From Haloplanus rubicundus (GTDB taxonomy: Archaea > Halobacteriota > Halobacteria > Halobacteriales > Haloferacaceae), in NCBI RefSeq assembly GCF_003342675.1, contig NZ_CP031148.1, positions 1,240,001-1,304,000 of the forward strand: a stretch of DNA of 64,000 nt, in the 5' to 3' direction. The notes beneath the pieces were generated by a model. That model was not told the DNA's origin and searched no databases. It was given only the letters and a program-made list of their open reading frames with translations. Positions 1 to 64,000 of this stretch are shown one piece after another. The translations under genes and the position numbers were made by a program. Numbering within the stretch: position 1 is the stretch's first letter; the number at the start of each line of letters is the position of its first letter.

Positions 1-223
1 AAAGGACTGGTGGTCTGCTAGGTGGACTGCGAACCTGAAACGTGCGGGTCGACAGAATCGGAATTCACCGACACATCCTATTGTTTACACGAAATCGAGG
101 CGAAAAGCCCACGACTTCAGTCGTGGGATGAATCCGACCACACACGACACAATCACTCCTCGATAGCCGACCGAGGGTTGATAGTGGAGTAGCATATAAT
201 ACAGATGGTTTCTATCTAATCGT

Positions 224-613
224 ATGCCACGCGGGTACAGTCGAGAGCGAACGTCGGTTCACAACCTCCACTACCACTTCGTGTGGTGCCCGAAGTACCG
301 CAAGCCGGTACTCACAGACGAGGTTGCCGACTGCCTCGAACAACTCATCGAGGAGAAGACCGACGAACTCGACCTCGACATTCTCCGACTGGCAATCCAG
401 CCCGACCACGTACACCTGTTCATCACTGGCGACCCGAAACTTGCCCCGAACAAAATCATCCAGCAGGTCAAGGGCTACACCTCGCGGAACCTCCGCGAGG
501 AGTTCGACTTCGGCCTCCCCTCGCTGTGGACGCGCTCGTACTTCGTCTCCTCGGCAGGAGAGGTGTCGAGTCAGACCATCGAGGAGTACATCGAAGCACA
601 GACCGGACAATAG
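224..613 (+). CDS. tnpA: IS200/IS605 HUH (Y1) transposase TnpA
   Basis: This is a 129-aa, full-length member of the single-stranded-DNA Y1 transposase family, which excises and inserts the element as single-stranded circles using the terminal hairpins. The characteristic HFVWCPKYR segment lies at residues 18-26. The metal-binding HUH motif is H62-V-H64 in PDHVHLF, and the likely nucleophile is Tyr122 in the C-terminal helix IEEYIEAQ. It starts at an ATG 11 bp after a run matching a TATA-like AT-rich stretch and ends 1 bp before tnpB. No disruption is visible, so it is probably active. Confidence 0.93.
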   Translation: MPRGYSRERTSVHNLHYHFVWCPKYRKPVLTDEVADCLEQLIEEKTDELDLDILRLAIQPDHVHLFITGDPKLAPNKIIQQVKGYTSRNLREEFDFGLPSLWTRSYFVSSAGEVSSQTIEEYIEAQTGQ

Positions 614-614
614 G

Positions 615-1787
615 ATGCATCGAGAAGTCACCACCACGGTACGGGTCAAACTCCACTCGCTCACCGGGCGGAAAGCCCGACTTGTCGAACGCGAATACAC
701 CGCGTTCCAAGACGCCGTGCACGGTGACGATGACGCGAACCTCTACTCCGCCACCAAACAACAGGCGGGCAAAGTCCGCTCGAACAAGAACCCGCGAGAA
801 GACACCGAGCAACCGGTCGTCCTCCGCAACGACTGCATCACTATCGAACACGACGAGGACACGGTTCTCTCGTCGTGGTGGTTCAAACTCCCCGTCTACA
901 ACCCCAAGAAGGAACGCGGGGATAGCATCTGGGTTCCCGTCCGCGTCCCCGAGAAGGACACGAACCTCCTCGAAGACGGGTACATCCGCGACTCGGAACT
1001 CGTCCACCAGGACGACGAGTGGTATGTCCATCTCGTCTGCAAGCGGTCTGTGGCCGTTGCAGACGAATACGATGACGTTCTCGCCGTTGATATGGGTGCG
1101 AAGTGGATCGCCGTCAGCACGTTCCTCTCTGACCGCGACACGCAGTTCCACGGAGCGGAAGTCCGTCGCGTCCGTGAACACTACAAGCAACTCCGCAAGA
1201 GCATCGGGAAGGCGAAGGTACGTTCGGGAGCGCAGGTCATCGAACGCCTCGGGGACAAGGAATCCAGAACGGTTGAACACGAACTGCACCAAGTGGCGAA
1301 CGAACTCGTCGCTCGCGCTCGGGAGCGCAACGCTGTCATCGTGTTCGGTGATATGACGGGGTTGCGCTTCGATAACGACAAGGGTCGGTACGTGAACGAC
1401 AAGACCCACAAGATGCCATACGCGAAGATGGCGAACATCCTCACGTACAAAGCCCATCTTGACGGGCGGGAGTGCCTCTCCGTGAACGAGTACGACACGT
1501 CTATTACGTGTTGGCGGTGTGGGTCGCAGAACACGAGTCGGGAGGTGCAGGGGCGTGTCGAGTGCCACGACTGTGGATTGGACGACAACGGCGACAAGAA
1601 TGGCGCGACGAACATCGGCAAACGAGCCGTCGGTAAGAACATTCAGAGTCCGCTATCGACGGTGGGGGCTGTTGTGGCTCAGCCCAAAACGCAGGTCGTA
1701 CTCAAGGGAACCAACGGTGAGATGGAACCTGCGAACTCCCCAGCCGACGTGGGCCTAACCCTCAGTGAGGGAAGCCCACGACTTTAG
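615..1787 (+). CDS. tnpB: TnpB RNA-guided nuclease (IS200/IS605)
   Basis: This is a 390-aa TnpB, the RNA-guided DNA nuclease ancestral to Cas12. ATG at 615, one base after the tnpA stop, is preferred over the longer open frame starting at 324, which only overlaps tnpA out of frame. The RuvC-I aspartate is D159 in AVDMGAKW. A zinc ribbon is visible as CWRCG and CHDCG, and the last RuvC motif is DKNGATNI. The second RuvC motif reads VFGDM, where many TnpBs have an FEDL-type glutamate, so that catalytic residue is shifted or replaced. The protein is probably co-transcribed with tnpA. Confidence 0.92.
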   Translation: MHREVTTTVRVKLHSLTGRKARLVEREYTAFQDAVHGDDDANLYSATKQQAGKVRSNKNPREDTEQPVVLRNDCITIEHDEDTVLSSWWFKLPVYNPKKERGDSIWVPVRVPEKDTNLLEDGYIRDSELVHQDDEWYVHLVCKRSVAVADEYDDVLAVDMGAKWIAVSTFLSDRDTQFHGAEVRRVREHYKQLRKSIGKAKVRSGAQVIERLGDKESRTVEHELHQVANELVARARERNAVIVFGDMTGLRFDNDKGRYVNDKTHKMPYAKMANILTYKAHLDGRECLSVNEYDTSITCWRCGSQNTSREVQGRVECHDCGLDDNGDKNGATNIGKRAVGKNIQSPLSTVGAVVAQPKTQVVLKGTNGEMEPANSPADVGLTLSEGSPRL

Positions 1788-1852
1788 TCGTGGGAGAAGT
1801 CACACTGGACGAGATGCTCATACCGCTTTAGAGAGTAATCTCCGAGGTGTAA

Positions 1853-1968
1853 GGCACGGTGTGAGGCACGGTGTGTGGCATCGCTCAGACTGGGAGGCAC
1901 TCCATCACCAAATCGCTAGACGGCAGCAGGTGTGTGGCACTCCACCCCGACTGATATAATACTAATAG
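1853..1968 (+). repeat. Left copy of 116-bp inverted repeat
   Basis: The 116 bases here match the reverse complement of 3909-4024 without gaps. By eye there are about 17 mismatches, roughly 85% identity. Both copies end on their inner side with the AT-rich string CTGATATAATACTAATAG, after which similarity stops abruptly. The pair encloses about 1.94 kb that contains an orphan IS630-type orfA. They could be long terminal repeats of a non-autonomous element or two inverted MITE copies. No family is assigned. Confidence 0.8.
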
Positions 1969-2203
1969 TACAGCTATCAGTTGCTCTGCCGATAGAGTGT
2001 GATGACGGATCAGAGGGGACCCCCCATCAAGGGCACAACATGCCGACCGGCCGGCACGGCGGCCCCGGCGTCGGCGATCACAGGCTGGGGAGGTGCCTAG
2101 TACGTAGACCGGAATAGCGGACCGCTGGGAGCGGGGAACGCTGTCCCGGGTAGCAGCGCATCAATAACCAGCATATAGAAAAGGTTTGAGAATAAGCGTC
2201 TGT

Positions 2204-2758
2204 ATGAGCGAGTCGGTGACGGTTACACGGCGGCTCTCCGAAGCGGAGTTAGACGATCGGCTGCAGGCAGCAAACGAGGGACCACGCATCCGCCGACTTG
2301 GCTTTATCAAAAATCTCTATTGCGGTGATTCGGTTCGGGAGGCAATCGCCCGGGAGGGCTTCTCCAGTTCAACCGGCTATCGATGGCTCAAGGCATGGAA
2401 TGCAGGCGGGATTGCGGCGATGATGCCCGACTATGCTGGTGGGCGGCCGCCAAAACTGTCCAAGGAAGAACGGGAGCGATTTCGAGCGATCATTGAGCGA
2501 GAGCAACCCTGTACCACAACAGAGGTCGTAGAGATTCTTGACACGACCTTTGGGGTCACCTATGCACCGGCGTACCTACCACGGGTACTGGACGAAATCG
2601 GGATTGAGTACGAACCGCCAGACCGCGAGACAGCACCCCGCAAAGCGATCGTAGATGCCATTGAGTGGGATGAAAAAGAACCGGTTCCAACGACAGGGCG
2701 ACACCCCTACGATAGCCCTGAGCACCATTCGACTGCGGGCTGGGTCCTTCGAGAATAG
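2204..2758 (+). CDS. IS630-type transposase OrfA (N-terminal helix-turn-helix half), partner missing
   Basis: 184 aa from ATG 2204 (MSESVTVTRR); an in-frame start 18 bp upstream is less likely. The layout is that of the split DNA-binding half of haloarchaeal IS630-family transposases. A helix-turn-helix lies around REAIAREGFSSSTGYRWLKA, followed by a Gly/Pro linker (GGRPPKLS) and a second winged helix (TTTEVVEILDTTFGVTY). The catalytic DDE half (OrfB), which normally follows and overlaps, is absent: after 2758 no DDE-like frame is found. It is therefore probably an inactive remnant, although it could still bind DNA. Confidence 0.75.
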   Translation: MSESVTVTRRLSEAELDDRLQAANEGPRIRRLGFIKNLYCGDSVREAIAREGFSSSTGYRWLKAWNAGGIAAMMPDYAGGRPPKLSKEERERFRAIIEREQPCTTTEVVEILDTTFGVTYAPAYLPRVLDEIGIEYEPPDRETAPRKAIVDAIEWDEKEPVPTTGRHPYDSPEHHSTAGWVLRE

Positions 2759-3908
2759 TGTGTCCCAATCAATTTCTATTCCAGATATTTTTTATTTCGC
2801 TGAGTGGTCAATTTACTGAACTGCGTATCAGTTATATCAATTACATATTTGGCGTTTGCGTGCGATCGTCCCATTTGAACCGCGAGCATCACACATGTAC
2901 CCGCATCCGCACCTACCGGAATGGCTGGCATGAGATAGTTTGACAGGGGTCACGGATGATGGGGCGACCTCTCCGGTAACGATCCGGGTCGAGTCGATGA
3001 GATGCCTGTCGGTGGAGTGGTGGATCGCTTCGTCGGTGTGCATGTAGAACACACGAGACGCTGTCTGGTCGCCACCACTCGGGAGAGGAGGTCGCTCCGA
3101 GACTGACGATCCGGTCACGCAGACACGTAGCAACACTTCCGGGTGCATCATTCCGACATCGATGGGCCCCGTCACAAGGAGGGGAGCCGACGTAATCCAT
3201 CCATCGGTCTCTCTGTTGTATCGGGGTGGGTTGAGTGTGTCTCCCAACACTCCACTGCTGCGTCCACCTACCGTGGTCCGAGCTACTGTCTCTCACCGAC
3301 AGGTCCGATACGCTGCTTGAGCCAACTGGTCACTGTCGTGGTCCGGTCTCGACTTGATGTCGCTGCGTGCTCCCACCAGTTTGTAGGCCGAGTCGTGACG
3401 CCGCGCTCGTCGCCGCGGCCGCGGTCCACCCAGCGCCCGACTTGGGCGAACACAGCAACACTGACCATGGAGCCGATGTGTCGCTCCCCGATCAATGATC
3501 GCGACCATCTTCCCGCGCCCGGTAGCCTGGTCAGCACTCGGGGGTGCTGTGGTCCGCGGGGTGTTCCGAGCTGATGTTGCTTCGGACTTGGGACGGTCGT
3601 GAGACGTCCGCTTCGGAACGCGGACACAGAAGCCATGCGTCTCGATCGATCGCTGGTGTCCCACCGTTGTCGGTGCAGTGATGTTCGTTGATTTTGGAGG
3701 CCTGTCGGTCCGGCCACACTATCGGTTTCACCAACACGGTTGGTCGGTATCGACGAGGGTCTAGTATCGTGGTGGGAGCCAAGCCACAGACAGTTTTTGC
3801 TAGGGCCCTCTCTGTTGGTGTCCCAGCTAAGAGCCGCCGGTGGTGAGGTACTTGGGCCCCTCCTGGGCGGCCCGAGTGGCTGGTGGCAACTACTGGTGTT
3901 ACGCATGG
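2759..3908. other. 1.15-kb gene-poor stretch inside the inverted repeats
   Basis: No credible gene is visible. The open frames present (for example minus 3283-3945) are Arg/Ser/Pro/His-rich, lack the acidic character of haloarchaeal proteins and overlap several equally open frames. Base composition is GC-rich like coding DNA, so this may be a decayed gene. No family could be recognised on either strand. Confidence 0.6.
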
Positions 3909-4024
3909 CTATTAGTATTATATCAGTCGGTGCTGAGTGCCACACACCTGCTGCCGTTTAGCGATTAGGCAGGGGCATGCCGCCCAGTCTGAGCGGTGCT
4001 GCCCACCGTGCCTCACACCATGCC
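3909..4024 (-). repeat. Right copy of 116-bp inverted repeat
   Basis: This is the reverse-complement partner of 1853-1968 and has the same length of 116 bp. It begins at its inner side with CTATTAGTATTATATCAG and ends near CCTCACACCATGCC. The equal length, sharp edges and inverted orientation argue for a mobile-element boundary rather than chance similarity. Confidence 0.8.
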
Positions 4025-4779
4025 GTTCGGTGTTGATGCTGGGGGGCATACCAACGATACGGGATCTAGACGACGCCGTCTCTTGTCGATGATTGCTGTG
4101 CTTACGATACCGGTTAGATCTGAGGTAGAGATGGGGATGGTGCCTCTCTGCGAAGCGTTCCGAGCCCTGCGTAAGACTCCCTTGGACCCTCCATGAGAAA
4201 CTCACGAGCGCCTCACGCAGACCTTTTGTGTCCCCTTCGGGACTCTTCCACGTCCCTTCTTCATGGGCAACTACTACCTCTCGTGATCGAAGACTATACT
4301 GGTCATCGTCGTCATCGCAAGCCCATCGGTAGTGGTGCCACAGGTAATCTTCATCCCCGCTCCCCAGGAGTGGTCCTGCGAGGAACCTGCGGCCGAGATG
4401 AACGTGACTGCAGATGTCTTGGCTGTGGTCCGGGACCTGGTCTAGAATGGTCATCGACCACTCCTCTGAGCGGTCCCCACAGAGACGACCACGTGCCGTA
4501 GTGATCCCATCTCAGTCTTAGGAGCGGGGATCACTTGGGGTAGTTTTGCTCCCGATCGTCGGATGGACGAGATTGGGAGCGGGGTCGTCCGGAGTCCACT
4601 CTTGATTGTTTGTTGATGGGGCCAAACGAGAGAATCGCATGGGGTGGGCGAGTGTGCAAGCGGTGTGTCTCTAGGAAACAAGCAGCGGTTCTTGAGACAG
4701 CTATCCGAATCTATGGCTCACGCTTCGGTGGTCTCCACCAGTAGTAGGACAGGGATAGTTGAGGTGTTCTCTTGTTTCT
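4025..4779. other. Gene-poor stretch before the tandem array
   Basis: No convincing coding frame, RNA gene or known IS end was found in these 755 bp. Short open frames on both strands are composition-driven. Confidence 0.5.
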
Positions 4780-5060
4780 GTCTGGGTGGAGAGTTGGCTG
4801 GATCTTGTCTTCGTCTGGGTGGAGAGTTGGCTGGATCTTGTCTTCGTCTGGGTGGAGAGTTGGCTGGATCTTGTCTTCGTCTGGGTGGAGAGTTGGCTGG
4901 ATCTTGTCTTCGTCTGGGTGGAGAGTTGGCTGGATCTTGTCTTCGTCTGGGTGGAGAGTTGGCTGGATCTTGTCTTCGTCTGGGTGGAGAGTTGGCTGGA
5001 TCTTGTCTTCGTCTGGGTGGAGAGTTGGCTGGATCTTGTCTTCGTCTGGGTGAAGATCTG
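4780..5060. repeat. 33-bp tandem repeat array, eight identical copies plus a degenerate ninth
   Basis: The unit, beginning GTCTGGGTGGAGAGTTGG, recurs every 33 bp at 4780, 4813, 4846, 4879, 4912, 4945, 4978 and 5011 without visible change. A diverged copy starts at 5044, and more decayed relatives (CTTGGTGGAGAGCTGGCTG and similar) extend to about 5190. Because 33 is a multiple of three, every frame stays open across the array. On the minus strand this would encode an 11-residue repeat (DEDKIQPTLHP) within a 253-codon open frame (5472 to 4711). There are no spacers, so it is not a CRISPR array. It looks like a minisatellite or iteron-like array; function is unknown. Confidence 0.93.
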
Positions 5061-5190
5061 GCTGACCTATCGTCGCCTTGGTGAGGGATCCCTTGTCTCT
5101 GTCTTGGTGGAGAGCTGGCTGAATCCCCCTCGCTATCTTGATGAAAGGTTGTCGCTGTCCCAATCCTGTCTTGGTGGACATTTGTCCCCC

Positions 5191-5673
5191 TTCTAGCATC
5201 GAGCTGAGGTGGTTCGCGGATCCTGCTAGGGTCTCTCTCAACATGCTCACGATGGAGTGCGATTGGACTCTCAGTCGAATGTGCGGCATGAGTGAGTCGA
5301 ACTTGAGGGCCCGAACAAACTGATTCCGTGGTAAGGTCGCGAGTACAGATACTGTCCTTTTCGGATGGATATTCCTGGGATAGACTGTCTTTGTTCTTGA
5401 ACTTTCGAATACTCTCCCGAGATACGCGGTAGAATTGCTAGCTCTAACAATTTGTATTATATACCCCTCCAATTACCACGATGAAAGTCAATCAAAACTA
5501 TCGACTGATCGACATAGCCATCCCACGGCGTGGGGCCTCTCAGCAATACAGACACTCCCCTGCCAGCTGGACTGAAGTGACGCCGCCCGAGCGGACCAAG
5601 CCAGCGATGGGGTGGCTAACAACGTATCGCGCACGGCTCGCGAAACACCACTCGCCACTCGCCACACACACCC
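5191..5673. other. Upstream region of the 769-aa gene
   Basis: No gene is supported here. The AT-rich TTTGTATTATATACCC at about 5451-5466 could be a promoter element, but it lies some 200 bp before the ATG at 5674. A 68-codon open frame from 5481 has no recognisable content. Confidence 0.4.
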
Positions 5674-7983
5674 ATGGCAACAACTGACGATTCGGACTCC
5701 CAGCTCGGAATCGGTATTCGTCCCCCGATCGTTGAGGAGACCAAATTCGACCGCGAGAAGGTCGTTTTCGTCAAAGTCCCTGCGTCGATGAAAAGTACCT
5801 TCGACTCCGGGCCAACGAAAGGCACGCTCGCACTTGCAGACATCTTCGCGAAAACCCAAACCGAGGTTGACGACGTTGAACAGTTTACCTGGCCCGTCGC
5901 TGACGGGCTGATGTATGCTTTCGGTGCATACAGCTCGACGGTCCAATCGACGACACAGAAGAGAGTACAACCCAGCGGAGCAGACGGTGAACCGCTTCCA
6001 GAGCCGCTACAAACGGTCTATGAGACACTAAGTATTGAGTTGCCGGACGCACTCAAGATACGTATCGGTACACTCCCGCTGGGACTTTTCGGGTCGTCGC
6101 CAGCGCTTGGAACACGACTTGTGATGGAGGATAAAAATCAGAAGCCTGCTGGTCGCGGAAAAGTGTCCGAGGCGGACGCAAACGCGCTTTTCGAAGATCT
6201 TGCCGGAGAACCGTTCCTCTATCACGTGCTATACCGCCAGTCGAGCGGGCTCCCAGAAAGCAACGAGTATCAGGTTACCGTTCGGATCTTCCTGTTCAAT
6301 CCGAAATATAAGATCAGCACTGAAAGTGAATACGCCCGCTGTCTTCGGTTCGGTCGAGAATGTGACCCTGCTGACTCATTTGCGGACCTTGGAGTCTCAT
6401 CGAGTCTCGCTGTAATTGATGACGGGTATAACGTCTCGTGGCTTGATGATGATGTAGTGATGCCCACTCGGGAGAGCGGGCTCCCGAATTTTACCGCGGG
6501 ACAATCGCTTATCACCGGCAAAAGGGAGTTCACAAAGATGCAGCGAGGTCAGTACGGTGCCTCCGATCTGCTTGAGGATCGCTGTGCGTATACGAGCCTC
6601 CTTGCTCGGGAGATCGATCTCGAACACTACGTCGGACTCGGTACAATCGATCCGGGCGTCGATCCTTGGCAAAAGGCCCCGCAGGCGATCGGCTTGGATA
6701 TTGACGATATCGGTGCCGATCCCGAAGAACTGCTCCCGGAAAAAATGACAATCGGCGTCAATGCACCAATAGAGGATAGCGAGTTTGATCAAGCCCTAAC
6801 GACTGCCAACGACGGCAGTAAAGCACACCGGGAAGCAATCAAACATGTCGCCATTGCCTTCCAAAGCGAAGGGTACGACGTCAGGGTCGTCGTCCAAGAT
6901 ACAAGGTCGCGTCCAGACCTATGGGTCCGTCGTGATGATGGCGAAATCTTCGCCGTCGAAGTCGAATGCCAAACGAGATCTAAACCTGCGAGCGTCTATA
7001 CGAATCTCATCCGGCAGGCTGTCTGGGGATATAAGACTATCTGCGTAATGGTAGCGCAAAAAGATGATGAAGGGAATACTGAATCACTCGATACGCTCGG
7101 CACATGGGCGCTTAACAGCCTTGCAATCCCGATGAAACATCGTGATCCAACCAAAACACAGCTTCACAACGGTACAGGGACGATAGTTGTCGACGGCAAA
7201 ACGATGCTGTTGCCTGAAGGGGTCTCTGAATCAAACTGGTGGTTAACCTGTGATTCCGAGTTTCTACTCGTTCACGATGGCGAAATACTCGCACGCGGGG
7301 ACGCGACGGAGCAGTTCAAGGAATTTGAGTTCAATCTCCCGCGATACTACGAGGAAGACGACCACTACGTCGTCGAAAACGAATATGGGAAAACCGTCCA
7401 GACATACGAAGACGAATCAGACATCGAAAACACCAAAATACGCCCGTGCCATCGGCCGGTCGATCTGAGTTATCTTCGATTCGTGGAGGCGCTCTACTGT
7501 TATGATCCGGACACCAAAGAACTCGTCCAACAAGAGATGACCGCGCAGTGGGACGTCGAACAGGCCTCGACCCGAAACGAAAAAAGTCATCAGCAGGCGT
7601 TTGAGGCGTTCCTCGTCGAACACGAAAACGACGAGCCGATCCTCGAGCGGGAGTGCCGACCATTTATCAAAGACTGGATCGCGCAGCTCAGCACTCACGA
7701 TCATCCGGGAAATAATATCTTCGGAAACTACAGAAAAGATTACTATCCACGCAAGCGGATCTCAACGGAATTTGGAATGGAGCCTAGCTATCCTGGTATC
7801 TCATTCCGCTATCCACGCGGGCTCGTCTCCCTAGACCTGCCTGGACTCGACACTAGGCCAATCTTCCCCGATCGCTGGAACATCGCTTCTGAAGACGTGC
7901 TCCGGGAGCCGCTGATCTACGGGCTCGATCATCGGAGTGAAGTTGAATCGAAGACAGCAGATGGTTTGGAGACCGATATTTGA
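5674..7983 (+). CDS. Large haloarchaeal protein with PD-(D/E)XK nuclease-like core (paralogue of 61444-63726)
   Basis: This 769-aa soluble, acidic protein has no named family that I recognise. A nuclease-like core is visible: R-P-D415 in SRPDLWV, then E429-V-E431 in VEVE, followed by SKPASVYTNLIRQAV. This is the D(x13)ExE layout of a PD-(D/E)XK fold, with Glu instead of the usual Lys. The same residues, with identical 14-residue spacing, occur in the 760-aa protein at the other end of the window. Shared blocks are collinear along both chains: YQVTVRIFLFNPKY, SNWW, NLPRY and YPRGLVSLDLP. The N-terminal 400 residues have no transmembrane segment or signal peptide. A small ORF follows 38 bp downstream. 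It may be a DNA-processing factor of an integrated element or plasmid; this is inference only. Confidence 0.85.
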   Translation: MATTDDSDSQLGIGIRPPIVEETKFDREKVVFVKVPASMKSTFDSGPTKGTLALADIFAKTQTEVDDVEQFTWPVADGLMYAFGAYSSTVQSTTQKRVQPSGADGEPLPEPLQTVYETLSIELPDALKIRIGTLPLGLFGSSPALGTRLVMEDKNQKPAGRGKVSEADANALFEDLAGEPFLYHVLYRQSSGLPESNEYQVTVRIFLFNPKYKISTESEYARCLRFGRECDPADSFADLGVSSSLAVIDDGYNVSWLDDDVVMPTRESGLPNFTAGQSLITGKREFTKMQRGQYGASDLLEDRCAYTSLLAREIDLEHYVGLGTIDPGVDPWQKAPQAIGLDIDDIGADPEELLPEKMTIGVNAPIEDSEFDQALTTANDGSKAHREAIKHVAIAFQSEGYDVRVVVQDTRSRPDLWVRRDDGEIFAVEVECQTRSKPASVYTNLIRQAVWGYKTICVMVAQKDDEGNTESLDTLGTWALNSLAIPMKHRDPTKTQLHNGTGTIVVDGKTMLLPEGVSESNWWLTCDSEFLLVHDGEILARGDATEQFKEFEFNLPRYYEEDDHYVVENEYGKTVQTYEDESDIENTKIRPCHRPVDLSYLRFVEALYCYDPDTKELVQQEMTAQWDVEQASTRNEKSHQQAFEAFLVEHENDEPILERECRPFIKDWIAQLSTHDHPGNNIFGNYRKDYYPRKRISTEFGMEPSYPGISFRYPRGLVSLDLPGLDTRPIFPDRWNIASEDVLREPLIYGLDHRSEVESKTADGLETDI

Positions 7984-8020
7984 TATCGCTATCTGATCAC
8001 CTGTTGTACTCACCCTTCCA

Positions 8021-8404
8021 ATGACCGACCAAACTGCTCCCAACAGCTCGGCTGGTAAGACAGTTACTGTCTCTCAGGACGATGAACTACGGTTGAACGC
8101 AGGCGTGTACCAGCCACATTTCACCAATACAGAGTACGCTCGCCTCGGGACACACCCGAACTTGGATCTGATTTTCGTGCGACCGGTAACCGTTGAGACT
8201 GGGGACCCACCTAAGGAGGTTACCGAGTTCGCCTACAAAATAGATGATACCCGCTATACCGGCGAAATAACTTGTCGGCGGTTTCTCCAGCAACATAACT
8301 ACCACCATACGACCACAACCCGGTACGTTGCGGAGTGGTGGCCTGAACCGGCTGTTCTGTGTATTGACCTTACTGATCCGGCTCCGATGAAAGAGAATCC
8401 TTGA
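8021..8404 (+). CDS. Small uncharacterised protein downstream of the PD-(D/E)XK-like gene
   Basis: 127 aa, acidic, with a polar low-complexity N-terminus (MTDQTAPNSSAGKTV) and a compact mixed alpha/beta-looking body (LDLIFVRPVTV, YKIDDTRYTGEITCRRFLQ). There is no signal peptide or membrane segment. It follows the 769-aa gene by 38 bp on the same strand, so co-transcription is likely. I do not recognise a family. Downstream lies a tnpB fragment, so the original gene order may have been cut here. Confidence 0.6.
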   Translation: MTDQTAPNSSAGKTVTVSQDDELRLNAGVYQPHFTNTEYARLGTHPNLDLIFVRPVTVETGDPPKEVTEFAYKIDDTRYTGEITCRRFLQQHNYHHTTTTRYVAEWWPEPAVLCIDLTDPAPMKENP

Positions 8405-8539
8405 TTTCGTCTATATTGGGCTAGTTGACCAAGATCAAGGCTCAATTTCAGTACACGATTTACTTGACTAAATTTCTCTGTGTCTATCGGACCGGTGATC
8501 AAGTGTACTACTGGAACAATTCTGAGTGGAAGACATCCA

Positions 8540-8800
8540 GTACAATTCAACTGCTTGGATTGCTTCTACGTTGTGAATACGGATTACAATGCTGCGAAGA
8601 ATATTGCGCAGAGGTTGGCGGTGAAATTCCGGCGGGACAGAAGTCCCCTGCTGGAGGGGCGTCCTGTGAAGTACGATCTCTCCTCGGTTGAACCAAATCC
8701 GTCGGTTGGTGTTCGCTGTGGACGCCGGCTCAATACCTCAAGTTGTCGAAAAATGAAGATTCGGTTGGTCGTTGCGTGCCGATCCGGTCAGCGTTCGTAG
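8540..8800 (+). pseudogene. C-terminal fragment of an IS1341-type tnpB
   Basis: Translation in the +2 frame gives a half zinc ribbon (FNCLDC) followed by [15 protein letters not shown], which is the last RuvC motif and tail of TnpB. The body of the gene, the RuvC-I motif and the first zinc knuckle are absent. The tail runs into the 3' end of the opposite-strand gene at 8788. It is a dead remnant of an element of the same broad type as at 14.8 kb. Confidence 0.75.
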
Positions 8801-9729
8801 GTGACCGAGAACCGCCAGGCTCGATCCGGGATCACCGTCGATTCTTCTCTCCTTGTGGTCTCGATCTTCGGCGCACTATGCAGGGCCTCGCCGAATTCGG
8901 TACTGCACAGGCGCGTCTGATTAGCGGCATCCAGCCAAGCTCTGTAGCGACTGCGGAGATCCGCTTTCTCCAGTTGATGACCTTCAGCGCTGACTGAGAA
9001 CTGCTCAAAGAACGCAGTCAGCGTGGCCGGCGTCGCCATAGTCGACTCTTGTGGCGGGCAGTCGTGGGTACAGAGCGTGTCGCTGTCGGCTGGATCCGGG
9101 TAGTGGATCGTGATGTCGCACCGGTAGCTGAGACGATCCGGCCTGAACCAGCCCTGGATGGGGGCATAGGACGCCCTGAGGTCGGCCTCCGAGTCGAGGG
9201 TGGCGACAGTCGTCCCGCCACCTCGCGTGAGTTTCATTTCAGCCGTTCCGTCCTCATCCTTGGCGATGAAGACGCCATCCGGCAGGTCGGTATCGGCGTC
9301 GATCGCAGCCTCACCGCCCGGCAGTCGGAGCGTCTCCGTGCCAACAGTGAGGTTGACCCCACCGGTGGCGAGCAACTCAACCGTGGCCGGGGGTGTGCTT
9401 GTCTCTCGGACGAGGCGGTCTCCAGCAGGTGTCAGAAGCGACGCTGCCGTCCGGTACGGGACGGCCCCGCTGTCGGTCAGGTCCTTCATAGGAGCTTTCG
9501 CGAATTCATGGACTGCCCTGGCGACGTGTTTGTTCGGGACGATCACGCGCGTGGTCGAGCCCGTCTGGGTGGCCGCTTTCAGCCGCTGGCCGAGCGCTCC
9601 CGGCCTGCAGGCACCAGTCACCTTCATAACACCGTCTTCGGTGGTCGATTCGTCGGGGGCGAGTGTGTCGTGGACGATACTACCATCGTCGGGGGGGAGG
9701 GGATTCCCCCAGTCTCTCTCGTTCATCAT
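8788..9729 (-). CDS. Protein with P4-type primase C-terminal winged-helix-like domain
   Basis: 313 aa, starting at the double ATG at 9729/9726. The last 80 residues (TLTAFFEQF, KADLRSRYRAWLDAANQ, CSTEFGEAL, IPDRAWRFSV) follow the pattern of the DNA-binding domain at the C-terminus of D5/P4 plasmid and phage primase-helicases. In those proteins an LYxxYxxW-like helix is followed by an S/FG-L recognition helix and an R-x-W strand. The usual helicase motifs are missing. The N-terminal 230 residues (VPNKHVARAVHEFA, TPAGDRLVRETS) are unassigned. It could be a replication-initiation accessory of a plasmid or integrated element. The domain call is moderate; overall function is unknown. Confidence 0.6.
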   Translation of the reverse strand: MMNERDWGNPLPPDDGSIVHDTLAPDESTTEDGVMKVTGACRPGALGQRLKAATQTGSTTRVIVPNKHVARAVHEFAKAPMKDLTDSGAVPYRTAASLLTPAGDRLVRETSTPPATVELLATGGVNLTVGTETLRLPGGEAAIDADTDLPDGVFIAKDEDGTAEMKLTRGGGTTVATLDSEADLRASYAPIQGWFRPDRLSYRCDITIHYPDPADSDTLCTHDCPPQESTMATPATLTAFFEQFSVSAEGHQLEKADLRSRYRAWLDAANQTRLCSTEFGEALHSAPKIETTRREESTVIPDRAWRFSVTYER

Positions 9730-9913
9730 GAGCGAGCGAATCAGTTAACGGACGGGGGCATAATCAGCCATTTTTTACCAGTACGGGTGTATCCGCCGCT
9801 TTGCACAAGACATACGGCCGTATTATTATCTTAGATTATATTCTCATAATGCATATCACTGAATTCACCGCCCCGCGAAATTTAATAGGGGTTGCGACAC
9901 AAAGGTATGTGAG

Positions 9914-10522
9914 ATGACAACGGGACTTGGAGGACTCCCGGGTCAGATACGTGCCGCTCTCAAGGACGCAGGATTTGATCCAGAGCCAAAACACTCACCG
10001 TGGACCTATGCAGATGTCTTCGTCCGTGAAGGGGCTGACACGTATGAAGAAGCACTTACGCGCGAAATGGTAGAAAAGTCACTTGAACAGCGTAGTGACG
10101 ATTTCTCTTTTGATAATACTAGATCAACGAGTAACAACACACTGAACAAACTCGTGAAGGCCGATATCCTAAATCAAGATAAAAAAGGCCAAGCACACCG
10201 CTACTGGCTAGCCTACTCGCTGGATGCTACGCCTTCACAAGAATCGGCAACGTCCGATAGTCCGGACCCAGCTGCCGGGGACCCAATGAGTTATCCCTCG
10301 CCCCCGACGCCCCTCCTCCTGCCCTTGCTTGCGTTGGTTGCCGGGTTCTCTATAACATTCCTGAGTTTGATTGGCTTTCGGCTCTCTGTCCCGTGGCCGG
10401 TCGCGACCGGGAATGCTGTCCTTGCGTGTGCATTTCTGTCGATCGGATTCGTGAGTGGCAGTGTCACAATCGCCACGAAAGTGCGGCAGTCTCTACCTAC
10501 GCTTGATATGGAGACACCCTGA
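9914..10522 (+). CDS. Winged-helix protein with two C-terminal membrane segments
   Basis: 202 aa. The first 100 residues look like a winged helix (VEKSLEQRS, TSNNTLNKLVKADILNQDKKGQAHRYWLA), with the hairpin-like tail typical of haloarchaeal wHTH proteins. A Ser/Pro/Asp-rich linker follows. Two hydrophobic helices of about 20 residues each (LLLPLLALVAGFSITFLSLI and the segment ending LSIGFVSGSVTI) would anchor it in the membrane with the DNA-binding-like part in the cytoplasm. TTTAATAG at about 9880 is a plausible TATA box about 34 bp before the ATG. It may act as a membrane-tethered regulator; function is otherwise unknown. Confidence 0.7.
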   Translation: MTTGLGGLPGQIRAALKDAGFDPEPKHSPWTYADVFVREGADTYEEALTREMVEKSLEQRSDDFSFDNTRSTSNNTLNKLVKADILNQDKKGQAHRYWLAYSLDATPSQESATSDSPDPAAGDPMSYPSPPTPLLLPLLALVAGFSITFLSLIGFRLSVPWPVATGNAVLACAFLSIGFVSGSVTIATKVRQSLPTLDMETP

Positions 10523-10729
10523 GAATCTGTTCCAAACTCACATGCTTGATGAGATTGATGCTCCTTGACGAACCATTAAATATTCAAGATGGAAACCGAC
10601 GAATTCCGCTGTAGAGAATTCTAGAGGCTACTGATCGGGTAATTGCGAGTGAGCCTGTTACTGATTCGGTCGCGACGTGTGATTCAGAGAACGGCTTGTC
10701 TCAAACGAGTCGTCTCACCCACGCTCGCG

Positions 10730-11170
10730 TTAGGCGGACTCGTCACGAAAGCGTTCGATGAGGTGCTCATACCCGTCTTCGTCCTCGAACACGTCATAGT
10801 CGTCATCAGCACCAACGAGGAGAATGACAGTCCGATTACTGTTGTTGTCGAGGTCTTTGGCGGCGGCGATAGCGTATGCGTCTCCGATAGCTGGGCTGTA
10901 CGTGGCTTTCACGTCTGCCGCAGTTTCCCACAGGGGGTCGACGTTGTATTCGGTCACACCTATATCTCGGAGGGCATCAATATGGGTATCAGCCTGTTCG
11001 ACAGATGTTCTTCGGGTGGTGATGTACCGGAATTCCGCGAGGTTGATCGTGGCGATGTATCCGTCGCGTTCGCCGTCGTACACGCGGTCAAGCCAGCGTT
11101 CGACCTCGCTTGCGCCCGGTTCGTCAAAGGAAAAGGCGAGCAGTGCCTCGGCATCGAAGACGATCGTCAT
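10730..11170 (-). CDS. PIN-domain toxin (VapC-like)
   Basis: 146 aa PIN-fold ribonuclease of a type II toxin-antitoxin pair. Acidic active-site positions are visible: D6 in IVFDAEALLAF, a Glu in NLAEFRYI, and the Asp in PAIGDAYAIAAA. These coordinate metal for RNA cleavage in this family. It overlaps the upstream AbrB-type antitoxin gene by 4 bp (ATGA-type junction at 11167-11170), so translation is coupled. The unusually acidic C-terminal tail (VGADDDYDVFEDEDGYEHL) is haloarchaeal in character. The substrate RNA is unknown. Confidence 0.88.
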   Translation of the reverse strand: MTIVFDAEALLAFSFDEPGASEVERWLDRVYDGERDGYIATINLAEFRYITTRRTSVEQADTHIDALRDIGVTEYNVDPLWETAADVKATYSPAIGDAYAIAAAKDLDNNSNRTVILLVGADDDYDVFEDEDGYEHLIERFRDESA

Positions 11171-11466
11171 TTATCCTGCTGCGACAGTTCGTACTTCTCG
11201 TCGGTCTGGTTCTTGTCTCGCTCTCGTTCGGCACGAAGCTGTTCCGTGGCCGACTGCGTTTGCTCTTGCTCATCTTCAGATGCAAGTGCGCCCCGAAGCT
11301 CAGCCGGACGCTTGACCGGCCGGACCACGATCTCGCCCTGTTCATTCTCGACGAATCGGACCCGGCCTGGGGTGTCAATATGCAGTTTGTCACGAAACTC
11401 CTTCGGGATCGTTGCTTGCCCCTTGCTGGTGACCGTTACGGTCGTCCCGTCTTCAGACTCGCTCAT
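11167..11466 (-). CDS. AbrB/SpoVT-type antitoxin
   Basis: 99 aa. The swapped-hairpin AbrB domain is at residues 8-50, including VTSKGQATIPKEFRDKL and the DTPGRVRF strand. The rest is a charged, probably helical tail (EDEQEQTQSATEQL) that would wrap the PIN toxin encoded next to it. It probably binds its own promoter as antitoxin alone or with the toxin. It is closely related in its core to the antitoxin at 14360 (SKGQATIPKEL, DTPGKV). Confidence 0.9.
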   Translation of the reverse strand: MSESEDGTTVTVTSKGQATIPKEFRDKLHIDTPGRVRFVENEQGEIVVRPVKRPAELRGALASEDEQEQTQSATEQLRAERERDKNQTDEKYELSQQDK

Positions 11467-11483
11467 GTGTAATGAGGGTTCTC

Positions 11484-11512
11484 GGTAATACTTTAATCTT
11501 TGTAATACTCTT
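11484..11512 (-). promoter_or_regulatory. Promoter/operator of the AbrB-PIN pair
   Basis: Upstream of the antitoxin start the sequence carries two direct copies of GGTAATACT/TGTAATACT, 16-17 bp apart, around a TTTAAT TATA-like core. Direct repeats at this spacing fit an AbrB-fold repressor binding on one DNA face. The assignment rests on position and repeat pattern only. Confidence 0.4.
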
Positions 11513-11563
11513 CTGAACTTGCGGAGGAAGAGGCTGTGTGCAGCAGAAAACGCAACTCATCGC

Positions 11564-11983
11564 TCAGTAGGTCTGGATGTGGGCGACGGTGCCCTCATAC
11601 TCACTCCCATCTAACTCCTGCAAGAGATTCCCATCGGCGGTGTAGGCTATCCCATCCCGTTCGACGGCGAGTGCGACGTAGGCAGCGTCGTAGGCCGTGA
11701 TGTCAACGGTGTTCGCGATCTCCGCGATGGGGCCGACTGATCCGAACGAAACGAGTTCGATACCGTAGTTGTCAAGCGAGTTTGCGGCTTCATGGAGTCG
11801 CTCGCCATCGTAGTGGCCGCTGTACTTGAGTGCATTGACCGCCTCGAAAGGCATGAGCGCCGGTGCGCACAGGTCGTGTTTGCCGTTGAGGAACTCGTCA
11901 CGAAGTGCTCGGGCCTGTTCGTGATGCTGCTCGGGAATGTACCACTTGACGACAGTACTAGTGTCGACGACGACATCGGCCAT
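11564..11983 (-). CDS. vapC: VapC-family PIN toxin
   Basis: 139 aa. The PIN active site shows D7 (VVVDTSTVVKWY), E48 in MPFEAVNALKY, and the DITAYDAAYVALA and YTADGNLL acid positions. This matches a complete VapC ribonuclease. It overlaps the RHH antitoxin by one base (A of the shared TAATG-type junction at 11983), so the pair is one transcription unit. It is distinct in sequence from the PIN toxin at 10730, so the two systems are not recent duplicates. Confidence 0.92.
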   Translation of the reverse strand: MADVVVDTSTVVKWYIPEQHHEQARALRDEFLNGKHDLCAPALMPFEAVNALKYSGHYDGERLHEAANSLDNYGIELVSFGSVGPIAEIANTVDITAYDAAYVALAVERDGIAYTADGNLLQELDGSEYEGTVAHIQTY

Positions 11984-12240
11984 TAGGATCGCTCCTCGCT
12001 ATATCGGGTGTCACGGAATTCACGAATCTGTTCTGCCGTGTTCGTCGTCGCTACCTCGTCGGCGTCGATGACACCGCTCAATCGCTCGCTGGTCGCAACT
12101 GCATGGGCGAGGTTCCGCGATTCCAGACTCTGTAGTTCCTCCTCGATGTGGTCACGGAGCACTGCACTCCAGTTTACGTCATCGTGTTCATCCATCCGTG
12201 CTTTCACTTCGTCGGGGACACGGAAACTGACACTTCCCAT
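11983..12240 (-). CDS. vapB: VapB-like ribbon-helix-helix antitoxin
   Basis: 85 aa. The N-terminal ribbon-helix-helix is visible: SVSFRVPDEVKARMDEHDDVNWSAVLRD split over strand and two helices. The C-terminal region (TNTAEQIREFRDTRYSEERS) is the likely toxin-neutralising peptide. It is encoded directly before vapC. An AT-rich segment just upstream (ATAATACTC...TATTATTAG, about 12245-12275) would hold the promoter and operator. Confidence 0.9.
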   Translation of the reverse strand: MGSVSFRVPDEVKARMDEHDDVNWSAVLRDHIEEELQSLESRNLAHAVATSERLSGVIDADEVATTNTAEQIREFRDTRYSEERS

Positions 12241-12324
12241 AGAGTATTATATGTGCTACGGTATTATTAGTCTTACACCATGTCCAGAGCTGGCTCTCAA
12301 CACAAACTCCGTTAATGTTGTTGA

Positions 12325-12458
12325 GAACGATCAACGCCCATGGAGACTGCGCTCCCTACGGATACACTCGTATCTGCAAAGCGCGTCGTGGAAACAGGAA
12401 GCCCTATCCCCAAGGAGCGAACGGCACAAGCCGTGAGCGAGTAGGGTAGGGTAGTTCA
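12325..12458 (+). pseudogene. C-terminal scrap of an IS1341-type tnpB with its right end
   Basis: The frame ending in TAG at 12442 encodes METALPTDTLVSAKRVVE and GSPIPKERTAQAVSE. This is nearly the same as the last 34 residues of the intact TnpB at 59016-60245. It is followed by GTAGTTCAC, the same right terminus as at 59001. The rest of the element is gone. Confidence 0.85.
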
Positions 12459-12485
12459 CAGCCCCCGATCTCCATTCGACGCTTC

Positions 12486-12655
12486 CTTCCCGTTCTTCAA
12501 GCGGGCGACGACGTTCTTGCAGGCGTCGACGGCCTTGTTCCGAACGGCTTGCACAAGGCTACCGTTGAACCCGTCTGTTCTCCTGTCGAGGAATCGGCCA
12601 GAACGGGAGTCCACGCTGAATCCAACCGCTTTAGCGGTGGGTAGCTCAAGGACGT
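12486..12655. pseudogene. Fused fragments of a second tnpB element
   Basis: Bases 12486-12576 on the minus strand encode DGFNGSLVQAVRNKA and a following CKNVVARLKNG. This corresponds to residues around 65-95 of the TnpB at 14818. Immediately after, 12577-12655 on the plus strand match the right end of that same element (GAGGAATCGGCCAGAACGGG and the hairpin AACCGCTTTAGCGGTGG). An internal N-terminal piece is therefore inverted and joined to the right end, so it is a rearranged, dead element. Confidence 0.8.
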
Positions 12656-12844
12656 GGCCGATGTGACGGATACGAACCGCACGCTGTTAGGTCGGACGCG
12701 GCCGACAACAACGTATTAAACATCGGGAGTTCGAACGGCGCTGGCACTAAACTGTAGGCGGCTTTCTTGCGCTGATCCCTGAGAACAATTACCACAGCGG
12801 ACCCAAACAGTTATTATGAACACGATAATATTATTGTATGCATA

Positions 12845-14227
12845 ATGATAGACAGAGAGACGGAACTCGAGTGGCTCACGTCGCACCTCTCACGAGACGA
12901 GCGACAGCTTCTCGTCATATACGGGCGACGGCGGGTGGGAAAGACGACGCTGGTGACGTCGGCGCTCGACGCACTCGAAGACACGTCAGTCTACTATCTC
13001 TGCGACGAGCGGGGCGCAACGCACAACGCTCGGCGATTCGCGGCACAGTGCGCTGCCGCGTTCGATGACATCACTCCGGATGTCGACGGGTTCGTTGAGG
13101 CGTTTCAGTATCTCACGGCGCGCACCGACGGTCCGTGTGTGGTGGCATTAGACGAATTCTCGTATCTCGTCGGCGAGGACGACACGATCCCGTCGGTGTT
13201 TCAGACCGTTGTCGACGACGTACTCGCAGGGACAGACGTCTCGCTCGTGTTGTTAGGGTCATCGATTTCGATGATGGAGGAGGGCGTGTTGAGCTATGAG
13301 AGCCCGCTATACGGGCGCCGAACCGGACAGTGGGAGCTCGCCCCGCTCTCGTTCGCGGACGTTCGCGCATTCTTCCCGGACGACGATCTGGAGACGCAGA
13401 TCCAGTTGTACAGCGTGCTTGGAGGCGTCCCCGCGTATCTCGAACAGTTCGATCCAGGTCTGAGACTCCTCGAGAACGTCGAGCGGGCCATCCTCTCGAA
13501 AGGCGAGTTCCTGTACGAGGAGCCGGAGTTTTTGTTACGCCAAGAACTCCGTGAGCCCGCGACGTACATGGCGATCCTCGAAGCCATCGCTGGGGGCGCA
13601 ACGCGTGTCACCGAGATTGCCAACGAGATCGGTCGCGACGCGAGCAGTCTCTCCCGGTATCTCCAGAACCTTATGCAGTTGGCGATCCTCGAGCGGGAGC
13701 AGCCGGTGACGGACCCTGACGGTCGGGGACTGTATCGGCTGACGGACGATTTCCTTCGGTTCTGGTTTCGGTACGTGGCGCCCAATCGAGGAACGCTCGA
13801 ACAGGGGCGGACGACACCGGTCCGATCGGCGATCGCTGAGACGCTGCCGACGCATACGAGTCGGACCTTCGAGACCGTGTGCCAGCAGGCGGTTCGGACG
13901 CCGGCGTTTCCCGTCTCCTGCTCGCGGGTCGGCCGCTGGTGGTACGGCGGCGAGGAGATCGACGTCGCCGGGATCAATCGAGAGACCGGGACCCTCTTGC
14001 TCGGCGAATGTAAGTGGACCACAGAACCCGTTGGACGAGCGGTGTTCGACGAGCTGGAGACCCTCGAATCGGAGGTTCGGTGGCAGGGACCCGACCGGGA
14101 GGTGCAGTACGTAATCTTTTCGCGGGCCGGCTTTACAGATGAGTTACAGACCGTCGTCGATGGGCGGTCCGACGCGTCGCTGTACGGCATCCCGGAGCTC
14201 GCGACACTCTTCGACTCCGAGCGGTGA
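12845..14227 (+). CDS. Archaeal AAA ATPase with DUF234/PD-(D/E)XK C-terminal domain
   Basis: 460 aa, matching the length and layout of the archaeal ATPase (PF01637) plus DUF234 family. Walker A is GRRRVGKTT at 27-35 and Walker B is VVALDEF with D103/E104. A sensor-like LLGSS follows, then a winged helix (TRVTEIANEIGRDASSLSRYLQ split). The C-terminal restriction-endonuclease-like domain carries EEIDVAG and LLLGECKW, i.e. D...ExK. The family is abundant in archaeal accessory regions; its cellular role is not established. An AT-rich promoter (ATAATATTATTGTATGC) lies directly before the start. It stands alone, upstream of an antitoxin gene. Confidence 0.9.
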   Translation: MIDRETELEWLTSHLSRDERQLLVIYGRRRVGKTTLVTSALDALEDTSVYYLCDERGATHNARRFAAQCAAAFDDITPDVDGFVEAFQYLTARTDGPCVVALDEFSYLVGEDDTIPSVFQTVVDDVLAGTDVSLVLLGSSISMMEEGVLSYESPLYGRRTGQWELAPLSFADVRAFFPDDDLETQIQLYSVLGGVPAYLEQFDPGLRLLENVERAILSKGEFLYEEPEFLLRQELREPATYMAILEAIAGGATRVTEIANEIGRDASSLSRYLQNLMQLAILEREQPVTDPDGRGLYRLTDDFLRFWFRYVAPNRGTLEQGRTTPVRSAIAETLPTHTSRTFETVCQQAVRTPAFPVSCSRVGRWWYGGEEIDVAGINRETGTLLLGECKWTTEPVGRAVFDELETLESEVRWQGPDREVQYVIFSRAGFTDELQTVVDGRSDASLYGIPELATLFDSER

Positions 14228-14359
14228 GGAGCGGTGCTACTACGGGGTCGGATCGGGGACCGAGCGTGGCTGTGTCGACGAGCTGTCGATGATCTATAGA
14301 TGAAGCGACAGGTAGCACGGAAGACATTTAGTAGTACAAACTCTAAATTTAATACAGAT

Positions 14360-14650
14360 ATGTCCCGTAATACTGGCGATGGAGGAGTCATCCGCGTGTC
14401 CAAGAAGGGACAGGCGACGATCCCGAAGGAGCTGCGGGAACGGTTCGGTATCGACACGCCAGGAAAGGTACTCATCCACGAAGAGGATGGGAAGATCGTG
14501 GTCGAACCCCTCCCCTCGGTCGAAGAGATGCAGGGCGTCCACGCTGGTCGCTACGAGAAGGGCGAAGTCCTCGAGCACCTACGCGAGATGAACGACGAAG
14601 ACAAGAAGCTCGAACGCGAGCGCGATGAGCGACTTGAGCGGCATCAATGA
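14360..14650 (+). CDS. AbrB-type antitoxin whose toxin partner is broken
   Basis: 96 aa from ATG 14360 (MSRNTGDGGVIRVSKKG). The upstream open codons to 14300 lie over the promoter and are excluded: TTTAGTAG at about 14327 sits at the usual TATA distance for a leaderless start. The AbrB hairpin (SKKGQATIPKELRERF, DTPGKVLIHEE) is followed by a highly charged helix (NDEDKKLERERDERLERHQ) for toxin binding. Its stop overlaps the ATG of a PIN gene that is cut after 17 codons by an IS at 14701. This antitoxin may persist without a toxin. Confidence 0.88.
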   Translation: MSRNTGDGGVIRVSKKGQATIPKELRERFGIDTPGKVLIHEEDGKIVVEPLPSVEEMQGVHAGRYEKGEVLEHLREMNDEDKKLERERDERLERHQ

Positions 14651-14700
14651 CGGACTACGTGTTCGACACAGAACCGCTCATCGCGTATTTTAGGAAGTGT
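14647..14700 (+). pseudogene. PIN toxin gene fragment interrupted by an IS
   Basis: The ATG at 14647 overlaps the antitoxin stop. It encodes MTDYVFDTEPLIAYF, the first strand and catalytic Asp of a PIN domain. At 14701 the left end of a tnpB element begins (GAGGCGAAAACCCACGG) and the frame continues into IS sequence. The remainder of the PIN gene was not found after the IS right end near 16075, so the 3' part is also deleted or lost. Confidence 0.85.
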
Positions 14701-16075
<1,375 letters not shown>

Positions 16076-16345
16076 ATTTGGTAGGCCACCGACCCGAGGG
16101 CGACTTGTGTGTTCGTTGTGACTTGCTTACTGTCCAACCGGATACTCTATGCTCTCTCTCACTGATTTCATCTCCCCATTCCTTGGCTTTAGACATCAAC
16201 GCTCTCTCGAATAATCATATTTGATCATTATATAGGCCAGAGGACAGAGGGCGATGTCTGGCGATTTCAAGGATAAATTGAACCTAAGTATCAAGTTTGA
16301 TTTTGCTGCCACAACGTCTAAATCCCCCGAAATCGGGCATTGTGT

Positions 16346-18268
16346 ATGGGAACGGGCACCCCCCAACCGGGCAGCGATTCATCGGGCGATGACGCAACGA
16401 CTGACGATTCTCCGGGCACTGACGGCGCGACACGACGGCAGCTTCTGGTCGGGCTTACGACTGGCGCGACGGCGATTGGCCTTGGCGCCTCGGCCGCCGC
16501 TGAGGCACGTGGTCCAAACGGTAACGGCGCCGGCAATAATCGGCCGGTTCGAAATAATCCCGCGGGTAACAACGACCGCGTCGAGCAAGGTCGTGGTCCG
16601 CCGGACCAGGTCATCGTCGGAACGACGACACAGGCCGCGGCTGACGAGGCCGCACAGCAGGCTCGTGAGGTCCGCCACAAACTCGACTTCGGCGACCGGG
16701 GCAAGGCCGTCGCAGGGCGGTTTCCCGAGCAGGCACAGCAGGCGCTTCAGAACCGCCCCGACGTGCGCTACGTCGAACCCGACGCGACGTTCGAAGCTAT
16801 CGGCGAGTCACTCCCGTGGGGCGCCGACCGCATTGATGCAGACACCGTCCACGATGGCGGCACGACCGGCGACGGCGCGGATATCGCTATCATCGACACC
16901 GGCATCGACAGCGATCACCCAGATTTGGTCGACAATCTTGGAGCGGGGAAGGCGTATGTTGAGGCCGGTACCGACTACGACGGAAGTAGCTGTAGCGGCA
17001 ATGGCAACACCTATCACGAGCCGTGGGACGACGACAACGACCACGGGACCCACTGCGCCGGCACCGCCGCCGGCGTCGCCAACAGTGAGGGCGTGATCGG
17101 TGTCGCTCCGGGCGCGACGCTCCACGCGATCAAGGCACTCTCCTGTAGCGGAACTGGGTATCTCTCCGACATCGCTGCTGGCGTCGAATATACGACCAAT
17201 CAGGGTTGGGACGTGGCGAGCCTGAGCCTCGGCTCCTCCTCTGATTACTCGACGCTCAAGGATGCGTGTCAGTATGCCGTGGATCAGGGCGTGCTGGTGG
17301 TTGCAGCTGCGGGTAATGACGGCCCCTGTTCGGACTGTGTGTCCTATCCCGCGAAGTACAGTTCGGTCGTTGCCGTGAGCGCGACCGACAGTTCGGACGA
17401 CCTGGCCTCGTTCTCCTCGACCGGGCCGGAGATCGATATCGCGGCACCTGGATCGTCGGTCAAGTCGACGGTTCCCGGTGGGTACGCGTACTACTCCGGG
17501 ACGTCAATGGCGTGTCCACACGTGAGTGGGGTTGGTGGTCTGTTGATGGCGAATGGATACAACGGGAGTGAGGCGCGGTCGGCGTTGCAAGGGAGTACGG
17601 AGGATATCGGCTTATCCGCGTCGGAAAGTGGGAACGGGTTGTTGAACGCGGAAGCCACTGTTCCATCTTCAACCGAGCTTAGTATATCTTCCCTTGAAGT
17701 TTCAGATATCCAATCAGACTCTGTCGTTCTCAATGGCGATCTGGAGAGTCTCGGTGGAGCGGATTCAGTCGATGTGTACTTCAAGTATTGGGAGAAGGGT
17801 TCGAAGTCGTCGACAGCCGACTTTACGTCGGTAGAGACGCTCTCATCGACGGGACCATTCAGTAGCAATCTGTCTGGATTGTCGTCGGGGACAACTTACG
17901 TATTCGCGGCTCGCGGGAAAGCTTCGGATGGAGATTGGAATCGCGGAACACGTCTGGAATTTGTTCCAGATAGCCTTTCCATCTCGACGATGGAGGCAAC
18001 CATTAACTCAGCAAGTGCCACACTGAACGGCACATTGGAGAGTCTCGGTGGTGCTGACTCGGTGGATGTGTACTTCAAGTATTGGGAGAAGGGTTCGAAG
18101 TCGTCGACAGCCGACTTTACGTCGGTAGAGACGCTCACGTCAACGGGATCGTTCAGTGAAAGTGTCTCCAGTTTGTCCTCGGGAGCAACCTATATTTTTG
18201 CAGCTCGAGGGAAAAGTTCAACTGGCGACTGGAATCGTGGCTCTCGTTTTGAATTTTCGCCGCCATAA
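16346..18268 (+). CDS. Halolysin-like extracellular subtilisin-family serine protease (Tat-exported)
   Basis: 640 aa from ATG 16346; a TTG two codons upstream is possible but unlikely. A Tat signal (TRRQLLVGLTTGATAIGLG) directs folded export, as for halolysins. An inhibitor-like propeptide follows (QVIVGTTTQAAADEAAQQ). The catalytic domain shows Asp184 (IIDTGID), His233 (HGTHCAG) and Ser387 (GTSMACPH), plus the oxyanion AAAGNDG segment. After it come two copies of a roughly 98-residue beta-rich, fibronectin-like module (SVVLNGDLESLGGADSVDV / SATLNGTLESLGGADSVDV), probably for surface or substrate attachment. Many Cys residues (SCSGNG, SCSGTG, PCSDCVS) suggest disulphides. It is transcribed alone. 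Confidence 0.94.
   Translation: MGTGTPQPGSDSSGDDATTDDSPGTDGATRRQLLVGLTTGATAIGLGASAAAEARGPNGNGAGNNRPVRNNPAGNNDRVEQGRGPPDQVIVGTTTQAAADEAAQQAREVRHKLDFGDRGKAVAGRFPEQAQQALQNRPDVRYVEPDATFEAIGESLPWGADRIDADTVHDGGTTGDGADIAIIDTGIDSDHPDLVDNLGAGKAYVEAGTDYDGSSCSGNGNTYHEPWDDDNDHGTHCAGTAAGVANSEGVIGVAPGATLHAIKALSCSGTGYLSDIAAGVEYTTNQGWDVASLSLGSSSDYSTLKDACQYAVDQGVLVVAAAGNDGPCSDCVSYPAKYSSVVAVSATDSSDDLASFSSTGPEIDIAAPGSSVKSTVPGGYAYYSGTSMACPHVSGVGGLLMANGYNGSEARSALQGSTEDIGLSASESGNGLLNAEATVPSSTELSISSLEVSDIQSDSVVLNGDLESLGGADSVDVYFKYWEKGSKSSTADFTSVETLSSTGPFSSNLSGLSSGTTYVFAARGKASDGDWNRGTRLEFVPDSLSISTMEATINSASATLNGTLESLGGADSVDVYFKYWEKGSKSSTADFTSVETLTSTGSFSESVSSLSSGATYIFAARGKSSTGDWNRGSRFEFSPP
17743..18136 (+). repeat. 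Duplicated 100-bp segments within the protease gene
   Basis: Bases 17743-17842 and 18037-18136 are near-identical, and the 72 bases from GATGTGTACTTC (17771-17842 against 18065-18136) are identical including third positions. Their spacing of 294 bp equals 98 codons, one C-terminal module. The flanking parts of the modules differ considerably. Confidence 0.92.
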
Positions 18269-18690
18269 TCCACCTCCTTATTATCATCGTAAAAAAAGGA
18301 AACAATGGTTGCGCTAATCGTCTGCAGCCGACTCATTAGCCGTTATATCGCGTATCACAGCTAAAAATCATTGAGTTGGACTGATTCGATAGTCCACATT
18401 TCGTGACTGAGATTTAGTGGATTCTGATCCTCTCAGATCCCGGGAGATCTCGTATGGAGTTGATAACCGACGTGTGTTTGGTCGGCTCAATGCCATCAAC
18501 GCGCTCATCATGTTGATGGTTCCCTCGCTGGGAGTACGACTGCTTTCATATAACTGGTTTCCGCAACGAAATATAGGCCATTAGGCGAAATTCTACAGAA
18601 ATCGCAATCCCTGGTTAGGGTAGTATAGATAATTCGATGATTTTTGCCTCTCTCGTCGCCGGATCAGCTGTCTTAATTGTCGCTACGCTG
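18269..18690. other. Intergenic region between the protease and the glycan island
   Basis: About 420 bp without a supported gene or recognised IS end. The protease frame ends at 18268 and a TTTTTTTCC-like A/T run follows at about 18290 on either strand, which could serve as a terminator. No further structure was recognised. Confidence 0.4.
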
Positions 18691-19410
18691 TTAATATGAA
18701 TTATTTGAGAGGCGGCGTTCAGCCTCCTCGCGGTCTTCAGGGTACCCAATGTCGATCCGCCAGCCGCTGAGGCCGATAGCGTCGATAGTGCGCCCCGACT
18801 GAATGAGAAGGTCGATGGCGTCGGATATCTCGTACTCGTTGCGCTCCGATGGCTGAACGAGATGACATGCGTGGAAGATGGCGGGTGAGAAGGTATAGAA
18901 CCCAGTCATCACCAAGTTACTCGGTGGATCTTTCGGTTTTTCCACTACATCTGTGACCTCGCCGTACTGGTTAGTGTCACACACGCCGTACCGGGACGCC
19001 TCCTCCCACTCAACTTCTTCAACGAGAAAAGCGGCGTCTGTACGGTCTTCATGTTGTCGGCGGACCACGTCCTGGAGATTCGCCTGGAAGATGTTGTCGC
19101 CGAGCATCAACATGAAATCGTCATCGATGTGCTCTTCAACTGTCAGGAGGGCGTGGGCAAGTCCCTTCTGCTCGCGCTGGTGGGTGTAGGTAATCGGGAT
19201 GCCATCGTACTCGTCGCCGTAGTGATCTATGATGATCTCCTTCATATATCCGACAACGACGATGAGCTCGTCCGCACCAAGTTCAATCAACTTGTCAAAA
19301 CAGTGAGTAATGAGTGGCTCCTCGTCGACTTCGACCATCCCCTTGGGCTTATCTTCAGTTAGCGGCCGGAGACGCGTGCCTTTCCCAGCCGCGAGTACGA
19401 CAGCTTTCAT
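18691..19410 (-). CDS. aglF: Glucose-1-phosphate nucleotidyltransferase (AglF-like)
   Basis: 239 aa from ATG 19410 (MKAVVLAAGKGTRLRPLT); the open frame extends upstream but this start begins exactly at the nucleotide-binding loop. The family makes UDP- or dTDP-glucose from glucose-1-phosphate, the first activated sugar in N-glycan assembly. Visible motifs are GKGTRLRPLTEDKPKG, the metal site LMLGDN, VVEKPKDPPSNL, and GWRIDIGYPED near the end. The overall wording is close to Haloferax AglF, which is UTP-specific in that organism. It opens the glycan island on the minus strand and is separated from the next gene by about 520 bp. Confidence 0.85.
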   Translation of the reverse strand: MKAVVLAAGKGTRLRPLTEDKPKGMVEVDEEPLITHCFDKLIELGADELIVVVGYMKEIIIDHYGDEYDGIPITYTHQREQKGLAHALLTVEEHIDDDFMLMLGDNIFQANLQDVVRRQHEDRTDAAFLVEEVEWEEASRYGVCDTNQYGEVTDVVEKPKDPPSNLVMTGFYTFSPAIFHACHLVQPSERNEYEISDAIDLLIQSGRTIDAIGLSGWRIDIGYPEDREEAERRLSNNSY

Positions 19411-19932
19411 GATCTCGAATTCTCTTTTGAGGGCCGATAAGAATTCTGTATTGACACAGATGATCAAGGTGGTTTGGAGTTTATTCAGGTACTAAAATTG
19501 TCGGTGATAACTGCGACAGGGGAACTCCCTGATTCAGTAGCGATAGACCATTCCGTGAGTAGGACAGTAGAGTCCGGAGTGCCTCGCACAGGTGATGGAA
19601 AAATTACTGGCTAAAGAAAGGCAGGCAATCCACGGGTGAATGACAGGAACTCAAGGGAATGCACCCTTTCATTAACAATTTAACTGAAGACAAGGATCCA
19701 TTCACGAGTGTAGCTTGGCTGGTTGACTGCACGCTTAGATGTAGGTTTATTTTTGTGGATACGGTGTAGTCTCTACGTTTGACGGACCCTCACGGACCAG
19801 TTGCGGGAGAATGTTGCTGAATGAACAGCGAAGAAGTCAATAAATTAAATTTTATTTACCAATGATATTTTATAATTTTCTGTTGTTCTTGGTCATCTCT
19901 CTTCACTACCGAATGATTAAATTCATATGATC
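19411..19932. other. AT-rich intergenic region
   Basis: About 520 bp, markedly more A/T-rich toward 19840-19932 (AATAAATTAAATTTTATTTACC). No gene or IS end was recognised. The promoter for aglF must lie near 19415-19450. Confidence 0.4.
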
Positions 19933-20898
19933 CTATGGAAAAATCGAGCCGTGCAGGAGTCCAAAAGCAAAACTGGAGTGCATTATGAATAATGCGAGCA
20001 TGGCTCCGGGAATATGCCTAATACCTGCATCCACTTCTGACGCTCTAATCGATGAGATAGCCACGAGATTAATGATAACAAGATATATACCGAGTATCAG
20101 TGACCATAGTGGAACAGTGACACCACTAAGAAAAATCATAGCTAAGCCACAAACACGCGGTGAGAGCGGGTATTCGTCTAATTTGTCGAAGACGTTGGCT
20201 TTCCCGTAACCGTTTCCATAGTACTGTTTTCCAAGTGCCAACGGTGTTGATCTGGGGATATAGCTGATCTGTAGCTCTGGATACTGATAAAGACGAAAGC
20301 CAGCTGCACGAACGCGCTTGTTATACTCGTAATCTTGTGCCCGGGGGAGATCGGTATCCATTTTCCCAACCGTGTCAATAACTTCACGTCGGTAAGCTCC
20401 GAAATTCACCGTATTAACATAGCCTTCCACAGGACGAAACCGTGCACTACTTGCTCCTAACCGGGAGACGAGTGCAGCTGCCACTGAGTGCTCAAAGTAG
20501 GTATCCGCCCTGGGAATCATTCGACCACCAACCACATCAGCATCAGGCGCGCGCTCAAATGCGGTCATTATATCGTTGAAGAATTGAGGAGGTACGATAC
20601 TATGCCCGCTAATAAACGAAACGATGTCACCAGTCGCGTTTTTAATCCCGACATTTATTCCGTGTGGTGTTGTTCGGCCAGGGTTGTCATAGAGAGATAC
20701 ACATTGGTGGTCATGCTCATACGACGAAACCAGATCCCGAGTCCGGTCTTCACTCCGACCGTCGACCACTAAAATCTCTTTACGGCCCTTATAATCCGCA
20801 AAAATTAACGCGTCTAAACAGTTTTTTATTGTTTGCTCTTCATTATATGTAGGCACAATAACTGAAATCGAAGCCGTTTTGGAGCTACTACTGTTCAT
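19933..20898 (-). CDS. Membrane-anchored family 2 glycosyltransferase
   Basis: 321 aa from ATG 20898 (MNSSSSKTASISVIVPTYN); an in-frame ATG 32 codons upstream adds a basic, hydrophobic leader that is unlike the family. The GT-A fold is visible: VIVPTYNEEQTI, ILVVDGRSEDRT, a D-x-D-like VSFISGHS region, and RAQDYEYNKRVRAAGFRLY, the typical ED(Y) and Q/R-xx-R acceptor-site block. Two or three C-terminal hydrophobic segments (GLAMIFLSGVTVPLWSLIL and the next) anchor it. It most likely adds a sugar to a lipid-linked glycan on the cytoplasmic face. Donor and acceptor are unknown. Confidence 0.88.
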   Translation of the reverse strand: MNSSSSKTASISVIVPTYNEEQTIKNCLDALIFADYKGRKEILVVDGRSEDRTRDLVSSYEHDHQCVSLYDNPGRTTPHGINVGIKNATGDIVSFISGHSIVPPQFFNDIMTAFERAPDADVVGGRMIPRADTYFEHSVAAALVSRLGASSARFRPVEGYVNTVNFGAYRREVIDTVGKMDTDLPRAQDYEYNKRVRAAGFRLYQYPELQISYIPRSTPLALGKQYYGNGYGKANVFDKLDEYPLSPRVCGLAMIFLSGVTVPLWSLILGIYLVIINLVAISSIRASEVDAGIRHIPGAMLALFIMHSSFAFGLLHGSIFP

Positions 20899-21134
20899 CA
20901 ACCGATACAATCGGCGCTTTTTGATATAAGTATGTTGCAGTGAGAGGAGGCATAGTTTTAGTCTAATTACGGATTCTATATATTGCTTGATCATCTATTA
21001 GTTAATACAATTATCAAATTAGTCTTATAGTGTGTGAATAGATGAGCATCGAGTGCCATGATCCACTTGAAAATATCTAAAAGTAGTCATTAAATCAGCA
21101 ACGAAACTATTTTGAGAAAAGACACTAATTAAAA

Positions 21135-21803
21135 TTAAGAGAGACGACAGATAGCACAGAAATCTTTAATCTGAGCGAGTTTCCCACCTGCCTTCTTAAA
21201 CTCTTTTTGACACAATAGCGAGAAAACGCTCTTTTCAGTAAATGAATGGGTTCTCATATGAATGTTTTCTAACTTAAATCCAGAGGATTGCAGCATTTGT
21301 TTGATTTCTTCCGGACCGAAGTGATGTGGGTGTGGTGTATCAACCACGTCAAGTTTATTTCGGATTATTTTAGGAAGCGAGAATGTGTTGACTGAGAAGA
21401 AAAACTGACCATCACGCTTTAGAATCCTACTTATTTCATCTAAAACCTCATTTGGATTTCGTGTGTGGTCAAGTACATTCTGAGAATATACGATGTCAAA
21501 GGAGTTGTTGGAAAAAGGAAGGTGTTCACCACTTCCACAAATAATCTCTGCGTTAGTTTTGGTACGTGGAATCCGCTTCTCTTCATAGAGTGGATCAATT
21601 GAAACTTGTAACCGGGGATGTTCCAGAGCATGGATTATCCCCGTTCCACCCCCGACCGCTAACATGTCCTTATTTGACAATACTGATATATCTTCTTGCC
21701 AGAGTCTCTCAAACAGCGATTTTGCAGATTCCTGGTCCGAAACAATCGAGGTATGTGCAGAGTGGTTCCTCTCTGCTTGCTGTGCTGTCTGCCACCGATT
21801 CAT
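21135..21803 (-). CDS. SAM-dependent class I methyltransferase
   Basis: 222 aa with a methyltransferase-11-type Rossmann fold: glycine motif LAVGGGTGIIHAL, acidic post-motif VSIDPLYEE, GEHLPFSNNSFDIVYSQNVLDH (motif II region, split) and a C-terminal FGPEEIKQMLQSSGF. Within the glycan island it may O-methylate a sugar, as some haloarchaeal glycans carry methylated uronic acids, but the sequence does not reveal the substrate. It is a stand-alone gene with AT-rich flanks. Confidence 0.82.
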   Translation of the reverse strand: MNRWQTAQQAERNHSAHTSIVSDQESAKSLFERLWQEDISVLSNKDMLAVGGGTGIIHALEHPRLQVSIDPLYEEKRIPRTKTNAEIICGSGEHLPFSNNSFDIVYSQNVLDHTRNPNEVLDEISRILKRDGQFFFSVNTFSLPKIIRNKLDVVDTPHPHHFGPEEIKQMLQSSGFKLENIHMRTHSFTEKSVFSLLCQKEFKKAGGKLAQIKDFCAICRLS

Positions 21804-22036
21804 AGTACGGTTATATTAAGACACGGACTTAAAATATCTCTTCACGTGTTATCGGTCATTCTGTCATCGTCCACTTCGGTATATGATATCGTGAGTATAT
21901 GCTGAACTTATTCATATAGACGCAAAGAGCCTTGTTTAGACGTTCGTGACGCCGGTTAGTGGCTCTATTGAGAATGCAGAATCTACAAAGAGCTCTCCTC
22001 TTATCGATCTACTTCTTTTGGCAACGGTCGTGACGG

Positions 22037-22675
22037 ATGAGCTATACCGCGTCTAACAAGGCCATTGCAAAGAATTCAGATCTTCTGACTTCCTTTAGCA
22101 GATCCGCTAAAGCAGGTCTACTGGTTACTTGGCGGTTGGGGTTAATGCGAACGTATAACTTCTATCCTGTTAGAAAAACAAATATGAATACGAGGCAGAT
22201 CAAAAACTGCGCTATCGGTGATGGAACAACAATTGGCAATTTCGTGTCGATTGAAGACTCCGAAATTGGATCTAATTGTCGAATTTGGCGGTTCGTCAAT
22301 ATGTATGGTTGTAAGGTTGGTTCAGAGTGTATGATCGGGAGTTTAGTAGAGATTCAAAAGGATGTGCTTATCGGACGAGGTACGCGGATCCAATCGCACG
22401 CATTTATCTGCTCAAAAGTAGAAATAGAAGAGGATGTCTTCGTTAGCCATGGTGTTAAATTTGTCAATGACCGTTACCCTCCGAGTGGCAATTCAGACTC
22501 TTGGGAATCGACGACGATCCGTCAAGGAGCGTCGCTTGGGACCGGCGCTGTGATTATGCCTGTTGAAGTTGGCGAGAATGCAATGGTTGGGGCAGGGGCA
22601 GTCGTTGTTGACGACGTCCCTCCAAATGCTGTTGTAGCAGGCAATCCAGCTGAGATCATTGACTACAGAGACTGA
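22037..22675 (+). CDS. Left-handed beta-helix acyltransferase (WlbB/WbpD-like)
   Basis: 212 aa. Hexapeptide repeats ([LIV]-G-x-x) run from IGDGTTIGNFVSIEDSEIG through VLIGRGTRIQSH to GTGAVIMPVEVGENAMVGAGAVV, then NPAEI. The block SHGVKFVNDRYPP is typical of N-acetyltransferases acting on UDP-3-amino-sugars (WlbB/WbpD). The start is uncertain: ATGs at 22037, 22145 and 22184 are all in frame, and the family homology starts only at IKNCAIGDG. It lies tail-to-tail with the oxidoreductase and aminotransferase that would make its substrate. Confidence 0.85.
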   Translation: MSYTASNKAIAKNSDLLTSFSRSAKAGLLVTWRLGLMRTYNFYPVRKTNMNTRQIKNCAIGDGTTIGNFVSIEDSEIGSNCRIWRFVNMYGCKVGSECMIGSLVEIQKDVLIGRGTRIQSHAFICSKVEIEEDVFVSHGVKFVNDRYPPSGNSDSWESTTIRQGASLGTGAVIMPVEVGENAMVGAGAVVVDDVPPNAVVAGNPAEIIDYRD

Positions 22676-22689
22676 GTTGAGGTACTGAC

Positions 22690-23697
22690 TTATTTATTCA
22701 TACGGAGTTGATCCGCATCTACATGAACGGCTTTATTGGTCTGATCTGATTCGGTGGCCAGATCCAACAGCGAGACTGCTTCAGCGCCGATCTGTCCATT
22801 GGCAAGAGGTGATCGATCATCCTCAATTGCCATGAGGAAATCTGTAACTTCCTCTCGAAGAGGCTCTGCGTTCCGTGTCTCATGAGCTGTCTGACCCTCT
22901 TCAATCGCCCGGAACTCGTTATTTTCACGCCGAATTCGCGTGTCGAACATCTCGAATTCTGTGTCCTTTAAATAATCGAGGTGGATAGATCTCTCCGTGC
23001 CGACAACAATAAGTTCACGCTTCTTCCCGAATACGGGAACTTGCCACGATTCGTTAATGGTGCCAATAGTATTTCCGTAGTTGAGTGTTAACGTTGCCGT
23101 CTCCTCAACATCGTCTCGGATCCACGAGTTTGTCGCACAGAATAGTCGATCAGGATGTTCTCCTAACAGATAGCGATACACATCAATATCGTGAACTGCT
23201 AGTTGATGTAGGACCCCACTTGATTCACGGGGGACACGGAAGGAATACCGATTGGTATGAAGATATTTGATTTGACCGAGTTCCCCCCGCTCGATCCGTT
23301 CTTTGACAGCCTGTAACGCAGGATGGTAGCGGAAAATATGCCCAACTGCGAGTATTCGGTTGTTTTGCTTCGCCGTATCAACGATCTCCCATGCTGTATC
23401 ACCGTGATTTGCTAATGGTTTCTCTACAAGACAATCCACGCCGTTTGAGAGTAAGGTTATAGCTATGTCTCTGTGGGTGTGCGATGGGGTCGCGATAATT
23501 GCAGCGTCCACCCTTGCAATTAGCTTTCGATGATCGGTGACGAATTCAACTCCGTAATTGGAGGCGAGTTCTGCAACGCGATTCTCATCGACATCGCAAA
23601 AGATGACTTCTTCTAAGAGACCATTTTCTTTGAGTTCCACCGCGACGCGTGCGTGGTTTGAGCCCCAGTAGCCTGTGCCGATCACTCCAAGTTTCAT
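22690..23697 (-). CDS. Gfo/Idh/MocA-type NAD-dependent sugar dehydrogenase (WlbA-like)
   Basis: 335 aa. An N-terminal Rossmann fold (VIGTGYWGSNHARVA) is followed by the EKPLA motif with its conserved Lys and GHIFRYHPA, then the beta-sheet dimer domain with HDIDVYRYLLG. In Wlb-type pathways such enzymes oxidise C-3 of a UDP-GlcNAc-uronate, preparing it for transamination. Its start overlaps the stop of the aminotransferase gene by 4 bp, which implies one operon and consecutive reaction steps. Confidence 0.88.
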   Translation of the reverse strand: MKLGVIGTGYWGSNHARVAVELKENGLLEEVIFCDVDENRVAELASNYGVEFVTDHRKLIARVDAAIIATPSHTHRDIAITLLSNGVDCLVEKPLANHGDTAWEIVDTAKQNNRILAVGHIFRYHPALQAVKERIERGELGQIKYLHTNRYSFRVPRESSGVLHQLAVHDIDVYRYLLGEHPDRLFCATNSWIRDDVEETATLTLNYGNTIGTINESWQVPVFGKKRELIVVGTERSIHLDYLKDTEFEMFDTRIRRENNEFRAIEEGQTAHETRNAEPLREEVTDFLMAIEDDRSPLANGQIGAEAVSLLDLATESDQTNKAVHVDADQLRMNK

Positions 23698-24797
23698 TGG
23701 AAGTACTCCCGAATCTGATCACAGACGTACTTGACATCTGGTTCACTCAGTTGAGGATGCATGGGAAGTGAAACGGTTCGTGAGCAGATGTCTTCAGCGA
23801 TAGGCACAGTCGTGCTCGCCACTCGATCACGAACGGCCTCATGTTGGTGAACCGCATTTTCGTAGTGTATTCCTGTACCGATCCCATGTTCGTCAAGGTG
23901 TGCTCTGAATTCCTTTCGTTCTCTTGCTGGTACTAATACGGGATAGTGGTGATACACGTGTTTTGACTGAGTATATGTTTTGGGAATAGTGATCTCCTCA
24001 ATATGTTGTAGCCGCTCATCATACTGTGAAGCTGCCTTTCTACGGGCCTGTGTCCAGTCAGAAAGACGCGTGAGTTGTTCTCGACCAATAGCTGCCTTGA
24101 CTTCATCTAGCCTGTAGTTTAATCCGAGATGAGTGTGCTTTCCGCTCTCATCGCGACCATGATTTCTGAGAGCACGAGCTTCAGACGCAAGTTCGTGGTC
24201 ATCCGTCGTAATCATGCCGCCGTCACCGCCCACGGTCATATTCTTAGTAGGATAAAAGGAAAAACAACCAACATCTCCGAATGATCCTACTGGCTGATCA
24301 TTATGTGTCGCCCCATGTGCTTGGGCTGCGTCCTCAATAACTGTAAGCCCATATTCATCGGCGATCTCAAGAATTTCATCCATCTCCGCTGGCTGACCGT
24401 GCATATGAGTAACAGCGACTGCCTCCGGATTCGTAGCTTCATCTATAGCATCTTTCAATAGCTTAGGATCCATCGCGTAGCGGTCAGGATCAACATCAAC
24501 AAAGACGGGGTCTGCCCCGAGTTCAAGAACGGGGCTAACCGTCGCAAAGTACGTGTGCCCTGGAACGAACACGTGATCCCCCGAATCGATATCGAGCGCC
24601 TTCATTGACAACAGAAGAGCTGCAGTTCCGTTCGAGACACCAATTGCATGGTCGGTTGAGCATAGATCGGCAAATGCATTTTCAAGAGCCTCGCATTCAG
24701 GCCCCTTTACAAGACGTCCACTCTCAAGTACGTTCACAGCGTCGGATATCATTTTATCATCGATTGTGATATCTACAAATGGAACTTCATCTACCAT
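23694..24797 (-). CDS. DegT/DnrJ/EryC1/StrS-type PLP sugar aminotransferase (WlbC-like)
   Basis: 367 aa, full length for the family. Recognisable parts are SNGTAALLLSMKAL, the cofactor Asp in VIEDAAQAHGA, the PLP-binding Lys in FYPTKNMTVGGDGGM, and the substrate-loop LNYRLDEVKAAIG. It would transfer an amino group from glutamate to a 3-keto nucleotide sugar. It is first in a two-gene operon with the dehydrogenase (4-bp overlap) and faces the acetyltransferase at 22037. Together they give a dehydrogenase-aminotransferase-acetyltransferase set for a 2,3-diamino-type sugar; the exact sugar is inferred. Confidence 0.9.
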   Translation of the reverse strand: MVDEVPFVDITIDDKMISDAVNVLESGRLVKGPECEALENAFADLCSTDHAIGVSNGTAALLLSMKALDIDSGDHVFVPGHTYFATVSPVLELGADPVFVDVDPDRYAMDPKLLKDAIDEATNPEAVAVTHMHGQPAEMDEILEIADEYGLTVIEDAAQAHGATHNDQPVGSFGDVGCFSFYPTKNMTVGGDGGMITTDDHELASEARALRNHGRDESGKHTHLGLNYRLDEVKAAIGREQLTRLSDWTQARRKAASQYDERLQHIEEITIPKTYTQSKHVYHHYPVLVPARERKEFRAHLDEHGIGTGIHYENAVHQHEAVRDRVASTTVPIAEDICSRTVSLPMHPQLSEPDVKYVCDQIREYFQ

Positions 24798-24899
24798 AAG
24801 CTAAGACTCGTTCTTAGTAACTTATCATCTTCGGAGGTGACGAACTGATAGGCTTCTTTGGCTCTGTTGAAATACTTAACAAGCTACATGTTGGCCCAG

Positions 24900-25200
24900 T
24901 AGTGTAACCGAATGCAGACCCTCTAAGATCTCGGTTGCTTCGATTTGCCGAGGAAGTCTTTCAGTTAGTGCAACGTGCTGTAGCTCGATATTCACCGAAG
25001 TTCTCGAAACAGCGCTACACGCTTCATGAACACATCTCCTGTGTCTCAAAGTGCGGAAGGACACGACCTATCGAACTCTCCTCGACAACCCTTTTGAGAT
25101 GCCTCGCATTCGGAAAGCAACCAACATCACCGAACCTCCTGCGCCGTCAATGCTGTGCACAGCGTTTGACAGTTTCAATATGGCCATCTTGCGGCTTTGT
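24900..25200 (+). pseudogene. Truncated, frameshifted IS5-type transposase
   Basis: The frame from 24917 encodes SKISRLLRFAEEVFQLVQ and a run to RYTLHEHI. After a frameshift near 25037 it continues as LCLKVRKDTTYRTLLD, FEMPRIRKATNITEPPAPS and LCTAFDSFNMA. This is the N-terminal third of haloarchaeal IS5-group transposases. It stops at 25190, where an IS-end-like GGCTTTGTTGAAATCCT begins; a similar GGCTCTGTTGAAATAC is at 24861. The DDE catalytic part is missing. It is a remnant separating the amino-sugar genes from the glycosyltransferases. Confidence 0.75.
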
Positions 25201-25413
25201 TGAAATCCTCTTGCAGTCTTGTGATTTGTTAAACAGCCAATTTTCGACGTGTCTGCGAAGTCTGTCGGAGAATCGCTCTCTTCTGCAGTTCTGGGAGATT
25301 TCAATAGAGTCGAAATACCATAATTGGCCCAGATGGAATTCTCCTCTATCATCTCAAACTCGGAAAATCATAAATAATATTACAGGTAACAGACCATTCA
25401 ATTGCTGAACACA

Positions 25414-26523
25414 TTATTCGAGAAGTTGCTCATATAGGGCGATAAGTTTTTTCGCTTCGGCTTCCCAGCTATATTTAGTCTCGACGAGTGAGCGCATTTG
25501 AACAGGATCGTAATCCTGTTGTATGGCGGTTTCGACGGCATCTGCCGCAGCCTCGGTATCCCCCTGCGGAACAACATGACAATACTGTTCCGGCATGAAT
25601 GCTTTAACTGCGTTGACAGGTGTGGTGACAATCGGTAATCCGGCATAGAGATATTCAAAAAACTTCGTTGGTACGGTTTTTTTGTAGTGTTCAACGTCAA
25701 CCAATGCGAGTCCTACATCAGCCGAGTGGAGATACTGGAACATCTCATCGTATGCAAGATATCCAGGAAATCGAACGTAGCGTTCTAGATCTCGTTGGTG
25801 AATGAACCGCTCCACGTGTGCTTGATCCTCATCTGGTGACCATTCTCCAAGTGCCCATAACTCCACATCGACGCCACGCTCTAACAATGCCTCGAGAAGT
25901 TCAAGCATTCGGTAGATCCCGCGCAGCTTCTGTAGCCCACCAACATAACAGAGGACATGTTCTTGATTCCGTTCTACCTGACCTGTAGCTGGTTGTAACG
26001 ATTCCGTCCGTGGGAAATTGTGTGCGACCGTAACGGGTATTTCACAATCCCGAAATGGAGCAGCGATCCAGTCAGAAACCGTAACGATCCCATCGAACTC
26101 CTCTGCTACTCTCTGTTCTATCTTGGGGATAGCATAAGACAGAGGAATCGATGCCGGCTTGGGGATCCATTCACGTGTCGTGGCCACATGTCCATAATCC
26201 TCGTGGACATCATACACCACAGCTGAATCAGTTGTCGCTGAGAGATAAAGTCCAACCGGGATTAACTCCGGATCATGAAAGTGGTAGATCGACGCGTCGA
26301 GGCGTTTCGCGGTTCGGGCGACTGTCGGAATACTCTGCCATCGCTCCAAACGTGTCGAAACCGATCCGAGGCCATAGAACCTGACTCCGTTTCGATTCTG
26401 GTCTTGGGTATTATGAGCAAGAATGCCGACGTCGAAACCTGCGTTGACTAAACTAATCGCCTCTTTATCGAAGATTCGGGTATCAGTTGGGTTATGCACC
26501 GTTGTCAAGTGTAAACTATCCAT
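25414..26523 (-). CDS. Family 4 (GT-B) glycosyltransferase
   Basis: 369 aa from ATG 26523 (MDSLHLTTVHNPTDTRI). It has the N-terminal acceptor domain with HFHDPELIP and VYDVHEDYGH, then the donor domain with LCYVGGLQKLRGI, VELWALGEW, and the nucleotide-sugar block FFEYLYAGLPIVTTP. This is the usual E(x7)E-like region, here reduced to FFEY. It is cytoplasmic and probably adds one sugar to the growing surface glycan. It sits 45 bp downstream of a second GT4 gene on the same strand, likely as an operon. Confidence 0.88.
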   Translation of the reverse strand: MDSLHLTTVHNPTDTRIFDKEAISLVNAGFDVGILAHNTQDQNRNGVRFYGLGSVSTRLERWQSIPTVARTAKRLDASIYHFHDPELIPVGLYLSATTDSAVVYDVHEDYGHVATTREWIPKPASIPLSYAIPKIEQRVAEEFDGIVTVSDWIAAPFRDCEIPVTVAHNFPRTESLQPATGQVERNQEHVLCYVGGLQKLRGIYRMLELLEALLERGVDVELWALGEWSPDEDQAHVERFIHQRDLERYVRFPGYLAYDEMFQYLHSADVGLALVDVEHYKKTVPTKFFEYLYAGLPIVTTPVNAVKAFMPEQYCHVVPQGDTEAAADAVETAIQQDYDPVQMRSLVETKYSWEAEAKKLIALYEQLLE

Positions 26524-26568
26524 GATTACAAACAGGGTATAGTAAGCCAATAACTGGTGCGGTACAGT

Positions 26569-27738
26569 TTAGTTGTGATCCTTGATTGCCTCCCGGAAGA
26601 TTCGTTCAATGGACTCGGCGTTCCGTTCCCAACTGAATCCATTAAGTGCTGTTCTCTGTGCCCGATCTCCGATGTGGCGCCGTAACTCTGGATTTTCATT
26701 GAGTTCCCGGATCAGATCAGTGATTGCTCCTGAATTCTGAGGTGGGACTAAGAATCCCGTCTCTCTATGTGTAATGAAGTCGGCTGGACCCTCTCCTTCA
26801 CAAGCAATAACGGGTAGTCCGCAGGCCATCGCTTCCAGATACGCAATCCCGAATGCTTCCTCATAACTTGGAAGAACGAACAAGTCTGCTGATTTGAGGT
26901 ACGAGAAGACTTCCTCGTGATCAACTTTTCCAATAAAGGAGACTTTATTGTCTATATTGAGTGTCTTAGCCTTTTCTTCAAGATCTGATTGAAGCGGACC
27001 GTCTCCAATAACCACATACTCATAATCAAGCGAAAGATCTGATAAGGCTTCTAAGACGTATCTATGGCCTTTTTCAGGATCTAAATTCCCGACACTAGTG
27101 ATTCGCAGACTCGATCTCGGCGCTTCGACTGACTGAGCGTTAAGTGCTTTTTCTACGGAGAACCCATTATGTACGACTTCAACTTTTTTCAAATCATCAA
27201 AATTATCAGCATATATTCGTTTTAATTTTCCACTGTTGAGTATAATTCGAGTTGACGATTGAAAAACTGATCTTATTTGGGATTTACAAAACCTGTGATG
27301 AATCGAGTGTTGAAGATCAAAGCCGTGTACTGTTGTCACTAGTGGTACGTCTAATGAATGAGCGAGTTTCAACGACCCAAATCCATCAGGAAGTGCTACG
27401 TGTGCGTTGATCAGATCCGCGGATTCGAATAGATGTCTATTTTGATATAATGTCCTCCGGAAGGAGTACGCAACGATCGGCAACGTCCCCAAGCATGGAA
27501 GCGACCAGTAGCGCGGATAGTGGACAGTGATATCATCATATGAGTCCGACTCAGGGACATTCTTTGAGGAGGTGCGATTAAGAATCTTGGCGGCGATCTC
27601 TGGCACCCTAGGAATGGGAGAAATCACTTCCACATTGTGTCCTCTCTCGGACAAGGCCCTGGCCTGTTGTAGAACATATATCCCCCTAACGGAGTCGTTT
27701 GGGGTCGGAAACAGATGTGAAACGATGAGGATATCCAT
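26569..27738 (-). CDS. Family 4 (GT-B) glycosyltransferase
   Basis: 389 aa starting at ATG 27738 (MDILIVSHLFPTPNDS). Typical GT4 features are GIYVLQQARALSERGHNVEVI, split over the first beta-alpha unit, TTVHGFDL, VHNGFSVE, TSVGNLDPEKGH, and the retaining E(x7)E motif in SYEEAFGIAYLEAMACGLPV. It is better conserved than its downstream neighbour. It should use a nucleotide-sugar donor on the cytoplasmic side; donor identity is not readable. Confidence 0.9.
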   Translation of the reverse strand: MDILIVSHLFPTPNDSVRGIYVLQQARALSERGHNVEVISPIPRVPEIAAKILNRTSSKNVPESDSYDDITVHYPRYWSLPCLGTLPIVAYSFRRTLYQNRHLFESADLINAHVALPDGFGSLKLAHSLDVPLVTTVHGFDLQHSIHHRFCKSQIRSVFQSSTRIILNSGKLKRIYADNFDDLKKVEVVHNGFSVEKALNAQSVEAPRSSLRITSVGNLDPEKGHRYVLEALSDLSLDYEYVVIGDGPLQSDLEEKAKTLNIDNKVSFIGKVDHEEVFSYLKSADLFVLPSYEEAFGIAYLEAMACGLPVIACEGEGPADFITHRETGFLVPPQNSGAITDLIRELNENPELRRHIGDRAQRTALNGFSWERNAESIERIFREAIKDHN

Positions 27739-28026
27739 TGTGTGTATAAATTACTGGGAGTCGCGCTGCATCATCAATCCACCTGCTCTATCCTAAGGCC
27801 TGCATTGCTTTTTTCTGATTTTCTGACGGAAATATTAATGTCGTTCGCCGACAGCTGTGGTGTTGATAGGTGTATGTGGATCAATGATTGTGAACGAAAG
27901 TTCTGGTGAGGACTGAGAGGCGATCACCGAATAAACGTGAGATCGTAGGCCGTTGATTGGGACTACGGCGAGGAGTCTTCTGCGATGATATCGGTGAAAC
28001 GGTGTCTGTCCCAATCTGATACCTCA

Positions 28027-28442
28027 TGAGCGTGTCATAGAACCCATCTCATAGCTTCTCACAGCCTGGATTGTTTCCTTGCTCGTAGTTGGTGATTGCA
28101 ACGACGAGTCGTAGACAGAGCGCAACGAACACTTCTGTTCGTGGGTGGACGCGGCCTCGGGCACGTCCGCGCCCGAGGTCGCACCCTCGTAGTAACAGTG
28201 CAGAAAGCCGCAAAAAAGGTCTGGTGGCTCGTGAACTCGTGTTCGCCCCCGCTTCGAGGGGGCGAACACGTCGTAATCCAGCAGAAACCCGAACTCAAGG
28301 TGTTCAAACAGCGGTACTGTTTCGGTCGCCGCTGCATTCAAGAAGTCGTTGACTGAAGCTACGTCTTGCAGGGTGTCGGAGCTGGTGGATACAGTATCCA
28401 AGCCCCGCGGTCTCCCACGGGAGGCTTTCTATGACACGCTCA
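28027..28442 (-). mobile_element. 416-bp internally deleted IS (MITE-like) with 16-bp inverted ends
   Basis: Perfect 16-bp terminal inverted repeats, TGAGCGTGTCATAGAA at 28027-28042 and its complement at 28427-28442, enclose a collapsed transposase frame on the minus strand. The frame starts MDTVSTSSDTLQDVASVNDF, runs through PDLFCGFLHCYYEG, then jumps to FVALCLRLVVAITNYEQ, the end of a haloarchaeal DDE transposase. The catalytic middle is deleted. It could still be moved in trans by a full-length relative. No target-site duplication was obvious next to the ends. Confidence 0.85.
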
Positions 28443-28632
28443 CCGCGTTATAATCTTAAGAATATGCGGGTACCCCGGTGCGTGCGAGAGGTGGCGATTT
28501 GAATTCTATGAAATACTGCTCAAAGTGACTGTCTACGATCTCCGCTTGGATATCCCTCATCGGTAAAATTCTGTACCCTATTCCGCAGCTACAGAGACTA
28601 CCTTTATTATTCCTGAAAAGGTATTCGCTGTC

Positions 28633-30126
28633 ATGACCCGACCTAATATTCTGTTTCTCATTTGGGATTCTGCCCGGTTTGATTATGTAATGGAACACGC
28701 CCCGACATTTTCCCAGTTGGCGTCAGACAATCTCTCATTCACAAATGCCATTGCCCCAGCCACGTGGTCACTGCCGTCACATACCTCATTATTCACCGGC
28801 ACGTTACCGCACACACATGGTACGTACCATCTGAACCATTCAGTCTCGGAACTTACAATTGGCTCAGAGTTAGAAAAAAAAACATATCAGCGCTTTGCAG
28901 TCTCTGGCAACGGCTTTTTTTCCATTAGATACGGATTTGAGACCGCATTCGATGAATTCTATTATTCGCGTGAGCGCTTCCAGCCATTCGGTAGTGGACT
29001 TCCTGCACGAAGCAGAGCATATCATATGCGACGCCAAGGCTATTCTAAACCCGATATTTTCTTCGATCTGTTAAAATCTTCATTTAAGCATGAAAACACG
29101 ATAGGAAGCCTCGCAAATCTCGGCGATCTGCTGCGAACTGAATTGCATAACTTGATGGCTGCGCACACATCAATATCCGCCAGACCATCTGAATACTCCG
29201 CAAAACGTAACACGCAAAAATTACTAGAAATTCTCCAGCGGGCCCAGGGATCTGATCGGCCGTGGTTTATCGTCGCGAATTATATGGACTGCCACCGGCC
29301 GTACGATCCGCCCGCAGAGTTTCGGAAGAAACATCTTGATGACGATATTTCACCGTCCGAATTTGATCGCTTGACAGAGAAATTGATGCCACCATGGAAG
29401 TTTATTGAAGCTGTAGATAGCGGAGAGGAAATTTCGGAAACGGATCTTCGGATGATTCGCCAGCTGTACGCTGCCGAGGTTGAACGTGTTGATACACATC
29501 TAAAACAACTACTAACAGAATTGGAAGCCAACAGCATGCGTGATAATACACTTATTATTGTGACCGCCGATCACGGCGAGAATCTTGGTGAACAAGACTC
29601 CTTTGGACGGCGACGAATGGGGCATGAATCATCAGTTAGCGATCAGTTGCTTCATGTACCCTTATTGATTGCCCACCCTGACCTCTCCGCCCAGACTGTT
29701 GACCAACGAATGTCAATCCGGGCGCTCCATGATCTGATAATTCGACTGGATTCAGGAAAATTGCAATCGGATGATGTACTATCTACACTACTTCCTGATC
29801 CAGGCACACCAATATTAGCAGAATACCCCATTGTTGGCGGTGAGGAAATACGTGAGAAATACCCGAAAGCAAGTGAGGAATCACTCGCTGATCGACTAAG
29901 CCGTCATACGGTAGTTGGATATCTGGATGACTGGAAGTTGGTGGCCAGTTCAGGCGGGGATCGTCACGCGTGGCGCGCGGGCGCGCCCAAAAATGTCAGG
30001 GAGGCACCAGATATTGTCCGCAACTATGTTGAGGGGGCCCTTGAAAAATTGACGCAACAGCACCCGCCGACATCAGGCGTAACTGCACAGAAGCAAGAAG
30101 AGCTTGAAGCGTTGGGGTATCTTTGA
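28633..30126 (+). CDS. Sulfatase/alkaline-phosphatase-superfamily hydrolase
   Basis: 497 aa, cytoplasmic by sequence (no signal peptide). The N-terminus NILFLIWDSARFDYV supplies the first metal ligand. The active-site block ATWSLPSHTSLFTGTLPHTHG has Ser where sulfatases have Cys/Ser before xPxR, and His replaces the Arg. The second metal site is VTADHGENLGEQ. Such proteins in polysaccharide clusters act as sulfatases, phosphodiesterases or phospho-group transferases. It is transcribed divergently from the upstream glycosyltransferases and just beyond a MITE-like element. Substrate is unknown. Confidence 0.88.
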   Translation: MTRPNILFLIWDSARFDYVMEHAPTFSQLASDNLSFTNAIAPATWSLPSHTSLFTGTLPHTHGTYHLNHSVSELTIGSELEKKTYQRFAVSGNGFFSIRYGFETAFDEFYYSRERFQPFGSGLPARSRAYHMRRQGYSKPDIFFDLLKSSFKHENTIGSLANLGDLLRTELHNLMAAHTSISARPSEYSAKRNTQKLLEILQRAQGSDRPWFIVANYMDCHRPYDPPAEFRKKHLDDDISPSEFDRLTEKLMPPWKFIEAVDSGEEISETDLRMIRQLYAAEVERVDTHLKQLLTELEANSMRDNTLIIVTADHGENLGEQDSFGRRRMGHESSVSDQLLHVPLLIAHPDLSAQTVDQRMSIRALHDLIIRLDSGKLQSDDVLSTLLPDPGTPILAEYPIVGGEEIREKYPKASEESLADRLSRHTVVGYLDDWKLVASSGGDRHAWRAGAPKNVREAPDIVRNYVEGALEKLTQQHPPTSGVTAQKQEELEALGYL

Positions 30127-30176
30127 TCAACATCACGTAGGCGAAATGTATCTGTGATGGTTGAGCTCCCAACCAA

Positions 30177-30371
30177 CTAAATCCTGACATCCCAGTCGTA
30201 CTTAGTGAGAGACTTGTTAAGGGTGCGTTTGCGCTTTGCTGGAAGGACCTCTGGTGCGATACCTGTCATGATCTTGTTGCTGGTCGCAACAAGACTTGTA
30301 ACGTAGATTCTGGCGTGATGACGTTGTGACGGTGACAGGGGTTCGAATTCGTCGAACACATTCGCGGACAA
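30177..30371 (-). pseudogene. N-terminal fragment of an IS4-type transposase
   Basis: The frame reads FDEFEPLSPSQRHHARIYV, TSLVATSNKIMTGIAPEVLP and RTLNKSLTKYDWDV. This is the N-terminal segment of a family of haloarchaeal DDE transposases. It ends abruptly after about 64 codons, with no catalytic domain and no visible matching end. Confidence 0.65.
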
Positions 30372-30694
30372 CAGGAGACGCAGAATCTGTAGTCGGGATC
30401 ACCGTCCTTGCTACCGTCTACGTCACAGTCCTACTTCAAAGTGCAAGCCCGAGTAAAAATTTCAGCCCACAGTATCAGAACCTAAACGTGAAACAATCGT
30501 GTCGACTATAGCTAGGACCTTTCGAAATTACTCTCAGCAGTCTAGCCGATTTGGATGGTTCGGAACATACGGAGTCAATAAAACCCCCTATCGTTTCGCC
30601 TGTGGGCCTGTACTTGTTGATGAACGAATATCCGGAACGTTATTGTTTGATAGTAGTGCGTGGTGAGATGTCATGAGAATAACCCTTAAAGAAG
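30372..30694. other. Intergenic stretch with a possible gene scrap
   Basis: A 57-codon open stretch on the plus strand ending at TGA near 30666 encodes readable but startless peptide (FRNYSQQSSRFGWFGTYG, CGPVLVDERISGTLLFDSS). It may be the remains of a gene. No family is recognised and no start codon or promoter was seen. Confidence 0.35.
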
Positions 30695-31771
30695 TTAGAA
30701 ATTGTCGTTAGGGGATCCTCCGTCAATTAAATCCGAGGCGACTTGATCGGCGCGATCAATCCATCGGTTTTGTTTCAGTGTCTGTATTGCATTCTCTTTT
30801 TTACGCTGGTATAGCTTTTCATCTGTTGAAAGCTCGGTTAATGCCTGAGCCAAATGCTCGTAGTTTGCTTTGCACACAATACCGCAGTCAGAGGACTGCA
30901 CGAATGAAGCGACTTCATCAACATTGGTAGTGATTACTGGGAGACCATACGAAAGGTACTCGAATAACTTTACTGGCATACTTATATTATTATAAGTGGT
31001 TGGCTGTATCGGGATAATTCCTGCATCGGCGAATTGATAGAGGGAGTGTAGTTCTTCACCATGCACGTGATGGATCTCTGCCCAATCCGAATCAAAGCGA
31101 TCGCGGACTGTTTTCGGTAGTGACTGAAACTCTGCCTCACGACAAATAAGGATAAGAGTAATATTCTGGTTCTCCGCGGCTGTTTCCAAAGATTTAGACA
31201 GAAGCTCAGTTCCGTATTTTTTCGAGACACCGCCAACGTATATTACGCGCCTCAGCTGGGACGTGGATTTATTTGTTTCGGTTCGGTCTATTCCTCCTGG
31301 TGGAAGAGGCGTTGTAGATGATTTGAGAGAAAGTTGTTCGCCAAACGAGGAAGACGGTACGTATATGCAATCCCCAATCCTTGAGATCACGGATAGATCT
31401 AATCGATATCGAGCTTGTAGCTCCCAGTATTTTAACCCCGAATGGTCGAATAGCTTTGGGAACTGCCAATATATATCTCTGTAAAAAATGCCAGTCGGTA
31501 TATCTTTTTTCCAAAGGTACCAATATAGCTGGTAGTCCACAAGTGGGTTTAGCGGCCAAGTTGTGGGCTCGGAATAACAAAAACGGTATTCAGATTCGTT
31601 TTGTCGAAGATCACGAATCTTATCGCGTCTCTCCTCAGCATTTCCGATGATTGTTTCTACTGTATAATTCAATTGTTCAAATGCTTCGATCATCTTTGCT
31701 GGTCGAACACTTGAGCCGCTATCAAGATCTTCTAACGGTTGGGGTGTATGGAATAGTATTCTATCTTTCAT
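30695..31771 (-). CDS. Family 4-like glycosyltransferase
   Basis: 358 aa (MKDRILFHTPQPLEDLDSGS). It has a GT-B layout: a linker near VIYVGGVSKKYGTELL, and the donor-site block YQFADAGIIPIQPTTYNN...PVKLFEYLSYGLPVITTN. The start overlaps nothing and it is 3 bp from the end of the membrane protein gene downstream in coordinates (31775), so it is the distal gene of a tight minus-strand run. It is lower in GC than its neighbours at 39-41 kb, suggesting separate acquisition. Confidence 0.85.
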   Translation of the reverse strand: MKDRILFHTPQPLEDLDSGSSVRPAKMIEAFEQLNYTVETIIGNAEERRDKIRDLRQNESEYRFCYSEPTTWPLNPLVDYQLYWYLWKKDIPTGIFYRDIYWQFPKLFDHSGLKYWELQARYRLDLSVISRIGDCIYVPSSSFGEQLSLKSSTTPLPPGGIDRTETNKSTSQLRRVIYVGGVSKKYGTELLSKSLETAAENQNITLILICREAEFQSLPKTVRDRFDSDWAEIHHVHGEELHSLYQFADAGIIPIQPTTYNNISMPVKLFEYLSYGLPVITTNVDEVASFVQSSDCGIVCKANYEHLAQALTELSTDEKLYQRKKENAIQTLKQNRWIDRADQVASDLIDGGSPNDNF

Positions 31772-31774
31772 TGA

Positions 31775-33049
31775 TCAACTGTTCTCCTCCAGATCTATTA
31801 GAGAAAAGGCAGTAACTGAGTAGACAAATATTTTATTATTGGATGGAATGTCTCCAGATACCATAGCATTGAGTAGTGAAAAAACCAATACTGATAGTAT
31901 GAGGCCTGAATATATTGGATTATTCCTCCCGAATCGGATTATAATTGTAAATATAGTGAGTATATACGATGTGAACAAAACAAACCCTATCAATCCAGCT
32001 TCAACTAAAAATTCCAAGAAGATATTATGAGGATATCTAAATGAACCTAATTCATACATCGACTTGAAAGATCCAATTCCATGGCCGAAAATTGGATTTT
32101 CTATAAATAAAATGCGACTCTCTTTTATCATATTTATCCGCCCTTGCAAACTGTCTCCTGGGCCCTCTGTCAGGAGCAATTGGATCCTGTATAGAGTTTC
32201 CCCATCTAATAACGATGGCCCCAAAAAGAAAAGAATGCCGAAAATAACACCTGCTGCAACAGAATATTTTTTTATATTTGAAGATATATGTGTCCTATTA
32301 TTCAAAGAAACCCAGAAAAAGTAGACAATTACTGAAGTGATTGATGCGATCACTGGTCCTCGACCGCCTGTTTGTAGCATAAAGAAAAAGAAAACTATGA
32401 TAGAGATACTAGCAATGCTCTGCACCAGTAATTTTTCATAATTGAATATAATAAAAAGTGAGATGGGAATTCCTATCCCCAAAATACGATTGATTGTTAT
32501 GTAACGTTCGATGAAGTGGGGCGAAATTAGGTGACCAATGATCATATATTCGTATACCATTTCAAGAGCAACAGATCCTACAAATAGGAATATGATGATA
32601 TAAAATATCTTTACCAATGACTTGTTTCTTGAAAACAATATAGCCGAAAATAAAAGTATTGTTGGAAGTTCGACTATTATACGATATGTTTTTATCATGC
32701 TGTAATGTGTCTCCGGTGTCCAAAGACTTGTTATGGCATAGTACGAAAAGAGAAGAACGCAAACACCTAACGATTTGATGGTGATACGCTTTCGGCAAAA
32801 ATTCGGATAAATAATTAATATACCGGCTACCGCGAAGATTATTAAATAATAATAGCTTGCAATCTCTACTGGGGGAAATGGTATATAAACATACCTGTTT
32901 AAATGATACCTGAAAATATATATTACAAATATTGGAATAAGTGAGATTATGCCAATTGCCTTGGTTAGATTTAACACATTAACATTGGTTTTTTTTATCA
33001 TCGCGTCGCTATTTTCAATTGTCACTTCGACCAGGGACCTAATTTCCAT
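31775..33049 (-). CDS. O-antigen-ligase/Wzy-like polytopic membrane protein
   Basis: 424 aa with about ten hydrophobic helices. A long periplasm-type loop carries the ligase/polymerase signature (FGHGIGSFKSMYE then PHNIFLEFLVEAGLIG), and there is an RG-rich GGRGPV in the middle, as in WaaL/Wzy-type proteins. It would polymerise glycan repeats or transfer them to an acceptor outside the membrane. Its 5' end overlaps the GT61 gene by 11 bp, so the two are co-translated. The gene is very AT-rich for a haloarchaeon (many Ile/Phe/Asn codons ending in A/T), a strong sign of transfer. Confidence 0.85.
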   Translation of the reverse strand: MEIRSLVEVTIENSDAMIKKTNVNVLNLTKAIGIISLIPIFVIYIFRYHLNRYVYIPFPPVEIASYYYLIIFAVAGILIIYPNFCRKRITIKSLGVCVLLFSYYAITSLWTPETHYSMIKTYRIIVELPTILLFSAILFSRNKSLVKIFYIIIFLFVGSVALEMVYEYMIIGHLISPHFIERYITINRILGIGIPISLFIIFNYEKLLVQSIASISIIVFFFFMLQTGGRGPVIASITSVIVYFFWVSLNNRTHISSNIKKYSVAAGVIFGILFFLGPSLLDGETLYRIQLLLTEGPGDSLQGRINMIKESRILFIENPIFGHGIGSFKSMYELGSFRYPHNIFLEFLVEAGLIGFVLFTSYILTIFTIIIRFGRNNPIYSGLILSVLVFSLLNAMVSGDIPSNNKIFVYSVTAFSLIDLEENS

Positions 33050-34277
33050 TGTGAATTACTGAATCTAATATTTCTCTAAGCTTTTTAGTTTCGATTTCAA
33101 AATCTGCATCTCGATGTATTTTATCGGAATCTACCTGTTTACCAGATAGAGCTTTGTATTTATGGCCAAGAATATCTGCTAATATAAAAAACGGGGCATC
33201 TACGACTTCGCCGAACAGCTCAACAACAGTAAGGTTATCTGCCCAGATCATATTCACCAGTCCCGCTCCGTGTGGTCCGACAATTCCATCCGCATTATGA
33301 ATGATACTTATTTGTTTGGATAAAGGGTATTTTTCGAGCTCTATGATTTCGATATTATATTCATTCAATACTTGTTCTATTTCCTGAAAGTTTAGTACTC
33401 GGCGTTTATCTGCGCTCTGCCTTGAAATATAGACCCATTTTGATACTGTTTCTTCTTTGCTAACTTGTGCTAATAACCGACCGCGCAGCCATTGGATTGC
33501 CTTTGGCGTCGGTTCGGGAAACGATGGCACGATTAACTTTTTTACTTTAATTGTCTTTCCATTCCATTCTGTGTACTCATTTTCACTGTATCCTAATAAT
33601 TGAAGGGATTCTTTAATATATGCTGGCGGATCCGGGGGTATAATCAGATGTACTTCATTCCCTGTCTTATCTTTGTAATATTCAGCAGCTCGAATCTTGA
33701 GAAGATGATAGATCATCCATTGATAGTAGGTATGTGATCGCCCGTGTAGTATCGTTACGTAGGAGTAGTTCGAGCACTGTTTCGGCGATGAGAGACCGAA
33801 TAGGAGTGGATAAATCGACCCAGGATCCTTGCTGATATCCTCTATTAAACAGCGTCTAATTCTATCTACAGTGAATATTTCATTGTAAATATCAAAATCG
33901 ATCGTATCCCCAATCATTCCACCTCGCTCTGGATATGCCAAGCTGTTTTTTCCAGCTACAAACACATTAGATATAGATGCTACGAATGGATCTCTAAATC
34001 GATATCTTGGCTCTAAATGTAACTCAGTATATTCTGATGCACTTAGTGGTACTAAACTACTTTGTTCCTGGGGGGTTGGCAACTCTGCAGTATTTTCTAT
34101 AGTATAGTATTCAGAAGATAGTTGTTTTAATTCATTTGAATCAATCACAATTGAATCGTATAACAAATCAATTACTCTCCTTGCTGCCCGGGAGTTAGCT
34201 GAACGATACAATCGTTGAGCAAATTCTACGGGACCATCAGCTATTAAAATCCGAATTCCTTTTTTTATTAGAGACAT
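33039..34277 (-). CDS. GT61-family (DUF563) glycosyltransferase
   Basis: 412 aa. The family signature lies in the C-terminal half: WVYISRQSADKRRVLN, the NEYNIEIIELEKYPLSKQI region, and IVGPHGAGLVNMIWAD. An upstream ILHGRSHTYYQWMIYHLLKI fits the GT61 HNYFHW-like motif in position. The enzyme should use a UDP-sugar; GT61 members build diverse capsular and N-glycan branches. It is co-directional with the ABC exporter upstream and overlaps the ligase-like gene. Confidence 0.85.
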   Translation of the reverse strand: MSLIKKGIRILIADGPVEFAQRLYRSANSRAARRVIDLLYDSIVIDSNELKQLSSEYYTIENTAELPTPQEQSSLVPLSASEYTELHLEPRYRFRDPFVASISNVFVAGKNSLAYPERGGMIGDTIDFDIYNEIFTVDRIRRCLIEDISKDPGSIYPLLFGLSSPKQCSNYSYVTILHGRSHTYYQWMIYHLLKIRAAEYYKDKTGNEVHLIIPPDPPAYIKESLQLLGYSENEYTEWNGKTIKVKKLIVPSFPEPTPKAIQWLRGRLLAQVSKEETVSKWVYISRQSADKRRVLNFQEIEQVLNEYNIEIIELEKYPLSKQISIIHNADGIVGPHGAGLVNMIWADNLTVVELFGEVVDAPFFILADILGHKYKALSGKQVDSDKIHRDADFEIETKKLREILDSVIHNGN

Positions 34278-34321
34278 TGAATAACCTTTGTCATTTTAGC
34301 CCAAAAACATTGGTCGAGAAG

Positions 34322-36130
34322 CTACCGTTTATTTGATTGAATAGTATATAATCTTGCATACTGGCCATCACCATCTATAAGTTCTTTGTGCTCTCCCGAT
34401 TCAATAATCTCTCCATTCTCAAGAGTGTATATCCGGTCTGCATTCTTGATGGTAGATAGTCGATGGGCGATTGTAATGATCATATAATCTCGATTCATCT
34501 CTTCAATAGACCGCTGAACTTGGTTTTCCAAATTCGAATCGAGATCCGAAGTAGCTTCGTCAAGAATGAGTATGTCGGCATCTTTTAGTAGTGCTCGCGC
34601 TAGCGCGACACGCTGTTTCTGGCCGCCGGACAAACGTACCCCATCATCCCCGAGAAGTGAATCGTGACCATCTGGTAAATCATCTATGAATTCATTGACT
34701 TTTGAGATCTCGCATACTCGATTGAGCTTGGCATCCGAAACATCTCGATTCCCGAGTGTCAGGTTGTACCGCAGAGTGTCATTAAATACGAAGGGATTTT
34801 GACGAACTATGGCGAGCCGGTCGCGCCATTCTCTGATGTCCATCGCATTGATAGGCTCACCATTTGCACGGATCTCGCCATCTTTCACTTTGTACATTCG
34901 AGCGAGAAGCGAAACAATTGTTGACTTCCCAGCGCCAGACTGTCCAGCGAAGGCGACGAACTCACCCTTTTTTACCTCAAAGTTGATGCCACGGAGTACT
35001 TGTTCGTCGTCACCGTATGAAAAGTGGACATCATCGAACTCAATATGTGTCACTTCATCGGGTACAGCGATTGTTCCATGTTGGGGTTCCTGTCGAGCTT
35101 CAAGCTCTTCAACGAATTTGAGTGTTCGGACTAAATGGGGAAGATCATTTTCGATCTTATAAAATAGCCGATTTACATTGCTTGCCCTCGGACCAAGACG
35201 GAACATCGCGAATAAGAACACCCCTAACGACCCAAGAGAAAGATTGGCGAATGCCAACGCAAAGTAGATGAGCACGAATACTGACACCGCGACGATGAGG
35301 TTATAGAAGTTTTTGAACGCTGCCTCGTTCCGACGGAGAGATATCTGCTCAATAGTAAACTTCTCGATCGCATCCCTAAAATCGTCATATAGCTCCTCAG
35401 TAACGTCGAAGATCCGAACGTCGCGGATCCCTTGCGTTCCGGCTTGCACCGCCTCTTGACGTTCCTCGTTCGCATCGGCGACACGATCTCCGATATCGTA
35501 TCCAGATTCAAGCACCCGCCTGAAAAAGATAGTAAATCCGCCGAGGGCGATGCCTGTCGCAATCGTTAGCTTGGGTGCAATCACCAGCGCGATGAAAAAG
35601 TAAACGGCGGCGAGAAACATTTGCTGAAGAAACTGAATTCCGCGTGCGATGACTCGGCCCGCATACGTTGTCTGGGTCACGATCGCGTTTAGAATATCAT
35701 CGGAACCCTCCTCGTCGAAATAAGAGACTTCTGCATTAAGCGCATTCCGGAACGCTCGGTCTTGAAGATCGCGGATATAATAGGTTCGGACTGCCTCGCG
35801 GAGCCACGCAACAGTGAAGCTTGTGGTGTACCGTGCGACCATCACAAGTGACACACCGACAACCACGTATCTGAGTGTGAACGGGACACCGATTAGTTGA
35901 TACACGTTTACAAATACCCCGAGCACACCGTCTGCCCGCGCTGCAGGGTTTTCGAGTTGGACCAGTTCGACAATTGGGAGGATAAACCCTAATCCGACGC
36001 CTTCCAGTATTGCTGCTAGTATTCCAAGTACTAAAATACCAACAGTAAATCGAGGTTTGTACTGCGCAACGTCAAGTAGTGCGTTGATCTTTTCGAGTCT
36101 AGATGCTGGTTCAGAATCTGATAATGACAT
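34322..36130 (-). CDS. ABC exporter/flippase (MsbA/PglK-like, fused TMD-NBD)
   Basis: 602 aa half-transporter. Six membrane helices occupy about residues 20-330 (starting TVGILVLGILAAILEGVG). The nucleotide-binding domain has Walker A GQSGAGKST, Q-loop IVRQNPFVFND, signature LSGGQKQRVALARA, Walker B ILILDEATSDLD and the switch IAHR. Members of this group flip lipid-linked oligosaccharides across the membrane. Its position at the head of the glycosyltransferase/ligase genes supports that role here. Its composition is closer to normal haloarchaeal DNA than that of the next genes. Confidence 0.92.
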   Translation of the reverse strand: MSLSDSEPASRLEKINALLDVAQYKPRFTVGILVLGILAAILEGVGLGFILPIVELVQLENPAARADGVLGVFVNVYQLIGVPFTLRYVVVGVSLVMVARYTTSFTVAWLREAVRTYYIRDLQDRAFRNALNAEVSYFDEEGSDDILNAIVTQTTYAGRVIARGIQFLQQMFLAAVYFFIALVIAPKLTIATGIALGGFTIFFRRVLESGYDIGDRVADANEERQEAVQAGTQGIRDVRIFDVTEELYDDFRDAIEKFTIEQISLRRNEAAFKNFYNLIVAVSVFVLIYFALAFANLSLGSLGVFLFAMFRLGPRASNVNRLFYKIENDLPHLVRTLKFVEELEARQEPQHGTIAVPDEVTHIEFDDVHFSYGDDEQVLRGINFEVKKGEFVAFAGQSGAGKSTIVSLLARMYKVKDGEIRANGEPINAMDIREWRDRLAIVRQNPFVFNDTLRYNLTLGNRDVSDAKLNRVCEISKVNEFIDDLPDGHDSLLGDDGVRLSGGQKQRVALARALLKDADILILDEATSDLDSNLENQVQRSIEEMNRDYMIITIAHRLSTIKNADRIYTLENGEIIESGEHKELIDGDGQYARLYTIQSNKR

Positions 36131-36491
36131 CTATATCAACTGTGGTGGTTCCCACTGGCCATTTGGAGGAACATGATCAATCTCGTCATATAACGTTATC
36201 GTCCTATGGTCACTGTGAATTGCCATATCCTGAAATATATGATTACGTAGTGTGTTAGAGATAGCAGCCCTATCCAATTAACAGCTTCAGCTGGTGTTGC
36301 TCGATTATTGAACGGGGGGCAGCAAAGCGAAAGACCTCTCCGCGCTAAGGCTGGGACTATTCGAAGATCGAGAGATCTGCTGTCGCGCTGGACGCAGTAG
36401 TATTACTGGCGCTGGTGTGCCTACCTAGTTACTGAATCCTATGGGGTAAAATCCGATAATGAACTCAAGTAGTGGTACGGTTTTTCGCTTG
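36131..36491. other. Intergenic region downstream of the membrane protein gene
   Basis: About 360 bp with no supported gene or IS end. The promoter of the ABC exporter should lie at about 36135-36200 (AT-rich on the minus strand). Confidence 0.4.
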
Positions 36492-38120
36492 TTACGTGTT
36501 CCAGCACTGTCGATGAAAAATAACAGCTTCTTTATTGGAAAATTCCGCTACATAACAATCCGTAGTTCGGTACGAATTGAGTAATTGGTCTTCGCTATCT
36601 GCCGTTGATATGTATACATAGTCATACTTCCATCCGAGCTGTCGGGAATGGGATTCAACGTCGGCGACTGTTGTATGACGGCGGAGTCGTTGGTTCTCAA
36701 GTCGGTACTGTCGTGCAGCATCTGGCCCAATAACTTCTCGACCGTATGGGACGTTAACGACGGTGCGCTGCATCTGGGTTGGACCCCAGTCACGAGCCCA
36801 CCACTCATCACGTCCTGTGATCATTAGAAATGATGCGTCGCTCGGTGTCTCGCTGGCGACCCATGTCATCGCCGTCATTTCTCCTTCAATTCGCTCAGTG
36901 ACGCGGTCCGGCTGTTGACTCTGCATAGCGATCGCCGCTGCTGATGTAACGGTTGTCAATATAAGAAAGATTGTGAGCAGCCAAGTGAGTATTTGTTGTA
37001 CGGGGATTTCACTAATAGCCAATAGCTTGAATTCTGCTTCTTCCCATTGCATTGATAACCTCTCTGCGGCAAGATCTGCTGTTCCTGCAATCCCCGCTGT
37101 AACCGCAAGAAATGCAAATATTGGGACTATGTATCCGAGTTCTTGGGATATTTGGACAGCGCCCCCCCCAACTGCGATCGACATCCAAACCCGGTCACCT
37201 GTTAAAAATATCACAGTACCGATAAAGAAAAGTGAAACAAATATTGGTTCAGTTAGAGATATTATGAGCTTATCTCCCCGAAAGTGGAGTATATCGAGAA
37301 TGAACTGGTCAAATGTATAGCGAGTGGATCGAAGGATTCCGTTTGCGATTGGTTCAAATCCGTGTTTGAGAGCGACGATTCCCCACCAAAAAGCACTGAT
37401 AGCAATACCGATCACAGCAGCTAAACAAAAGGAGGCCACCGTCTTTCGCGTTCGCGTTAATCCAATCGTCACGACACCACAACTGACGCTGAGCAAGGCG
37501 AGACCATATCCGCCGCCAGGTGATGCAAGAACGGTGATCCCAAGAATACCTCCAAGTCTGAGGGCGTTCAATCGCGATGGAATACGTGTGAGCCGGAGTG
37601 CTTCCCGTGCTCCGAGAAGGAATAGAAATGTTCCAGCGGCCTCTATGAGCCCTTCCGTGACCAGAAAATCATTATACGTTGCTGGATGGACCGCATAGAG
37701 CAGCGTGCTGATAAGGACAAGTTCGTTTGAGTCAAAGATATCACGACTCAAAAGGTAGAACACAGGGACTGTGGCCGCACTAAACAGAAAGGGTGTATGA
37801 AGAAGGAGATCGTACGCGGATATTGGTAAGACGGTTGCTATCACGGCCAATATATAAAAAACGAGTGGCGGATACGCGAAAGGGAGCCCACCGTCGGAAT
37901 AATACGGAATAGTAGTTGGATATGTAAAATTCATATTCAAAATCGTGCGGATAAACTGGAGGTACAAGCCACCGCCATTAAGAGGATAGTCGAGGGGAAA
38001 CCCAGTTTTGAGGGGTGCGAAACGAAGACCGATCCCAAAAAGGACAGCGAGGCATACCCCAATATTGCAAACCGAACCTTCTAGTAAAAATAATTTATTT
38101 AGTTTGGATCGAATGCGCAT
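36492..38120 (-). CDS. Polytopic membrane protein, GT-C/GT39-like
   Basis: 542 aa. Around eleven hydrophobic helices fill residues 15-410. An early extracytoplasmic loop (PLKTGFPLDYPLNGGGLY, PYYSDGGLPFAYPPLVFY) resembles the acidic-loop region of GT-C enzymes that use lipid-phosphate sugars, although a clean D-D/E pair is not evident. The C-terminal 130 residues are soluble (ITGRDEWWARDWGPTQ). It probably transfers a sugar from a polyprenyl phosphate at the outer face. The family call is tentative. Confidence 0.7.
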   Translation of the reverse strand: MRIRSKLNKLFLLEGSVCNIGVCLAVLFGIGLRFAPLKTGFPLDYPLNGGGLYLQFIRTILNMNFTYPTTIPYYSDGGLPFAYPPLVFYILAVIATVLPISAYDLLLHTPFLFSAATVPVFYLLSRDIFDSNELVLISTLLYAVHPATYNDFLVTEGLIEAAGTFLFLLGAREALRLTRIPSRLNALRLGGILGITVLASPGGGYGLALLSVSCGVVTIGLTRTRKTVASFCLAAVIGIAISAFWWGIVALKHGFEPIANGILRSTRYTFDQFILDILHFRGDKLIISLTEPIFVSLFFIGTVIFLTGDRVWMSIAVGGGAVQISQELGYIVPIFAFLAVTAGIAGTADLAAERLSMQWEEAEFKLLAISEIPVQQILTWLLTIFLILTTVTSAAAIAMQSQQPDRVTERIEGEMTAMTWVASETPSDASFLMITGRDEWWARDWGPTQMQRTVVNVPYGREVIGPDAARQYRLENQRLRRHTTVADVESHSRQLGWKYDYVYISTADSEDQLLNSYRTTDCYVAEFSNKEAVIFHRQCWNT

Positions 38121-38578
38121 ATCTATACTCTATCAATGGCATTGTTTAAATTATCGCCAGATCAAACACAGCGCAACATATTTGCACGGACATCCTCGTG
38201 AGTTCTGTCGAACAAGATCCGCGGGAGGTCCTCTGGTTCACGTTCTTACTACTCCGAACTATGTTCCCGTTTGTTATACACCCATTCAGGCGAATCAGAG
38301 GTACATCACCCCATACTTGTTGAACAACCGATCGACTGCGTCGGCTAGTTCGTACTACCCGTTTTCCGATGTCTTCATCCAGGTAATATGTCAAAGATAC
38401 ATCCAGGAAACACGAATATCTCCCCGTGTAACCAGCGTCGACGGTTGGTCCGCTGGTTACTTGACCATTTCGAGGACATTTTCGTAGAAAGGGCCTACAG
38501 AGCTACAGCTGCCACGAGTCCGCTTTTGTGAACCCCCCACATCGGGCTTTATTCTCCCACCCGCCAAACTCCCAGGAT
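38121..38578. other. Intergenic region upstream of the orc pseudogene
   Basis: No supported gene. An 82-codon minus-strand open stretch (38146-38394) has no recognised content. No copies of the 22-bp origin repeat found at 41.8-43.6 kb were seen here. Confidence 0.4.
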
Positions 38579-39327
38579 ATGATATGTCGCTCGCGGGTCC
38601 TTGATCCAAAAGAGGTCCCGGATCAGGAACTGATCGTCCACCGCGGGGGTCACCTCCAGGACGTGCGTGTCTCCTTCCAACGCATGGCGGCTGCAGAAAT
38701 GCCATCGCCGTTTATGCTGACTGGGCCGCCAGGAACCGGGAAAACCCTGATTGCGCGGAATGCACTCCGACATGTGGCCCAGCAGGACAATATTCGGACG
38801 GCCTATGTCGACTGTTGGACCGATTACGATGACTATCATCTGTCGGCCTAGGTCGGTGATCGGTTTGGACTGGATGTTATCTCCCACAATTCGACGGCTC
38901 GCACCAGGCGCGTGGACGCACTGTAGCAACCAACTGACACGGCTGGACTCGTTGTTTTAGACGAACTGGAGATAGTTGACGAGGCCGCGCCGCCCCAATA
39001 ATTGGTTGACGCCCCCAGCCAGAGTATTGCCTGTATCGTCAACGTCTACAACGAGGTTACTGAGCTGCTGATTTCCATTTGAGGGGAGATACCATCCCGG
39101 AAACAACGTCTACAGTTCGGTCGCTATACCTTCTCAGGACTCTCTCAGCTCGCGCGTTACACGAGCTGTCTGCGGTTTCGGATCGGTTTCTTGAGTAGAT
39201 CGCTCAAGTCACCGGCGGTGACGTCCACCTTGGGATTTGTATCCTCCGGGAGGCTGCTCGTCATGCCTGCGATGCTGGTGTGAATCAGCTCGGCGACACA
39301 GAGCTTACGGCGGCTGTCGGGTAGCGC
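38579..39327 (+). pseudogene. Decayed orc1/cdc6 replication initiator
   Basis: From ATG 38579 the frame gives MICRSRVLDPKEVPDQEL, then Walker A in LTGPPGTGKTLIARNALR and YVDCWTDYDDY, and stops at TAG after 91 codons. Further pieces in shifting frames follow: a Walker-B-like VVLDELEIVDE near 38960, QSIACIVNVYNEVT near 39030, RYTFSGLSQLARYT near 39120, and GDVHLGICILREAARHA near 39230. These are the order and motifs of a haloarchaeal Orc1/Cdc6 AAA+ domain. Several stops and frameshifts make it non-functional. It is not the same lineage as the intact gene at 42158. Confidence 0.82.
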
Positions 39328-39493
39328 GCTAGAACCCACCAGCAAAGTCTGGAGCGACTCACAGCCGATCAGCGCACGCTCTATGCTGGTGAATCTGGCA
39401 CATTTCGGTAGATGGGCGGCTATATGTATCTCTATCCCCACAGTCTGGTCGAATGGCGGTGAAGGATCCTGATTATTTTGAGTGGGGAACGAG

Positions 39494-41590
39494 ATGAGCG
39501 AAGCCGAGCGGTCTGACGAGCCAGCGGATCAGGCAGACCGACAACGTCACATTCCTGTCCGGACGGCGCTGTTGCTCGCCCTCTTGCTCGTCGTTCTCGT
39601 CCGCCTCCCGACGATTCAGGAGGTGTTTCGCGACGACTGGGTCGTCCTCGCTTCGAATGACCCCTACTTCTACCGCTATCTAGTGGATCAGACGCTGTCG
39701 AGTGGCCCGCTCCCATCGCTTCCCGACCGGGCGATCCGTGGTGAACCGCTTCTCGTCGCGACGCTTTCGGTGGCGGCGTGGCCGTTCGGCGCGGGCACGT
39801 GGGGCTCGGGGTTCGTCGTCGCGTGGTATCCCGTCGTCGCGGCCGTGCTCACGGCCGCGTTCGTCTACGGCGCCGCCACACGACTCACCGGCGACGTGCG
39901 AGTCGGCCTCGCAGCGGCTGGACTCTTGGCCGTCACGCCGGCGCACGCCTACCGGACGGCCCTCGGCGTGGCCGACCACCACGCCTTCGACTACGTGTGG
40001 CTCGCGCTGACGGCGCTGGCCGTGATCGAACTGCTCGCACGGAGCGAGCGTGACCGTCGAACGTGGCTCGCCGCGGGTGCCTTTGCCGTCGCGGTGGCTG
40101 GACAGGCGCTCGCGTGGGAGGCTGCACCACTCCTGCTCGTCCCACTCGCCCCTGCGCTCGCTCTCGTTGCACTGGTGGAGATTCGCCGGGACGGGCCGGA
40201 ACGGCTCGCACCGGTCGTCGTCGGTCTCGTCGGCGGGGCGGCGCTTGCCTCCCTCGTTCACCTACTGCTCGGCTGGCAGTACGAAGCCGTAATCTACGCG
40301 CTCAACCTGCTTGCGCTCGGGAGCGTCGGGTTACTGGCGCTTGTCGTCGCCGTCCGACGGGCAGGAGTGTCGTGGGCGTGGCTCGCGGCCACCGAGGTGG
40401 TGTTCGGCGTCGTCGCCATCGTCGCCGTTCGTCAGTTCCCGCCGGTCGCGACCGAACTGGAGTCTGGGCTCTCCTTCTTCTTGCGGAGCGGTCCGGCCGA
40501 ACTCGCTGGTGTCGGCGCCAACTACGGGGCGGTCGGCGTGCTCGTCATCCTCGGCTTCGCGTCCGTGCTCGCGGCGCCGATGCTCCCCTTCGCGGCTAAG
40601 TGGGGCTGGCAACGGCTCGACCCCGGCTGGTTCGTCGTCGTCGTGTACACCGTCCACTTCGGGGTGATCGCGGCGCTCCAGCGGCGATTCGCCGGCGAAC
40701 TCGCCCCCTTCGCCGCCATCCTCGGCGGCGTGGGCTTCGTGATGCTGGCGTCGTGGTTCGACCTTGTGCGGCCGCCAGTACCCCGACGTGACGGGAGCGA
40801 CGACACTGCGACCCCAGCCGTCGCCGCCGACGGGGGCGATGACGACGATGACCTCGTCGTCCCGGATCGAACCCGCGTGGCGCTGCTCGCCGGGCTCGCG
40901 GGCGTCGCCGTCGGCTCCGGTTCCCTCTACGCCGCACTCATCGATCGCCGGCTCGTGATCACCGACGCCACTTACGAGGCGGCGCGCTGGATCACTGAAT
41001 ACGTTGACGAGAGGAATATTCCCTACCCGCAGAGCTACGTCCTCAGCAAGTGGGGCCGCAACCGCGTCTACAACTACTTCGCGAACGGCGAGGCGGCGTC
41101 CTATGCCTACGCCGAGCGCACGTACGAGGAGTTCCTGTTCTCGAACGACGCCGACTCGTGGTACGACGAGTTTGCGGACCGCGTTGGGTTCGTGGTCACC
41201 CGGGACCTGCCGCATCTCGGCTTGATTTCCGCGTCGACCGTGCAGTCGACGCTCCACGACCGCTTCGGGAGCGCCACGATCAGCAACATCGGCGGCGTCG
41301 GTCACTTCCGGGCCATGTTCGCCACCGACGACGGCGCGCGGAAGGTGTTCCGCGTCGTCCCCGGAGCGACGATCCGCGGCCCTGCACCGGCGGAGACGGC
41401 GCGCGTTCGGCTCGCTGCCGACGTGTCGATTCCTGGCGACGAGTTCGAATACGTCCGACGGGCGACGGTCACGGACGGGACGTTCGAGGTGACGGTCGCC
41501 AATCCGGGGACGTACCGCATCGGAGTGGAGGAACGGACCGTCGAAATCACCGAACGCATGGTCCAGTCGGGAGACTCTGTAACCGTCTGA
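39494..41590 (+). CDS. AglB/STT3-like oligosaccharyltransferase, divergent
   Basis: 698 aa from ATG 39494; a GTG four codons upstream is also open. About twelve membrane helices occupy the first 480 residues. Family marks are the first acidic motif ASNDPYFYRYLVDQTL and the second, ADHHAFDYVWL, which coordinate metal and lipid phosphate in STT3. The soluble C-terminal domain follows. Where AglB normally has WWDYG, which reads the Asn-X-Ser/Thr sequon, this protein has YVLSKWGRNRVYNYFANG. It may therefore use another acceptor or be a specialised paralogue. High GC and a typical halophile composition contrast with the 30-34 kb genes. Confidence 0.85.
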   Translation: MSEAERSDEPADQADRQRHIPVRTALLLALLLVVLVRLPTIQEVFRDDWVVLASNDPYFYRYLVDQTLSSGPLPSLPDRAIRGEPLLVATLSVAAWPFGAGTWGSGFVVAWYPVVAAVLTAAFVYGAATRLTGDVRVGLAAAGLLAVTPAHAYRTALGVADHHAFDYVWLALTALAVIELLARSERDRRTWLAAGAFAVAVAGQALAWEAAPLLLVPLAPALALVALVEIRRDGPERLAPVVVGLVGGAALASLVHLLLGWQYEAVIYALNLLALGSVGLLALVVAVRRAGVSWAWLAATEVVFGVVAIVAVRQFPPVATELESGLSFFLRSGPAELAGVGANYGAVGVLVILGFASVLAAPMLPFAAKWGWQRLDPGWFVVVVYTVHFGVIAALQRRFAGELAPFAAILGGVGFVMLASWFDLVRPPVPRRDGSDDTATPAVAADGGDDDDDLVVPDRTRVALLAGLAGVAVGSGSLYAALIDRRLVITDATYEAARWITEYVDERNIPYPQSYVLSKWGRNRVYNYFANGEAASYAYAERTYEEFLFSNDADSWYDEFADRVGFVVTRDLPHLGLISASTVQSTLHDRFGSATISNIGGVGHFRAMFATDDGARKVFRVVPGATIRGPAPAETARVRLAADVSIPGDEFEYVRRATVTDGTFEVTVANPGTYRIGVEERTVEITERMVQSGDSVTV

Positions 41591-41640
41591 TCGAAAAATG
41601 GCGGCAATACTGCGGCGAAAGAGCAATCATACGCTGAACA

Positions 41641-41678
41641 GGCGCAATACCACGGCTTTCAGGCCGTGAATATGCGCC
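41641..41678. repeat. Stand-alone hairpin, IS200/IS605-end-like (PATE-like)
   Basis: An inner perfect stem CACGGC...GCCGTG (41651-41668) sits inside an imperfect outer stem GGCGCAATA / TATGCGCC, forming a long hairpin with no transposase nearby. It resembles the hairpin ends of the IS elements here (for example CCCACGGCTTGAGCCGTGGG). It could equally act as a terminator for the preceding AglB-like gene. Confidence 0.6.
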
Positions 41679-41797
41679 GTCACTCCACCTACACCAAGCG
41701 AAATTGAAGGAGTAGAATCTGAACGCTATGCGACAGTTCTAGCTGTCTTCGGCACTCTTGATGAGGACTTCAGTACCGAGTTGGAATCATCTTCTCA

Positions 41798-41819
41798 CAC
41801 CCCACCGTGTCGAGTGTTC
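41798..41819 (+). repeat. Origin repeat (ORB-like) 1
   Basis: CACCCCACCGTGTCGAGTGT plus TC. This is the best-matching left-side copy; with the others it flanks the orc1/cdc6 gene. Confidence 0.85.
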
Positions 41820-41896
41820 TCAGCAATTCCCGATACCGAACTCATCGGTTCGCGAGTGCCGAATGTTTCGAGTAGCTATTCGGGACTGCCTCCTCA

Positions 41897-41918
41897 CCAC
41901 TCCACCATGTCAAGTGTT
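41897..41918 (+). repeat. Origin repeat (ORB-like) 2
   Basis: CACTCCACCATGTCAAGTGT plus TC. Same orientation as repeat 1, with three differences. Confidence 0.8.
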
Positions 41919-42078
41919 CATCTCAGAATTGCTCAATTCTGTTATTTCGCTTAATATCTTGCAGTTCCGTATGCGGGATAGTTTCTGTTGCTATGGTCGC
42001 AAGTGGCTAAGAGAGTTCCTCTACCGAACCTTGCGGCGAAAGGTCTAAACAAGGCTAGATGCTGTGATTAACGTCCGA

Positions 42079-42100
42079 CACCCCACCGCGTCAAGTGTTC
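42079..42100 (+). repeat. Origin repeat (ORB-like) 3
   Basis: CACCCCACCGCGTCAAGTGT plus TC. Same orientation, 58 bp from the end of orc1/cdc6. Confidence 0.82.
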
Positions 42101-42157
42101 CGATAGAGGTTCTATAAGCTGGAAAGCTATTGATCTTAGCACTTTCCCCAAGGCAAT

Positions 42158-43378
42158 CTACTCCATTGACTGAATCAATTCTACGACACGCCGCGGTAGC
42201 GTGAGTGCCTCAAAGTCACTCACAACGTTAGCAACAAGATTGAGGCCGACAGCGAACTCGTACTCGTAGTACTGTCCTCCGGAACGGCCCTCGTTACGAG
42301 AACGACGGTCAAGGATACCAAGCATTGCAAGGTCAGCAAGGTGGTCATGCATACGACGGCGAACCAGCGGATCGATATCCGACTGCTCAGATATTGTACG
42401 ATACTGTGGGTAAATGTCCCGTACGCGAAATGGCCCTCCTGACTCAAGAGCTAATTGTAGGACCGCCACGAGCGAAAGATGTCCATGGCGTGTGAGTTCG
42501 CGCATCCCGTGTTCGATTTGGCTCCGCTCAAGTTTGTTCCGGGCTTCGTGAACATCGTCCTTGGTAATTTTGTCATGGCTTGCAGCTCGTGCGAGTTCGC
42601 CGGCTTGGTACAACAAATCAAGCGCTTGTCTTGCACTCCCTGTGTCTTGTGCGGCAATAGCAGCACATAATGCGAGTACGCCCGATTCAGTGGCATCATC
42701 AAAGAGAGCACCCTCCGCTCGTCGATCAAGAATTGCTTCCAGCTCGGGCGCATTGTACGGTGAGAAGTGGATCTCTTCCTCACAAAGTGTGTCTTTCACT
42801 TTCGGAGAGAGATTATCCCGAAAGCCGAAGTCATTGCTAATTCCGATTACTCCGGGTTTCGTTGCTGTTAGGTAGCCGTTTGAGCGCGCTCGTGGAATTT
42901 CATAAAGGATCTCATCGTCGGTACCAATGTGATCAATCTCGTCGAGGACGATCAAGACTGTTCCACCGACTGCATCGAGTTCCTCATACAGGAGATCAAA
43001 GACACGTTGTTGGGGATATCCAGTTGTGCTGATTTGATCCTCAGCTGGACGTAGTGTATTGACGAGGTTGACTGCTACTTGATACGACGAAGAGAGATTC
43101 GTACAATTAAGCCAAAACACCGACAGAGAAACATCGTCGTACTGGGCTGAGTCTTGTTGCAGTTGTTCGAGCAGATACCGTGAGACAGCTGTCTTCCCAA
43201 CACCAGTTTTCCCATATAAGAAAACGTTCCGTGGTTGGGCACCGTTTATTACCGGTTGGAGTGCGGTTTTGTACGCACTTAGTTCCGCCTCTCGAGCCAT
43301 GATTGATTGCGGTTGGTAATCATCCCGAAGCATATCCTCGTCGCGGAAGATATGGGTGTCACGAGTGAACGTCGGCAT
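42158..43378 (-). CDS. cdc6: Orc1/Cdc6 replication initiator
   Basis: 406 aa, full length. The AAA+ domain has Walker [18 protein letters not shown], Walker [11 protein letters not shown], sensor 1 [11 protein letters not shown] (the initiator-specific segment) and sensor 2 [19 protein letters not shown]-terminal winged helix follows ([32 protein letters not shown]), which binds origin repeats. It is probably the initiator for the flanking 22-bp repeats. Its start at 43378 lies about 140 bp from the nearest reverse repeat, so the initiator may also control its own transcription. Confidence 0.95.
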
Positions 43379-43517
43379 CAGTTACTCATACCTCTTGATT
43401 CAGGGGTAATAAAACCACTGCGTCAAGTGCGTCGAATGAAGATAATCGAAGATCTGGAGAAGATAGACTAAGCAATATAGACTGTATAACCACGCTATTC
43501 TACGATTCCACGTAACT

Positions 43518-43539
43518 AAACATTCGACATGGTGGGGTG
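43518..43539 (-). repeat. Origin repeat (ORB-like) 4, inverted
   Basis: AAACATTCGACATGGTGGGG plus TG, the reverse complement form of repeats 1-3. Confidence 0.82.
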
Positions 43540-43590
43540 AGTTCGTCACAGTTGATGGAGATATCCAACTCTGCCCCAACCTCGTTTGGA

Positions 43591-43612
43591 GAACATTCGA
43601 CACGGTGGGGTG
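43591..43612 (-). repeat. Origin repeat (ORB-like) 5, inverted
   Basis: GAACATTCGACACGGTGGGG plus TG. It differs from the complement of repeat 1 at one position. Confidence 0.85.
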
Positions 43613-43624
43613 TGGGAGGAGCGG

Positions 43625-43822
43625 TTAATTCTGATATTTATTTGTCTGACAACCCGGCTCTAATCTAGCATCAAGTGCACGCTCAACGCAACCGTGTGCC
43701 TGCGGAGTTGGTGGTTGGAGGGCCGTGAATTGTTGCTCAAAAACCAGCTCAAGAACGCCCGATATCTGTGAGATCTGACGCTTGTACCGAAATAAAACCT
43801 GCTGAATCAGACCACTACTCAA
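43625..43822 (-). CDS. Possible small protein beside the origin
   Basis: 65 codons (MSSGLIQQVLFRYKRQISQI). It overlaps the 3' end of the better-supported 68-aa gene by 8 bp on the same strand, as coupled genes do. Composition is not strongly haloarchaeal (Gln-rich, few acids), and no family is recognised. It could be a chance frame. Confidence 0.3.
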   Translation of the reverse strand: MSSGLIQQVLFRYKRQISQISGVLELVFEQQFTALQPPTPQAHGCVERALDARLEPGCQTNKYQN

Positions 43823-44021
43823 TTACATCGTCACATACGACTTGGCGAAGCTCGTTGAGCAACTCTGGATCGTGTTTTTTCAAATGTACGATATCATTCA
43901 TAAGTGGCCCTTCAATTCGCGCACGGATTCGAGAGCGTGCCTCATACTCTCGTTGCTTTTCTTTCTCACCTGCAAGGCAGTTCTTTTCGTAGTCGGTGAG
44001 TAGTCCACGTCCAGTTGACAC
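43815..44021 (-). CDS. Small conserved-type haloarchaeal protein (function unknown)
   Basis: 68 aa: MSTGRGLLTDYEKNCLAGE, then KEKQREYEARSRIRARIEG and a helical C-terminus ELLNELRQVVCDDV. This pattern (an opening LLT..E...L.GE, then R.R..SR.R.RI) is one I associate with small haloarchaeal proteins found repeatedly on accessory replicons, but no function is known to me. It is all-helical in appearance, without metal ligands or membrane segments. It lies between the origin repeats and the divergent four-ORF operon. Confidence 0.65.
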   Translation of the reverse strand: MSTGRGLLTDYEKNCLAGEKEKQREYEARSRIRARIEGPLMNDIVHLKKHDPELLNELRQVVCDDVIE

Positions 44022-44110
44022 AATACATTGTTTGCTTGTAGCTATCTAATCTTTGTTGACTTCGTGCCTCCGAGAGAGACTTACTATTCTGCATGGTTGC
44101 TGTATAGAGC

Positions 44111-44123
44111 AAGTTTTAATACG
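44111..44123 (+). promoter_or_regulatory. TATA-like promoter of the overlapping operon
   Basis: AAGTTTTAATACG at 44111-44123 matches the archaeal TATA consensus and lies about 35-45 bp before the micro-ORF start at 44157. No other AT-rich core precedes the operon. Confidence 0.45.
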
Positions 44124-44156
44124 GGTGGGGAAATACATAAAAGTGCGACGCACGGG

Positions 44157-44225
44157 ATGTCTCAGAAAAACCGAGGCCGGTGCTGCAACACCGACCCGTG
44201 CTTCGCTAACCCCTACGAAGCATGA
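44157..44225 (+). CDS. Cys-rich micro-ORF at the head of the operon
   Basis: 22 aa: MSQKNRGRCCNTDPCFANPY plus two residues. The stop overlaps the next ATG by 4 bp (ATGA at 44222-44225), the same kind of junction as between the following genes. Three Cys in CCNTDPC could bind zinc with help from a partner. It is too short to prove as coding; it could also be a leader peptide coupling translation. Confidence 0.4.
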   Translation: MSQKNRGRCCNTDPCFANPYEA

Positions 44226-44716
44226 CGAACTCTGATCCACCAAATAAAGAACCTGTCGCACAGTCATTGGACCACGACCTAGCCGACTCACAGCTCCACC
44301 GCTGTCTTGTCTGCGGTGTCGTTGGACTCCCAGAACGGATCGCGATCCACACCTGCCAGGACACGCCCAGCACCCACCCCCAGACGACTCGGATCACTCC
44401 CGACCCAGCCCACCCCCGGTCCCGCACTACCCACACAGCGACGCTCCAGCGGTGTGCAGACGCACTCTCACCCGTCTCCGGCGTCCAGGCCGCGGACGTC
44501 TGCACCGACAATCCCCTCCTCAACCATCCGGTCCTCGAAGTCGTCGGTGGCCCAGGCACCTTCGTCCCACCCCGAATTCTGCACATTCTCGCCACACACC
44601 ATTGTGGCCTCCGCGGACTCCACACGCGACAGCTCCCCCAGTCGTGGGTCCTTGAAGCGGTCTGTCCCAGCCCCGCACAGTCACCGGCCAGTACCACCCC
44701 ATCCACCCACCAATGA
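44222..44716 (+). CDS. Zinc-finger-like protein of the overlapping operon
   Basis: 164 aa. A single zinc-knuckle-like cluster is near the N-terminus: C28-x2-C31 (HRCLVCG), then H43-x-C45 (IHTCQ). A Thr/Pro/His-rich linker is followed by a region with further Cys (LQRCADALS, AADVCTDN, THHCGLRG). It overlaps its neighbours by 4 bp at both ends. Codons are strongly C-ending, supporting real coding. No family is recognised; it may be a DNA- or RNA-binding partner of the nuclease encoded downstream. Confidence 0.6.
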   Translation: MTNSDPPNKEPVAQSLDHDLADSQLHRCLVCGVVGLPERIAIHTCQDTPSTHPQTTRITPDPAHPRSRTTHTATLQRCADALSPVSGVQAADVCTDNPLLNHPVLEVVGGPGTFVPPRILHILATHHCGLRGLHTRQLPQSWVLEAVCPSPAQSPASTTPSTHQ

Positions 44717-45084
44717 CACACCTCCCAGACGACGATCAGCCCACCACTGAGACCGGCTTCACCGTCGAGACCGGTGTCACCCGCCAGCTCGAAGACGAAT
44801 ACTCCAAAGCCGCTCTCGAGGTTACCTCCAAAGCGACGGCCGACCAAACGCTCCTCGTCGGATTCGGTGGCCACTGGGGGACGACCACCACCGAACTCAC
44901 ACCAACCCAAGCCCGTGACCTCGCCCGCGCGCTTGAACACGCAGCCGAGCAACTCAAGACTACCCCGGAGTCGGCTCCAGAGAACAGTCAATCCTCGACG
45001 ACGGCCACTAGCACTGACACCCACGAGTCATCTCCCACACCAGACGACCCGCTTGAGCAGGAGGTGCGCCATGAGCGATCGTGA
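44713..45084 (+). CDS. Small acidic protein of the overlapping operon
   Basis: 123 aa. A compact core includes TLLVGFGGHWGTTTTELT and an amphipathic helix (PTQARDLARALEHAAEQL), then a disordered Ser/Thr/Asp/Pro tail. ATGA overlap with the upstream gene and 14-bp overlap with the nuclease gene indicate coupled translation, implying stoichiometric partners. No motif for catalysis is visible. It could be an adaptor or inhibitor of the nuclease. Confidence 0.65.
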   Translation: MTHLPDDDQPTTETGFTVETGVTRQLEDEYSKAALEVTSKATADQTLLVGFGGHWGTTTTELTPTQARDLARALEHAAEQLKTTPESAPENSQSSTTATSTDTHESSPTPDDPLEQEVRHERS

Positions 45085-45766
45085 CGACTCCGGTGACGAC
45101 GAGCCCGTCCACGACCCCCCACGCGACACTACCCGTGGACGGGGCCACGGCCAAGGCGTGTGGCTCGAGATCCAACTCCAGCAGGCCCTTGAAGAGTGGG
45201 GGTATGCCGCCGCCCGTCGTGAACCCCTCGTCGCACTCACCGCGGATGTCGTCGCCTGTCGCCAAGAGCCCCGAGATAAGCCCGCCGACTACCTCGTCGC
45301 CGAATGCAAAGACTGGCAAAGTCGCGCCATCGACGAGTCGGTGATCATCCGCCTCTGTCTGCTTGCCTTCCTGGGTCGGGCCATGCCCGTTCTCTGTCAC
45401 ACCTCAAGACTCACGGATCGGGCGTGGCGACTCGCCCAGGCCTTTGACGTCCGCCTGCTCACGCTTGAGGATCTCGACGGTGACGAGCTCCCACCGCTGA
45501 CTCGCAAGCGGCCACCCAAGGCGGCCGATATCCACCGGGACTCGATCAGCCCGGAGACCCTTCGGCAAACGCCGCCAGTCACACTGTGTCGACCTCCACA
45601 TGACCGGCAGGATGCCGATATCGAAGCGGCGATCTTCTCTCCCACCAAGAGCGCGCCGTGTTACGTGCCCGATCGGTCCGGCCACGAAGAGTATGCCGAT
45701 ACAGCGTTTTCGCGGTATCTCCGCCACGAACGCCGCAAACGGGACACACAGGTCGACGACCAGTAG
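45071..45766 (+). CDS. Mrr/PD-(D/E)XK-type nuclease of the overlapping operon
   Basis: 231 aa from ATG 45071. The restriction-endonuclease fold is recognisable: E33 in the first helix (WLEIQLQQAL), D59 in LTADVVACR, and E78-C-K80 in YLVAECKDW, giving D(x18)ExK. A helix-strand pair follows (VIIRLCLLAFLGRAMPVLCH, LAQAFDVRLLTLEDL), as in Mrr-like or Holliday-junction-type nucleases. The C-terminal 90 residues are proline- and acid-rich. As the last gene of the overlapping set next to an origin, it may be plasmid maintenance, DNA processing or a small defence system; which of these cannot be read. Confidence 0.78.
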   Translation: MSDRDDSGDDEPVHDPPRDTTRGRGHGQGVWLEIQLQQALEEWGYAAARREPLVALTADVVACRQEPRDKPADYLVAECKDWQSRAIDESVIIRLCLLAFLGRAMPVLCHTSRLTDRAWRLAQAFDVRLLTLEDLDGDELPPLTRKRPPKAADIHRDSISPETLRQTPPVTLCRPPHDRQDADIEAAIFSPTKSAPCYVPDRSGHEEYADTAFSRYLRHERRKRDTQVDDQ

Positions 45767-45815
45767 GGAAGACGACGAGCGCAGAACCAACCTTCCCTGT
45801 CGCTCACAGAGATGC

Positions 45816-45855
45816 GAGGTGGAAGCCCACGGCTTCAGCCATGGGAGGAATCCGA
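45816..45855. repeat. Orphan IS200/IS605-type end
   Basis: GAGGTGGAAGCCCACGGCTT begins a terminus matching the left ends at 97 and 14701. The hairpin CCCACGGCTTCAGCCATGGG is at 45826-45845. No transposase is attached, so it is a solo end or PATE-like element between the nuclease operon and the TumE pair. Confidence 0.65.
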
Positions 45856-45901
45856 CTACAGCCTGCTGTTCGTGGTTGATTATAGCACAGCTCCGCAAAT
45901 C

Positions 45902-45924
45902 TTTATGTCCTATGAGGTCATAAA
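45902..45924 (+). promoter_or_regulatory. Palindromic operator/promoter of the TumE-like pair
   Basis: TTTATGTCCT-ATG-AGGTCATAAA is an inverted repeat with one mismatch in the arms. It sits 18 bp before the toxin-like ATG and contains the TATA-like core. It is a good candidate autoregulatory site for the HTH protein encoded second. Confidence 0.55.
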
Positions 45925-45941
45925 TCATATAGAATAGCAGG

Positions 45942-46244
45942 ATGCCGGAGAACCAGCCGATTGAACTCAATCGCGCCGTCCCAGGTGGCCGCGTGGAGTT
46001 GTTCGCGACCCGCGACGAGTATCCCGGTGATTGGTTCTACCAGTTCCAGTACTACCACCCGGAAGAGGGCGAGTTCCTGCGCTACGACAACGCGCACGAT
46101 GACGACGATCTCGGTTGGCACCACCGACACGTTCGATTCGGCGAGGATTCCGAGATTCCGTTCCAGAACATCAGTGCGCACGTCGCCCGCTTCCTCCAAG
46201 AGGTCGTCCACCTCACCGATATCGAGGACACGAACCATGACTGA
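45942..46244 (+). CDS. TumE-like (DUF6516-type) toxin candidate
   Basis: 100 aa. The body (GRVELFATRDEYPGDWFYQF, FLRYDNAHDDDDLGWHHRHV, then HVARFLQEVVHL) has the arrangement of TumE-family proteins: a beta sheet with a D-N-A/PH segment and a final helix. TumE proteins are toxins of type II-like pairs with a HVO_A0114-type DNA-binding partner, which is exactly the next gene. The overlap of 8 bp with that gene supports a pair. Biochemical activity is not known to me. Confidence 0.75.
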   Translation: MPENQPIELNRAVPGGRVELFATRDEYPGDWFYQFQYYHPEEGEFLRYDNAHDDDDLGWHHRHVRFGEDSEIPFQNISAHVARFLQEVVHLTDIEDTNHD

Positions 46245-46695
46245 TCACACCACCGACGGCTGGCCCGACAAGTACAGCGACCCCCGCGACCGTCCGCACC
46301 CAGACATCCTTCGCGTGACTGTCGAGTCGTTCGACGCGGCCCGCGAGGGTACGGTCGGGGCTGTCGACGCAGTTGCCGAAAGAGAATCGGCACCGGCAGT
46401 CGTGTCGTTCGCGACGGTCGGAGAGCTGCGGAAGATGCTGACCGACCGCCGCATCGAACTCCTCCGGACGCTGTTGAATACCGACGGTGCTGCCGAGAGT
46501 ATTTCAGCGCTGGCCGAGGATCTCGGCCGCGACTACCGGACGGTCCACGACGACGTCTCCCTGCTCGCAGACTACGGCCTCCTTTTCGTCGTCGACGAGG
46601 GGCAGTCGAAGCGGCCGTACCTGCCCTACGAGCGGATTCACCTCGACGTTGAACTCGCCGGCGGAGAACCGGACGAAGAGCCCGCACCGGCCTGA
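46237..46695 (+). CDS. HVO_A0114-type winged-helix DNA-binding protein (TumA-like antitoxin)
   Basis: 152 aa from ATG 46237, overlapping the toxin-like gene. Residues 20-60 (ILRVTVESFDAAREGTVGAV) form the family's N-terminal domain. A MarR-like winged helix follows: FATVGELRKMLTDRRIELLR, ESISALAEDLGRDYRTVHDD, then the wing ADYGLLFVVDEGQSKRPYLP. It should repress its own operon, probably through the palindrome at 45902-45924, and neutralise the upstream protein. Confidence 0.85.
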   Translation: MTDHTTDGWPDKYSDPRDRPHPDILRVTVESFDAAREGTVGAVDAVAERESAPAVVSFATVGELRKMLTDRRIELLRTLLNTDGAAESISALAEDLGRDYRTVHDDVSLLADYGLLFVVDEGQSKRPYLPYERIHLDVELAGGEPDEEPAPA

Positions 46696-46813
46696 CACAG
46701 CAGCCGGTTGGCCGACTTCGAACGGGTTGATGCATTCGATCCGCGCAAGTCTACAGGCTGAGCAGGCCGAGTGCCTCGAGGCTTGATCCCGAGGGTGAAG
46801 GCCGTACGCTCCG

Positions 46814-47266
46814 CTAAACGTGTTCCGTGCGTTCGATATACTGCTCAATCGTGTCTGTCGAAACGTCGCCTGCCGTCCCAACGTAGTACGATTCCTCCCA
46901 GAACCCACCGCCCCACAGATACTCCTCCAATAATGACTCGTGCTGTTCCCACATCTCCCGCGCCGTGATGCTCTTGACCGTCCGCACAATCTTGCTCGGC
47001 GCGTGCTTCGGGTGGACGAAAAGGAACAGGTGTACGTGGTCGGGTGAGAAGTGGAGTCGTTCGAGAGACTCCGTCTCTCGTGATCACAAAAATCGGAGAT
47101 TTTCGGACGACGACAGTATCTCGTAGCCGTACTCATTGCACCCATCACGGAAACTCGCTTCCAGCGAATTCTCGATTGGTTCGAGGATGGCGTGGCGGTA
47201 CTTCGGACACCACACGAAATGGTAGTTGACGTTGTACACCGTGTGATTCAACCGCTTCTCACCCAT
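46814..47266 (-). pseudogene. tnpA: tnpA with an in-frame TGA stop
   Basis: The N-terminus MGEKRLNHTVYNVNYHFVWC and PKYRHAIL is clear, and translation stops at TGA (47084-47086). In the same frame it continues as RLHFSPDHVHLFLFVHPKHA with the HUH motif, VKSITAREMWEQHES, YVGTAGDVSTDTIEQYIERT with the expected Tyr, and a TAG at 46814. One nonsense codon therefore separates two otherwise intact halves of a 150-codon Y1 transposase. The junction peptide around the stop (NLRFL*SRETESLER) is longer than in the TnpA at 224, so a small insertion is possible. Confidence 0.85.
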
Positions 47267-47319
47267 ATCGAACCCACCCCACCAGCACAGTTAAGTATAT
47301 CCAAAGGATATACGCGGGT

Positions 47320-47475
47320 ATGATGAATCGCTTTGAAATCGACGGCGAGGAAGTTCTCGATGGCGAGGTCAAACCGTTCGGGAACAGCGCCCACGTCACT
47401 GTCCCGAAACGCTGGCGTGGAGCCGACGTGAAAGTCGTCCGAACCTCAGAACCCACCGAACAAGACGAAGAATGA
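47320..47475 (+). CDS. DUF2080-type small transposon-associated protein
   Basis: 51 aa (MMNRFEIDGEEVLDGEVKPF, then GNSAHVTVPKRWRGADVKVV). It has an AbrB-like single hairpin flavour (GNSAHVTVPKRW) and is found before tnpB in several haloarchaeal elements. Its stop overlaps the tnpB ATG (ATGA). The element at 59001 carries a close relative at 60249. Role unknown; it may regulate tnpB expression. Confidence 0.85.
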   Translation: MMNRFEIDGEEVLDGEVKPFGNSAHVTVPKRWRGADVKVVRTSEPTEQDEE

Positions 47476-48746
47476 GCGACTCACAGGCTCTCGTCAAGAC
47501 TCTGGATTTCCAGCTCAACATCCAGAGTGACAACGAGGGTCTGCTGTACGACGCCACACTCGAAGCCCGTCGAGTGTACAACGAAACCATCCGACTTGCC
47601 AAAGACGGCGTAGACTGGGACGCCATTCCCGGCCGCGTGGCCGACGATGCCAACCTCGTGAAGAACACGACTCAGCGCGTCGTTGCCAAGGCTCTCGGTG
47701 CGATGGAGAACTACTACGAGTACGACAACTTCGGACTCCCCAGTCACACCAAGGACGGTGCGTACCCGATTCGTGCGAACTACGAGGAAGGGTACAACCT
47801 ATCGCCCACCGACGACGGTGACGTGGCGTTCCGTATCAGCGCGAAGCCGTACAAACACGTCAAGGGCGTCCTCGAAGGGAGTGACTCCCACCTCGATATT
47901 CTCAAGACTGCGCTCACGAGAGACGAGTGGAAGATTGGGACAGCGGAAGCCCTCTTCCACAACGACAACGCTGAGTTGCACGTCAATATCACCAACACCG
48001 AGCAGGCTGTTCGAGACAAGCAGGACTCGCGGACGGTCATCGGTGTGGACGTGAACGAAGACAACGTAGCCCTCACCGCTCTGTCCGAAGACGGGGTTGA
48101 GAACACGCTAGTTATCGACTCTCCCGAAATCAAGTTCGAGCGCCACCGCTACTTCACGATGCGGAAGCGCGTCCAGAACGCGGGGAAGGAAAGCGTCCAC
48201 GACACGTTGGAAGGGCGTGAGGAACGGTTTGTCCGCGACCGACTCCACAAGGTGTCTCGGCACATCGTGGAGTGGAGTCAGCAGTTCGAGAAGTCGTGCA
48301 TCGTCTTTGAAGACCTCAAAGAGATGCGCGACAGTATCGACTACGGTACGCGGATGAACCGACGCTTGCACCACCTCCCGTTCCGCGCCCTTCAGTTCTA
48401 TACGTCGTACAAGGCGTCGTTCGAGGGCATCCCGACCGCGTGGATTAATCCTGAGTACACGAGTCAACGATGTCCGATATGTGGGCATACGGAGCGTGCG
48501 AACCGCAACAAGAAGCGGTTCAAGTGCAAGGACTGTGAGCATCAAGACCACAGCGACCGTGGTGCAAGCGTCAACATCGCCGTGAAAAGCGTGAAGAAAC
48601 TCAATTGGAATGTGCCTGCTCTCAACAGCCTTCCCGTTGTTCGAAAGGTGCGACGGCAGGCATCGGGGGCCGTGGACGCCCCGACCGTGACCCACTCGAC
48701 CGTTCGAGGCTATCAGGCCGATGGTCTGATGGGAGTGTCCGACTAA
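47472..48746 (+). CDS. tnpB: TnpB RNA-guided nuclease
   Basis: 424 aa and complete: D193 in GVDVNEDNVAL, E280 in VFEDLKEMRD, a zinc ribbon CPICG...CKDCE and D362 in HSDRGASVNIA. It is translated from an ATG overlapping the small DUF2080-type gene. Its C-terminal tail (TVTHSTVRGYQADGLMGVSD) is encoded close to the right-end hairpin. A degenerate second copy of the same gene is at 55153-55660. Confidence 0.93.
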   Translation: MSDSQALVKTLDFQLNIQSDNEGLLYDATLEARRVYNETIRLAKDGVDWDAIPGRVADDANLVKNTTQRVVAKALGAMENYYEYDNFGLPSHTKDGAYPIRANYEEGYNLSPTDDGDVAFRISAKPYKHVKGVLEGSDSHLDILKTALTRDEWKIGTAEALFHNDNAELHVNITNTEQAVRDKQDSRTVIGVDVNEDNVALTALSEDGVENTLVIDSPEIKFERHRYFTMRKRVQNAGKESVHDTLEGREERFVRDRLHKVSRHIVEWSQQFEKSCIVFEDLKEMRDSIDYGTRMNRRLHHLPFRALQFYTSYKASFEGIPTAWINPEYTSQRCPICGHTERANRNKKRFKCKDCEHQDHSDRGASVNIAVKSVKKLNWNVPALNSLPVVRKVRRQASGAVDAPTVTHSTVRGYQADGLMGVSD

Positions 48747-48790
48747 CCTACGGGAAGCCTCGGGGCTTGACCCCGAGGCGGTTCACACCC

Positions 48791-49222
48791 ATGCCCCCAG
48801 CCCACATCCTCGTTCCCCTCGATGGCTCACCGCTCGCGGACGCGGCGCTCGCGGAGGCGCTCTCGCTTTTCGACTGTCGGATCACAGTGTTGAACGTCGT
48901 GACGCCGCTCGACACCGGGATGAGCGAGGGCGGGGTTCTCGACGCTGGCGGGGACCGGCGTGAGCGCGCGGGTGACCGCGCCGACCGCCTCGTCGACCAG
49001 GCGCAGGACCGGGCAGCAGACGCCGACCGGACGGTCGAGACGGTCGTTCGATCGGGTGATCCGGCGGAGACGATTCTCGCCTATATCGACGACCACGACG
49101 TCGACCGGGTCGTGATGGGTGGCCACGGCGGCGAACGGGGCGCCGTTGCCCGGCGGTTGCTCGGGACGGTCGCGACGGCTGTCGTCGGTGAGGCGCCGGT
49201 GACGGTGACGGTCGTGCGCTAA
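48791..49222 (+). CDS. Universal stress protein (UspA family)
   Basis: 143 aa. The UspA fold is clear: HILVPLDGSPLADAALAEAL, then GDPAETILAYIDDHDVDRVVMGGHGG and the ATP-loop-like GAVARRLLGTVATAVVGEA. It starts at ATG 48791, only 4 bp after the right end of an IS, so its original promoter has been displaced or lies inside the element. It ends overlapping the convergent PiT gene by 4 bp. It is a putative nucleotide-binding stress protein. Confidence 0.93.
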   Translation: MPPAHILVPLDGSPLADAALAEALSLFDCRITVLNVVTPLDTGMSEGGVLDAGGDRRERAGDRADRLVDQAQDRAADADRTVETVVRSGDPAETILAYIDDHDVDRVVMGGHGGERGAVARRLLGTVATAVVGEAPVTVTVVR

Positions 49223-50418
49223 GCGAGGACGGCCGCGAGACCCCGGTAGAGGCCGAACCCCACGGCGATGGACGTGACGAGCGTGACGATCCAGAACGTG
49301 AGGGTGACGCCGATTTTCCGCTTCGAGACGCCGGCAGACCCGCCGGCGAGGCCGCCGCCGATGACGCCCGAGATGATGATGTTGTTGAAGGAAATGGGGA
49401 TGCCGAGCGCGATGGCGAGTTGGGCGATGATGAACCCCGGAACCAGCGCGGCGATGGAGCGTCTGACCCCGAGTTGGGCGTACTCGCGCGAGGTGGCCTG
49501 TAGGAGGCGGGGGGCACCCATCCACGCCCCGGCGAGGATGCCCGTCGCGCCGAGGGTGAGGAGGACGACTCCCGGCAGGCCGAGTTCGGTTCCGTAGAGG
49601 TTCTCCAGCGGTCCGGTCGCCAGCCCGACCTGACTGCCGCCGCTGGAGAAGGCGACGACGCTGCCGAGGAGGACGAGGAAGGTGCGGACGCCGTCCTCGA
49701 CCGACGCCTGCGTTCGGCGGCGGATGAACTGGAAGCTCGCGGCGGCGGCGACGAGGGTGACGAGGACGATCATGGGGTCGACGGTGCCGACGGTCGGCGC
49801 GAGTCGTCGTGCGACGAAGCCGGCGACGGAGCTCTGGGTCGCACCGGGCGGCGAGGGAATCACGCCCAGTTGCACGTTCGCGACGATGCCGCCGACGACG
49901 GCCGCGAGCAGGGGAACGCCGAGCGTCTCCGGGATGTCGTCGCGGCGGAGGACGGTCGCGGTGAGGTAGGCGAGGCCACCGGAGGTCGGCGGCACGAGCG
50001 CCCAGAAGAGTCCGATGCGACGGTAGGTGTCGACGGCGGGGTCGCCGCCGAGCGACAGGCCGACGCCGACCATCGCGCCGGTGGTGGCGAAGGCCGCGGG
50101 GATGGGGTAGCCGGTGTAGATGCCGAGGGCCATAAAGCCCGTCGCGGTCAGGAGGCCGGCCGTCGCCGCCAGCGACGTGATCTGCACCCCGCCGACGAGG
50201 CCGGCGCCCACCGTCTCGGAGATGGCGCCACCCTGTGTCAGTGCGCCGAGTGCGGCGAGAATGCCGATGAGGAACGCCGCGCGCATCGTCGAGATGGCGT
50301 TGGCCCCGATGGCTGGGGCGAACGGTGGCGAGTTGCTGTTGGCGCCGAGCGTCCACGCCGTGCCGAAACTGGTGAGCGTCGCCACGACGACGAGCGCCCA
50401 GAATCCGACTCCCGCCAC
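49219..50418 (-). CDS. PiT-family inorganic phosphate transporter
   Basis: 399 aa, about ten to eleven membrane helices. The two inverted-repeat signatures of PiT carriers are visible: TLGANSNSPPFAPAIGANAI near the N-terminus and GIPISFNNIIISGVIGGGLA near the C-terminus. GTG at 50418 is the start, because an in-frame TGA lies 12 bp upstream. It imports phosphate with a cation. It overlaps uspA tail-to-tail. There is no PhoU gene adjacent. Confidence 0.92.
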   Translation of the reverse strand: MAGVGFWALVVVATLTSFGTAWTLGANSNSPPFAPAIGANAISTMRAAFLIGILAALGALTQGGAISETVGAGLVGGVQITSLAATAGLLTATGFMALGIYTGYPIPAAFATTGAMVGVGLSLGGDPAVDTYRRIGLFWALVPPTSGGLAYLTATVLRRDDIPETLGVPLLAAVVGGIVANVQLGVIPSPPGATQSSVAGFVARRLAPTVGTVDPMIVLVTLVAAAASFQFIRRRTQASVEDGVRTFLVLLGSVVAFSSGGSQVGLATGPLENLYGTELGLPGVVLLTLGATGILAGAWMGAPRLLQATSREYAQLGVRRSIAALVPGFIIAQLAIALGIPISFNNIIISGVIGGGLAGGSAGVSKRKIGVTLTFWIVTLVTSIAVGFGLYRGLAAVLA

Positions 50419-50500
50419 GCTCAGCGCTCACCACGAACGGGTCTGAACATGAGCATGAACACTGATTGCAGCGGCGACGAGATAAACGTTCGCGCCGCCG

Positions 50501-52657
50501 CTACCCGTCTTCGTCGGTACGGAACTCGAACCGCGCGCCCCCGTCTCGGCCCTCGGTCACCGACACGGACCAGCCGTGTGCGTGGGCGATCCGTTCGACG
50601 ATGGCGAGGCCGAAGCCGGTGCCGTCCTCGGCGGTCGTGAAGCCGTGGTTGAACACGTCGTCGCGTTCGTCCTCGGGGATGCCGGGGCCGTCGTCCGCGA
50701 CGGCAAAGCCCGCGGAGAAGTCGAGCGGCGTCACCCGAACGTGTACGTCCTCGGAGCCGTGCTCCACACTATTCCGGAACAGGTTGGACAGCAACTCCCG
50801 CAGGCGGTCCGGATCGGCGTCGACGTCGGTGTCCTCGACGGACAGTGCGGCCGACGCCGTGTCGATCTGTGCCCACGCCTCGGTCGCGACGGCCTCGACC
50901 GACGTCGATTCGAACTCCAGGACGCGCTGTCCCTGTTCGGCCATCGCCAGCAAGTCGTCGATCAGCGTCTCCATCCGGTCGACGGTCGTACCGATGTCCG
51001 CACACAGTCGTTCGACGCGTTCGGCGTCGACCGTCCCGCCCGCGTCGTCGACGGCCATCTCGAACCGCGTGAGTTCGGCGTCGAGGAGCGCGAGCGGGTT
51101 GCGGAGGTCGTGGGCGACCGTCTGGCCGTACTGTTTGAGCCGTTCGTTCTGGGCTTCGAGTTCCCGTTCGTACTCCTTGATGGCCGACACGTCGCGGTTG
51201 ATGGCGACGAAGCCCGTGATCGATTCGTCGCCGTCGATCGGAGCGATGGTCTGATCGACGACGTACCGCGTGCCGTCCTTGCGTTCGTTGACCACCTCGC
51301 CCTGCCAGACGTCGCCGTCGAGGATCGTCTCCCAGAGATCGCGGTAGAACGCCGCGTCGTGTTCGCCGGAGCGGAGCATCGCGGGCGTCCGACCGATCGC
51401 CTCCGCCGCGGAGTAGCCGGTGACCGCCTCGAAGGCGTCGTTGACGTACTCGATCGTTCCCTCCACGTCGGTGATGAGGACGCTGTGGCCGGCGTGTTCG
51501 ACCGCGCTCCGGAACCGTTCGAGATCACGCTCCTGTCGCTTGCGAGCCGCGGCGTCGCGCACCGTGTTCACCTGATACGGCTCGCCCTCGATCGTCACCC
51601 GGGCGGTGACGACCTCCGCCGGCACTTCCTCGCCGGTGTCGACCCGCTCGATCCGCGTGTCGTAGATTCGCCGCTCGCTGTCGTCGAACGACCGCCAGTA
51701 CGCCTCGAAGCGGTCGGGATCGAGATCCGGATCGAGCGTGGCCATGTGGCGCGTCCGGAGGTCGTCGCGGCCGGTCCCGAACAGTTCCGCGAGCCGCTCG
51801 TTGACGTACGTGGCGTAGCCGTCGGCGCCGTAGGTGCCGATGCCGATGCCCGCCTGATCGATGGCCTGCTTGAGGAAGGCCAGATTCAGTTCCCGCTCCT
51901 TGCGCTCCGTGACGTTTCGGTTGATGGCGACGAAGCCGGTGATCGTCTCCCCCTCGTCGGTGATCGGCGCGATGGTCTGGTCGATGACGTACTGTTCTCC
52001 GTTCTTGCGTTCGTTGACGAGTTCGCCCTCCCAGACCTCGCCGGACGAAATCGTCCGCCACAGGCTGCGATAGAAGGCGTCGCCGTGCTGTCCGGACTGT
52101 AGCATCGACGGGCGTCGGCCGACCGCTTCCGCCGCCGAGTAGCCGGTGACCGCCTCGAAGGCGTCGTTGACGTACTCGATTCTCCCGTCCGCGTCGGTGA
52201 TCAACACGACGTGACCGGCGTGTTCGACCGCACTCCGGAACTGTCGGCACTGCCGCGTCGCCCGGTACCGCTCGATGGCGTTTTCGATCCGGTTGGCGAA
52301 CAGTTCGAACGCCTCCGATCCCGGCCGCTTCCGGACGAAGTCCGTCACGCCCCGGGCGAGCGCCTCGCTCGCGATGGACTCGTCTTTCACACCGGTAACG
52401 AGGACGAACGGAAGGTCGTCGTCCCGGTCCCGAACCCGCTCGAACAACGCGAGGCCGTCCATCCCGGGCATCCGGTAGTCGGAGACGACACAGTCGAACG
52501 TCGTGTCGTCCAGTCGGTCGAGCGCGTCGCTCGCGCTCGCCGCCGTCGACACGACGAGGTGATCGCTCGTTCGTTCGAGGAACGTCGCCGTCAGCGCCGC
52601 GTACTCCTCGTCGTCGTCGACGTAGAGGACGCGCCCCGACCCGGTCGTCTCGCCCAT
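50501..52657 (-). CDS. Receiver-PAS-PAS-PAS histidine kinase
   Basis: 718 aa from ATG 52657. Order: a receiver domain (RVLYVDDDEEYAAL, phospho-Asp in CVVSDYRMPGMDG, Lys in FVRKRPGS), PAS 1, PAS 2 and PAS 3, then a HisKA H-box TVAHDLRNPLALL, an N-box LFRNSVEHG and G-boxes DDGPGIPEDE / GTGFGLAIVER. PAS 1 and PAS 3 are near-duplicates (YVNDAFEAVTGYSAAEA in both). There is no membrane segment, so it is a cytoplasmic sensor. The hybrid receiver-first layout is common in haloarchaea. The ligand is unknown. Confidence 0.93.
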   Translation of the reverse strand: MGETTGSGRVLYVDDDEEYAALTATFLERTSDHLVVSTAASASDALDRLDDTTFDCVVSDYRMPGMDGLALFERVRDRDDDLPFVLVTGVKDESIASEALARGVTDFVRKRPGSEAFELFANRIENAIERYRATRQCRQFRSAVEHAGHVVLITDADGRIEYVNDAFEAVTGYSAAEAVGRRPSMLQSGQHGDAFYRSLWRTISSGEVWEGELVNERKNGEQYVIDQTIAPITDEGETITGFVAINRNVTERKERELNLAFLKQAIDQAGIGIGTYGADGYATYVNERLAELFGTGRDDLRTRHMATLDPDLDPDRFEAYWRSFDDSERRIYDTRIERVDTGEEVPAEVVTARVTIEGEPYQVNTVRDAAARKRQERDLERFRSAVEHAGHSVLITDVEGTIEYVNDAFEAVTGYSAAEAIGRTPAMLRSGEHDAAFYRDLWETILDGDVWQGEVVNERKDGTRYVVDQTIAPIDGDESITGFVAINRDVSAIKEYERELEAQNERLKQYGQTVAHDLRNPLALLDAELTRFEMAVDDAGGTVDAERVERLCADIGTTVDRMETLIDDLLAMAEQGQRVLEFESTSVEAVATEAWAQIDTASAALSVEDTDVDADPDRLRELLSNLFRNSVEHGSEDVHVRVTPLDFSAGFAVADDGPGIPEDERDDVFNHGFTTAEDGTGFGLAIVERIAHAHGWSVSVTEGRDGGARFEFRTDEDG

Positions 52658-52747
52658 ACCGGTTGGTGTCTCACACACGCTAAATAGTTCCCGTAGATTC
52701 CCGGTTTCGGATAACGAAACCGGTCGCCGACGCCGCGTCCGCCGTGC

Positions 52748-53422
52748 TCACGCCCGGTCGTCGACGCCGGTCGCCCGCAGGTACTCTTCCAGCAGCGTCG
52801 GGAACTGCCCGCCGCGGACGTACCGGAGGCCGAACTCGTCGGCCCAGGAGACGATACCGCGGTCCTCGGTGACGACGCCGGCGTCGAGTTCGCGCGCGAG
52901 GACGAGCAGGTCGAAGTCCTCGCGGGAGTCGAGGACGCCCTGGCGGAGCGCCCGCCGGTACTTATCGCGCATGTTCGAGAGGACGCGGTCGGCGGCGGTC
53001 ATGTACTCGTTCGGATCGTCGGCGGTCATGTCGTCGGGACCGAGTTGCTCGACTTCGCGGAGCGCCTCCTCGGAGACGCGGAGGCCGCGGTCCACCCGGT
53101 CGCTCATCTCGTCGATGAAGTCGTAGACGATGTTCGCGGGGATGGTCACGCCGTAGCGGTCGGGGCTCTTGCGGACGACCCAGGTGTCGAGTCGCGAGAA
53201 CACCTCGTCGTCGACGCCGCGGTCCCGCAGCATCGCCGCGAGTTCGTCGTGGATCGAGGGCGGCATGTAACAGGAGATGTTGAGTTCGAGACGCGCCGTC
53301 GCCACGAGGTCGAGCAGTCGGCGGACCGCCGCCTCCAGCGACTCGTCGTCCCGTCGAATCTCCTCGGTGATGAACAGCGACGTATCGAGGACGAACCGCT
53401 GGCGTGGGAGCGACCCGGACAT
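52748..53422 (-). CDS. PIN-like RNA ligase partner protein (UPF0278)
   Basis: 224 aa from ATG 53422 ([20 protein letters not shown]). The PIN-type acids are visible in [21 protein letters not shown] and [16 protein letters not shown]. Overall it matches the archaeal family named RNA ligase partner, usually encoded near an ATP-dependent RNA ligase; that ligase is not in this window. It is probably a ribonuclease or RNA-end-binding protein. The nine codons upstream of the chosen ATG are also open but not family-like. Confidence 0.88.
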
Positions 53423-53567
53423 GGTCGGCACTTCGTCGGTGGGGCACAAAAGCTATCCTGCCGATTCGGTCGCGTCGGCCCCCGACGCTCGTAGATTATC
53501 GGACGTCAGCAGCGATTCTTGTCGGGACGGCCCGAGGGGAATCTATGGACGGGTACGATACCGCCTC

Positions 53568-53951
53568 TCAGTCCTCGTCCCGCTCCCGTCGTGCCGGCGG
53601 GGTCTTCGAGACGATCAGCCCCAGTTTCTCCCGGCGGTCGGCGGCCCAGCGATACGCCCGCTCGCGCAGTCGCTCGTAGTCCTCGAACTGCCGGAGGAAG
53701 TCGACGACAGGCTGGGCGTCTTCGGCCTGTTCCATCCGGAGGAGCGCTCGTTCGATGGCGGCGCCACAGGAGTGGACGTCGTCGTCGGTCACGAGGTGCG
53801 CGCAGTCCTCGTAGTCGTCGGGAAGCCGGTCGCGAAGCCGGTCATCGAGTTCGGAGAAGCCGACGATACGGAGGTCAGTCCGCGTCGCAAACTGATCGGC
53901 CCACCACGTACAGAAGCCGCAGTCGTCGTCGTAGACGAACGTCGGGTCCAT
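53568..53951 (-). CDS. DCC-family thiol-disulfide oxidoreductase-like protein
   Basis: 127 aa from ATG 53951 (MDPTFVYDDDCGFCTWWADQ). DDDCGFC gives the family its name, and a CxxC pair suggests redox or metal chemistry. HSCGAAIERALLRM and a C-terminal RWAADRREKLG helix follow. The 27 codons upstream to 54032 are open but lie in Arg/Gly-rich sequence unlike the family. Physiological partner unknown. Confidence 0.85.
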   Translation of the reverse strand: MDPTFVYDDDCGFCTWWADQFATRTDLRIVGFSELDDRLRDRLPDDYEDCAHLVTDDDVHSCGAAIERALLRMEQAEDAQPVVDFLRQFEDYERLRERAYRWAADRREKLGLIVSKTPPARRERDED

Positions 53952-54040
53952 GCGTGGGCGTGTGGCCGCCGGCCCTATCCATCCCTCGATTCCCCGCTGC
54001 TCGACGCCGACTTCATGTCCTCCCCGCGTCATCGTCCAGT

Positions 54041-54244
54041 ATGTCGGTGCGCTCCCGCCTCTCTCCGCTCGATCCGATTGCAGCCGTCTCGGTCGTCGTC
54101 GCCGTCGCCCCGGTGGGCTACCTCCTCGGGTGGCTGTTCGTCGTCCACCTCCTCCCGCTTCCGACGGCGGTCTGGTTGTCGACCGTCGTGGTGTCGGCGG
54201 TGGCGCTGCTGGTGGCTAGCCTTCAGTCGACCACAGTGTCTTGA
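54041..54244 (+). CDS. Small two-helix membrane protein
   Basis: 67 aa (MSVRSRLSPLDPIAAVSVVV). Two hydrophobic segments, residues 13-38 and 43-62, are separated by a short Pro-containing turn. It is divergent from the DCC gene by 90 bp and ends tail-to-tail with the toxin-like gene, overlapping it by 29 bp. No family recognised. Confidence 0.7.
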   Translation: MSVRSRLSPLDPIAAVSVVVAVAPVGYLLGWLFVVHLLPLPTAVWLSTVVVSAVALLVASLQSTTVS

Positions 54245-54668
54245 CTCGCTGTGCTATCGCCGTGAAGACCGTCCCGTACACGTCAAGCGGGTGTAGTGAG
54301 GGGAGTTCGAGATCGACGATTTCGGTCGCGGATGGCGGTTCGTGGAAATGCAATCGGGTGTTGTGTGCGTTCGGATGTCGGTCCCAGCGACATTCCCAGT
54401 GGTCTCTATCGTTGTGTTCCTCGACATAGTGGAGCGAAAAATAACCTGTGGTGAACCATCGGATGTCGAGTCGACCTGCCGTCACCGAATCCGGATAGCG
54501 CCCCGCATCGAGGTATCCACGAAGCAGACGAGGTTCGTATACGTCCAGATCGAACGTCGTGTCGACGACGAGTGCGTCCGACGCCAAATGTCGCTCCAGA
54601 AGAAACAGCGTCTGTCGATCCAGTGGTCCCATCGATTCAGGAGCTGTATCGTCCGGTGGGTGGCTCAT
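54216..54668 (-). CDS. TumE-like toxin candidate
   Basis: 150 aa. A beta-rich core (ALVVDTTFDLDVYEPRLLRG, RLDIRWFTTGYFSLHYVEE) is followed by WECRWDRHPNAHNTRLHFHE, which has the D-R/N-H-P-N-x-H segment of DUF6516/TumE-like proteins, and a final helix (VYGTVFTAIAQRVKTLW). It starts directly after the stop of the HTH gene at 54669, so they form a pair, as for 45942/46237. Activity not established. Confidence 0.7.
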   Translation of the reverse strand: MSHPPDDTAPESMGPLDRQTLFLLERHLASDALVVDTTFDLDVYEPRLLRGYLDAGRYPDSVTAGRLDIRWFTTGYFSLHYVEEHNDRDHWECRWDRHPNAHNTRLHFHEPPSATEIVDLELPSLHPLDVYGTVFTAIAQRVKTLWSTEG

Positions 54669-55178
54669 CTACGCTGGAAGCAGGTGGCCATCGTTCTGGG
54701 CAAGTTGACGAGCGAGTTCGTACAGCTGGATATCCCTGACCACGCCCTGCCACTCACTAATCGTCGTCATCCGTTCGTGGATCGTCTCGTGATCGTCGTG
54801 ACCGAAGGCGGACACCGCACTCGGGTCTGTCGTCCCGAACTGCGTTTCGTACTCTGCGCGTTGCTCTTCGAGCGGTTTCACGCGGTCGATAATCTCTTCG
54901 ACAGAGAGTTCCGTCGCGATCCGGCTGGCGTCCTGCCACTCGAGGTAGCCTTCGTTGCGTTCATATCTCGCCGGGCGACTCTCCCGATTCGCGCGGCCGA
55001 TACCCATCTCGGCTAAGCGTTCGAGATGCTTTTTTGCGGCATTCGAAGAGTAATCTGCACGCTCTGCAATCTCCGTGTACGTCATTGGCGACGTGATTCC
55101 GAGGAGGATGTCGTGAACCGCCTCGGGGTCAAGCCCCGAGGCTTCCCGTGGTTTAATTAGACACTCCCACTCGACCAT
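54669..55178 (-). CDS. HTH regulator (DUF7342-type), 5' end replaced by IS sequence
   Basis: 169 codons. The winged helix (MTYTEIAERADYSSNAAKKH, LERLAEMGIG) and helical C-terminus (IQLYELARQLAQNDGHLLPA) fit haloarchaeal HTH proteins paired with TumE-like partners. The first 24 residues (MVEWECLIKPREASGLDPEA) are encoded by an IS right end (hairpin 55121-55141, GTGAACCG at 55113). Native sequence resumes at DILLGITSPM, so the true N-terminus and promoter were removed. The pair may be silenced, or expressed from IS sequence. Confidence 0.75.
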   Translation of the reverse strand: MVEWECLIKPREASGLDPEAVHDILLGITSPMTYTEIAERADYSSNAAKKHLERLAEMGIGRANRESRPARYERNEGYLEWQDASRIATELSVEEIIDRVKPLEEQRAEYETQFGTTDPSAVSAFGHDDHETIHERMTTISEWQGVVRDIQLYELARQLAQNDGHLLPA

Positions 55179-55660
55179 CGGCAGGGTAGCCTCGAACGGT
55201 TGGGTGGGTCACGGTCGGGGCGTTCACAGCCCCCGATGCCTGCCGTCGCACCGTCCGAACAACGGGAAGGCTGTTGAGAGCAGGCACATTCCAATCGAGT
55301 TTCTTCACACCTTTCACGGCGATGTTTACGCTTGCACCACGGTCGCTGTGGTCTTGATGCTCACAGTCCCGACACTTGAATCGCTTCTTGTTGCGGTTCG
55401 CTCGCTCCGTGTGTCCGCACATCAGACACCGCTAGCTCGTGACTCAGAATTAATCCAAGCGGTCGGAATCTCCTCAAACGATACCTTGTACGACGTATAG
55501 AACTGAAGGGCATGGAACGGGAGGTGGTGCAAGCGTCGGTTCATCCGCGTACCGTAGTCGATACTGTCGCGCATCTCTTTGAGGTCTTCAAAGACGATAG
55601 ATGGCCTCTCGAACTGACAGCTCCACTCCATGATGTGCCGAGTCATCTTGTAGAGAATGT
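55113..55660 (-). mobile_element. Remnant of the tnpB element also seen at 46760-48786
   Basis: Right end plus hairpin CCTCGGGGTCAAGCCCCGAG (55121-55140) and a broken tnpB. The DNA is nearly the same as the right part of the complete element, so the copy was lost recently by deletion of its left half. Confidence 0.85.
55153..55660 (-). pseudogene. 5'-truncated, frameshifted tnpB
   Basis: The minus strand encodes KMTRHIMEWSCQFERPSIVF, EDLKEMRDSIDYGTRMNRRL and PTAWINSES. After a frameshift near 55430 it continues MCGHTERANRNKKRFKCRDC, HSDRGASVNIAVKGV and a stop at 55153. This corresponds to residues 265-424 of the TnpB at 47472. RuvC-I and the first zinc knuckle are missing. Confidence 0.88.
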
Positions 55661-55877
55661 CGAGAAAGCTGATGATGAGACGGCACAAGCGTGGGAAGAG
55701 GGATACCACGCCCGCGCATATACAGACGCAGTGGAGCGGTTTGAAGACGTAAAGGCAAGGGGCTTTGATCCCGTAGAACGAACAGAACAGCATCTTGACC
55801 AAGCACGTGACCGCGGCCTCGATCTCCAAGACATCGATTGGGAGTGGTGGAGGGCATCTCAAGACCAGGAGGAGTAA
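55660..55877 (+). pseudogene. 5'-truncated gene for a small acidic protein
   Basis: From the IS breakpoint the plus strand encodes KADDETAQAWEEGYHARAYT, DAVERFEDVKARGFDP and DIDWEWWRASQDQEE before TAA at 55875. It has strongly acidic haloarchaeal composition and a helical look. The upstream codons overlap the reversed tnpB remnant and are not native, so the N-terminus is lost. It is followed 2 bp later by the next gene, so it was the first gene of that operon. Confidence 0.6.
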
Positions 55878-55879
55878 CG

Positions 55880-56281
55880 ATGGGACTGTTCGATAGGCTC
55901 ACGTTCGAAGACGGTCTTGACGTAGAGTTCCCGGACATCGATGCTGATCCGTTCGAGGTCACGTGGCAGACGAAGTCCATCGCTCGCCACGAGCCGATGA
56001 TGGAGAACTACAAGGTAACGGCAAACGGGCGTCTGTTCAAGGAAGTTGCCGAGTATGAGCACGTTCCTGAGGAAGAGCGGCCTGGATACAACGAAGAGAT
56101 TGGCGGGTTTGAGAACGGAATTGAACGTGCCCGGGAAAGCAGAAAGAAGATCCACCAGGGTTGGTCAGATACAGAGTACCACGGGATATTCGAGTTCCAT
56201 CGAACCATCGATGGCGACTACGTCAGTCTCGATGCGAAGTTCACGGACGGCCAGCTGGTAGAGATCACATGCAGCGACTGA
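55880..56281 (+). CDS. Uncharacterised acidic protein
   Basis: 133 aa (MGLFDRLTFEDGLDVEFPDI). A beta-rich pattern with alternating strands (FEVTWQTKSI, YKVTANGRLFKEVAEYEH, IFEFHRTIDGDYVSLDAKF) suggests a small barrel or immunity-type fold, but no family is recognised. It starts 2 bp after the truncated acidic ORF and ends 4 bp before the zinc-finger gene, so it is the middle gene of an operon. Confidence 0.7.
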   Translation: MGLFDRLTFEDGLDVEFPDIDADPFEVTWQTKSIARHEPMMENYKVTANGRLFKEVAEYEHVPEEERPGYNEEIGGFENGIERARESRKKIHQGWSDTEYHGIFEFHRTIDGDYVSLDAKFTDGQLVEITCSD

Positions 56282-56285
56282 TACG

Positions 56286-56543
56286 ATGCCGAAAGAGAAA
56301 CGCACAATCGAACGAGACTGCATGGAGTGCGACCAGACAATCGAAATCACGCTCTACGAGGACGACACATACGAGGGCGGCCACTACTTCGGCGAATTCA
56401 CTGTCCCTGATGAAGACAGCGAAGCAGAATACGAGAAGACGGCCGAGTGGGAAGGACACGACGTGGTAAAATGGACTGGTGAGGAGGACTCGTACGAGTA
56501 TTGGGAGTGCGACGACTGTTTTAGCTCTCGGCTAGCCGATTAG
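56286..56543 (+). CDS. Small zinc-finger protein
   Basis: 85 aa. Two Cys pairs (DCMECDQ near the N-terminus and ECDDCFS near the C-terminus) bracket an acidic beta-rich middle, forming a single treble- or ribbon-type zinc site. It is the last gene of the operon with 55880 and meets the RelE-type toxin gene tail-to-tail with a 4-bp overlap. Partner unknown. Confidence 0.75.
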   Translation: MPKEKRTIERDCMECDQTIEITLYEDDTYEGGHYFGEFTVPDEDSEAEYEKTAEWEGHDVVKWTGEEDSYEYWECDDCFSSRLAD

Positions 56544-56830
56544 TCGTCGCCGGGTTTGTAGGCCCCTGGACGCTTCTCGATGGTGTAGACCCACAGAACG
56601 TGGTCAGCCTGGACTGCCTTACAGCCAAGACGAAACGCACCGATACGGAGCTTCGAATGCGGCGCACCAGTGAGCGGTTCCAAGTAGTCGCTCGGATCAC
56701 GCCACTGGTCGGTGACGATCTCGTCGAGTTTCGAGACGATGCGCTCCTGCTCGTGCGGCTGGAGCTTCTCGTATTCACGTTCTGCGGGATTAGTGAGCTT
56801 CCAGTCCCATTCGTCGTCACTCGTCGGCAT
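56540..56830 (-). CDS. RelE/ParE-superfamily toxin
   Basis: 96 aa. The fold is visible in WKLTNPAEREYEKLQPHEQE, KLDEIVTDQWRDP, YLEPLTGAPHSKLRIGAFRL and VLWVYTIEKR, matching RelE-like mRNA interferases or gyrase-targeting ParE. Basic residues in the KLRIGAFR strand are the likely RNA or target contact. It overlaps its antitoxin gene by 14 bp. Confidence 0.88.
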   Translation of the reverse strand: MPTSDDEWDWKLTNPAEREYEKLQPHEQERIVSKLDEIVTDQWRDPSDYLEPLTGAPHSKLRIGAFRLGCKAVQADHVLWVYTIEKRPGAYKPGDD

Positions 56831-57113
56831 CCGTGTCCTCGTTCAGACGCGCTCGAATCTCGTCGCTGCTGTAGGTTCGTCCCTCACCGGTCGCCAGCCG
56901 GTGTTCACTGGCGGCGATGTCTTTCCAGCCCTTCCGCGAGAACGCGGGGTGCTTCACGGCGTCACGGAGCGCCCACCGAATGAACTCGCTCCGGGACGGA
57001 AAGTTTTCGGCCCGCCAGGTCGCATCGAGGTCGTCAAGGAACGCCTGCGGAATTTTGAGCGTGATGGTGGTCATGTTGGGGTCGTCGTTGGCCCCTGCGT
57101 CAGAGTCGGACAT
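56817..57113 (-). CDS. Ribbon-helix-helix antitoxin
   Basis: 98 aa. The RHH is in residues 14-50: MTTITLKIPQAFLDDLDATW and SRSEFIRWALRDAV. The C-terminal tail (ATGEGRTYSSDEIRARLNED) would bind the RelE-type toxin. Upstream, AGTAATACGAAGATAATACA (about 57125-57144 on the minus strand) has two TAATAC direct repeats resembling those before the AbrB-PIN pair, a plausible operator. Confidence 0.9.
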   Translation of the reverse strand: MSDSDAGANDDPNMTTITLKIPQAFLDDLDATWRAENFPSRSEFIRWALRDAVKHPAFSRKGWKDIAASEHRLATGEGRTYSSDEIRARLNEDTDADE

Positions 57114-57191
57114 ACATCTGTATTATCTTCGTATTACTGTAAGCGTTGTCAGTGTGCCGGAGCATATGACTGGCGACAACCACGGAAGAAA

Positions 57192-57377
57192 ATGATTCAA
57201 GATGATACGAACGAAATAGAACCGACTTCCGGATTTGATCCGTTTTCAACTACTGGTCGATCACCGGTGTCAGATTACTATTACGTTCACAAGAGCGACG
57301 CGCTTGTGCAGCCCACCAGAATGCGGAACGTTCTGGGGACGGCTGAAGCCGTGGGCTCCCTCCTTGGATCTATGTGA
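57192..57377 (+). CDS. Doubtful short ORF running into an IS-end hairpin
   Basis: 61 codons (MIQDDTNEIEPTSGFDPFST). The acidic start looks haloarchaeal, but the last 15 codons are read from an IS-like terminus (GGACGGCTGAAGCCGTGGGC at about 57338-57357). It may be the beginning of a gene cut by an IS end. No family recognised. Apart from this, 57114-57460 holds only the antitoxin promoter and the hairpin. Confidence 0.3.
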   Translation: MIQDDTNEIEPTSGFDPFSTTGRSPVSDYYYVHKSDALVQPTRMRNVLGTAEAVGSLLGSM

Positions 57378-57460
57378 ATTCAGTCAGGACATACGGACTG
57401 TCACGACGGACACACTGGTTCTCCCCTACTGTTTTGATCCTATACGGCGAACGACCACCG

Positions 57461-57814
57461 ATGGCCCTCCACCGTCGCTCCGTGGCCGGCAGCGCCGTCG
57501 CCACCTTCCTCGCCGGCCTCGCGCTCTGGCCGCCGCGTGCGGTTTACTGGATGCGCCTCGCCGCCGTCGTCGGCGACGGCGTCACACTCGCCGTCGTCTG
57601 CCTCCTCGCTGTCACCTTCGGCGCGGCGTTCGCGTGGCTCACCGGTGTCGACGTTCTGTCGTTCGCCGTTGGTGGCGGCGTCGCCTACGCCGCCGGAATG
57701 GTCGCCATCGAGGTGTGGTTCCTGCCCGACAGCCCCGCACATCTCGTCTGGTACGCCGTGCTCTTAGCCTGTCTCGTCGGTGGGGCGGCGCTCCGGGACC
57801 GCTTACTCTCGTAG
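57461..57814 (+). CDS. Small membrane protein with four helices
   Basis: 117 aa from ATG 57461 (MALHRRSVAGSAVATFLAGL). Hydrophobic helices lie at about 9-27, 32-58, 64-84 and 92-110 with short loops. Resembles no named family that I can call. It overlaps the convergent cupin gene by 12 bp. Confidence 0.7.
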   Translation: MALHRRSVAGSAVATFLAGLALWPPRAVYWMRLAAVVGDGVTLAVVCLLAVTFGAAFAWLTGVDVLSFAVGGGVAYAAGMVAIEVWFLPDSPAHLVWYAVLLACLVGGAALRDRLLS

Positions 57815-58147
57815 TGAGTACGAACTCGGATTCGACGAGTCGGCGAAGACGACGAGCGTGACGAGGTCCTCCTCGATGGCGAAAAAGTCGTGTTCGAGTC
57901 CTCGCTCGACGAAGACCGTATCGCCCGGTTCGACGGCGTGGACGTCGTCGCCCACCCGAACCTTCCCCGAGCCGGCGACGACGTAGTAGAGTTCGTCCTC
58001 GGTATGCGGGTTCTTGGGCGCTGCGTCGCCCGCAGCGTGGCGGCCGATTTCCACCCGCATCGACCCCTCGTCCAACACTTCAGCGTAGTTTCCGTTCTCG
58101 TCGTTGAGTCGATCGAGCAAGTCGAGCGCCGAGACGTGTGTCATCAT
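57803..58147 (-). CDS. Cupin-domain protein
   Basis: 114 aa single-domain cupin. Motif 1 is NPHTEDELYYVVAGSGKV and motif 2 is VEPGDTVFVERGLEHDFFAI, with His/Glu/His metal ligands visible. Start at ATG 58147 or the adjacent 58144. It is a small stand-alone enzyme or ligand-binding protein; substrate not readable. Confidence 0.88.
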   Translation of the reverse strand: MMTHVSALDLLDRLNDENGNYAEVLDEGSMRVEIGRHAAGDAAPKNPHTEDELYYVVAGSGKVRVGDDVHAVEPGDTVFVERGLEHDFFAIEEDLVTLVVFADSSNPSSYSLRE

Positions 58148-58202
58148 GTGTCACTCCAGTCGCATACTCGTATGCTGGCGTTGCCACAATAGCGTTACGC
58201 GC

Positions 58203-58985
58203 TCACAACGCTCGCTCGATGTACCGGTTGACCGACCGGATTCGGTCATCGTCGAACGTCCACAGCGCCACCCACTCGTTGTCGTTGACCTGTTCGGCGA
58301 CGAGCGCGGCGGTTCGGGCGTCCGCGTCGTCGACGTGGAAGACGACGAACCACGAGGAGCGAAACTCGCCGCGATAGCCCGCGTGGATGACCCCCGGAAA
58401 CGACCTCGGTGGGATCCAGTCGGGGACGCCGTAGACGTGAACCGCCACGTCGGTTTCGCCGACCGTCCGATACACCTCCCGCGTCCCGCGTTCGTCGTCG
58501 AGGCGGGAGAGCCGCTGGAACGACGAGCGCAGGCGTCCAGAGCCGTGTTGCCAAGCGAGCTGTTCGATGTACCGCGAGATCACGATAAGTGGGAGTTTCT
58601 CCGAGTGTGAGGCCGGATATCCCCGAACCCTGAACGGCGTCTCCTCGAGTCCCTCGATGACTGCCGGCAGGGTCACGTCGCCGAGGGATTTCGTCCCCGT
58701 GACGTACAGATCAGAGTTGACAAAGAGTAGTTCCCGTTCGAGCGCTTCGAGCGGCTAGGAGGCGACGACGTCGTCGTCGTCGAGCAACACGACCACGTTC
58801 TCGGCCGCGTCCGGCAGATCGAGTTCCTCTACGCCGACTGTTCGCTCGTCGAACGTCTCCTCCAGCATGTGCTGGATCGGTCGTGGGCGCGTTCGGTTGA
58901 CGACGGCCAGCGACAGATCACGCGTCTCCCCGCGCTCGATAAATGCGGCTAGCGAGTTCGGAACCGTCGGCATTCGACTCCGCAT
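58203..58985 (-). pseudogene. DICT-domain sensory protein split by an in-frame TAG
   Basis: Two consecutive frames in the same phase read as one DICT-like protein of about 260 residues. The first part is SLAAFIERGETRDLSLAVVN, then VVVLLDDDDVVAS and TAG (58755-58757). It continues PLEALERELLFVNSDLYVTG, YIEQLAWQHGSGRLRSSFQR and FRSSWFVVFHVDDADARTAA to the stop at 58203. No insertion or frameshift is needed to join them. The start is placed at ATG 58985; an IS right end abuts at 59001, so the upstream region is also lost. DICT domains are sensory modules of haloarchaeal regulators. Confidence 0.8.
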
Positions 58986-59015
58986 AAGTACAGTACGCAA
59001 GTGAACTACCCCACC

Positions 59016-60245
59016 CTACTCGCTCACCGCTGACGCGGTTCGCTCCTTGAGGGTGGGGCTTCCTGTTTCCACGACGCGCTTTGCAGACACAACGGTGTCC
59101 ACAGGGAGCGCAGTCTCCACAGGCGTTGATTCGGAGTATCCCACTCCTACGTCTTCGAGACCGCGAGAAAGAATATTCCACGCCGCATTCGCGTCCCTGT
59201 CCGCCTCGAACCCACACGACGGACACGAGTGTTCGCGAACCCACAGCGGCTTGTCCGTCTTGACGCCGCAGGACGCGCACTCCTTCGTCGTATCTTTCGG
59301 ATCAACTGCGACGAAGTACGTCCCTTCGCGCTCGCACTTGTATTCGAGCATCCGCAGAAACGTCCCCCAAGCCGCTCCTGCCCGGTTCCGCGAGTTGCCC
59401 GGCAGTTCGACCAACCCCTTCGCGTCCAAGTCCTCCACAGCCACGAGGTCGTACTCTCGGGCGTAGTAGTTCGACAACTTGTGAAGGAAGTCCCGACGCT
59501 TCCGCTTGAGGTTGGCGTGTCGTTCGGCAACGACCTGCCGCTGTTTCTCCCAATTCTCAGAGCCGTGTTCCTTCCGCGAGAGATCGCGTTGAGCGCATTC
59601 GAGTCGTTTGCGCTCCTCGATGAAGTCAGGGCTTTTGATGGCGTACCCGTCGGTGTCGTGTGCGTACTTGAGGATGCCCACGTCGATTCCGACCACCCTC
59701 TCGGGGTTCTCCAGCATCTCTGGTGTATCCTCGTCCACGTCGATACCGAACGTGGCATACCACTCGCCCGTGGGTTCGCGTTTGACCGCGACTTGTTTGA
59801 TGGTCGCGTTCTCAGGGATGTCTCGGTGGAGGTGAATCGGGATCTCGCCGATCTTGCTCAACCACAACGTGGGCCGACCACTCGTGTTCTTGAGTTCGAA
59901 GCCGGACTGGTTGTAGGTGAGCGACCGATACTCCCGAGGTGGTTTCCACTTGAGCATCCCCACGGCGCGTCCGTTCTCCTTCTGTGCTTTGAGCGTTGAG
60001 AGGTTGTCGTAGACGCGCTTGACGACCATCTGGAGAACTTTCGAGTGGACATCTCCGAGGTCGTCCCACCACGTTTTGAGGTCGGGGAGTCGCCCCTGCA
60101 CCTCGTAGCGAGCGGGAATGTCGTCTGCCTCGTTGAGCAGGTGGTGGACGTGATTGTACAGTTGCCTACAAGTATCGACGTGGTGCAGAAGCTCCTCTTC
60201 GAGGGCTTCTGACGGGTTGAGTCGATACTTGTAGTTGTAGTGCAT
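59016..60245 (-). CDS. tnpB: TnpB RNA-guided nuclease
   Basis: 409 aa and complete. RuvC D188 (GIDVGILKYAH), E271 (VAVEDLDAKG), zinc ribbon Cys323/326/341/344, and D351 in DRDANAAWN. An N-terminal YKYRLNPSEALEEELLHH is typical of the family. The C-terminal 34 residues are nearly the same as the scrap at 12325-12444. It is expressed with the upstream small gene (3-bp gap). Confidence 0.94.
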   Translation of the reverse strand: MHYNYKYRLNPSEALEEELLHHVDTCRQLYNHVHHLLNEADDIPARYEVQGRLPDLKTWWDDLGDVHSKVLQMVVKRVYDNLSTLKAQKENGRAVGMLKWKPPREYRSLTYNQSGFELKNTSGRPTLWLSKIGEIPIHLHRDIPENATIKQVAVKREPTGEWYATFGIDVDEDTPEMLENPERVVGIDVGILKYAHDTDGYAIKSPDFIEERKRLECAQRDLSRKEHGSENWEKQRQVVAERHANLKRKRRDFLHKLSNYYAREYDLVAVEDLDAKGLVELPGNSRNRAGAAWGTFLRMLEYKCEREGTYFVAVDPKDTTKECASCGVKTDKPLWVREHSCPSCGFEADRDANAAWNILSRGLEDVGVGYSESTPVETALPVDTVVSAKRVVETGSPTLKERTASAVSE

Positions 60246-60248
60246 AGG

Positions 60249-60395
60249 CTATTCGTCAGAGTCGGGGTCGGAGACGCGGACGACTTTCACGTCGGCTCCA
60301 CGCCAGCGTTTGGGGACGATGACGTGGGCACTATTTCCCGACGGTTTTGCAGTTCCGTCGAGGACTTCTTCTCCTTCGATTTCAAACCTATCCAT
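60249..60395 (-). CDS. DUF2080-type small transposon-associated protein
   Basis: 48 aa (MDRFEIEGEEVLDGTAKPSG, NSAHVIVPKRWRGADVKVVR). About 80% identical by eye to the 51-aa protein at 47320, although the two tnpB genes they precede are quite different. This suggests the small gene is a shared module exchanged between elements. Stop 3 bp before the tnpB start. Confidence 0.85.
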   Translation of the reverse strand: MDRFEIEGEEVLDGTAKPSGNSAHVIVPKRWRGADVKVVRVSDPDSDE

Positions 60396-60556
60396 CACCG
60401 ATGTATAGACTTTGGATAGACATAAAGGTGGGGGTGGCCTGTGGGCCGAGCAGCGAACGTGTTTGAGAATCGTGCGGCGCTGTATCCCCTCCCTACTGCG
60501 CTACTCGGTCGCTTCGCTCCCTGCGTTGCTCCTTAAGGAAGGGGACTTAGCGCCTA

Positions 60557-61102
60557 ATTACAGTTAAATCCGACCATACGGACTGATCCAATCTGTATGC
60601 CCCGATTCGATCGATTCGGCCGAGACGTGTCTTACCGACCACTGTCGTGGGGCCGGCGAGTCGATCGGGCAGGAGGATAGATAGAACCGGTGCTCGACGG
60701 TCCGTGCCGCAATACGGGGCCATCCAATTCGTCCGGCATTCAGCGAGTGTCCCGATGGGGGAACCGATGGAGGTGAGAATCGACTGACGACTCCTCCTGC
60801 ATGGTACCTGCGACGGCTTCGCCACCGCCGATTGCCCATCCTGTGCACCCCTGCGACGGATTATCTGTTATCAAGTGTCGCCTGAATCCCACGGAGATGG
60901 CTCGAAATCCGCAGAAAATCTCATCGTCACGAGTCAGGTACCGATATGTGTCTGGTATACTATCACGACTGGCTGCGAATTAGACGCCGCCTTCGCGGCA
61001 CCGCCGCACGTTCACAGGTGAGCAGTCTCGCACCGAGGGCCGATGCGAGGTTCGTCGACGTTGTCCTGAAGGCATATCACCAATAGCCACGATGTGGTTA
61101 GT
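60557..61102. other. Gene-free stretch between the IS and the HicB-like gene
   Basis: About 545 bp without a supported gene. Open frames on both strands are Arg/Ser/Cys-rich and overlapping. Short AT-rich patches near 60890-60960 may hold promoters. No IS end recognised. Confidence 0.4.
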
Positions 61103-61309
61103 ATGAGTCAGGCCCACGACTCCGACGACGCTGGCGACGTATCGCTCTCCCTTGAGGACGAGTGGTACGTCGCTCGCGATGAGGAGACGGGTGTCGCGAG
61201 CCAGGGGAAAACGCGGGCCGAAGCGCTCGCGAATCTCGCTGAGGCACTAGTGCTCCACGAGCGGCCAGTCCCTGACGCTGAAGAGCATCGCCGAACAGGC
61301 CGGAGCTGA
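61103..61309 (+). CDS. HicB-like antitoxin, HicA not found
   Basis: 68 aa from ATG 61103. The HicB core is clear: VSLSLEDEWYVARDEETGVA, SQGKTRAEALANLAEALVLH. The C-terminus ends early (AEEHRRTGRS). In the +1 frame, overlapping the stop, a further open stretch encodes SIAEQAGAEDFQAFLDAIND and a stop at 61349, so a frameshift may have changed the tail. No HicA double-stranded-RNA-binding toxin is visible on either side. The pair may be incomplete. Confidence 0.7.
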   Translation: MSQAHDSDDAGDVSLSLEDEWYVARDEETGVASQGKTRAEALANLAEALVLHERPVPDAEEHRRTGRS

Positions 61310-61443
61310 GGACTTCCAAGCGTTCCTCGACGCGATTAACGATCTTGTGTAACAGCGGTTTGGCATCGCCAGTCAGCCACTGACCACGACGACTGGGTCA
61401 GACGGATTCCCGTTGACATCCTCCTCGCTCTTCAGGGCAGGTT

Positions 61444-63726
61444 TTAGTCCTCTTCGTCGAGTTCCCCACTGGCAGTATCGGCAGTATCTGGATTACTTTC
61501 ATCCCCTCCCTGCTTGTGAAACGGCAAATCAGGTGAGCGTAGTCCGGGTGGATACAGGAGCGTGCGATCGCGTATCTTCCGGTCGCTGGCGCTCGGGTCG
61601 TCAACAGCAACAGCGTCGGGGAGCGCTCGCCCAATATGTGTCTTGTTCGGTGGCTCATGGTGTGACCGTACGGCAAACAGCGATTGGCACTCTTCCTGAA
61701 AGGTCGAATACAGTATCGACTCACCGGGCGCTTCCGTGGTGTACGTCTCGACGAACTCTCGCAGACCGCCGCGGAAGCGCTCCGTTGCCGACTCTGCGGT
61801 CCGGTCCCAACTGGCCTGGATGTCGAATTCGACGAGTTCGTCGCCCGACTGATAGTATATGTACACACCCGACAGGCAGTGGAGGTGCCCAGGGACAAAC
61901 GGGGTGTGGACGAGCGTCCACTTATCCAAGAGTTGGCTCCGAGTCCGATAGGTCGCTTTCGTCACACCGTCGGCAGTGACGATGCGATGGGACTCGTCAC
62001 TTTCACTGTACTCGTATCGAGGATTGTCGTATTCGAGGGTACACACCGATTCAGTGGCTGATCCGCTCGCTAGTACCACACCCGTCTTATCACGTAGTGT
62101 GAGTTCACCGGTCGCGTCGAGATACCAGTTGGACTCGTCCCCTTTCGCAGGCACCACGGGAATCTGTCCGGTCGGAAGGTGGACTGTCGCGGTCTGTGTG
62201 TGCAGATGAACTCCAGTATCAGTTACGTCCTTCCATGGCTGGCGAAGCATCTCCGATAGCCGGCGTGCTTTCTGCTGATTCGTCACGACGAATTCGACTG
62301 GCCGGTCTGCTGCGACTGCACGAGCGTAGTTGGTCAGGGGATTTGCAGGCTTCGAGAGACTCGAAAATTCGACTTCGATCGTTCGCACTCTGCCATCGAT
62401 TGGTTGATGTCCGCCATCTGGTATGGACGTGCCATCTTGGGTTTCGATCCAGGCATCGTCACCCTGGCCGCGGAAGTACTCGACGGCGAATCGCAGGAGT
62501 TGATCGTGGCCCTCACTGCCAGTGTTGACGGTCACTCCGGAGGTGTGGTCTGTCGAGGACGACCGACTTGTGTGCCCATGCGAGTGTTCCGTTCCGGGCG
62601 CTTGCCGAATTACTGCGCGCGTCGTGATCACGGGGGCTGCCCGCCCCGGAACGCTGTCCCACGGCGATTCAGTATAATACAACGGCACGACGGCACCGAA
62701 CAAGCGGAGCGTGTAGTCGTTGAGCGGAATTCGGGCGTGAAAGCCGAGCTTCTCGTAGAGTTTATTCGAACTTGGCCGCCCATGGAACAGTGCCCGATAC
62801 TCGGTCGTGCCCGTATAGAGGTCGAGCGCTGTCCGTGAATCTGAACGTTCCATGTACTGCCGTTTGCGCAGCCGTGGTTTCTGATCTTCAGGCTCTAGCG
62901 CTCGCCAATAGAGATGGGATGCCCACAGCCCGGGTGAGGCGAACTCCGAGATTGGCAAGTCGTAGTTCGTCCGGAGGCCAGCGTTCTGCCAGATGTGCTC
63001 GATCGGATGCTGTCTCCCCGTGTCGAGATGCTCACTCTCGTCGCGCCCCGAAGCGATCGCGTAGTTCGGATGAAGGATTGCATACCGGAGTGTCGCGACG
63101 TACTTCGCACGCGACCCGGAACCGACGAGGAGTTGAACGACGAACGGTCGCGCCGTCGCAGCTAAGTGTCTCACCGTTTCGACGAACGGATCATTCCAGT
63201 CGAAGTGGGATTGCCGAAGCGCGCCGTTCGTCTCTAAGAGAACGCGCCCGGTCGTCACCGGCCACATCCGGATCGATCTGAGATCCACATCGCAGAGTTC
63301 GATCCCCAGTTCTTCTGGCAAGTGTTTCGAAGCTACCCCGGCGAGCTTGTCGGTCGTGCTGTCAGGGACGGTCGGCGTCTCCGAGCTATACTCGGATAGC
63401 GACTGTTGGAATGGCACGGCTCGCGAGGCTATCGGGGCCGACTCCAGTCGTGGCGTGATGAAATACTCCAGTTGTTGTTCACCCGAGATGGCAAGCACTT
63501 CAAGCTCTTTGACGTGTGGTGGCTGAGAGAGCCCCTTGATCAGCGTATTCGTCAGCGGGAAGGCTGTCTCCGGCGAGAGTTGATGATCGACAGTGTCACG
63601 TCCCGGTAAGCAGAGTCGAAGCGCCATTTCGCGGCGGGGCTGTTCGCTGAAGACCGGTCCCTCGACTGTTCGTGCTGGCTCCTCAGGTGTGTCGTCTCCG
63701 GTTGGTCGCGATGGGGATTTGCTCAT
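61444..63726 (-). CDS. Large haloarchaeal protein with PD-(D/E)XK nuclease-like core (paralogue of 5674-7983)
   Basis: 760 aa from ATG 63726 (MSKSPSRPTGDDTPEEPART); the 88 codons upstream are open but not haloarchaeal in composition. The core has P436-D437 in PDGGHQP and E451-V-E453 in TIEVEF, then SLSKPANPLTNYARAV. This is the same D-to-E spacing as in the 769-aa protein at 5674, and the same SKPAxxxTNxxRAV continuation. Collinear blocks also match: YVATLRYAILHPNY, SNWYLD, DNPRYEY, IQASWD and YPPGLRSPDLP. There are no membrane segments. Likely an element-borne DNA-processing protein; role unknown. Confidence 0.85.
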   Translation of the reverse strand: MSKSPSRPTGDDTPEEPARTVEGPVFSEQPRREMALRLCLPGRDTVDHQLSPETAFPLTNTLIKGLSQPPHVKELEVLAISGEQQLEYFITPRLESAPIASRAVPFQQSLSEYSSETPTVPDSTTDKLAGVASKHLPEELGIELCDVDLRSIRMWPVTTGRVLLETNGALRQSHFDWNDPFVETVRHLAATARPFVVQLLVGSGSRAKYVATLRYAILHPNYAIASGRDESEHLDTGRQHPIEHIWQNAGLRTNYDLPISEFASPGLWASHLYWRALEPEDQKPRLRKRQYMERSDSRTALDLYTGTTEYRALFHGRPSSNKLYEKLGFHARIPLNDYTLRLFGAVVPLYYTESPWDSVPGRAAPVITTRAVIRQAPGTEHSHGHTSRSSSTDHTSGVTVNTGSEGHDQLLRFAVEYFRGQGDDAWIETQDGTSIPDGGHQPIDGRVRTIEVEFSSLSKPANPLTNYARAVAADRPVEFVVTNQQKARRLSEMLRQPWKDVTDTGVHLHTQTATVHLPTGQIPVVPAKGDESNWYLDATGELTLRDKTGVVLASGSATESVCTLEYDNPRYEYSESDESHRIVTADGVTKATYRTRSQLLDKWTLVHTPFVPGHLHCLSGVYIYYQSGDELVEFDIQASWDRTAESATERFRGGLREFVETYTTEAPGESILYSTFQEECQSLFAVRSHHEPPNKTHIGRALPDAVAVDDPSASDRKIRDRTLLYPPGLRSPDLPFHKQGGDESNPDTADTASGELDEED

Positions 63727-64000
63727 GCTGAATCTTGGTGGTTGTTGCGCTGCCGGGACTGGAGCGTGACGCTTGCTGAGGCGACTGCCTCGTTGCGTCG
63801 CGCCCTCGGCGTTCGAGGCGGACGGCAAGGCGCCGGTGAGCGGATTGAGTGGGGGTGAGACGCGAACTGCATACGATCCTGCACCGCCACCCGTATCGCC
63901 GCTAGAGTGTATATAGTTAGCTGCGAGGATTCGAACTGCGGGCTTCGATCCGGCTCCGCGGGTGCAAATGCAGCGATGGGAATACGCCAATACCTACTAT
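63727..64000. other. Upstream region of the 760-aa gene, to the window edge
   Basis: No gene is supported. The minus-strand frame remains open to 63990 but encodes Ala/Ser/Gly/Arg-rich sequence unlike the gene body. Confidence 0.4.

Follow-up and report, generated by a model that had tools for sequence, protein, structure and literature searches.

Two large proteins encoded in the window, the stretch of 64,000 nucleotides of Haloplanus rubicundus DNA analysed here, are by their sequences homologues of the catalytic type within a single haloarchaeal family that is undescribed. Their C-terminal halves are homologous to the tails of haloarchaeal VirD4/TraG-type coupling ATPases, and the motor of these ATPases is missing from both proteins; both points are well supported. 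It is proposed that each of the two proteins provides the catalytic subunit of a nicking nuclease that has two components, binds repeats and derives from a coupling-protein tail without its motor; this proposal is considered to have about an even chance of being correct. An earlier, sequence-only reading of this DNA had reported the two open reading frames, of 769 and 760 aa, and both were found at the coordinates and on the strands claimed:

5674-7983, + strand: P0001, 769 aa, stand-alone catalytic-type subunit
61444-63726, - strand: P0002, 760 aa, second stand-alone catalytic-type subunit

The same reading regarded the two proteins as a pair, collinear over their full length. The collinearity was borne out by profiles: while direct BLASTP of P0001 against P0002 is limited to P0001 residues 377-723 (29% identity, E 1e-24), a 24-member family profile spans nearly all of P0001 (E 2e-234) and matches P0002 at profile positions 1-744 (E 7e-229). 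The pairing did not hold. P0001 and P0002 belong to two different subfamilies, of which they are the catalytic-type subunits, and at other loci the real partner is a tandem paralogue in which the catalytic residues are lost. Comparison of P0001 with its homologues at loci L071 and L072 yielded dN/dS values of 0.14-0.21, indicating purifying selection, and P0001 is therefore not a chance open reading frame. A genome search revealed only two full-length copies in the source genome, P0001 and P0002. Residues R27, E69, R148 and R204 in the N-terminal half are invariant in the stand-alone family. Neither protein has a significant match in Pfam, NCBIfam, PHROGs or PADLOC, and a sequence search of the PDB with the family profile gave no match.

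A profile search of 392 genomes of the order yielded matches in 153 of them, of two kinds. Stand-alone proteins, about 25 in number and ~750-890 aa long, make up the first kind and are confined to the order. In the second, the C-terminal module ends ATPases of ~640, ~1080 and ~1460 aa, which match the Pfam coupling-protein models TraG-D_C, TrwB_AAD_bind and T4SS-DNA_transf; most of the plasmid-borne ones carry annotations of conjugal transfer, DUF87 or primase-like DNA-binding proteins. Outside the order, a search at phylum level added only two more genomes, with proteins of ~890 aa. A search of genome contigs with the three-member P0001 subgroup returned one named record, Halorubrum distributum JCM 10118, and close relatives of P0001 and P0002 were not found in viral contigs. 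In a domain tree, 26 stand-alone domains were cleanly separated from 37 coupling-protein domains (support 0.98), which places the stand-alone proteins in a clade of their own.

The sequence-only reading had also proposed a variant PD-(D/E)XK core in both proteins. Its position is as follows:

6787-7176, + strand: PD-ExE domain of P0001, with H385, P414-D415, E429-x-E431 and N444
62191-62550, - strand: PD-ExE domain of P0002

Residues H385, P414, D415, E429, E431 and N444 are invariant in 63 of 63 domains from stand-alone and coupling proteins, and P414-D415 is likewise kept in all 24 stand-alone proteins. The Glu at the position of the classical Lys, read correctly from the two sequences, is general: E-x-E occurs at strand 3 in all 63 domains and an invariant Lys is absent. 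The nearest Lys, K437, is present in 23 of 24 stand-alone proteins and is not invariant in coupling proteins. It belongs to the SKPA..TN..R motif described earlier, which is real, N444 and R447 both being present in 24/24 stand-alone proteins. An Asp followed by E-V-E exactly 14 residues later is indeed found in P0001 and P0002, but this distance is not a rule for the family, since the spacing between PD and ExE in the 24 stand-alone proteins is 25 residues in ten, 13 in nine, 14 in four and 24 in one.

An AlphaFold model of P0001, based on an alignment of 54 sequences (pLDDT 77.7, pTM 0.74), shows a helix (383-398), three strands (402-405, 416-419 and 425-431), a second helix (438-451) and a further strand (455-460). 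D415 precedes strand 2 in this model and E429 and E431 are located on strand 3, which is the restriction-endonuclease-like order of PD-(D/E)XK enzymes. A model of the domain only, from 63 sequences (pLDDT 79), has an H-E-E-E-H-E core in the same order. The top Foldseek matches of the domain in the PDB are mostly PD-(D/E)XK proteins, led by VRR-NUC 4qbn (probability 1.00) and including EndoMS/NucS, I-Ssp6803I, ACE1, YaeQ, SfsA, AvaII and FAN1, none of which reaches an E value of 0.001. In BFVD, a library of viral models, the full-length model matches RecU, VRR-NUC and MmcB-like proteins, and the best sub-threshold Pfam matches of the domain are the restriction endonuclease families MTES_1575 and AHJR-like (E 0.09). 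Predicted fold, Foldseek matches and absolute conservation thus support a variant PD-(D/E)XK core of the ExE type. With the PD-(D/E)XK superfamily (VRR-NUC, EndoMS/NucS, SfsA, I-Ssp6803I) the two proteins share the predicted fold, the PD and the positions of the acidic pair on strand 3. They differ in having Glu instead of the Lys of (D/E)XK, in two additional invariant residues, a His in the first helix and an Asn in the helix that follows strand 3, and in lacking a significant sequence match to any described family. Because E-x-E replaces (D/E)-x-K, the domain is regarded as a variant with this fold and not as a canonical member. BamHI, a homodimeric restriction enzyme with active site residues D94, E111 and E113, also has ExE without Lys. 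By this analogy the variant is not unprecedented, and D415, E429 and E431 may hold metal ions as in BamHI. The Asp...Glu-x-Glu logic of the active site is shared, whereas P0001 and P0002 are multidomain proteins with a probable dead partner, and a sequence relation to BamHI was not found.

Beyond the nuclease-like domain, P0001 is organized as follows:

residues ~27-207: N-terminal half, alpha/beta with a ferredoxin-like pattern
residues ~376-500: PD-ExE nuclease-like domain
residues ~500-620: beta-rich domain
residues ~631-711: D5/RFX-like winged helix

Residues 366-717 of P0001 align with coupling-protein residues 1057-1440 (hhalign 99.3%, E 8.5e-21), and the alignment with 28 coupling proteins reached 99.5% (E 2.7e-23). 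The aligned tail comprises the ExE domain, the beta-rich domain and the winged helix, the last being identified as Pox_D5 by Pfam in two of the coupling proteins; a Foldseek resemblance of part of the P0001 model to chain M of the RFX5 complex 8zjr is consistent with a winged helix. Only the tail was aligned by hhalign. For the N-terminal halves a probability of 10% was obtained, rising to 26% with more sequences (E 7e-4), and this half of P0001 may also derive from coupling proteins. The suspected link with conjugation is thereby strengthened: VirD4/TraG-type ATPases, e.g. the 1456-aa WP_004594534 encoded on pNG600 of Haloarcula marismortui, have the entire C-terminal half in common with P0001 and P0002, with identical invariant residues. 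These ATPases have a Walker-A motor, whereas the Walker A motif (G-x4-GK[ST]) is absent in 24 of 24 stand-alone proteins, and Pfam detected no motor or relaxase/TrwC domain in P0001 or P0002. Unlike the coupling ATPases, moreover, the stand-alone proteins are usually paired with a dead paralogue.

This paralogue, of ~660-730 aa, adjoins the main gene in tandem at 20 loci, on its upstream or its downstream side depending on the subfamily. The partner is homologous to the main protein over the whole length (hhalign 100%, E 6e-64), while H385, D415, E429, E431 and N444 are all missing in 20 of 20 partners. Main and partner genes co-evolve (Mantel r 0.95 between main-main and partner-partner distances, 0/5000 permutations), overlap by 4 bp at four loci and are both under purifying selection, with dN/dS values of 0.13-0.28 for either. 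A tandem arrangement of an active and a dead subunit is thus well supported by the sequences. At the four P0001-type loci (the window, L071, L072 and L086) there is no full-length partner; these loci carry a C-terminal-only paralogue of ~313-350 aa, located immediately upstream in L071, L072 and L086, and downstream and inverted in the window, as well as a conserved gene for ~127 aa. No partner gene was detectable in the surroundings of P0002. The genes next to P0001 are:

8021-8404, + strand: 127-aa gene, conserved directly 3' of genes of the P0001 type, with 62% identity to its counterpart in L086
8788-9729, - strand: C-terminal-only paralogue, 313 aa (profile E 7e-15), no ExE motif, probably a reduced partner of P0001

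Tandem repeats with a period of 33 and/or 11 bp are located upstream of the operon in 4 of 4 P0001-type loci. The unit sequence changes between these loci and the period is constant. Repeats phased by 11 bp (11, 22, 33 or 44 bp) have a different unit at each locus and a period that is a multiple of 11; an array of another period, at L067, is listed last:

Window 4770-5064: probably iteron-like, a tandem array with 8.9 copies of a 33-bp unit (3 x 11) and 98% matches, located 0.6 kb 5' of P0001
L071 6722-6834 and 7652-7713: 11-bp-phased arrays upstream of the stand-alone gene
L072 399-568 and 1254-1358: 11-bp-phased arrays upstream of the stand-alone gene
L086 14782-14941: 11-bp-phased array upstream of the stand-alone gene
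L085 14118-14508: 22/44-bp arrays, 11-bp-phased, upstream of the stand-alone gene
L067 8329-8690: imperfect 23/46-bp array directly downstream of a main/partner pair

Arrays thus occur at the four P0001-type loci and two other pair loci. In the regions up to 2.5 kb from pairs, 112 kb in total, eight strong arrays were found, compared with five in 588 kb elsewhere (p 2e-4), a post hoc value that is only indicative, because the comparison was made after the first arrays were seen. None was found near 18 coupling-protein genes, no array was detected at P0002, and strong arrays lie within 2.5 kb at only 6 of 24 loci. That the arrays are coding genes was set aside; the repeat peptides are unrelated between loci and a conserved open reading frame across arrays is absent. 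At L069 (14649-15077), an 88-bp unit that contains TAATTACA motifs is present four times, with a spacing of ~113 bp, 0.7 kb downstream of a main/partner pair.

In the proposed nicking mechanism, active and dead subunits would form a heterodimer with one active site. Given one active site per heterodimer, the enzyme would nick one strand instead of breaking both. Its winged helix, together with the dead partner, would position it on repeated DNA beside its own operon, presumably the 11/33-bp-phased arrays at P0001-type loci. The nick would most likely serve to process the DNA of a mobile island or plasmid, in a relaxosome-like manner; this step is the least certain, and it is favoured because the PD-ExE module is fused to a conjugation motor on haloarchaeal plasmids.

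A doubtful but real competitor is a defence nuclease, in which the active/dead pair would recognize and cut viral or plasmid DNA that enters the cell; its target may even be DNA transported by the coupling proteins to which the pair is similar. Pair loci are variable, patchily distributed chromosomal islands, often near sugar-nucleotide genes, with VapBC-like, nucleotidyltransferase-like (MNT/HEPN-like), Orc1/Cdc6, ATPase_2/DUF234, HNH-like and insertion sequence genes as neighbours, several of them named by eye. Tabulation of neighbours, as suggested earlier, revealed a coupling-protein-like ATPase beside P0002 and no recurrent integrase near the stand-alone loci; toxin-antitoxin and insertion sequence neighbours without such an integrase fit defence better than mobilization. 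Two different copies of the stand-alone family in several genomes, the strong purifying selection and the failure to find a dead partner by tblastn on plasmids of the tested collection also agree with defence. Against it, there was no PADLOC match, operon-adjacent repeats are unexpected for a pure defence nuclease, and coupling proteins are no rarer in carriers (15/22, a few of these matches being the stand-alone gene itself) than in the background (152/243), with no signal of mutual exclusion. A DNA-processing role by nicking is modestly preferred over defence.

Several further features of these surroundings were observed. The 1378-aa coupling-protein-like ATPase beside P0002 (L021 5974-10110, window coordinates 65974-70110, just beyond the end of the window) has no ExE tail, and the next protein contains an HBD domain of the NrS-1 polymerase type (L021 10362-11969); the source genome has three such tail-less ATPases in all. 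Window positions 1853-4024 hold an apparent insertion sequence with inverted ends of ~116 bp that are 85% alike, containing a gene of ~190 aa (2186-2758) the start of which looks by eye like an IS630-type helix-turn-helix. L071, L072 and L086 have an end related to that of this element upstream of their P0001-type operons. Two consecutive VapBC-like toxin-antitoxin gene pairs, recognized by eye, lie near P0001 at 10730-12240. Divergent genes upstream of pairs (L024 7582-8352, L079 4941-6101, L084 6351-7157) belong to no Pfam family and resemble by eye a winged-helix regulator that has transmembrane helices at its C-terminus. Integration linked to a tRNA was rejected, as there is no tRNA in the window.

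It is improbable that the proteins are non-catalytic regulators or exclusion factors, motorless coupling-protein mimics that would bind transfer DNA or the transfer machine and block or modulate transfer. The C-terminal half homologous to coupling-protein tails, the possibly related N-terminal half and the presence of coupling proteins in some carriers would suit such a role, but the invariance of H, PD, ExE and N in the main protein, together with their loss in the partner, would be difficult to account for in the absence of catalysis. A TnsA-like transposition or integration enzyme of the islands, with the arrays as element ends, is very improbable: PD-(D/E)XK enzymes do act in transposition and insertion sequence ends lie upstream of 4/4 P0001-type loci, but paired ends or target duplications were not found, DNA similarity of related loci stops near the gene cassette without common termini, and a recombinase partner is lacking.

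The nicking reading bears on the question of how archaea prepare DNA for transfer. No recognizable relaxase has been reported in archaeal conjugative plasmids and HerA-NurA was proposed to supply the ssDNA of archaeal donor cells (PMC9905601), while the existence of unknown archaeal relaxases was suggested (PMC3158045). Among 25 genomes, nearly all picked for carrying tail-bearing coupling proteins, TrwC (PF08751) was found in none and the PF03432 relaxase was absent in 22; the weak PF03432 matches in the other three, none of them on a contig with one of the listed coupling proteins, show that some relaxase-like fragments exist. All 33 plasmids found were typed as non-mobilizable. P0001 and P0002 would resemble relaxases of the MOB families in the proposed role only, site-specific nicking beside a conjugation motor; relaxases have an HUH/Tyr domain, of which Pfam found no match in these proteins, and differ in fold and chemistry.

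The shared tail and the dead twin make the stand-alone proteins candidates for an archaeal nicking enzyme or a defence enzyme. A bolder and unlikely extension is that the PD-ExE module is the missing nicking enzyme of haloarchaeal conjugation, fused to the motor on plasmids, so that one chain would combine a coupling protein with a relaxase-like nickase, and acting on chromosomal islands as an active/dead heterodimer that lacks the motor, where it would nick its own arrays for mobilization in trans. A conserved, nuclease-like ExE domain on the tails of coupling ATPases, reused as an active/dead pair, is a concrete candidate for the missing archaeal relaxase, for which residues, partner genes and possible DNA sites can be named. 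Should it be a defence enzyme instead, it would represent a new two-component type that has no entry in the databases searched.

Follow-up and report, generated by a model that had tools for sequence, protein, structure and literature searches.

The window, the whole stretch of 64,000 nucleotides of Haloplanus rubicundus that was analysed, corresponds to C2:1240001–1304000 of the 3.40-Mb main chromosome; the other contigs have lengths of 225 and 147 kb. The locus of interest is built around an orc1/cdc6 initiator gene (orc) with copies of a 22-bp repeat (ORBs, full sequence GAACACTCGACACGGTGGGGTG) in the intergenic DNA on either side. The features are collected in Table 1. Moving outward from the start codon, the strand passes through a composite promoter site and a short spacer to two ORBs; beyond the other end of the gene lie three more. 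The Cdc6_lid (E = 2.8e-21) and C-terminal winged helix (Cdc6_C, E = 3.9e-20) domains are both identified by Pfam, and together with the AAA domain they confirm the gene between the repeats as a genuine Orc1/Cdc6.

Table 1. Features of the orc locus and its surroundings, in order of position within the window.
Feature	Position	Strand	Remarks
Surface-glycan cluster: MocA oxidoreductase, DegT aminotransferase, glycosyltransferases, sulfatase, ABC exporter	22690..36130	.	
aglB/STT3 oligosaccharyltransferase	39482..41590	+	Beside downstream ORBs
ORB, downstream of orc	41798..41819	+	Faces gene; reference copy, 0 mismatches
ORB, downstream of orc	41898..41919	+	Faces gene; 3 mismatches to first copy
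ORB, downstream of orc	42079..42100	+	Faces gene; 2 mismatches to first copy
orc1/cdc6 initiator gene, 406 aa	42158..43378	-	Pfam AAA, Cdc6_lid, Cdc6_C; relatives at 66–91% identity
orc promoter composite: two half-ORB cores at 9-bp spacing, GGTGG-like link, TTTTAT	43409..43440	-	Aligned in relatives with intact 5′ end
Spacer, 77 bp, 62% A+T	43441..43517	.	Candidate unwinding element; putative role
ORB, upstream of orc	43518..43539	-	Faces gene; 3 mismatches to first copy
ORB, upstream of orc	43591..43612	-	Faces gene; 1 mismatch to first copy
DUF6907-like gene	44713..45084	+	Adjoins orc in G011 as well
ORF, weak Mrr-type nuclease match	44774..45766	+	Below curated cut-off; true start uncertain; adjoins orc in G011 too
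IS200/IS605-type element with TnpB	46748..48787	+	Right end (48787) is right junction of 111-kb insertion

The first-pass annotation had described five such repeats, three on the forward and two on the reverse strand and all facing the initiator gene. All are present in the orientation claimed, and four of the five starts are as given; the second copy begins one nucleotide later, at 41898 rather than 41897. Each carries the G-string end (CACCCC/GGGGTG). Only 0.01 matches to the 22-nt repeat are expected by chance in the 64-kb window, and none of 100 dinucleotide shuffles of the window reached five. When the 20-nt core is sought with up to three mismatches through the entire 3.77-Mb genome, the five copies of the window are the only matches, which excludes the contrary case of a repeat scattered through the genome. 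The repeat search also returns a degenerate copy at 43415–43429, inside the promoter composite, a sixth ORB-like site that had been overlooked. This degenerate, inverted half-ORB and the first full ORB bound the 77-bp spacer, whose A+T content is only 62%. No Rfam family was found between 41500 and 44500 of the window, and PADLOC gave only very weak matches near the locus.

The locus has close relatives. Orc proteins with 66–91% identity are found in 33 of 392 genomes sampled from the order, and in one of the 11 other genomes of the genus (G011, 91% identical). A weight matrix derived from the five window copies was used to scan 30 complete non-redundant loci, that of the window included. Inward-facing ORBs occur on both sides of orc in 29 of these 30, indicating that the arrangement is a trait of a family of origins and not an accident of this genome. 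In total 97 upstream matches are in the '+' and 80 downstream matches in the '−' orientation, with 15 and 1, respectively, in the other orientation; part of the 15 wrong-way upstream matches are the promoter site itself. The matrix found no match in 1.1 Mb of shuffled flanks. The downstream cluster, comprising three copies here, is kept in the relatives. The proposal that this is the orc/ORB arrangement of haloarchaeal origins is therefore well supported, both by its conservation over the 30 loci and by published precedents. ORBs on both flanks have been listed for many haloarchaeal orc genes (PMC3528665).

Some loci depart from this geometry. In L118 (G308:C1:716388–717536) there is an in-frame TAG in the 5′ end of orc, and in L007/L106 the start is missing. 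These loci have kept their downstream ORBs and are without upstream ORBs and promoter site; they are apparently dying origins. In L018 (Halobacterium sp. KA-4) the orc match extends no further than codon 207, and the pair of upstream ORBs is present a second time at a distance of 8.4 kb (1301–1399 and 9716–9814), suggesting that this origin has been rearranged or duplicated. ORBs of the same family are also located 5–8 kb from orc, beyond the usual flanks, in L015 (4706–4783) and L010 (15953 and 18246–18315).

The promoter composite is related to the full ORB in a particular way. The core is kept and is doubled at 9-bp spacing, while the terminal GGGGTG is replaced by TTTTAT. Read on the strand of the gene, TTTTAT lies 30 nt before the ATG of orc, where a TATA box is expected, and is thus a putative TATA box. 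A block close to CAYTCGACGCAYTCGACRCGGTGGTTTTAT is found ∼27–31 nt from the start codon in every relative with an intact 5′ end. The composite is present in all 31 loci in which the coding sequence is open; it is clearly degenerate in L026, and in L107, L121 and L122 it was recognised by reading, as the regular expression alone misses it. More distant relatives of the Orc protein (∼55% identity) have many flanking ORBs with another core, GCGGACACGGTGG, and in their promoters it is this other core that is found, also doubled and joined to GGTGGTTTTAT.

The core of the promoter changes with the type of ORB. In family A the A core occurs in 25 of 31 promoters and the B core in none, while in family B the B core occurs in 15 of 16 and the A core in none; families B and C were grouped by reading the promoters, so these counts are partly by construction. 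The counts of flanking ORB-like sites are independent of that grouping, and give 180 A to 6 B sites in family A and 3 A to 127 B sites in family B, whereby the ORB sequence is specific to the Orc family. A further core is present in four of six promoters of the third Orc family, where the numbers are weaker. This covariation is good evidence for recognition of its own promoter by each initiator. A review assigns contact with the G-string to the AAA+ domain and the setting of ORB affinity to the winged helix (PMC7776575), from which a different, and probably weaker, binding is expected at a site lacking the G-string.

By analogy with the DnaA boxes of dnaA, binding of the initiator at this site may repress the transcription of orc. 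The full ORBs would fill first, and only surplus Orc would reach the promoter, a site of lower affinity because it has no G-string, where it would block TBP and stop its own synthesis. It is an evenly balanced proposition that several haloarchaeal Orc/Cdc6 families drive orc from a composite promoter of this kind (an initiator-specific tandem half-ORB without G-string, GGTGG and a TATA box) acting as a built-in sensor of the initiator level, and that, taken with the titration sites downstream, the whole amounts to a self-limiting origin cassette that is portable. Such a composite, varying as it does with ORB specificity, offers a simple way for the supply of initiator to limit itself, and one open to testing. 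The composite appears to be undescribed in the literature searched, a non-exhaustive selection; the origin module is of a known type and the composite is the part that looks new.

The half-site in the promoter might have no regulatory function, being either the inner arm of an inverted pair of ORBs around the unwinding element or a part of the basal promoter. Its inversion relative to the upstream ORBs and its position at the boundary of the AT-rich spacer agree with an inner arm, but in all loci the core adjoins the TATA box and keeps a constant distance to the start, whereas the distance to the next ORB varies from ∼30 to 150 bp, and the G-string, reported to be essential in the ORBs of oriC1 (PMC3936714), is missing. 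The occurrence of GGTGGTTTTAT in families with different cores also speaks for a non-regulatory site. Such a site is rather unlikely; inner-arm and regulatory roles may both hold.

The origin module has been acquired by this genome. In the Orc tree the window protein forms a starred clade (98/88) with the protein of G011 and those of three f12 genomes, f12 being another family; the enclosing clade (100/99) adds one f4 genome. The proteins of g14, a genus of the window's own family to which Halorubrum loci belong, lie apart from it. The f12 locus of G206 reads like that of Halobacterium sp. CBA1126. The grouping with another archaeal family points to acquisition of the module. In G011 the orc gene is ∼406 kb from the flank that here adjoins the island, so that its location differs between the two species of the genus. 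A viral source was rejected, as no relative was found in viral contigs and phage proteins are only ∼25% identical.

The surroundings of the module are foreign as well. The GC content falls from 0.68 to 0.47–0.62 between about 1.176 and 1.412 Mb. To the left, C2 1,159,075–1,177,602 matches 720,000–696,380 of a congener (G005), and to the right 1,288,788–1,290,634 matches 696,019–694,222 of the same genome. Thus 111 kb here correspond to ∼360 bp in the congener, which has a near-empty site. On the left the junction coincides exactly with the 3′ end of a tRNA-Gln(TTG) gene. This gene, which has an intron of 30 nt, is identified by Rfam and by ARAGORN with introns allowed; ARAGORN misses it if they are not. 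At the right end the junction has probably been altered by the IS element that terminates there, and variable sequence goes on to about 1.412 Mb. No second copy of the tRNA-Gln end that could serve as an att site was found in 400 kb around the locus, and neither an integrase nor a partition gene was found in the subset of the segment's ORFs that was examined. In the congener, the 3′ end of tRNA-Gln is repeated three more times in tandem at about 695,700–696,400 of G005:C1 (L137), the spacers being nearly identical, which would fit several integrations or excisions at this tRNA.

The segment contains glycosyltransferases, sugar-modifying enzymes, an ABC exporter, aglB and IS elements. An ABC exporter is near orc in L008, L013, G032 and plasmid pR1SE2 too, and nucleotidyltransferase or glmS-like genes are near it in G011, G199, G032, L016 and others. 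This apparent linkage, a tally over several relatives, fits published reports in which origins gained later travel together with regions of polysaccharide genes (PMC3528665, PMC4441112). The aglB/STT3 gene itself is GC-rich (∼0.65) and stands at the edge of the AT-richer glycan cluster.

Further orc genes are located on this chromosome at about 402 and 276 kb. The cumulative GC skew, computed over two 400-kb stretches, has a sharp peak at 403.75 kb beside the first of these, and this origin, judged by its skew peak, is presumably oriC1. There is no turn at 1.283 Mb, the position of the orc locus of the window. A change of skew at 42–44 kb had been proposed as a check on the origin, and its absence is one half of the outcome named as speaking against it; GC skew was therefore dropped as support for origin activity. 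The flat skew points to an origin that is recent, weak or dormant, and fits an inactive one too. The first-pass annotation had also held that the window belongs to, or has absorbed, an independent replicon. It does not belong to one, as it is part of the 3.40-Mb chromosome, where another orc gene has the clear skew peak. Foreign DNA has been absorbed, in the form of the 111-kb low-GC segment that starts at the tRNA-Gln 3′ end and is missing in the congener; that this segment was once a self-replicating plasmid is unproven.

The locus is best explained as a self-contained Orc/Cdc6 origin module that was acquired horizontally and is now probably a secondary origin of the main chromosome, though perhaps a weak or dormant one. 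The origin side would comprise the two upstream ORBs, the spacer and the half-ORB of the promoter. The initiator would bind the upstream ORBs, open the AT-rich DNA that separates these from the promoter site, and load MCM. The three downstream ORBs may bind spare initiator and damp initiation, as reported for oriC2D of Haloarcula.

It is improbable that the module arrived with the island as an origin and no longer fires, an inactive relic whose Orc is at most a DNA-binding regulator of orc itself. The initiator gene is intact, every ORB has been well preserved, and the promoter composite is retained in the 31 loci with an open coding sequence. The missing skew inflection is nevertheless in keeping with a relic, as is the existence of damaged relatives (the in-frame stop of L118, the lost 5′ end of L007/L106), and predicted origins are often silent or dormant in published replication profiles (PMC4595724). 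It is more doubtful still that the 111-kb segment is an entire former plasmid integrated at tRNA-Gln, with the module as its origin: the tRNA junction with the near-empty site in the congener, the presence on plasmid pR1SE2 of a close Orc and the same ORBs, and the precedent of an absorbed origin in pHV4 of H. volcanii would suit it, but a second att copy and integrase or partition genes were not found within the scope given above, the segment is a patchwork of IS elements and glycan genes, and the plasmid comparison that had been suggested as a check returns scattered IS, transporter and housekeeping pieces only, so that a whole-plasmid match was rejected.

As a probable secondary origin acquired with its initiator, the module resembles several known systems. 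The layout is like that published for oriC2-cdc6E/oriC2D of Haloarcula hispanica, where the origin lies upstream of orc and ORBs are clustered immediately downstream of it. In H. hispanica the ORB-rich region downstream of cdc6E is without origin activity and cannot be deleted while oriC2 is intact; it lowers the copy number of oriC2 plasmids, which the authors explain by titration of Cdc6E (PMC3936714). Negative control has been shown there (PMC3936714), whereas it is only proposed for the present module. There are 11 downstream ORBs in 722 bp in H. hispanica and three here, and oriC2 of Haloarcula adjoins an rRNA operon, whereas a 16S signature was not found in 400 kb around this locus. The Halorubrum lacusprofundi homologue has three downstream ORBs only (PMC3936714).

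The setting is like that of oriC3-cdc6D of Haloarcula (VR1), a strain-specific origin whose surrounding region differs in GC content and has many transposases and polysaccharide genes (PMC4441112, PMC3528665); here, unlike there, one edge falls exactly at the 3′ end of tRNA-Gln and a congener has a near-empty site. Plasmid pR1SE2 of Halorubrum lacusprofundi (NZ_KX906370) encodes an Orc that is 79% identical, with the same ORB sequence and the same promoter composite, six ORBs upstream and two downstream of the gene; that copy is extrachromosomal, whereas the copy in the window is chromosomal. In the laboratory strain of Haloferax volcanii the plasmid origin ori-pHV4 has similarly been absorbed into the main chromosome (PMC7776575). 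That fusion arose by recombination between IS elements of a known plasmid and of the chromosome, while the present segment has its junction at a tRNA and no plasmid from which it is known to derive.

Haloarchaea have several origins per chromosome and these are often swapped, which raises the question of how a foreign origin is tolerated. The locus is a clean case, in which a module with its own initiator, upstream sites, possible titration sites and a recognition site embedded in the promoter is located in a tRNA-anchored surface-glycan island.

Two further observations concern the neighbourhood of the module. At 45942–46695 of the window, 2.3 kb from the upstream ORBs, a gene for a TumE-like toxin (PF20126, E = 5e-7) overlaps a gene for an HTH protein of the HVO_A0114 family, and the two are likely to be a toxin–antitoxin pair. 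Remnants of another Orc/Cdc6-like AAA+ gene are found at 38528–38851 of the window and at C2:1,205,123–1,206,183. They have the N-terminal stretch VPDQELIVH in common, and are broken initiator-like copies elsewhere within the 111-kb segment.

Follow-up and report, generated by a model that had tools for sequence, protein, structure and literature searches.

A predicted leader RNA with competing helices at the head of a haloarchaeal Mrr-like nuclease operon that shares parts with HRAMP systems

Introduction

To our knowledge, haloarchaea have yielded few natural cis-regulatory RNAs. HRAMP systems are derivatives of type III CRISPR and represent a predicted RNA-dependent defence system. The accessible text of two sources describes them as haloarchaeal RAMP systems without a CRISPR array (PMC8730458, PMC12669027), and the accessible part of the review PMC12669027 states that they are usually linked to HNH and PD-(D/E)xK nucleases. 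A leader RNA for HRAMP is not mentioned in the accessible text of either source, and no RNA reported for HRAMP was found in the open-access literature.

The operon described here, from Haloplanus rubicundus, resembles HRAMP in being haloarchaeal, in having a nuclease whose family occurs in the HRAMP operons of five genomes, and in carrying the same RNA leader. It differs from HRAMP in that it has no Cas5/Cas7-like genes, and neither of the two HRAMP proteins searched for was found in its genome. The operon lies in a stretch of 64,000 nucleotides (the window) at 1.24-1.30 Mb of the contig NZ_CP031148.1. Since this contig accounts for 3.40 Mb of a 3.77-Mb genome, the window is probably chromosomal and not part of an autonomous plasmid. 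Positions given below are those of the window, and all features of the operon are located on the plus strand.

Results

Organization of the locus

A first-pass annotation had listed four consecutive ORFs (44157-44225, 44222-44716, 44713-45084, and 45071-45766) with overlaps of 4, 4, and 14 bp, a nuclease with the residues D59 and E78-x-K80 as the product of the last one, and an adjoining orc1/cdc6 gene. The coordinates, the overlaps, and the residues (D59 and E78-C-K80) were all borne out by the sequence, and the orc1/cdc6 gene was located at 42158-43378, on the strand opposite to the operon. Comparison of the two closest relatives revealed coding signal, with dN/dS values of 0.10 for the nuclease and 0.32 for the upstream fusion protein (ORF2C-ORF3), indicating that these genes are under selection.

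The order of four ORFs was not kept in related loci, where ORF2 consisted of two modules separately fused to ORF3 and where the first "ORF" corresponded to an RNA. Linkage to orc1/cdc6 was rejected as a rule: a cdc6 gene was near only a few of the 48 nuclease loci. Regarding the roles suggested earlier, defence is favoured because the nuclease occurs in HRAMP operons, and plasmid maintenance is not supported, given the 3.4-Mb contig and the rarity of cdc6 in the neighbourhood. Beside orc1/cdc6, at 43520-43620, the window contains a 21-bp direct repeat (ACATTCGACATGGTGGGGTG type), whose copies may be origin recognition boxes.

The nuclease and the proteins encoded upstream of it

The last gene (45071-45766) encodes a protein of 231 amino acids which, with its fold judged by motif only, is a divergent Mrr_cat-like PD-(D/E)XK protein. 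In 11 homologues, E33, D59, and K80 were invariant, and position 78 was occupied by E or Q. The protein shares with Mrr_cat (PF04471) the E...D...(E/Q)xK motif and the helix-strand pattern that follows it; it differs in its extensions and in a C-terminal P-x-Y tail, and the window copy scored 17.8 bits, below the Pfam cut-off of 21, which the long-class homologue HLAC_RS19760 passed with 24.2 bits. Relatives of the nuclease were present in 52 of 391 haloarchaeal genomes and on several plasmids, and none was found in phage and viral collections. A profile search of the PDB with the nuclease returned only weak glycosylase noise, and PADLOC, PHROGs, and NCBIfam gave nothing useful for ORF2, ORF3, or the nuclease.

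ORF3 (44713-45084) encodes a small acidic protein of 123 amino acids, the core of which resembles DUF6907 (PF21848), a family of unknown function, with a score of 22.3 bits that remains below the cut-off of 26. With this sub-threshold match and that of the nuclease to Mrr_cat, the earlier statement of no family match, made for the first three ORFs, was not confirmed. The proposal of a Mrr-like nuclease with obligate-looking partners gained support, as an ORF3-like domain was encoded directly upstream of nearly every intact nuclease of the short class, to which the window protein belongs. ORF2 (44222-44716, 164 amino acids) combines an N-terminal CCHC finger (C28, C31, H43, C45) with a C-terminal domain, and the two halves are separate in relatives: the half with the CCHC finger is fused to ORF3 in locus L013 and the C-terminal half, as judged by eye, in L010 and L011. 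In Halorubrum-type loci, a protein of about 950 amino acids that weakly matches CARF-type winged helices is followed by ORF3 and then by the nuclease.

A structured RNA leader upstream of ORF2

The first hint of an element upstream of ORF2 came from two DNA matches of the window, one of 250 bp to locus L050 and one of 72 bp to L047 that extended upstream of ORF2. Using 131 bases as a query, blastn matched 43 of 391 genomes, many of them without the nuclease; an alignment of 19 copies revealed a three-way junction with compensatory changes, and the covariance model detected the element in 177 of the 391 haloarchaeal genomes, distributed over 59 of 86 genera. A phylum-wide sample of 196 genomes yielded no leader outside Halobacteria (12 of 12 positives were haloarchaea), and none was found in phages. 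No Rfam family matched at the element, and no publication on this leader RNA was found in the open-access literature.

In the window, the leader extends from 44136 to 44225 and scored 82.9 bits with the covariance model; folded in the form containing P1, it has a minimum free energy of -31 kcal/mol (z -3.66). The three-way junction is built by the stems P1 (44145-44156/44195-44206), P2 (44159-44163/44173-44177), and P3 (44178-44182/44189-44193). An additional hairpin, P4 (GCUUCG/CGAAGC, 44200-44205/44216-44221), ends exactly at the ATG of ORF2 and shares its 5' arm with P1. A TATA-like box (TTTTAATA, 44114-44121) is located 31 nt upstream of P1, and in 80 leaders such motifs cluster 28-33 nt before P1. 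Judging by the position of this motif, transcription is expected to begin at P1 or close to it, P1 being probably the 5' end of the transcript.

Covariation was evaluated in an alignment of 82 matches, of which 80 were real copies and two were weak strays. In this alignment, 96.4% of the cells were paired, a value that leans towards the structure to which the alignment was fitted; more reliance can be placed on the two-sided changes and on the slid controls. Two-sided changes were observed at 13 of the 18 pairs, and two-sided compensatory cells numbered 158, compared to 39.5 in shuffles (0 of 500 were as high) and 7-40 in slid controls. P4 had been left out of the covariance model. When the 80 leaders were inspected for it, 77 contained a stem of 5 bp or more whose end lay 0-2 nt (in one case 4 nt) upstream of the first ATG, compared to about 14 with random ATGs and 44 after swapping of the 3' arms between copies. 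Different versions of P4 occur (GCUUCG/CGAAGC, GCUUCC/GGAAGC, GCUGG/CCAGC, and GCUUCUC/GAGAAGC), with arms that match within each copy. In Halorubrum lacusprofundi ATCC 49239, the leader occupies 380167-380250 of NC_012030.1 and reaches the start of HLAC_RS17445 (380247). P1 and P4 share the strand GCUUC, or only GCU in the GCUGG group, and as read from the sequence the two helices compete for this one strand.

The leader also heads genes for LAGLIDADG proteins and other unrelated genes, and its job is therefore not specific to nucleases. In loci L103, L110, L112, and L117, the leader RNA is followed by a short peptide or a CCHC finger and then by a LAGLIDADG endonuclease with an HTH domain.

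The Cys-rich micro-ORF of 22 amino acids that the first-pass annotation had considered a gene (44157-44225) lies over this structure. It is an open frame ending in ATGA at the next start, as would be expected for a real leader peptide or small protein, but the ATGA overlap was present in only 45 of the 80 leaders. Across these 80 related leaders the frame varied from 0 to 42 codons, the encoded residues were unrelated, and the start was often absent, while the nucleotides kept the structure. A conserved peptide was accordingly rejected, and we judge the 22-aa ORF to be a chance frame over a structured RNA; that it is translated into a functional product seems highly improbable. Little more probable is a role of the element as a DNA feature, such as a transposon end, a recombination site, or an operator. 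Its inverted repeats, the location of some copies on plasmids, and the IS200/605 pieces nearby in the window would be compatible with such a role, but the element is strand-specific, its distances to the AUG and to the TATA-like box are fixed, it tolerates G-U pairs, and the three-way junction covaries, all of which speaks against a DNA feature.

A sister variant of the leader

Weak matches upstream of HRAMP operons without a strong match were found at the expected place and on the expected strand. The model R3, built from nine weak matches upstream of HRAMP operons, detected this second form, variant B, in 129 of 212 genomes. In 49 copies of variant B, two-sided changes occurred at 17 of the 21 pairs, and P4 again mostly abutted the AUG, with other sequences (GGGUUC/GAACCC, GGUUGUC/GACAACC, and GGUUCUGUG/CACAGAACC). 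By its sequence and pairing, variant B is a sister variant that has the same design as the first with other sequences; the strand common to P1 and P4 reads GGGUUC, among others, in this variant. Some genomes have several copies of variant B, and in L252, L257, L264, L266, and L267 variant-B leaders precede genes encoding SWIM-like zinc motifs (CxCP...CKH).

Leader RNAs upstream of HRAMP and nuclease operons

Operons were counted in one genome per species, at places chosen by protein matches. In about 42 of 51 testable clade-1 HRAMP operons, a tally over several searches, the leader was present upstream on the right strand, and R3 found it in all 14 upstream regions of clade-2 operons tested, 12 of which were outside the training set. 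Models R2 and R3 detected the leader in about 15 loci with the 950-aa protein, ORF3, and the nuclease and in several long-class nuclease operons; it lay about 0.3-1.4 kb ahead of the first conserved gene and in the right orientation. The scores in Halorubrum nuclease loci were weak (E 1e-6 to 0.07), with place and strand agreeing in nearly every case; one additional match (L071, 1268-1354) was discordant in place or strand.

The HRAMP operons of the two clades carry the two sister leader RNAs (L155:2944-3873, L100:1748-2614, L224-L237). The first gene of the clade-2 operons L232 and L235 encodes a zinc protein (C-x2-C ... AYAFRAAGN) resembling that found ahead of the 950-aa gene in the nuclease operons. 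The 950-aa winged-helix protein was also seen behind the leader RNA and a zinc protein, with no nuclease noted, in L160, L161, L168, L187, and L189-L191.

The Cas7-like protein of the HRAMP operons resembles Csm3 (E 0.0014) and their third protein resembles Cmr3 (E 3e-8), both of which fit HRAMP as described in the accessible text of PMC8730458 and PMC12669027. In five genomes (G133, G072, G364, G105, and G116), the nuclease gene was preceded, within 5 kb and on its own strand, by the Cas7-like gene. In G133, the order was leader RNA, Cas7-like protein, a protein of 260 amino acids, Cmr3/Cas5-like protein, a broken 950-aa gene, ORF3, and nuclease. By genome, the nuclease and HRAMP co-occurred 28 times (13.7 expected, p 6e-6), and the first-variant RNA and HRAMP co-occurred 56 times (46.6 expected, p 0.04), which is barely above chance. 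Cas7-like and Cmr3-like proteins had no match in the genome of H. rubicundus from which the window comes (G000), so the operon was not filed as HRAMP and is HRAMP-like only by its parts.

Discussion

We lean, with slightly better than even confidence, towards the locus being an HRAMP-type operon without RAMP (Cas5/Cas7-like) genes, which would supply the accessory nuclease of a probable defence system and be placed under a translational RNA switch. The first 80 nt or so of the mRNA would form a structured leader. With P1 formed, the stretch before the AUG would be open and ORF2 could be translated; with P4 formed, the start of ORF2 would be masked. The choice between P1 and P4 may be set by a ligand, a protein, or folding kinetics, and because accessory genes of many kinds follow the leader, the signal should be one that is general to haloarchaea. 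Translation of ORF3 and the nuclease would be coupled to that of the preceding gene through the overlaps of 4 and 14 bp. ORF2, with its CCHC finger, and ORF3 are candidates for a nucleic-acid-binding subunit and a partner subunit that would aim or restrain the nuclease, and the Mrr-like nuclease would cut invading DNA.

Riboswitch-type or attenuator leaders have the same 5' position, a hairpin at the start codon, and a conserved structure with compensatory changes, and these features recur in both variants of the leader studied here, in which two helices would, by sequence, compete for one strand as they do in such leaders. Unlike them, it belongs to no Rfam family, has no known ligand, and was present only in Halobacteria among the genomes searched. 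Most of the HRAMP operons tested, and their nuclease-only relatives, are headed by this widespread structured RNA, which either regulates these operons or works with them. As a large candidate family of riboswitch-like RNAs, the leader would be a rarity among haloarchaea.

RAMP proteins are descendants of subunits that bind crRNA, and the leader could be the missing RNA partner of HRAMP, bound whole or as a cleaved piece by the Cas5/Cas7-like proteins and serving as a guide scaffold or in autoregulation. The absence of a CRISPR array, according to the accessible text of PMC8730458 and PMC12669027, and the presence of the leader ahead of most HRAMP operons in both clades speak for this partnership, which we nevertheless regard as unlikely. 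The leader occurs in many genomes and operons without a Cas7-like gene, including the window, and the notion that it is a part of HRAMP only was downgraded for this reason; it nearly always abuts the start codon, as a cis element does, and its alignment showed no variable guide-like segment. An RNA working with HRAMP proteins is also less likely because the genome co-occurrence, determined for the first variant only, is just slightly above chance. The fuller version, with the leader as a functional partner (guide scaffold or RNP autoregulation) and operons without RAMP genes answering to the same RNA-based control, appears a shade less likely still; if true, HRAMP would depend on an RNA and would encode that RNA in its own 5' leader. 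An addiction pair, in which ORF3 and the nuclease would behave like antitoxin and toxin, stabilize the region, and be controlled by ORF2 and the leader, is unlikely to about the same degree as the missing partner. The small acidic gene overlaps the nuclease gene and is conserved with it, many of the loci are on plasmids, and toxin-antitoxin modules gather downstream. Against this, the operon is shared with large wHTH or HRAMP genes, some nuclease operons have no ORF3 (the long class and L048), and degenerate nuclease copies are tolerated without it.

Toxin-antitoxin modules and mobile elements downstream of the nuclease

Both the window and most Halorubrum-type loci have a toxin-antitoxin module directly past the stop codon of the nuclease, often of differing type (TumE, PemK, PIN with MazE, HepT with a nucleotidyltransferase, or RHH with ParE). 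In the window it consists of a TumE-like toxin gene (45942-46244; PF20126, 30 bits, cut-off 23.4) and an overlapping HVO_A0114-type winged-helix gene, the probable antitoxin (46237-46695; PF25212, 93.8 bits, cut-off 27.6), both on the plus strand. In L039-L042, for which the window counterpart is 45767-46695, modules of different types alternate with 5'-truncated copies of the nuclease gene. These fragments keep the 3' end and the stop codon, their 5' cut points are variable, and the similarity ends at the stop. From their sequence, the arrays look like the outcome of cassette insertion at the 3' end of the nuclease gene, and they would fit repeated single-crossover insertion of circles carrying this 3' end and a toxin-antitoxin module.

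Pieces of the IS200/IS605 type were recognized by eye just past the nuclease, as a 3'-end-like stretch at 45800-45860, and at 46800-48746, as a TnpA-like frame and TnpB. A weak match to the Rfam sot RNA, a family whose matches mark TnpB-type elements, lies at 48610-48728.
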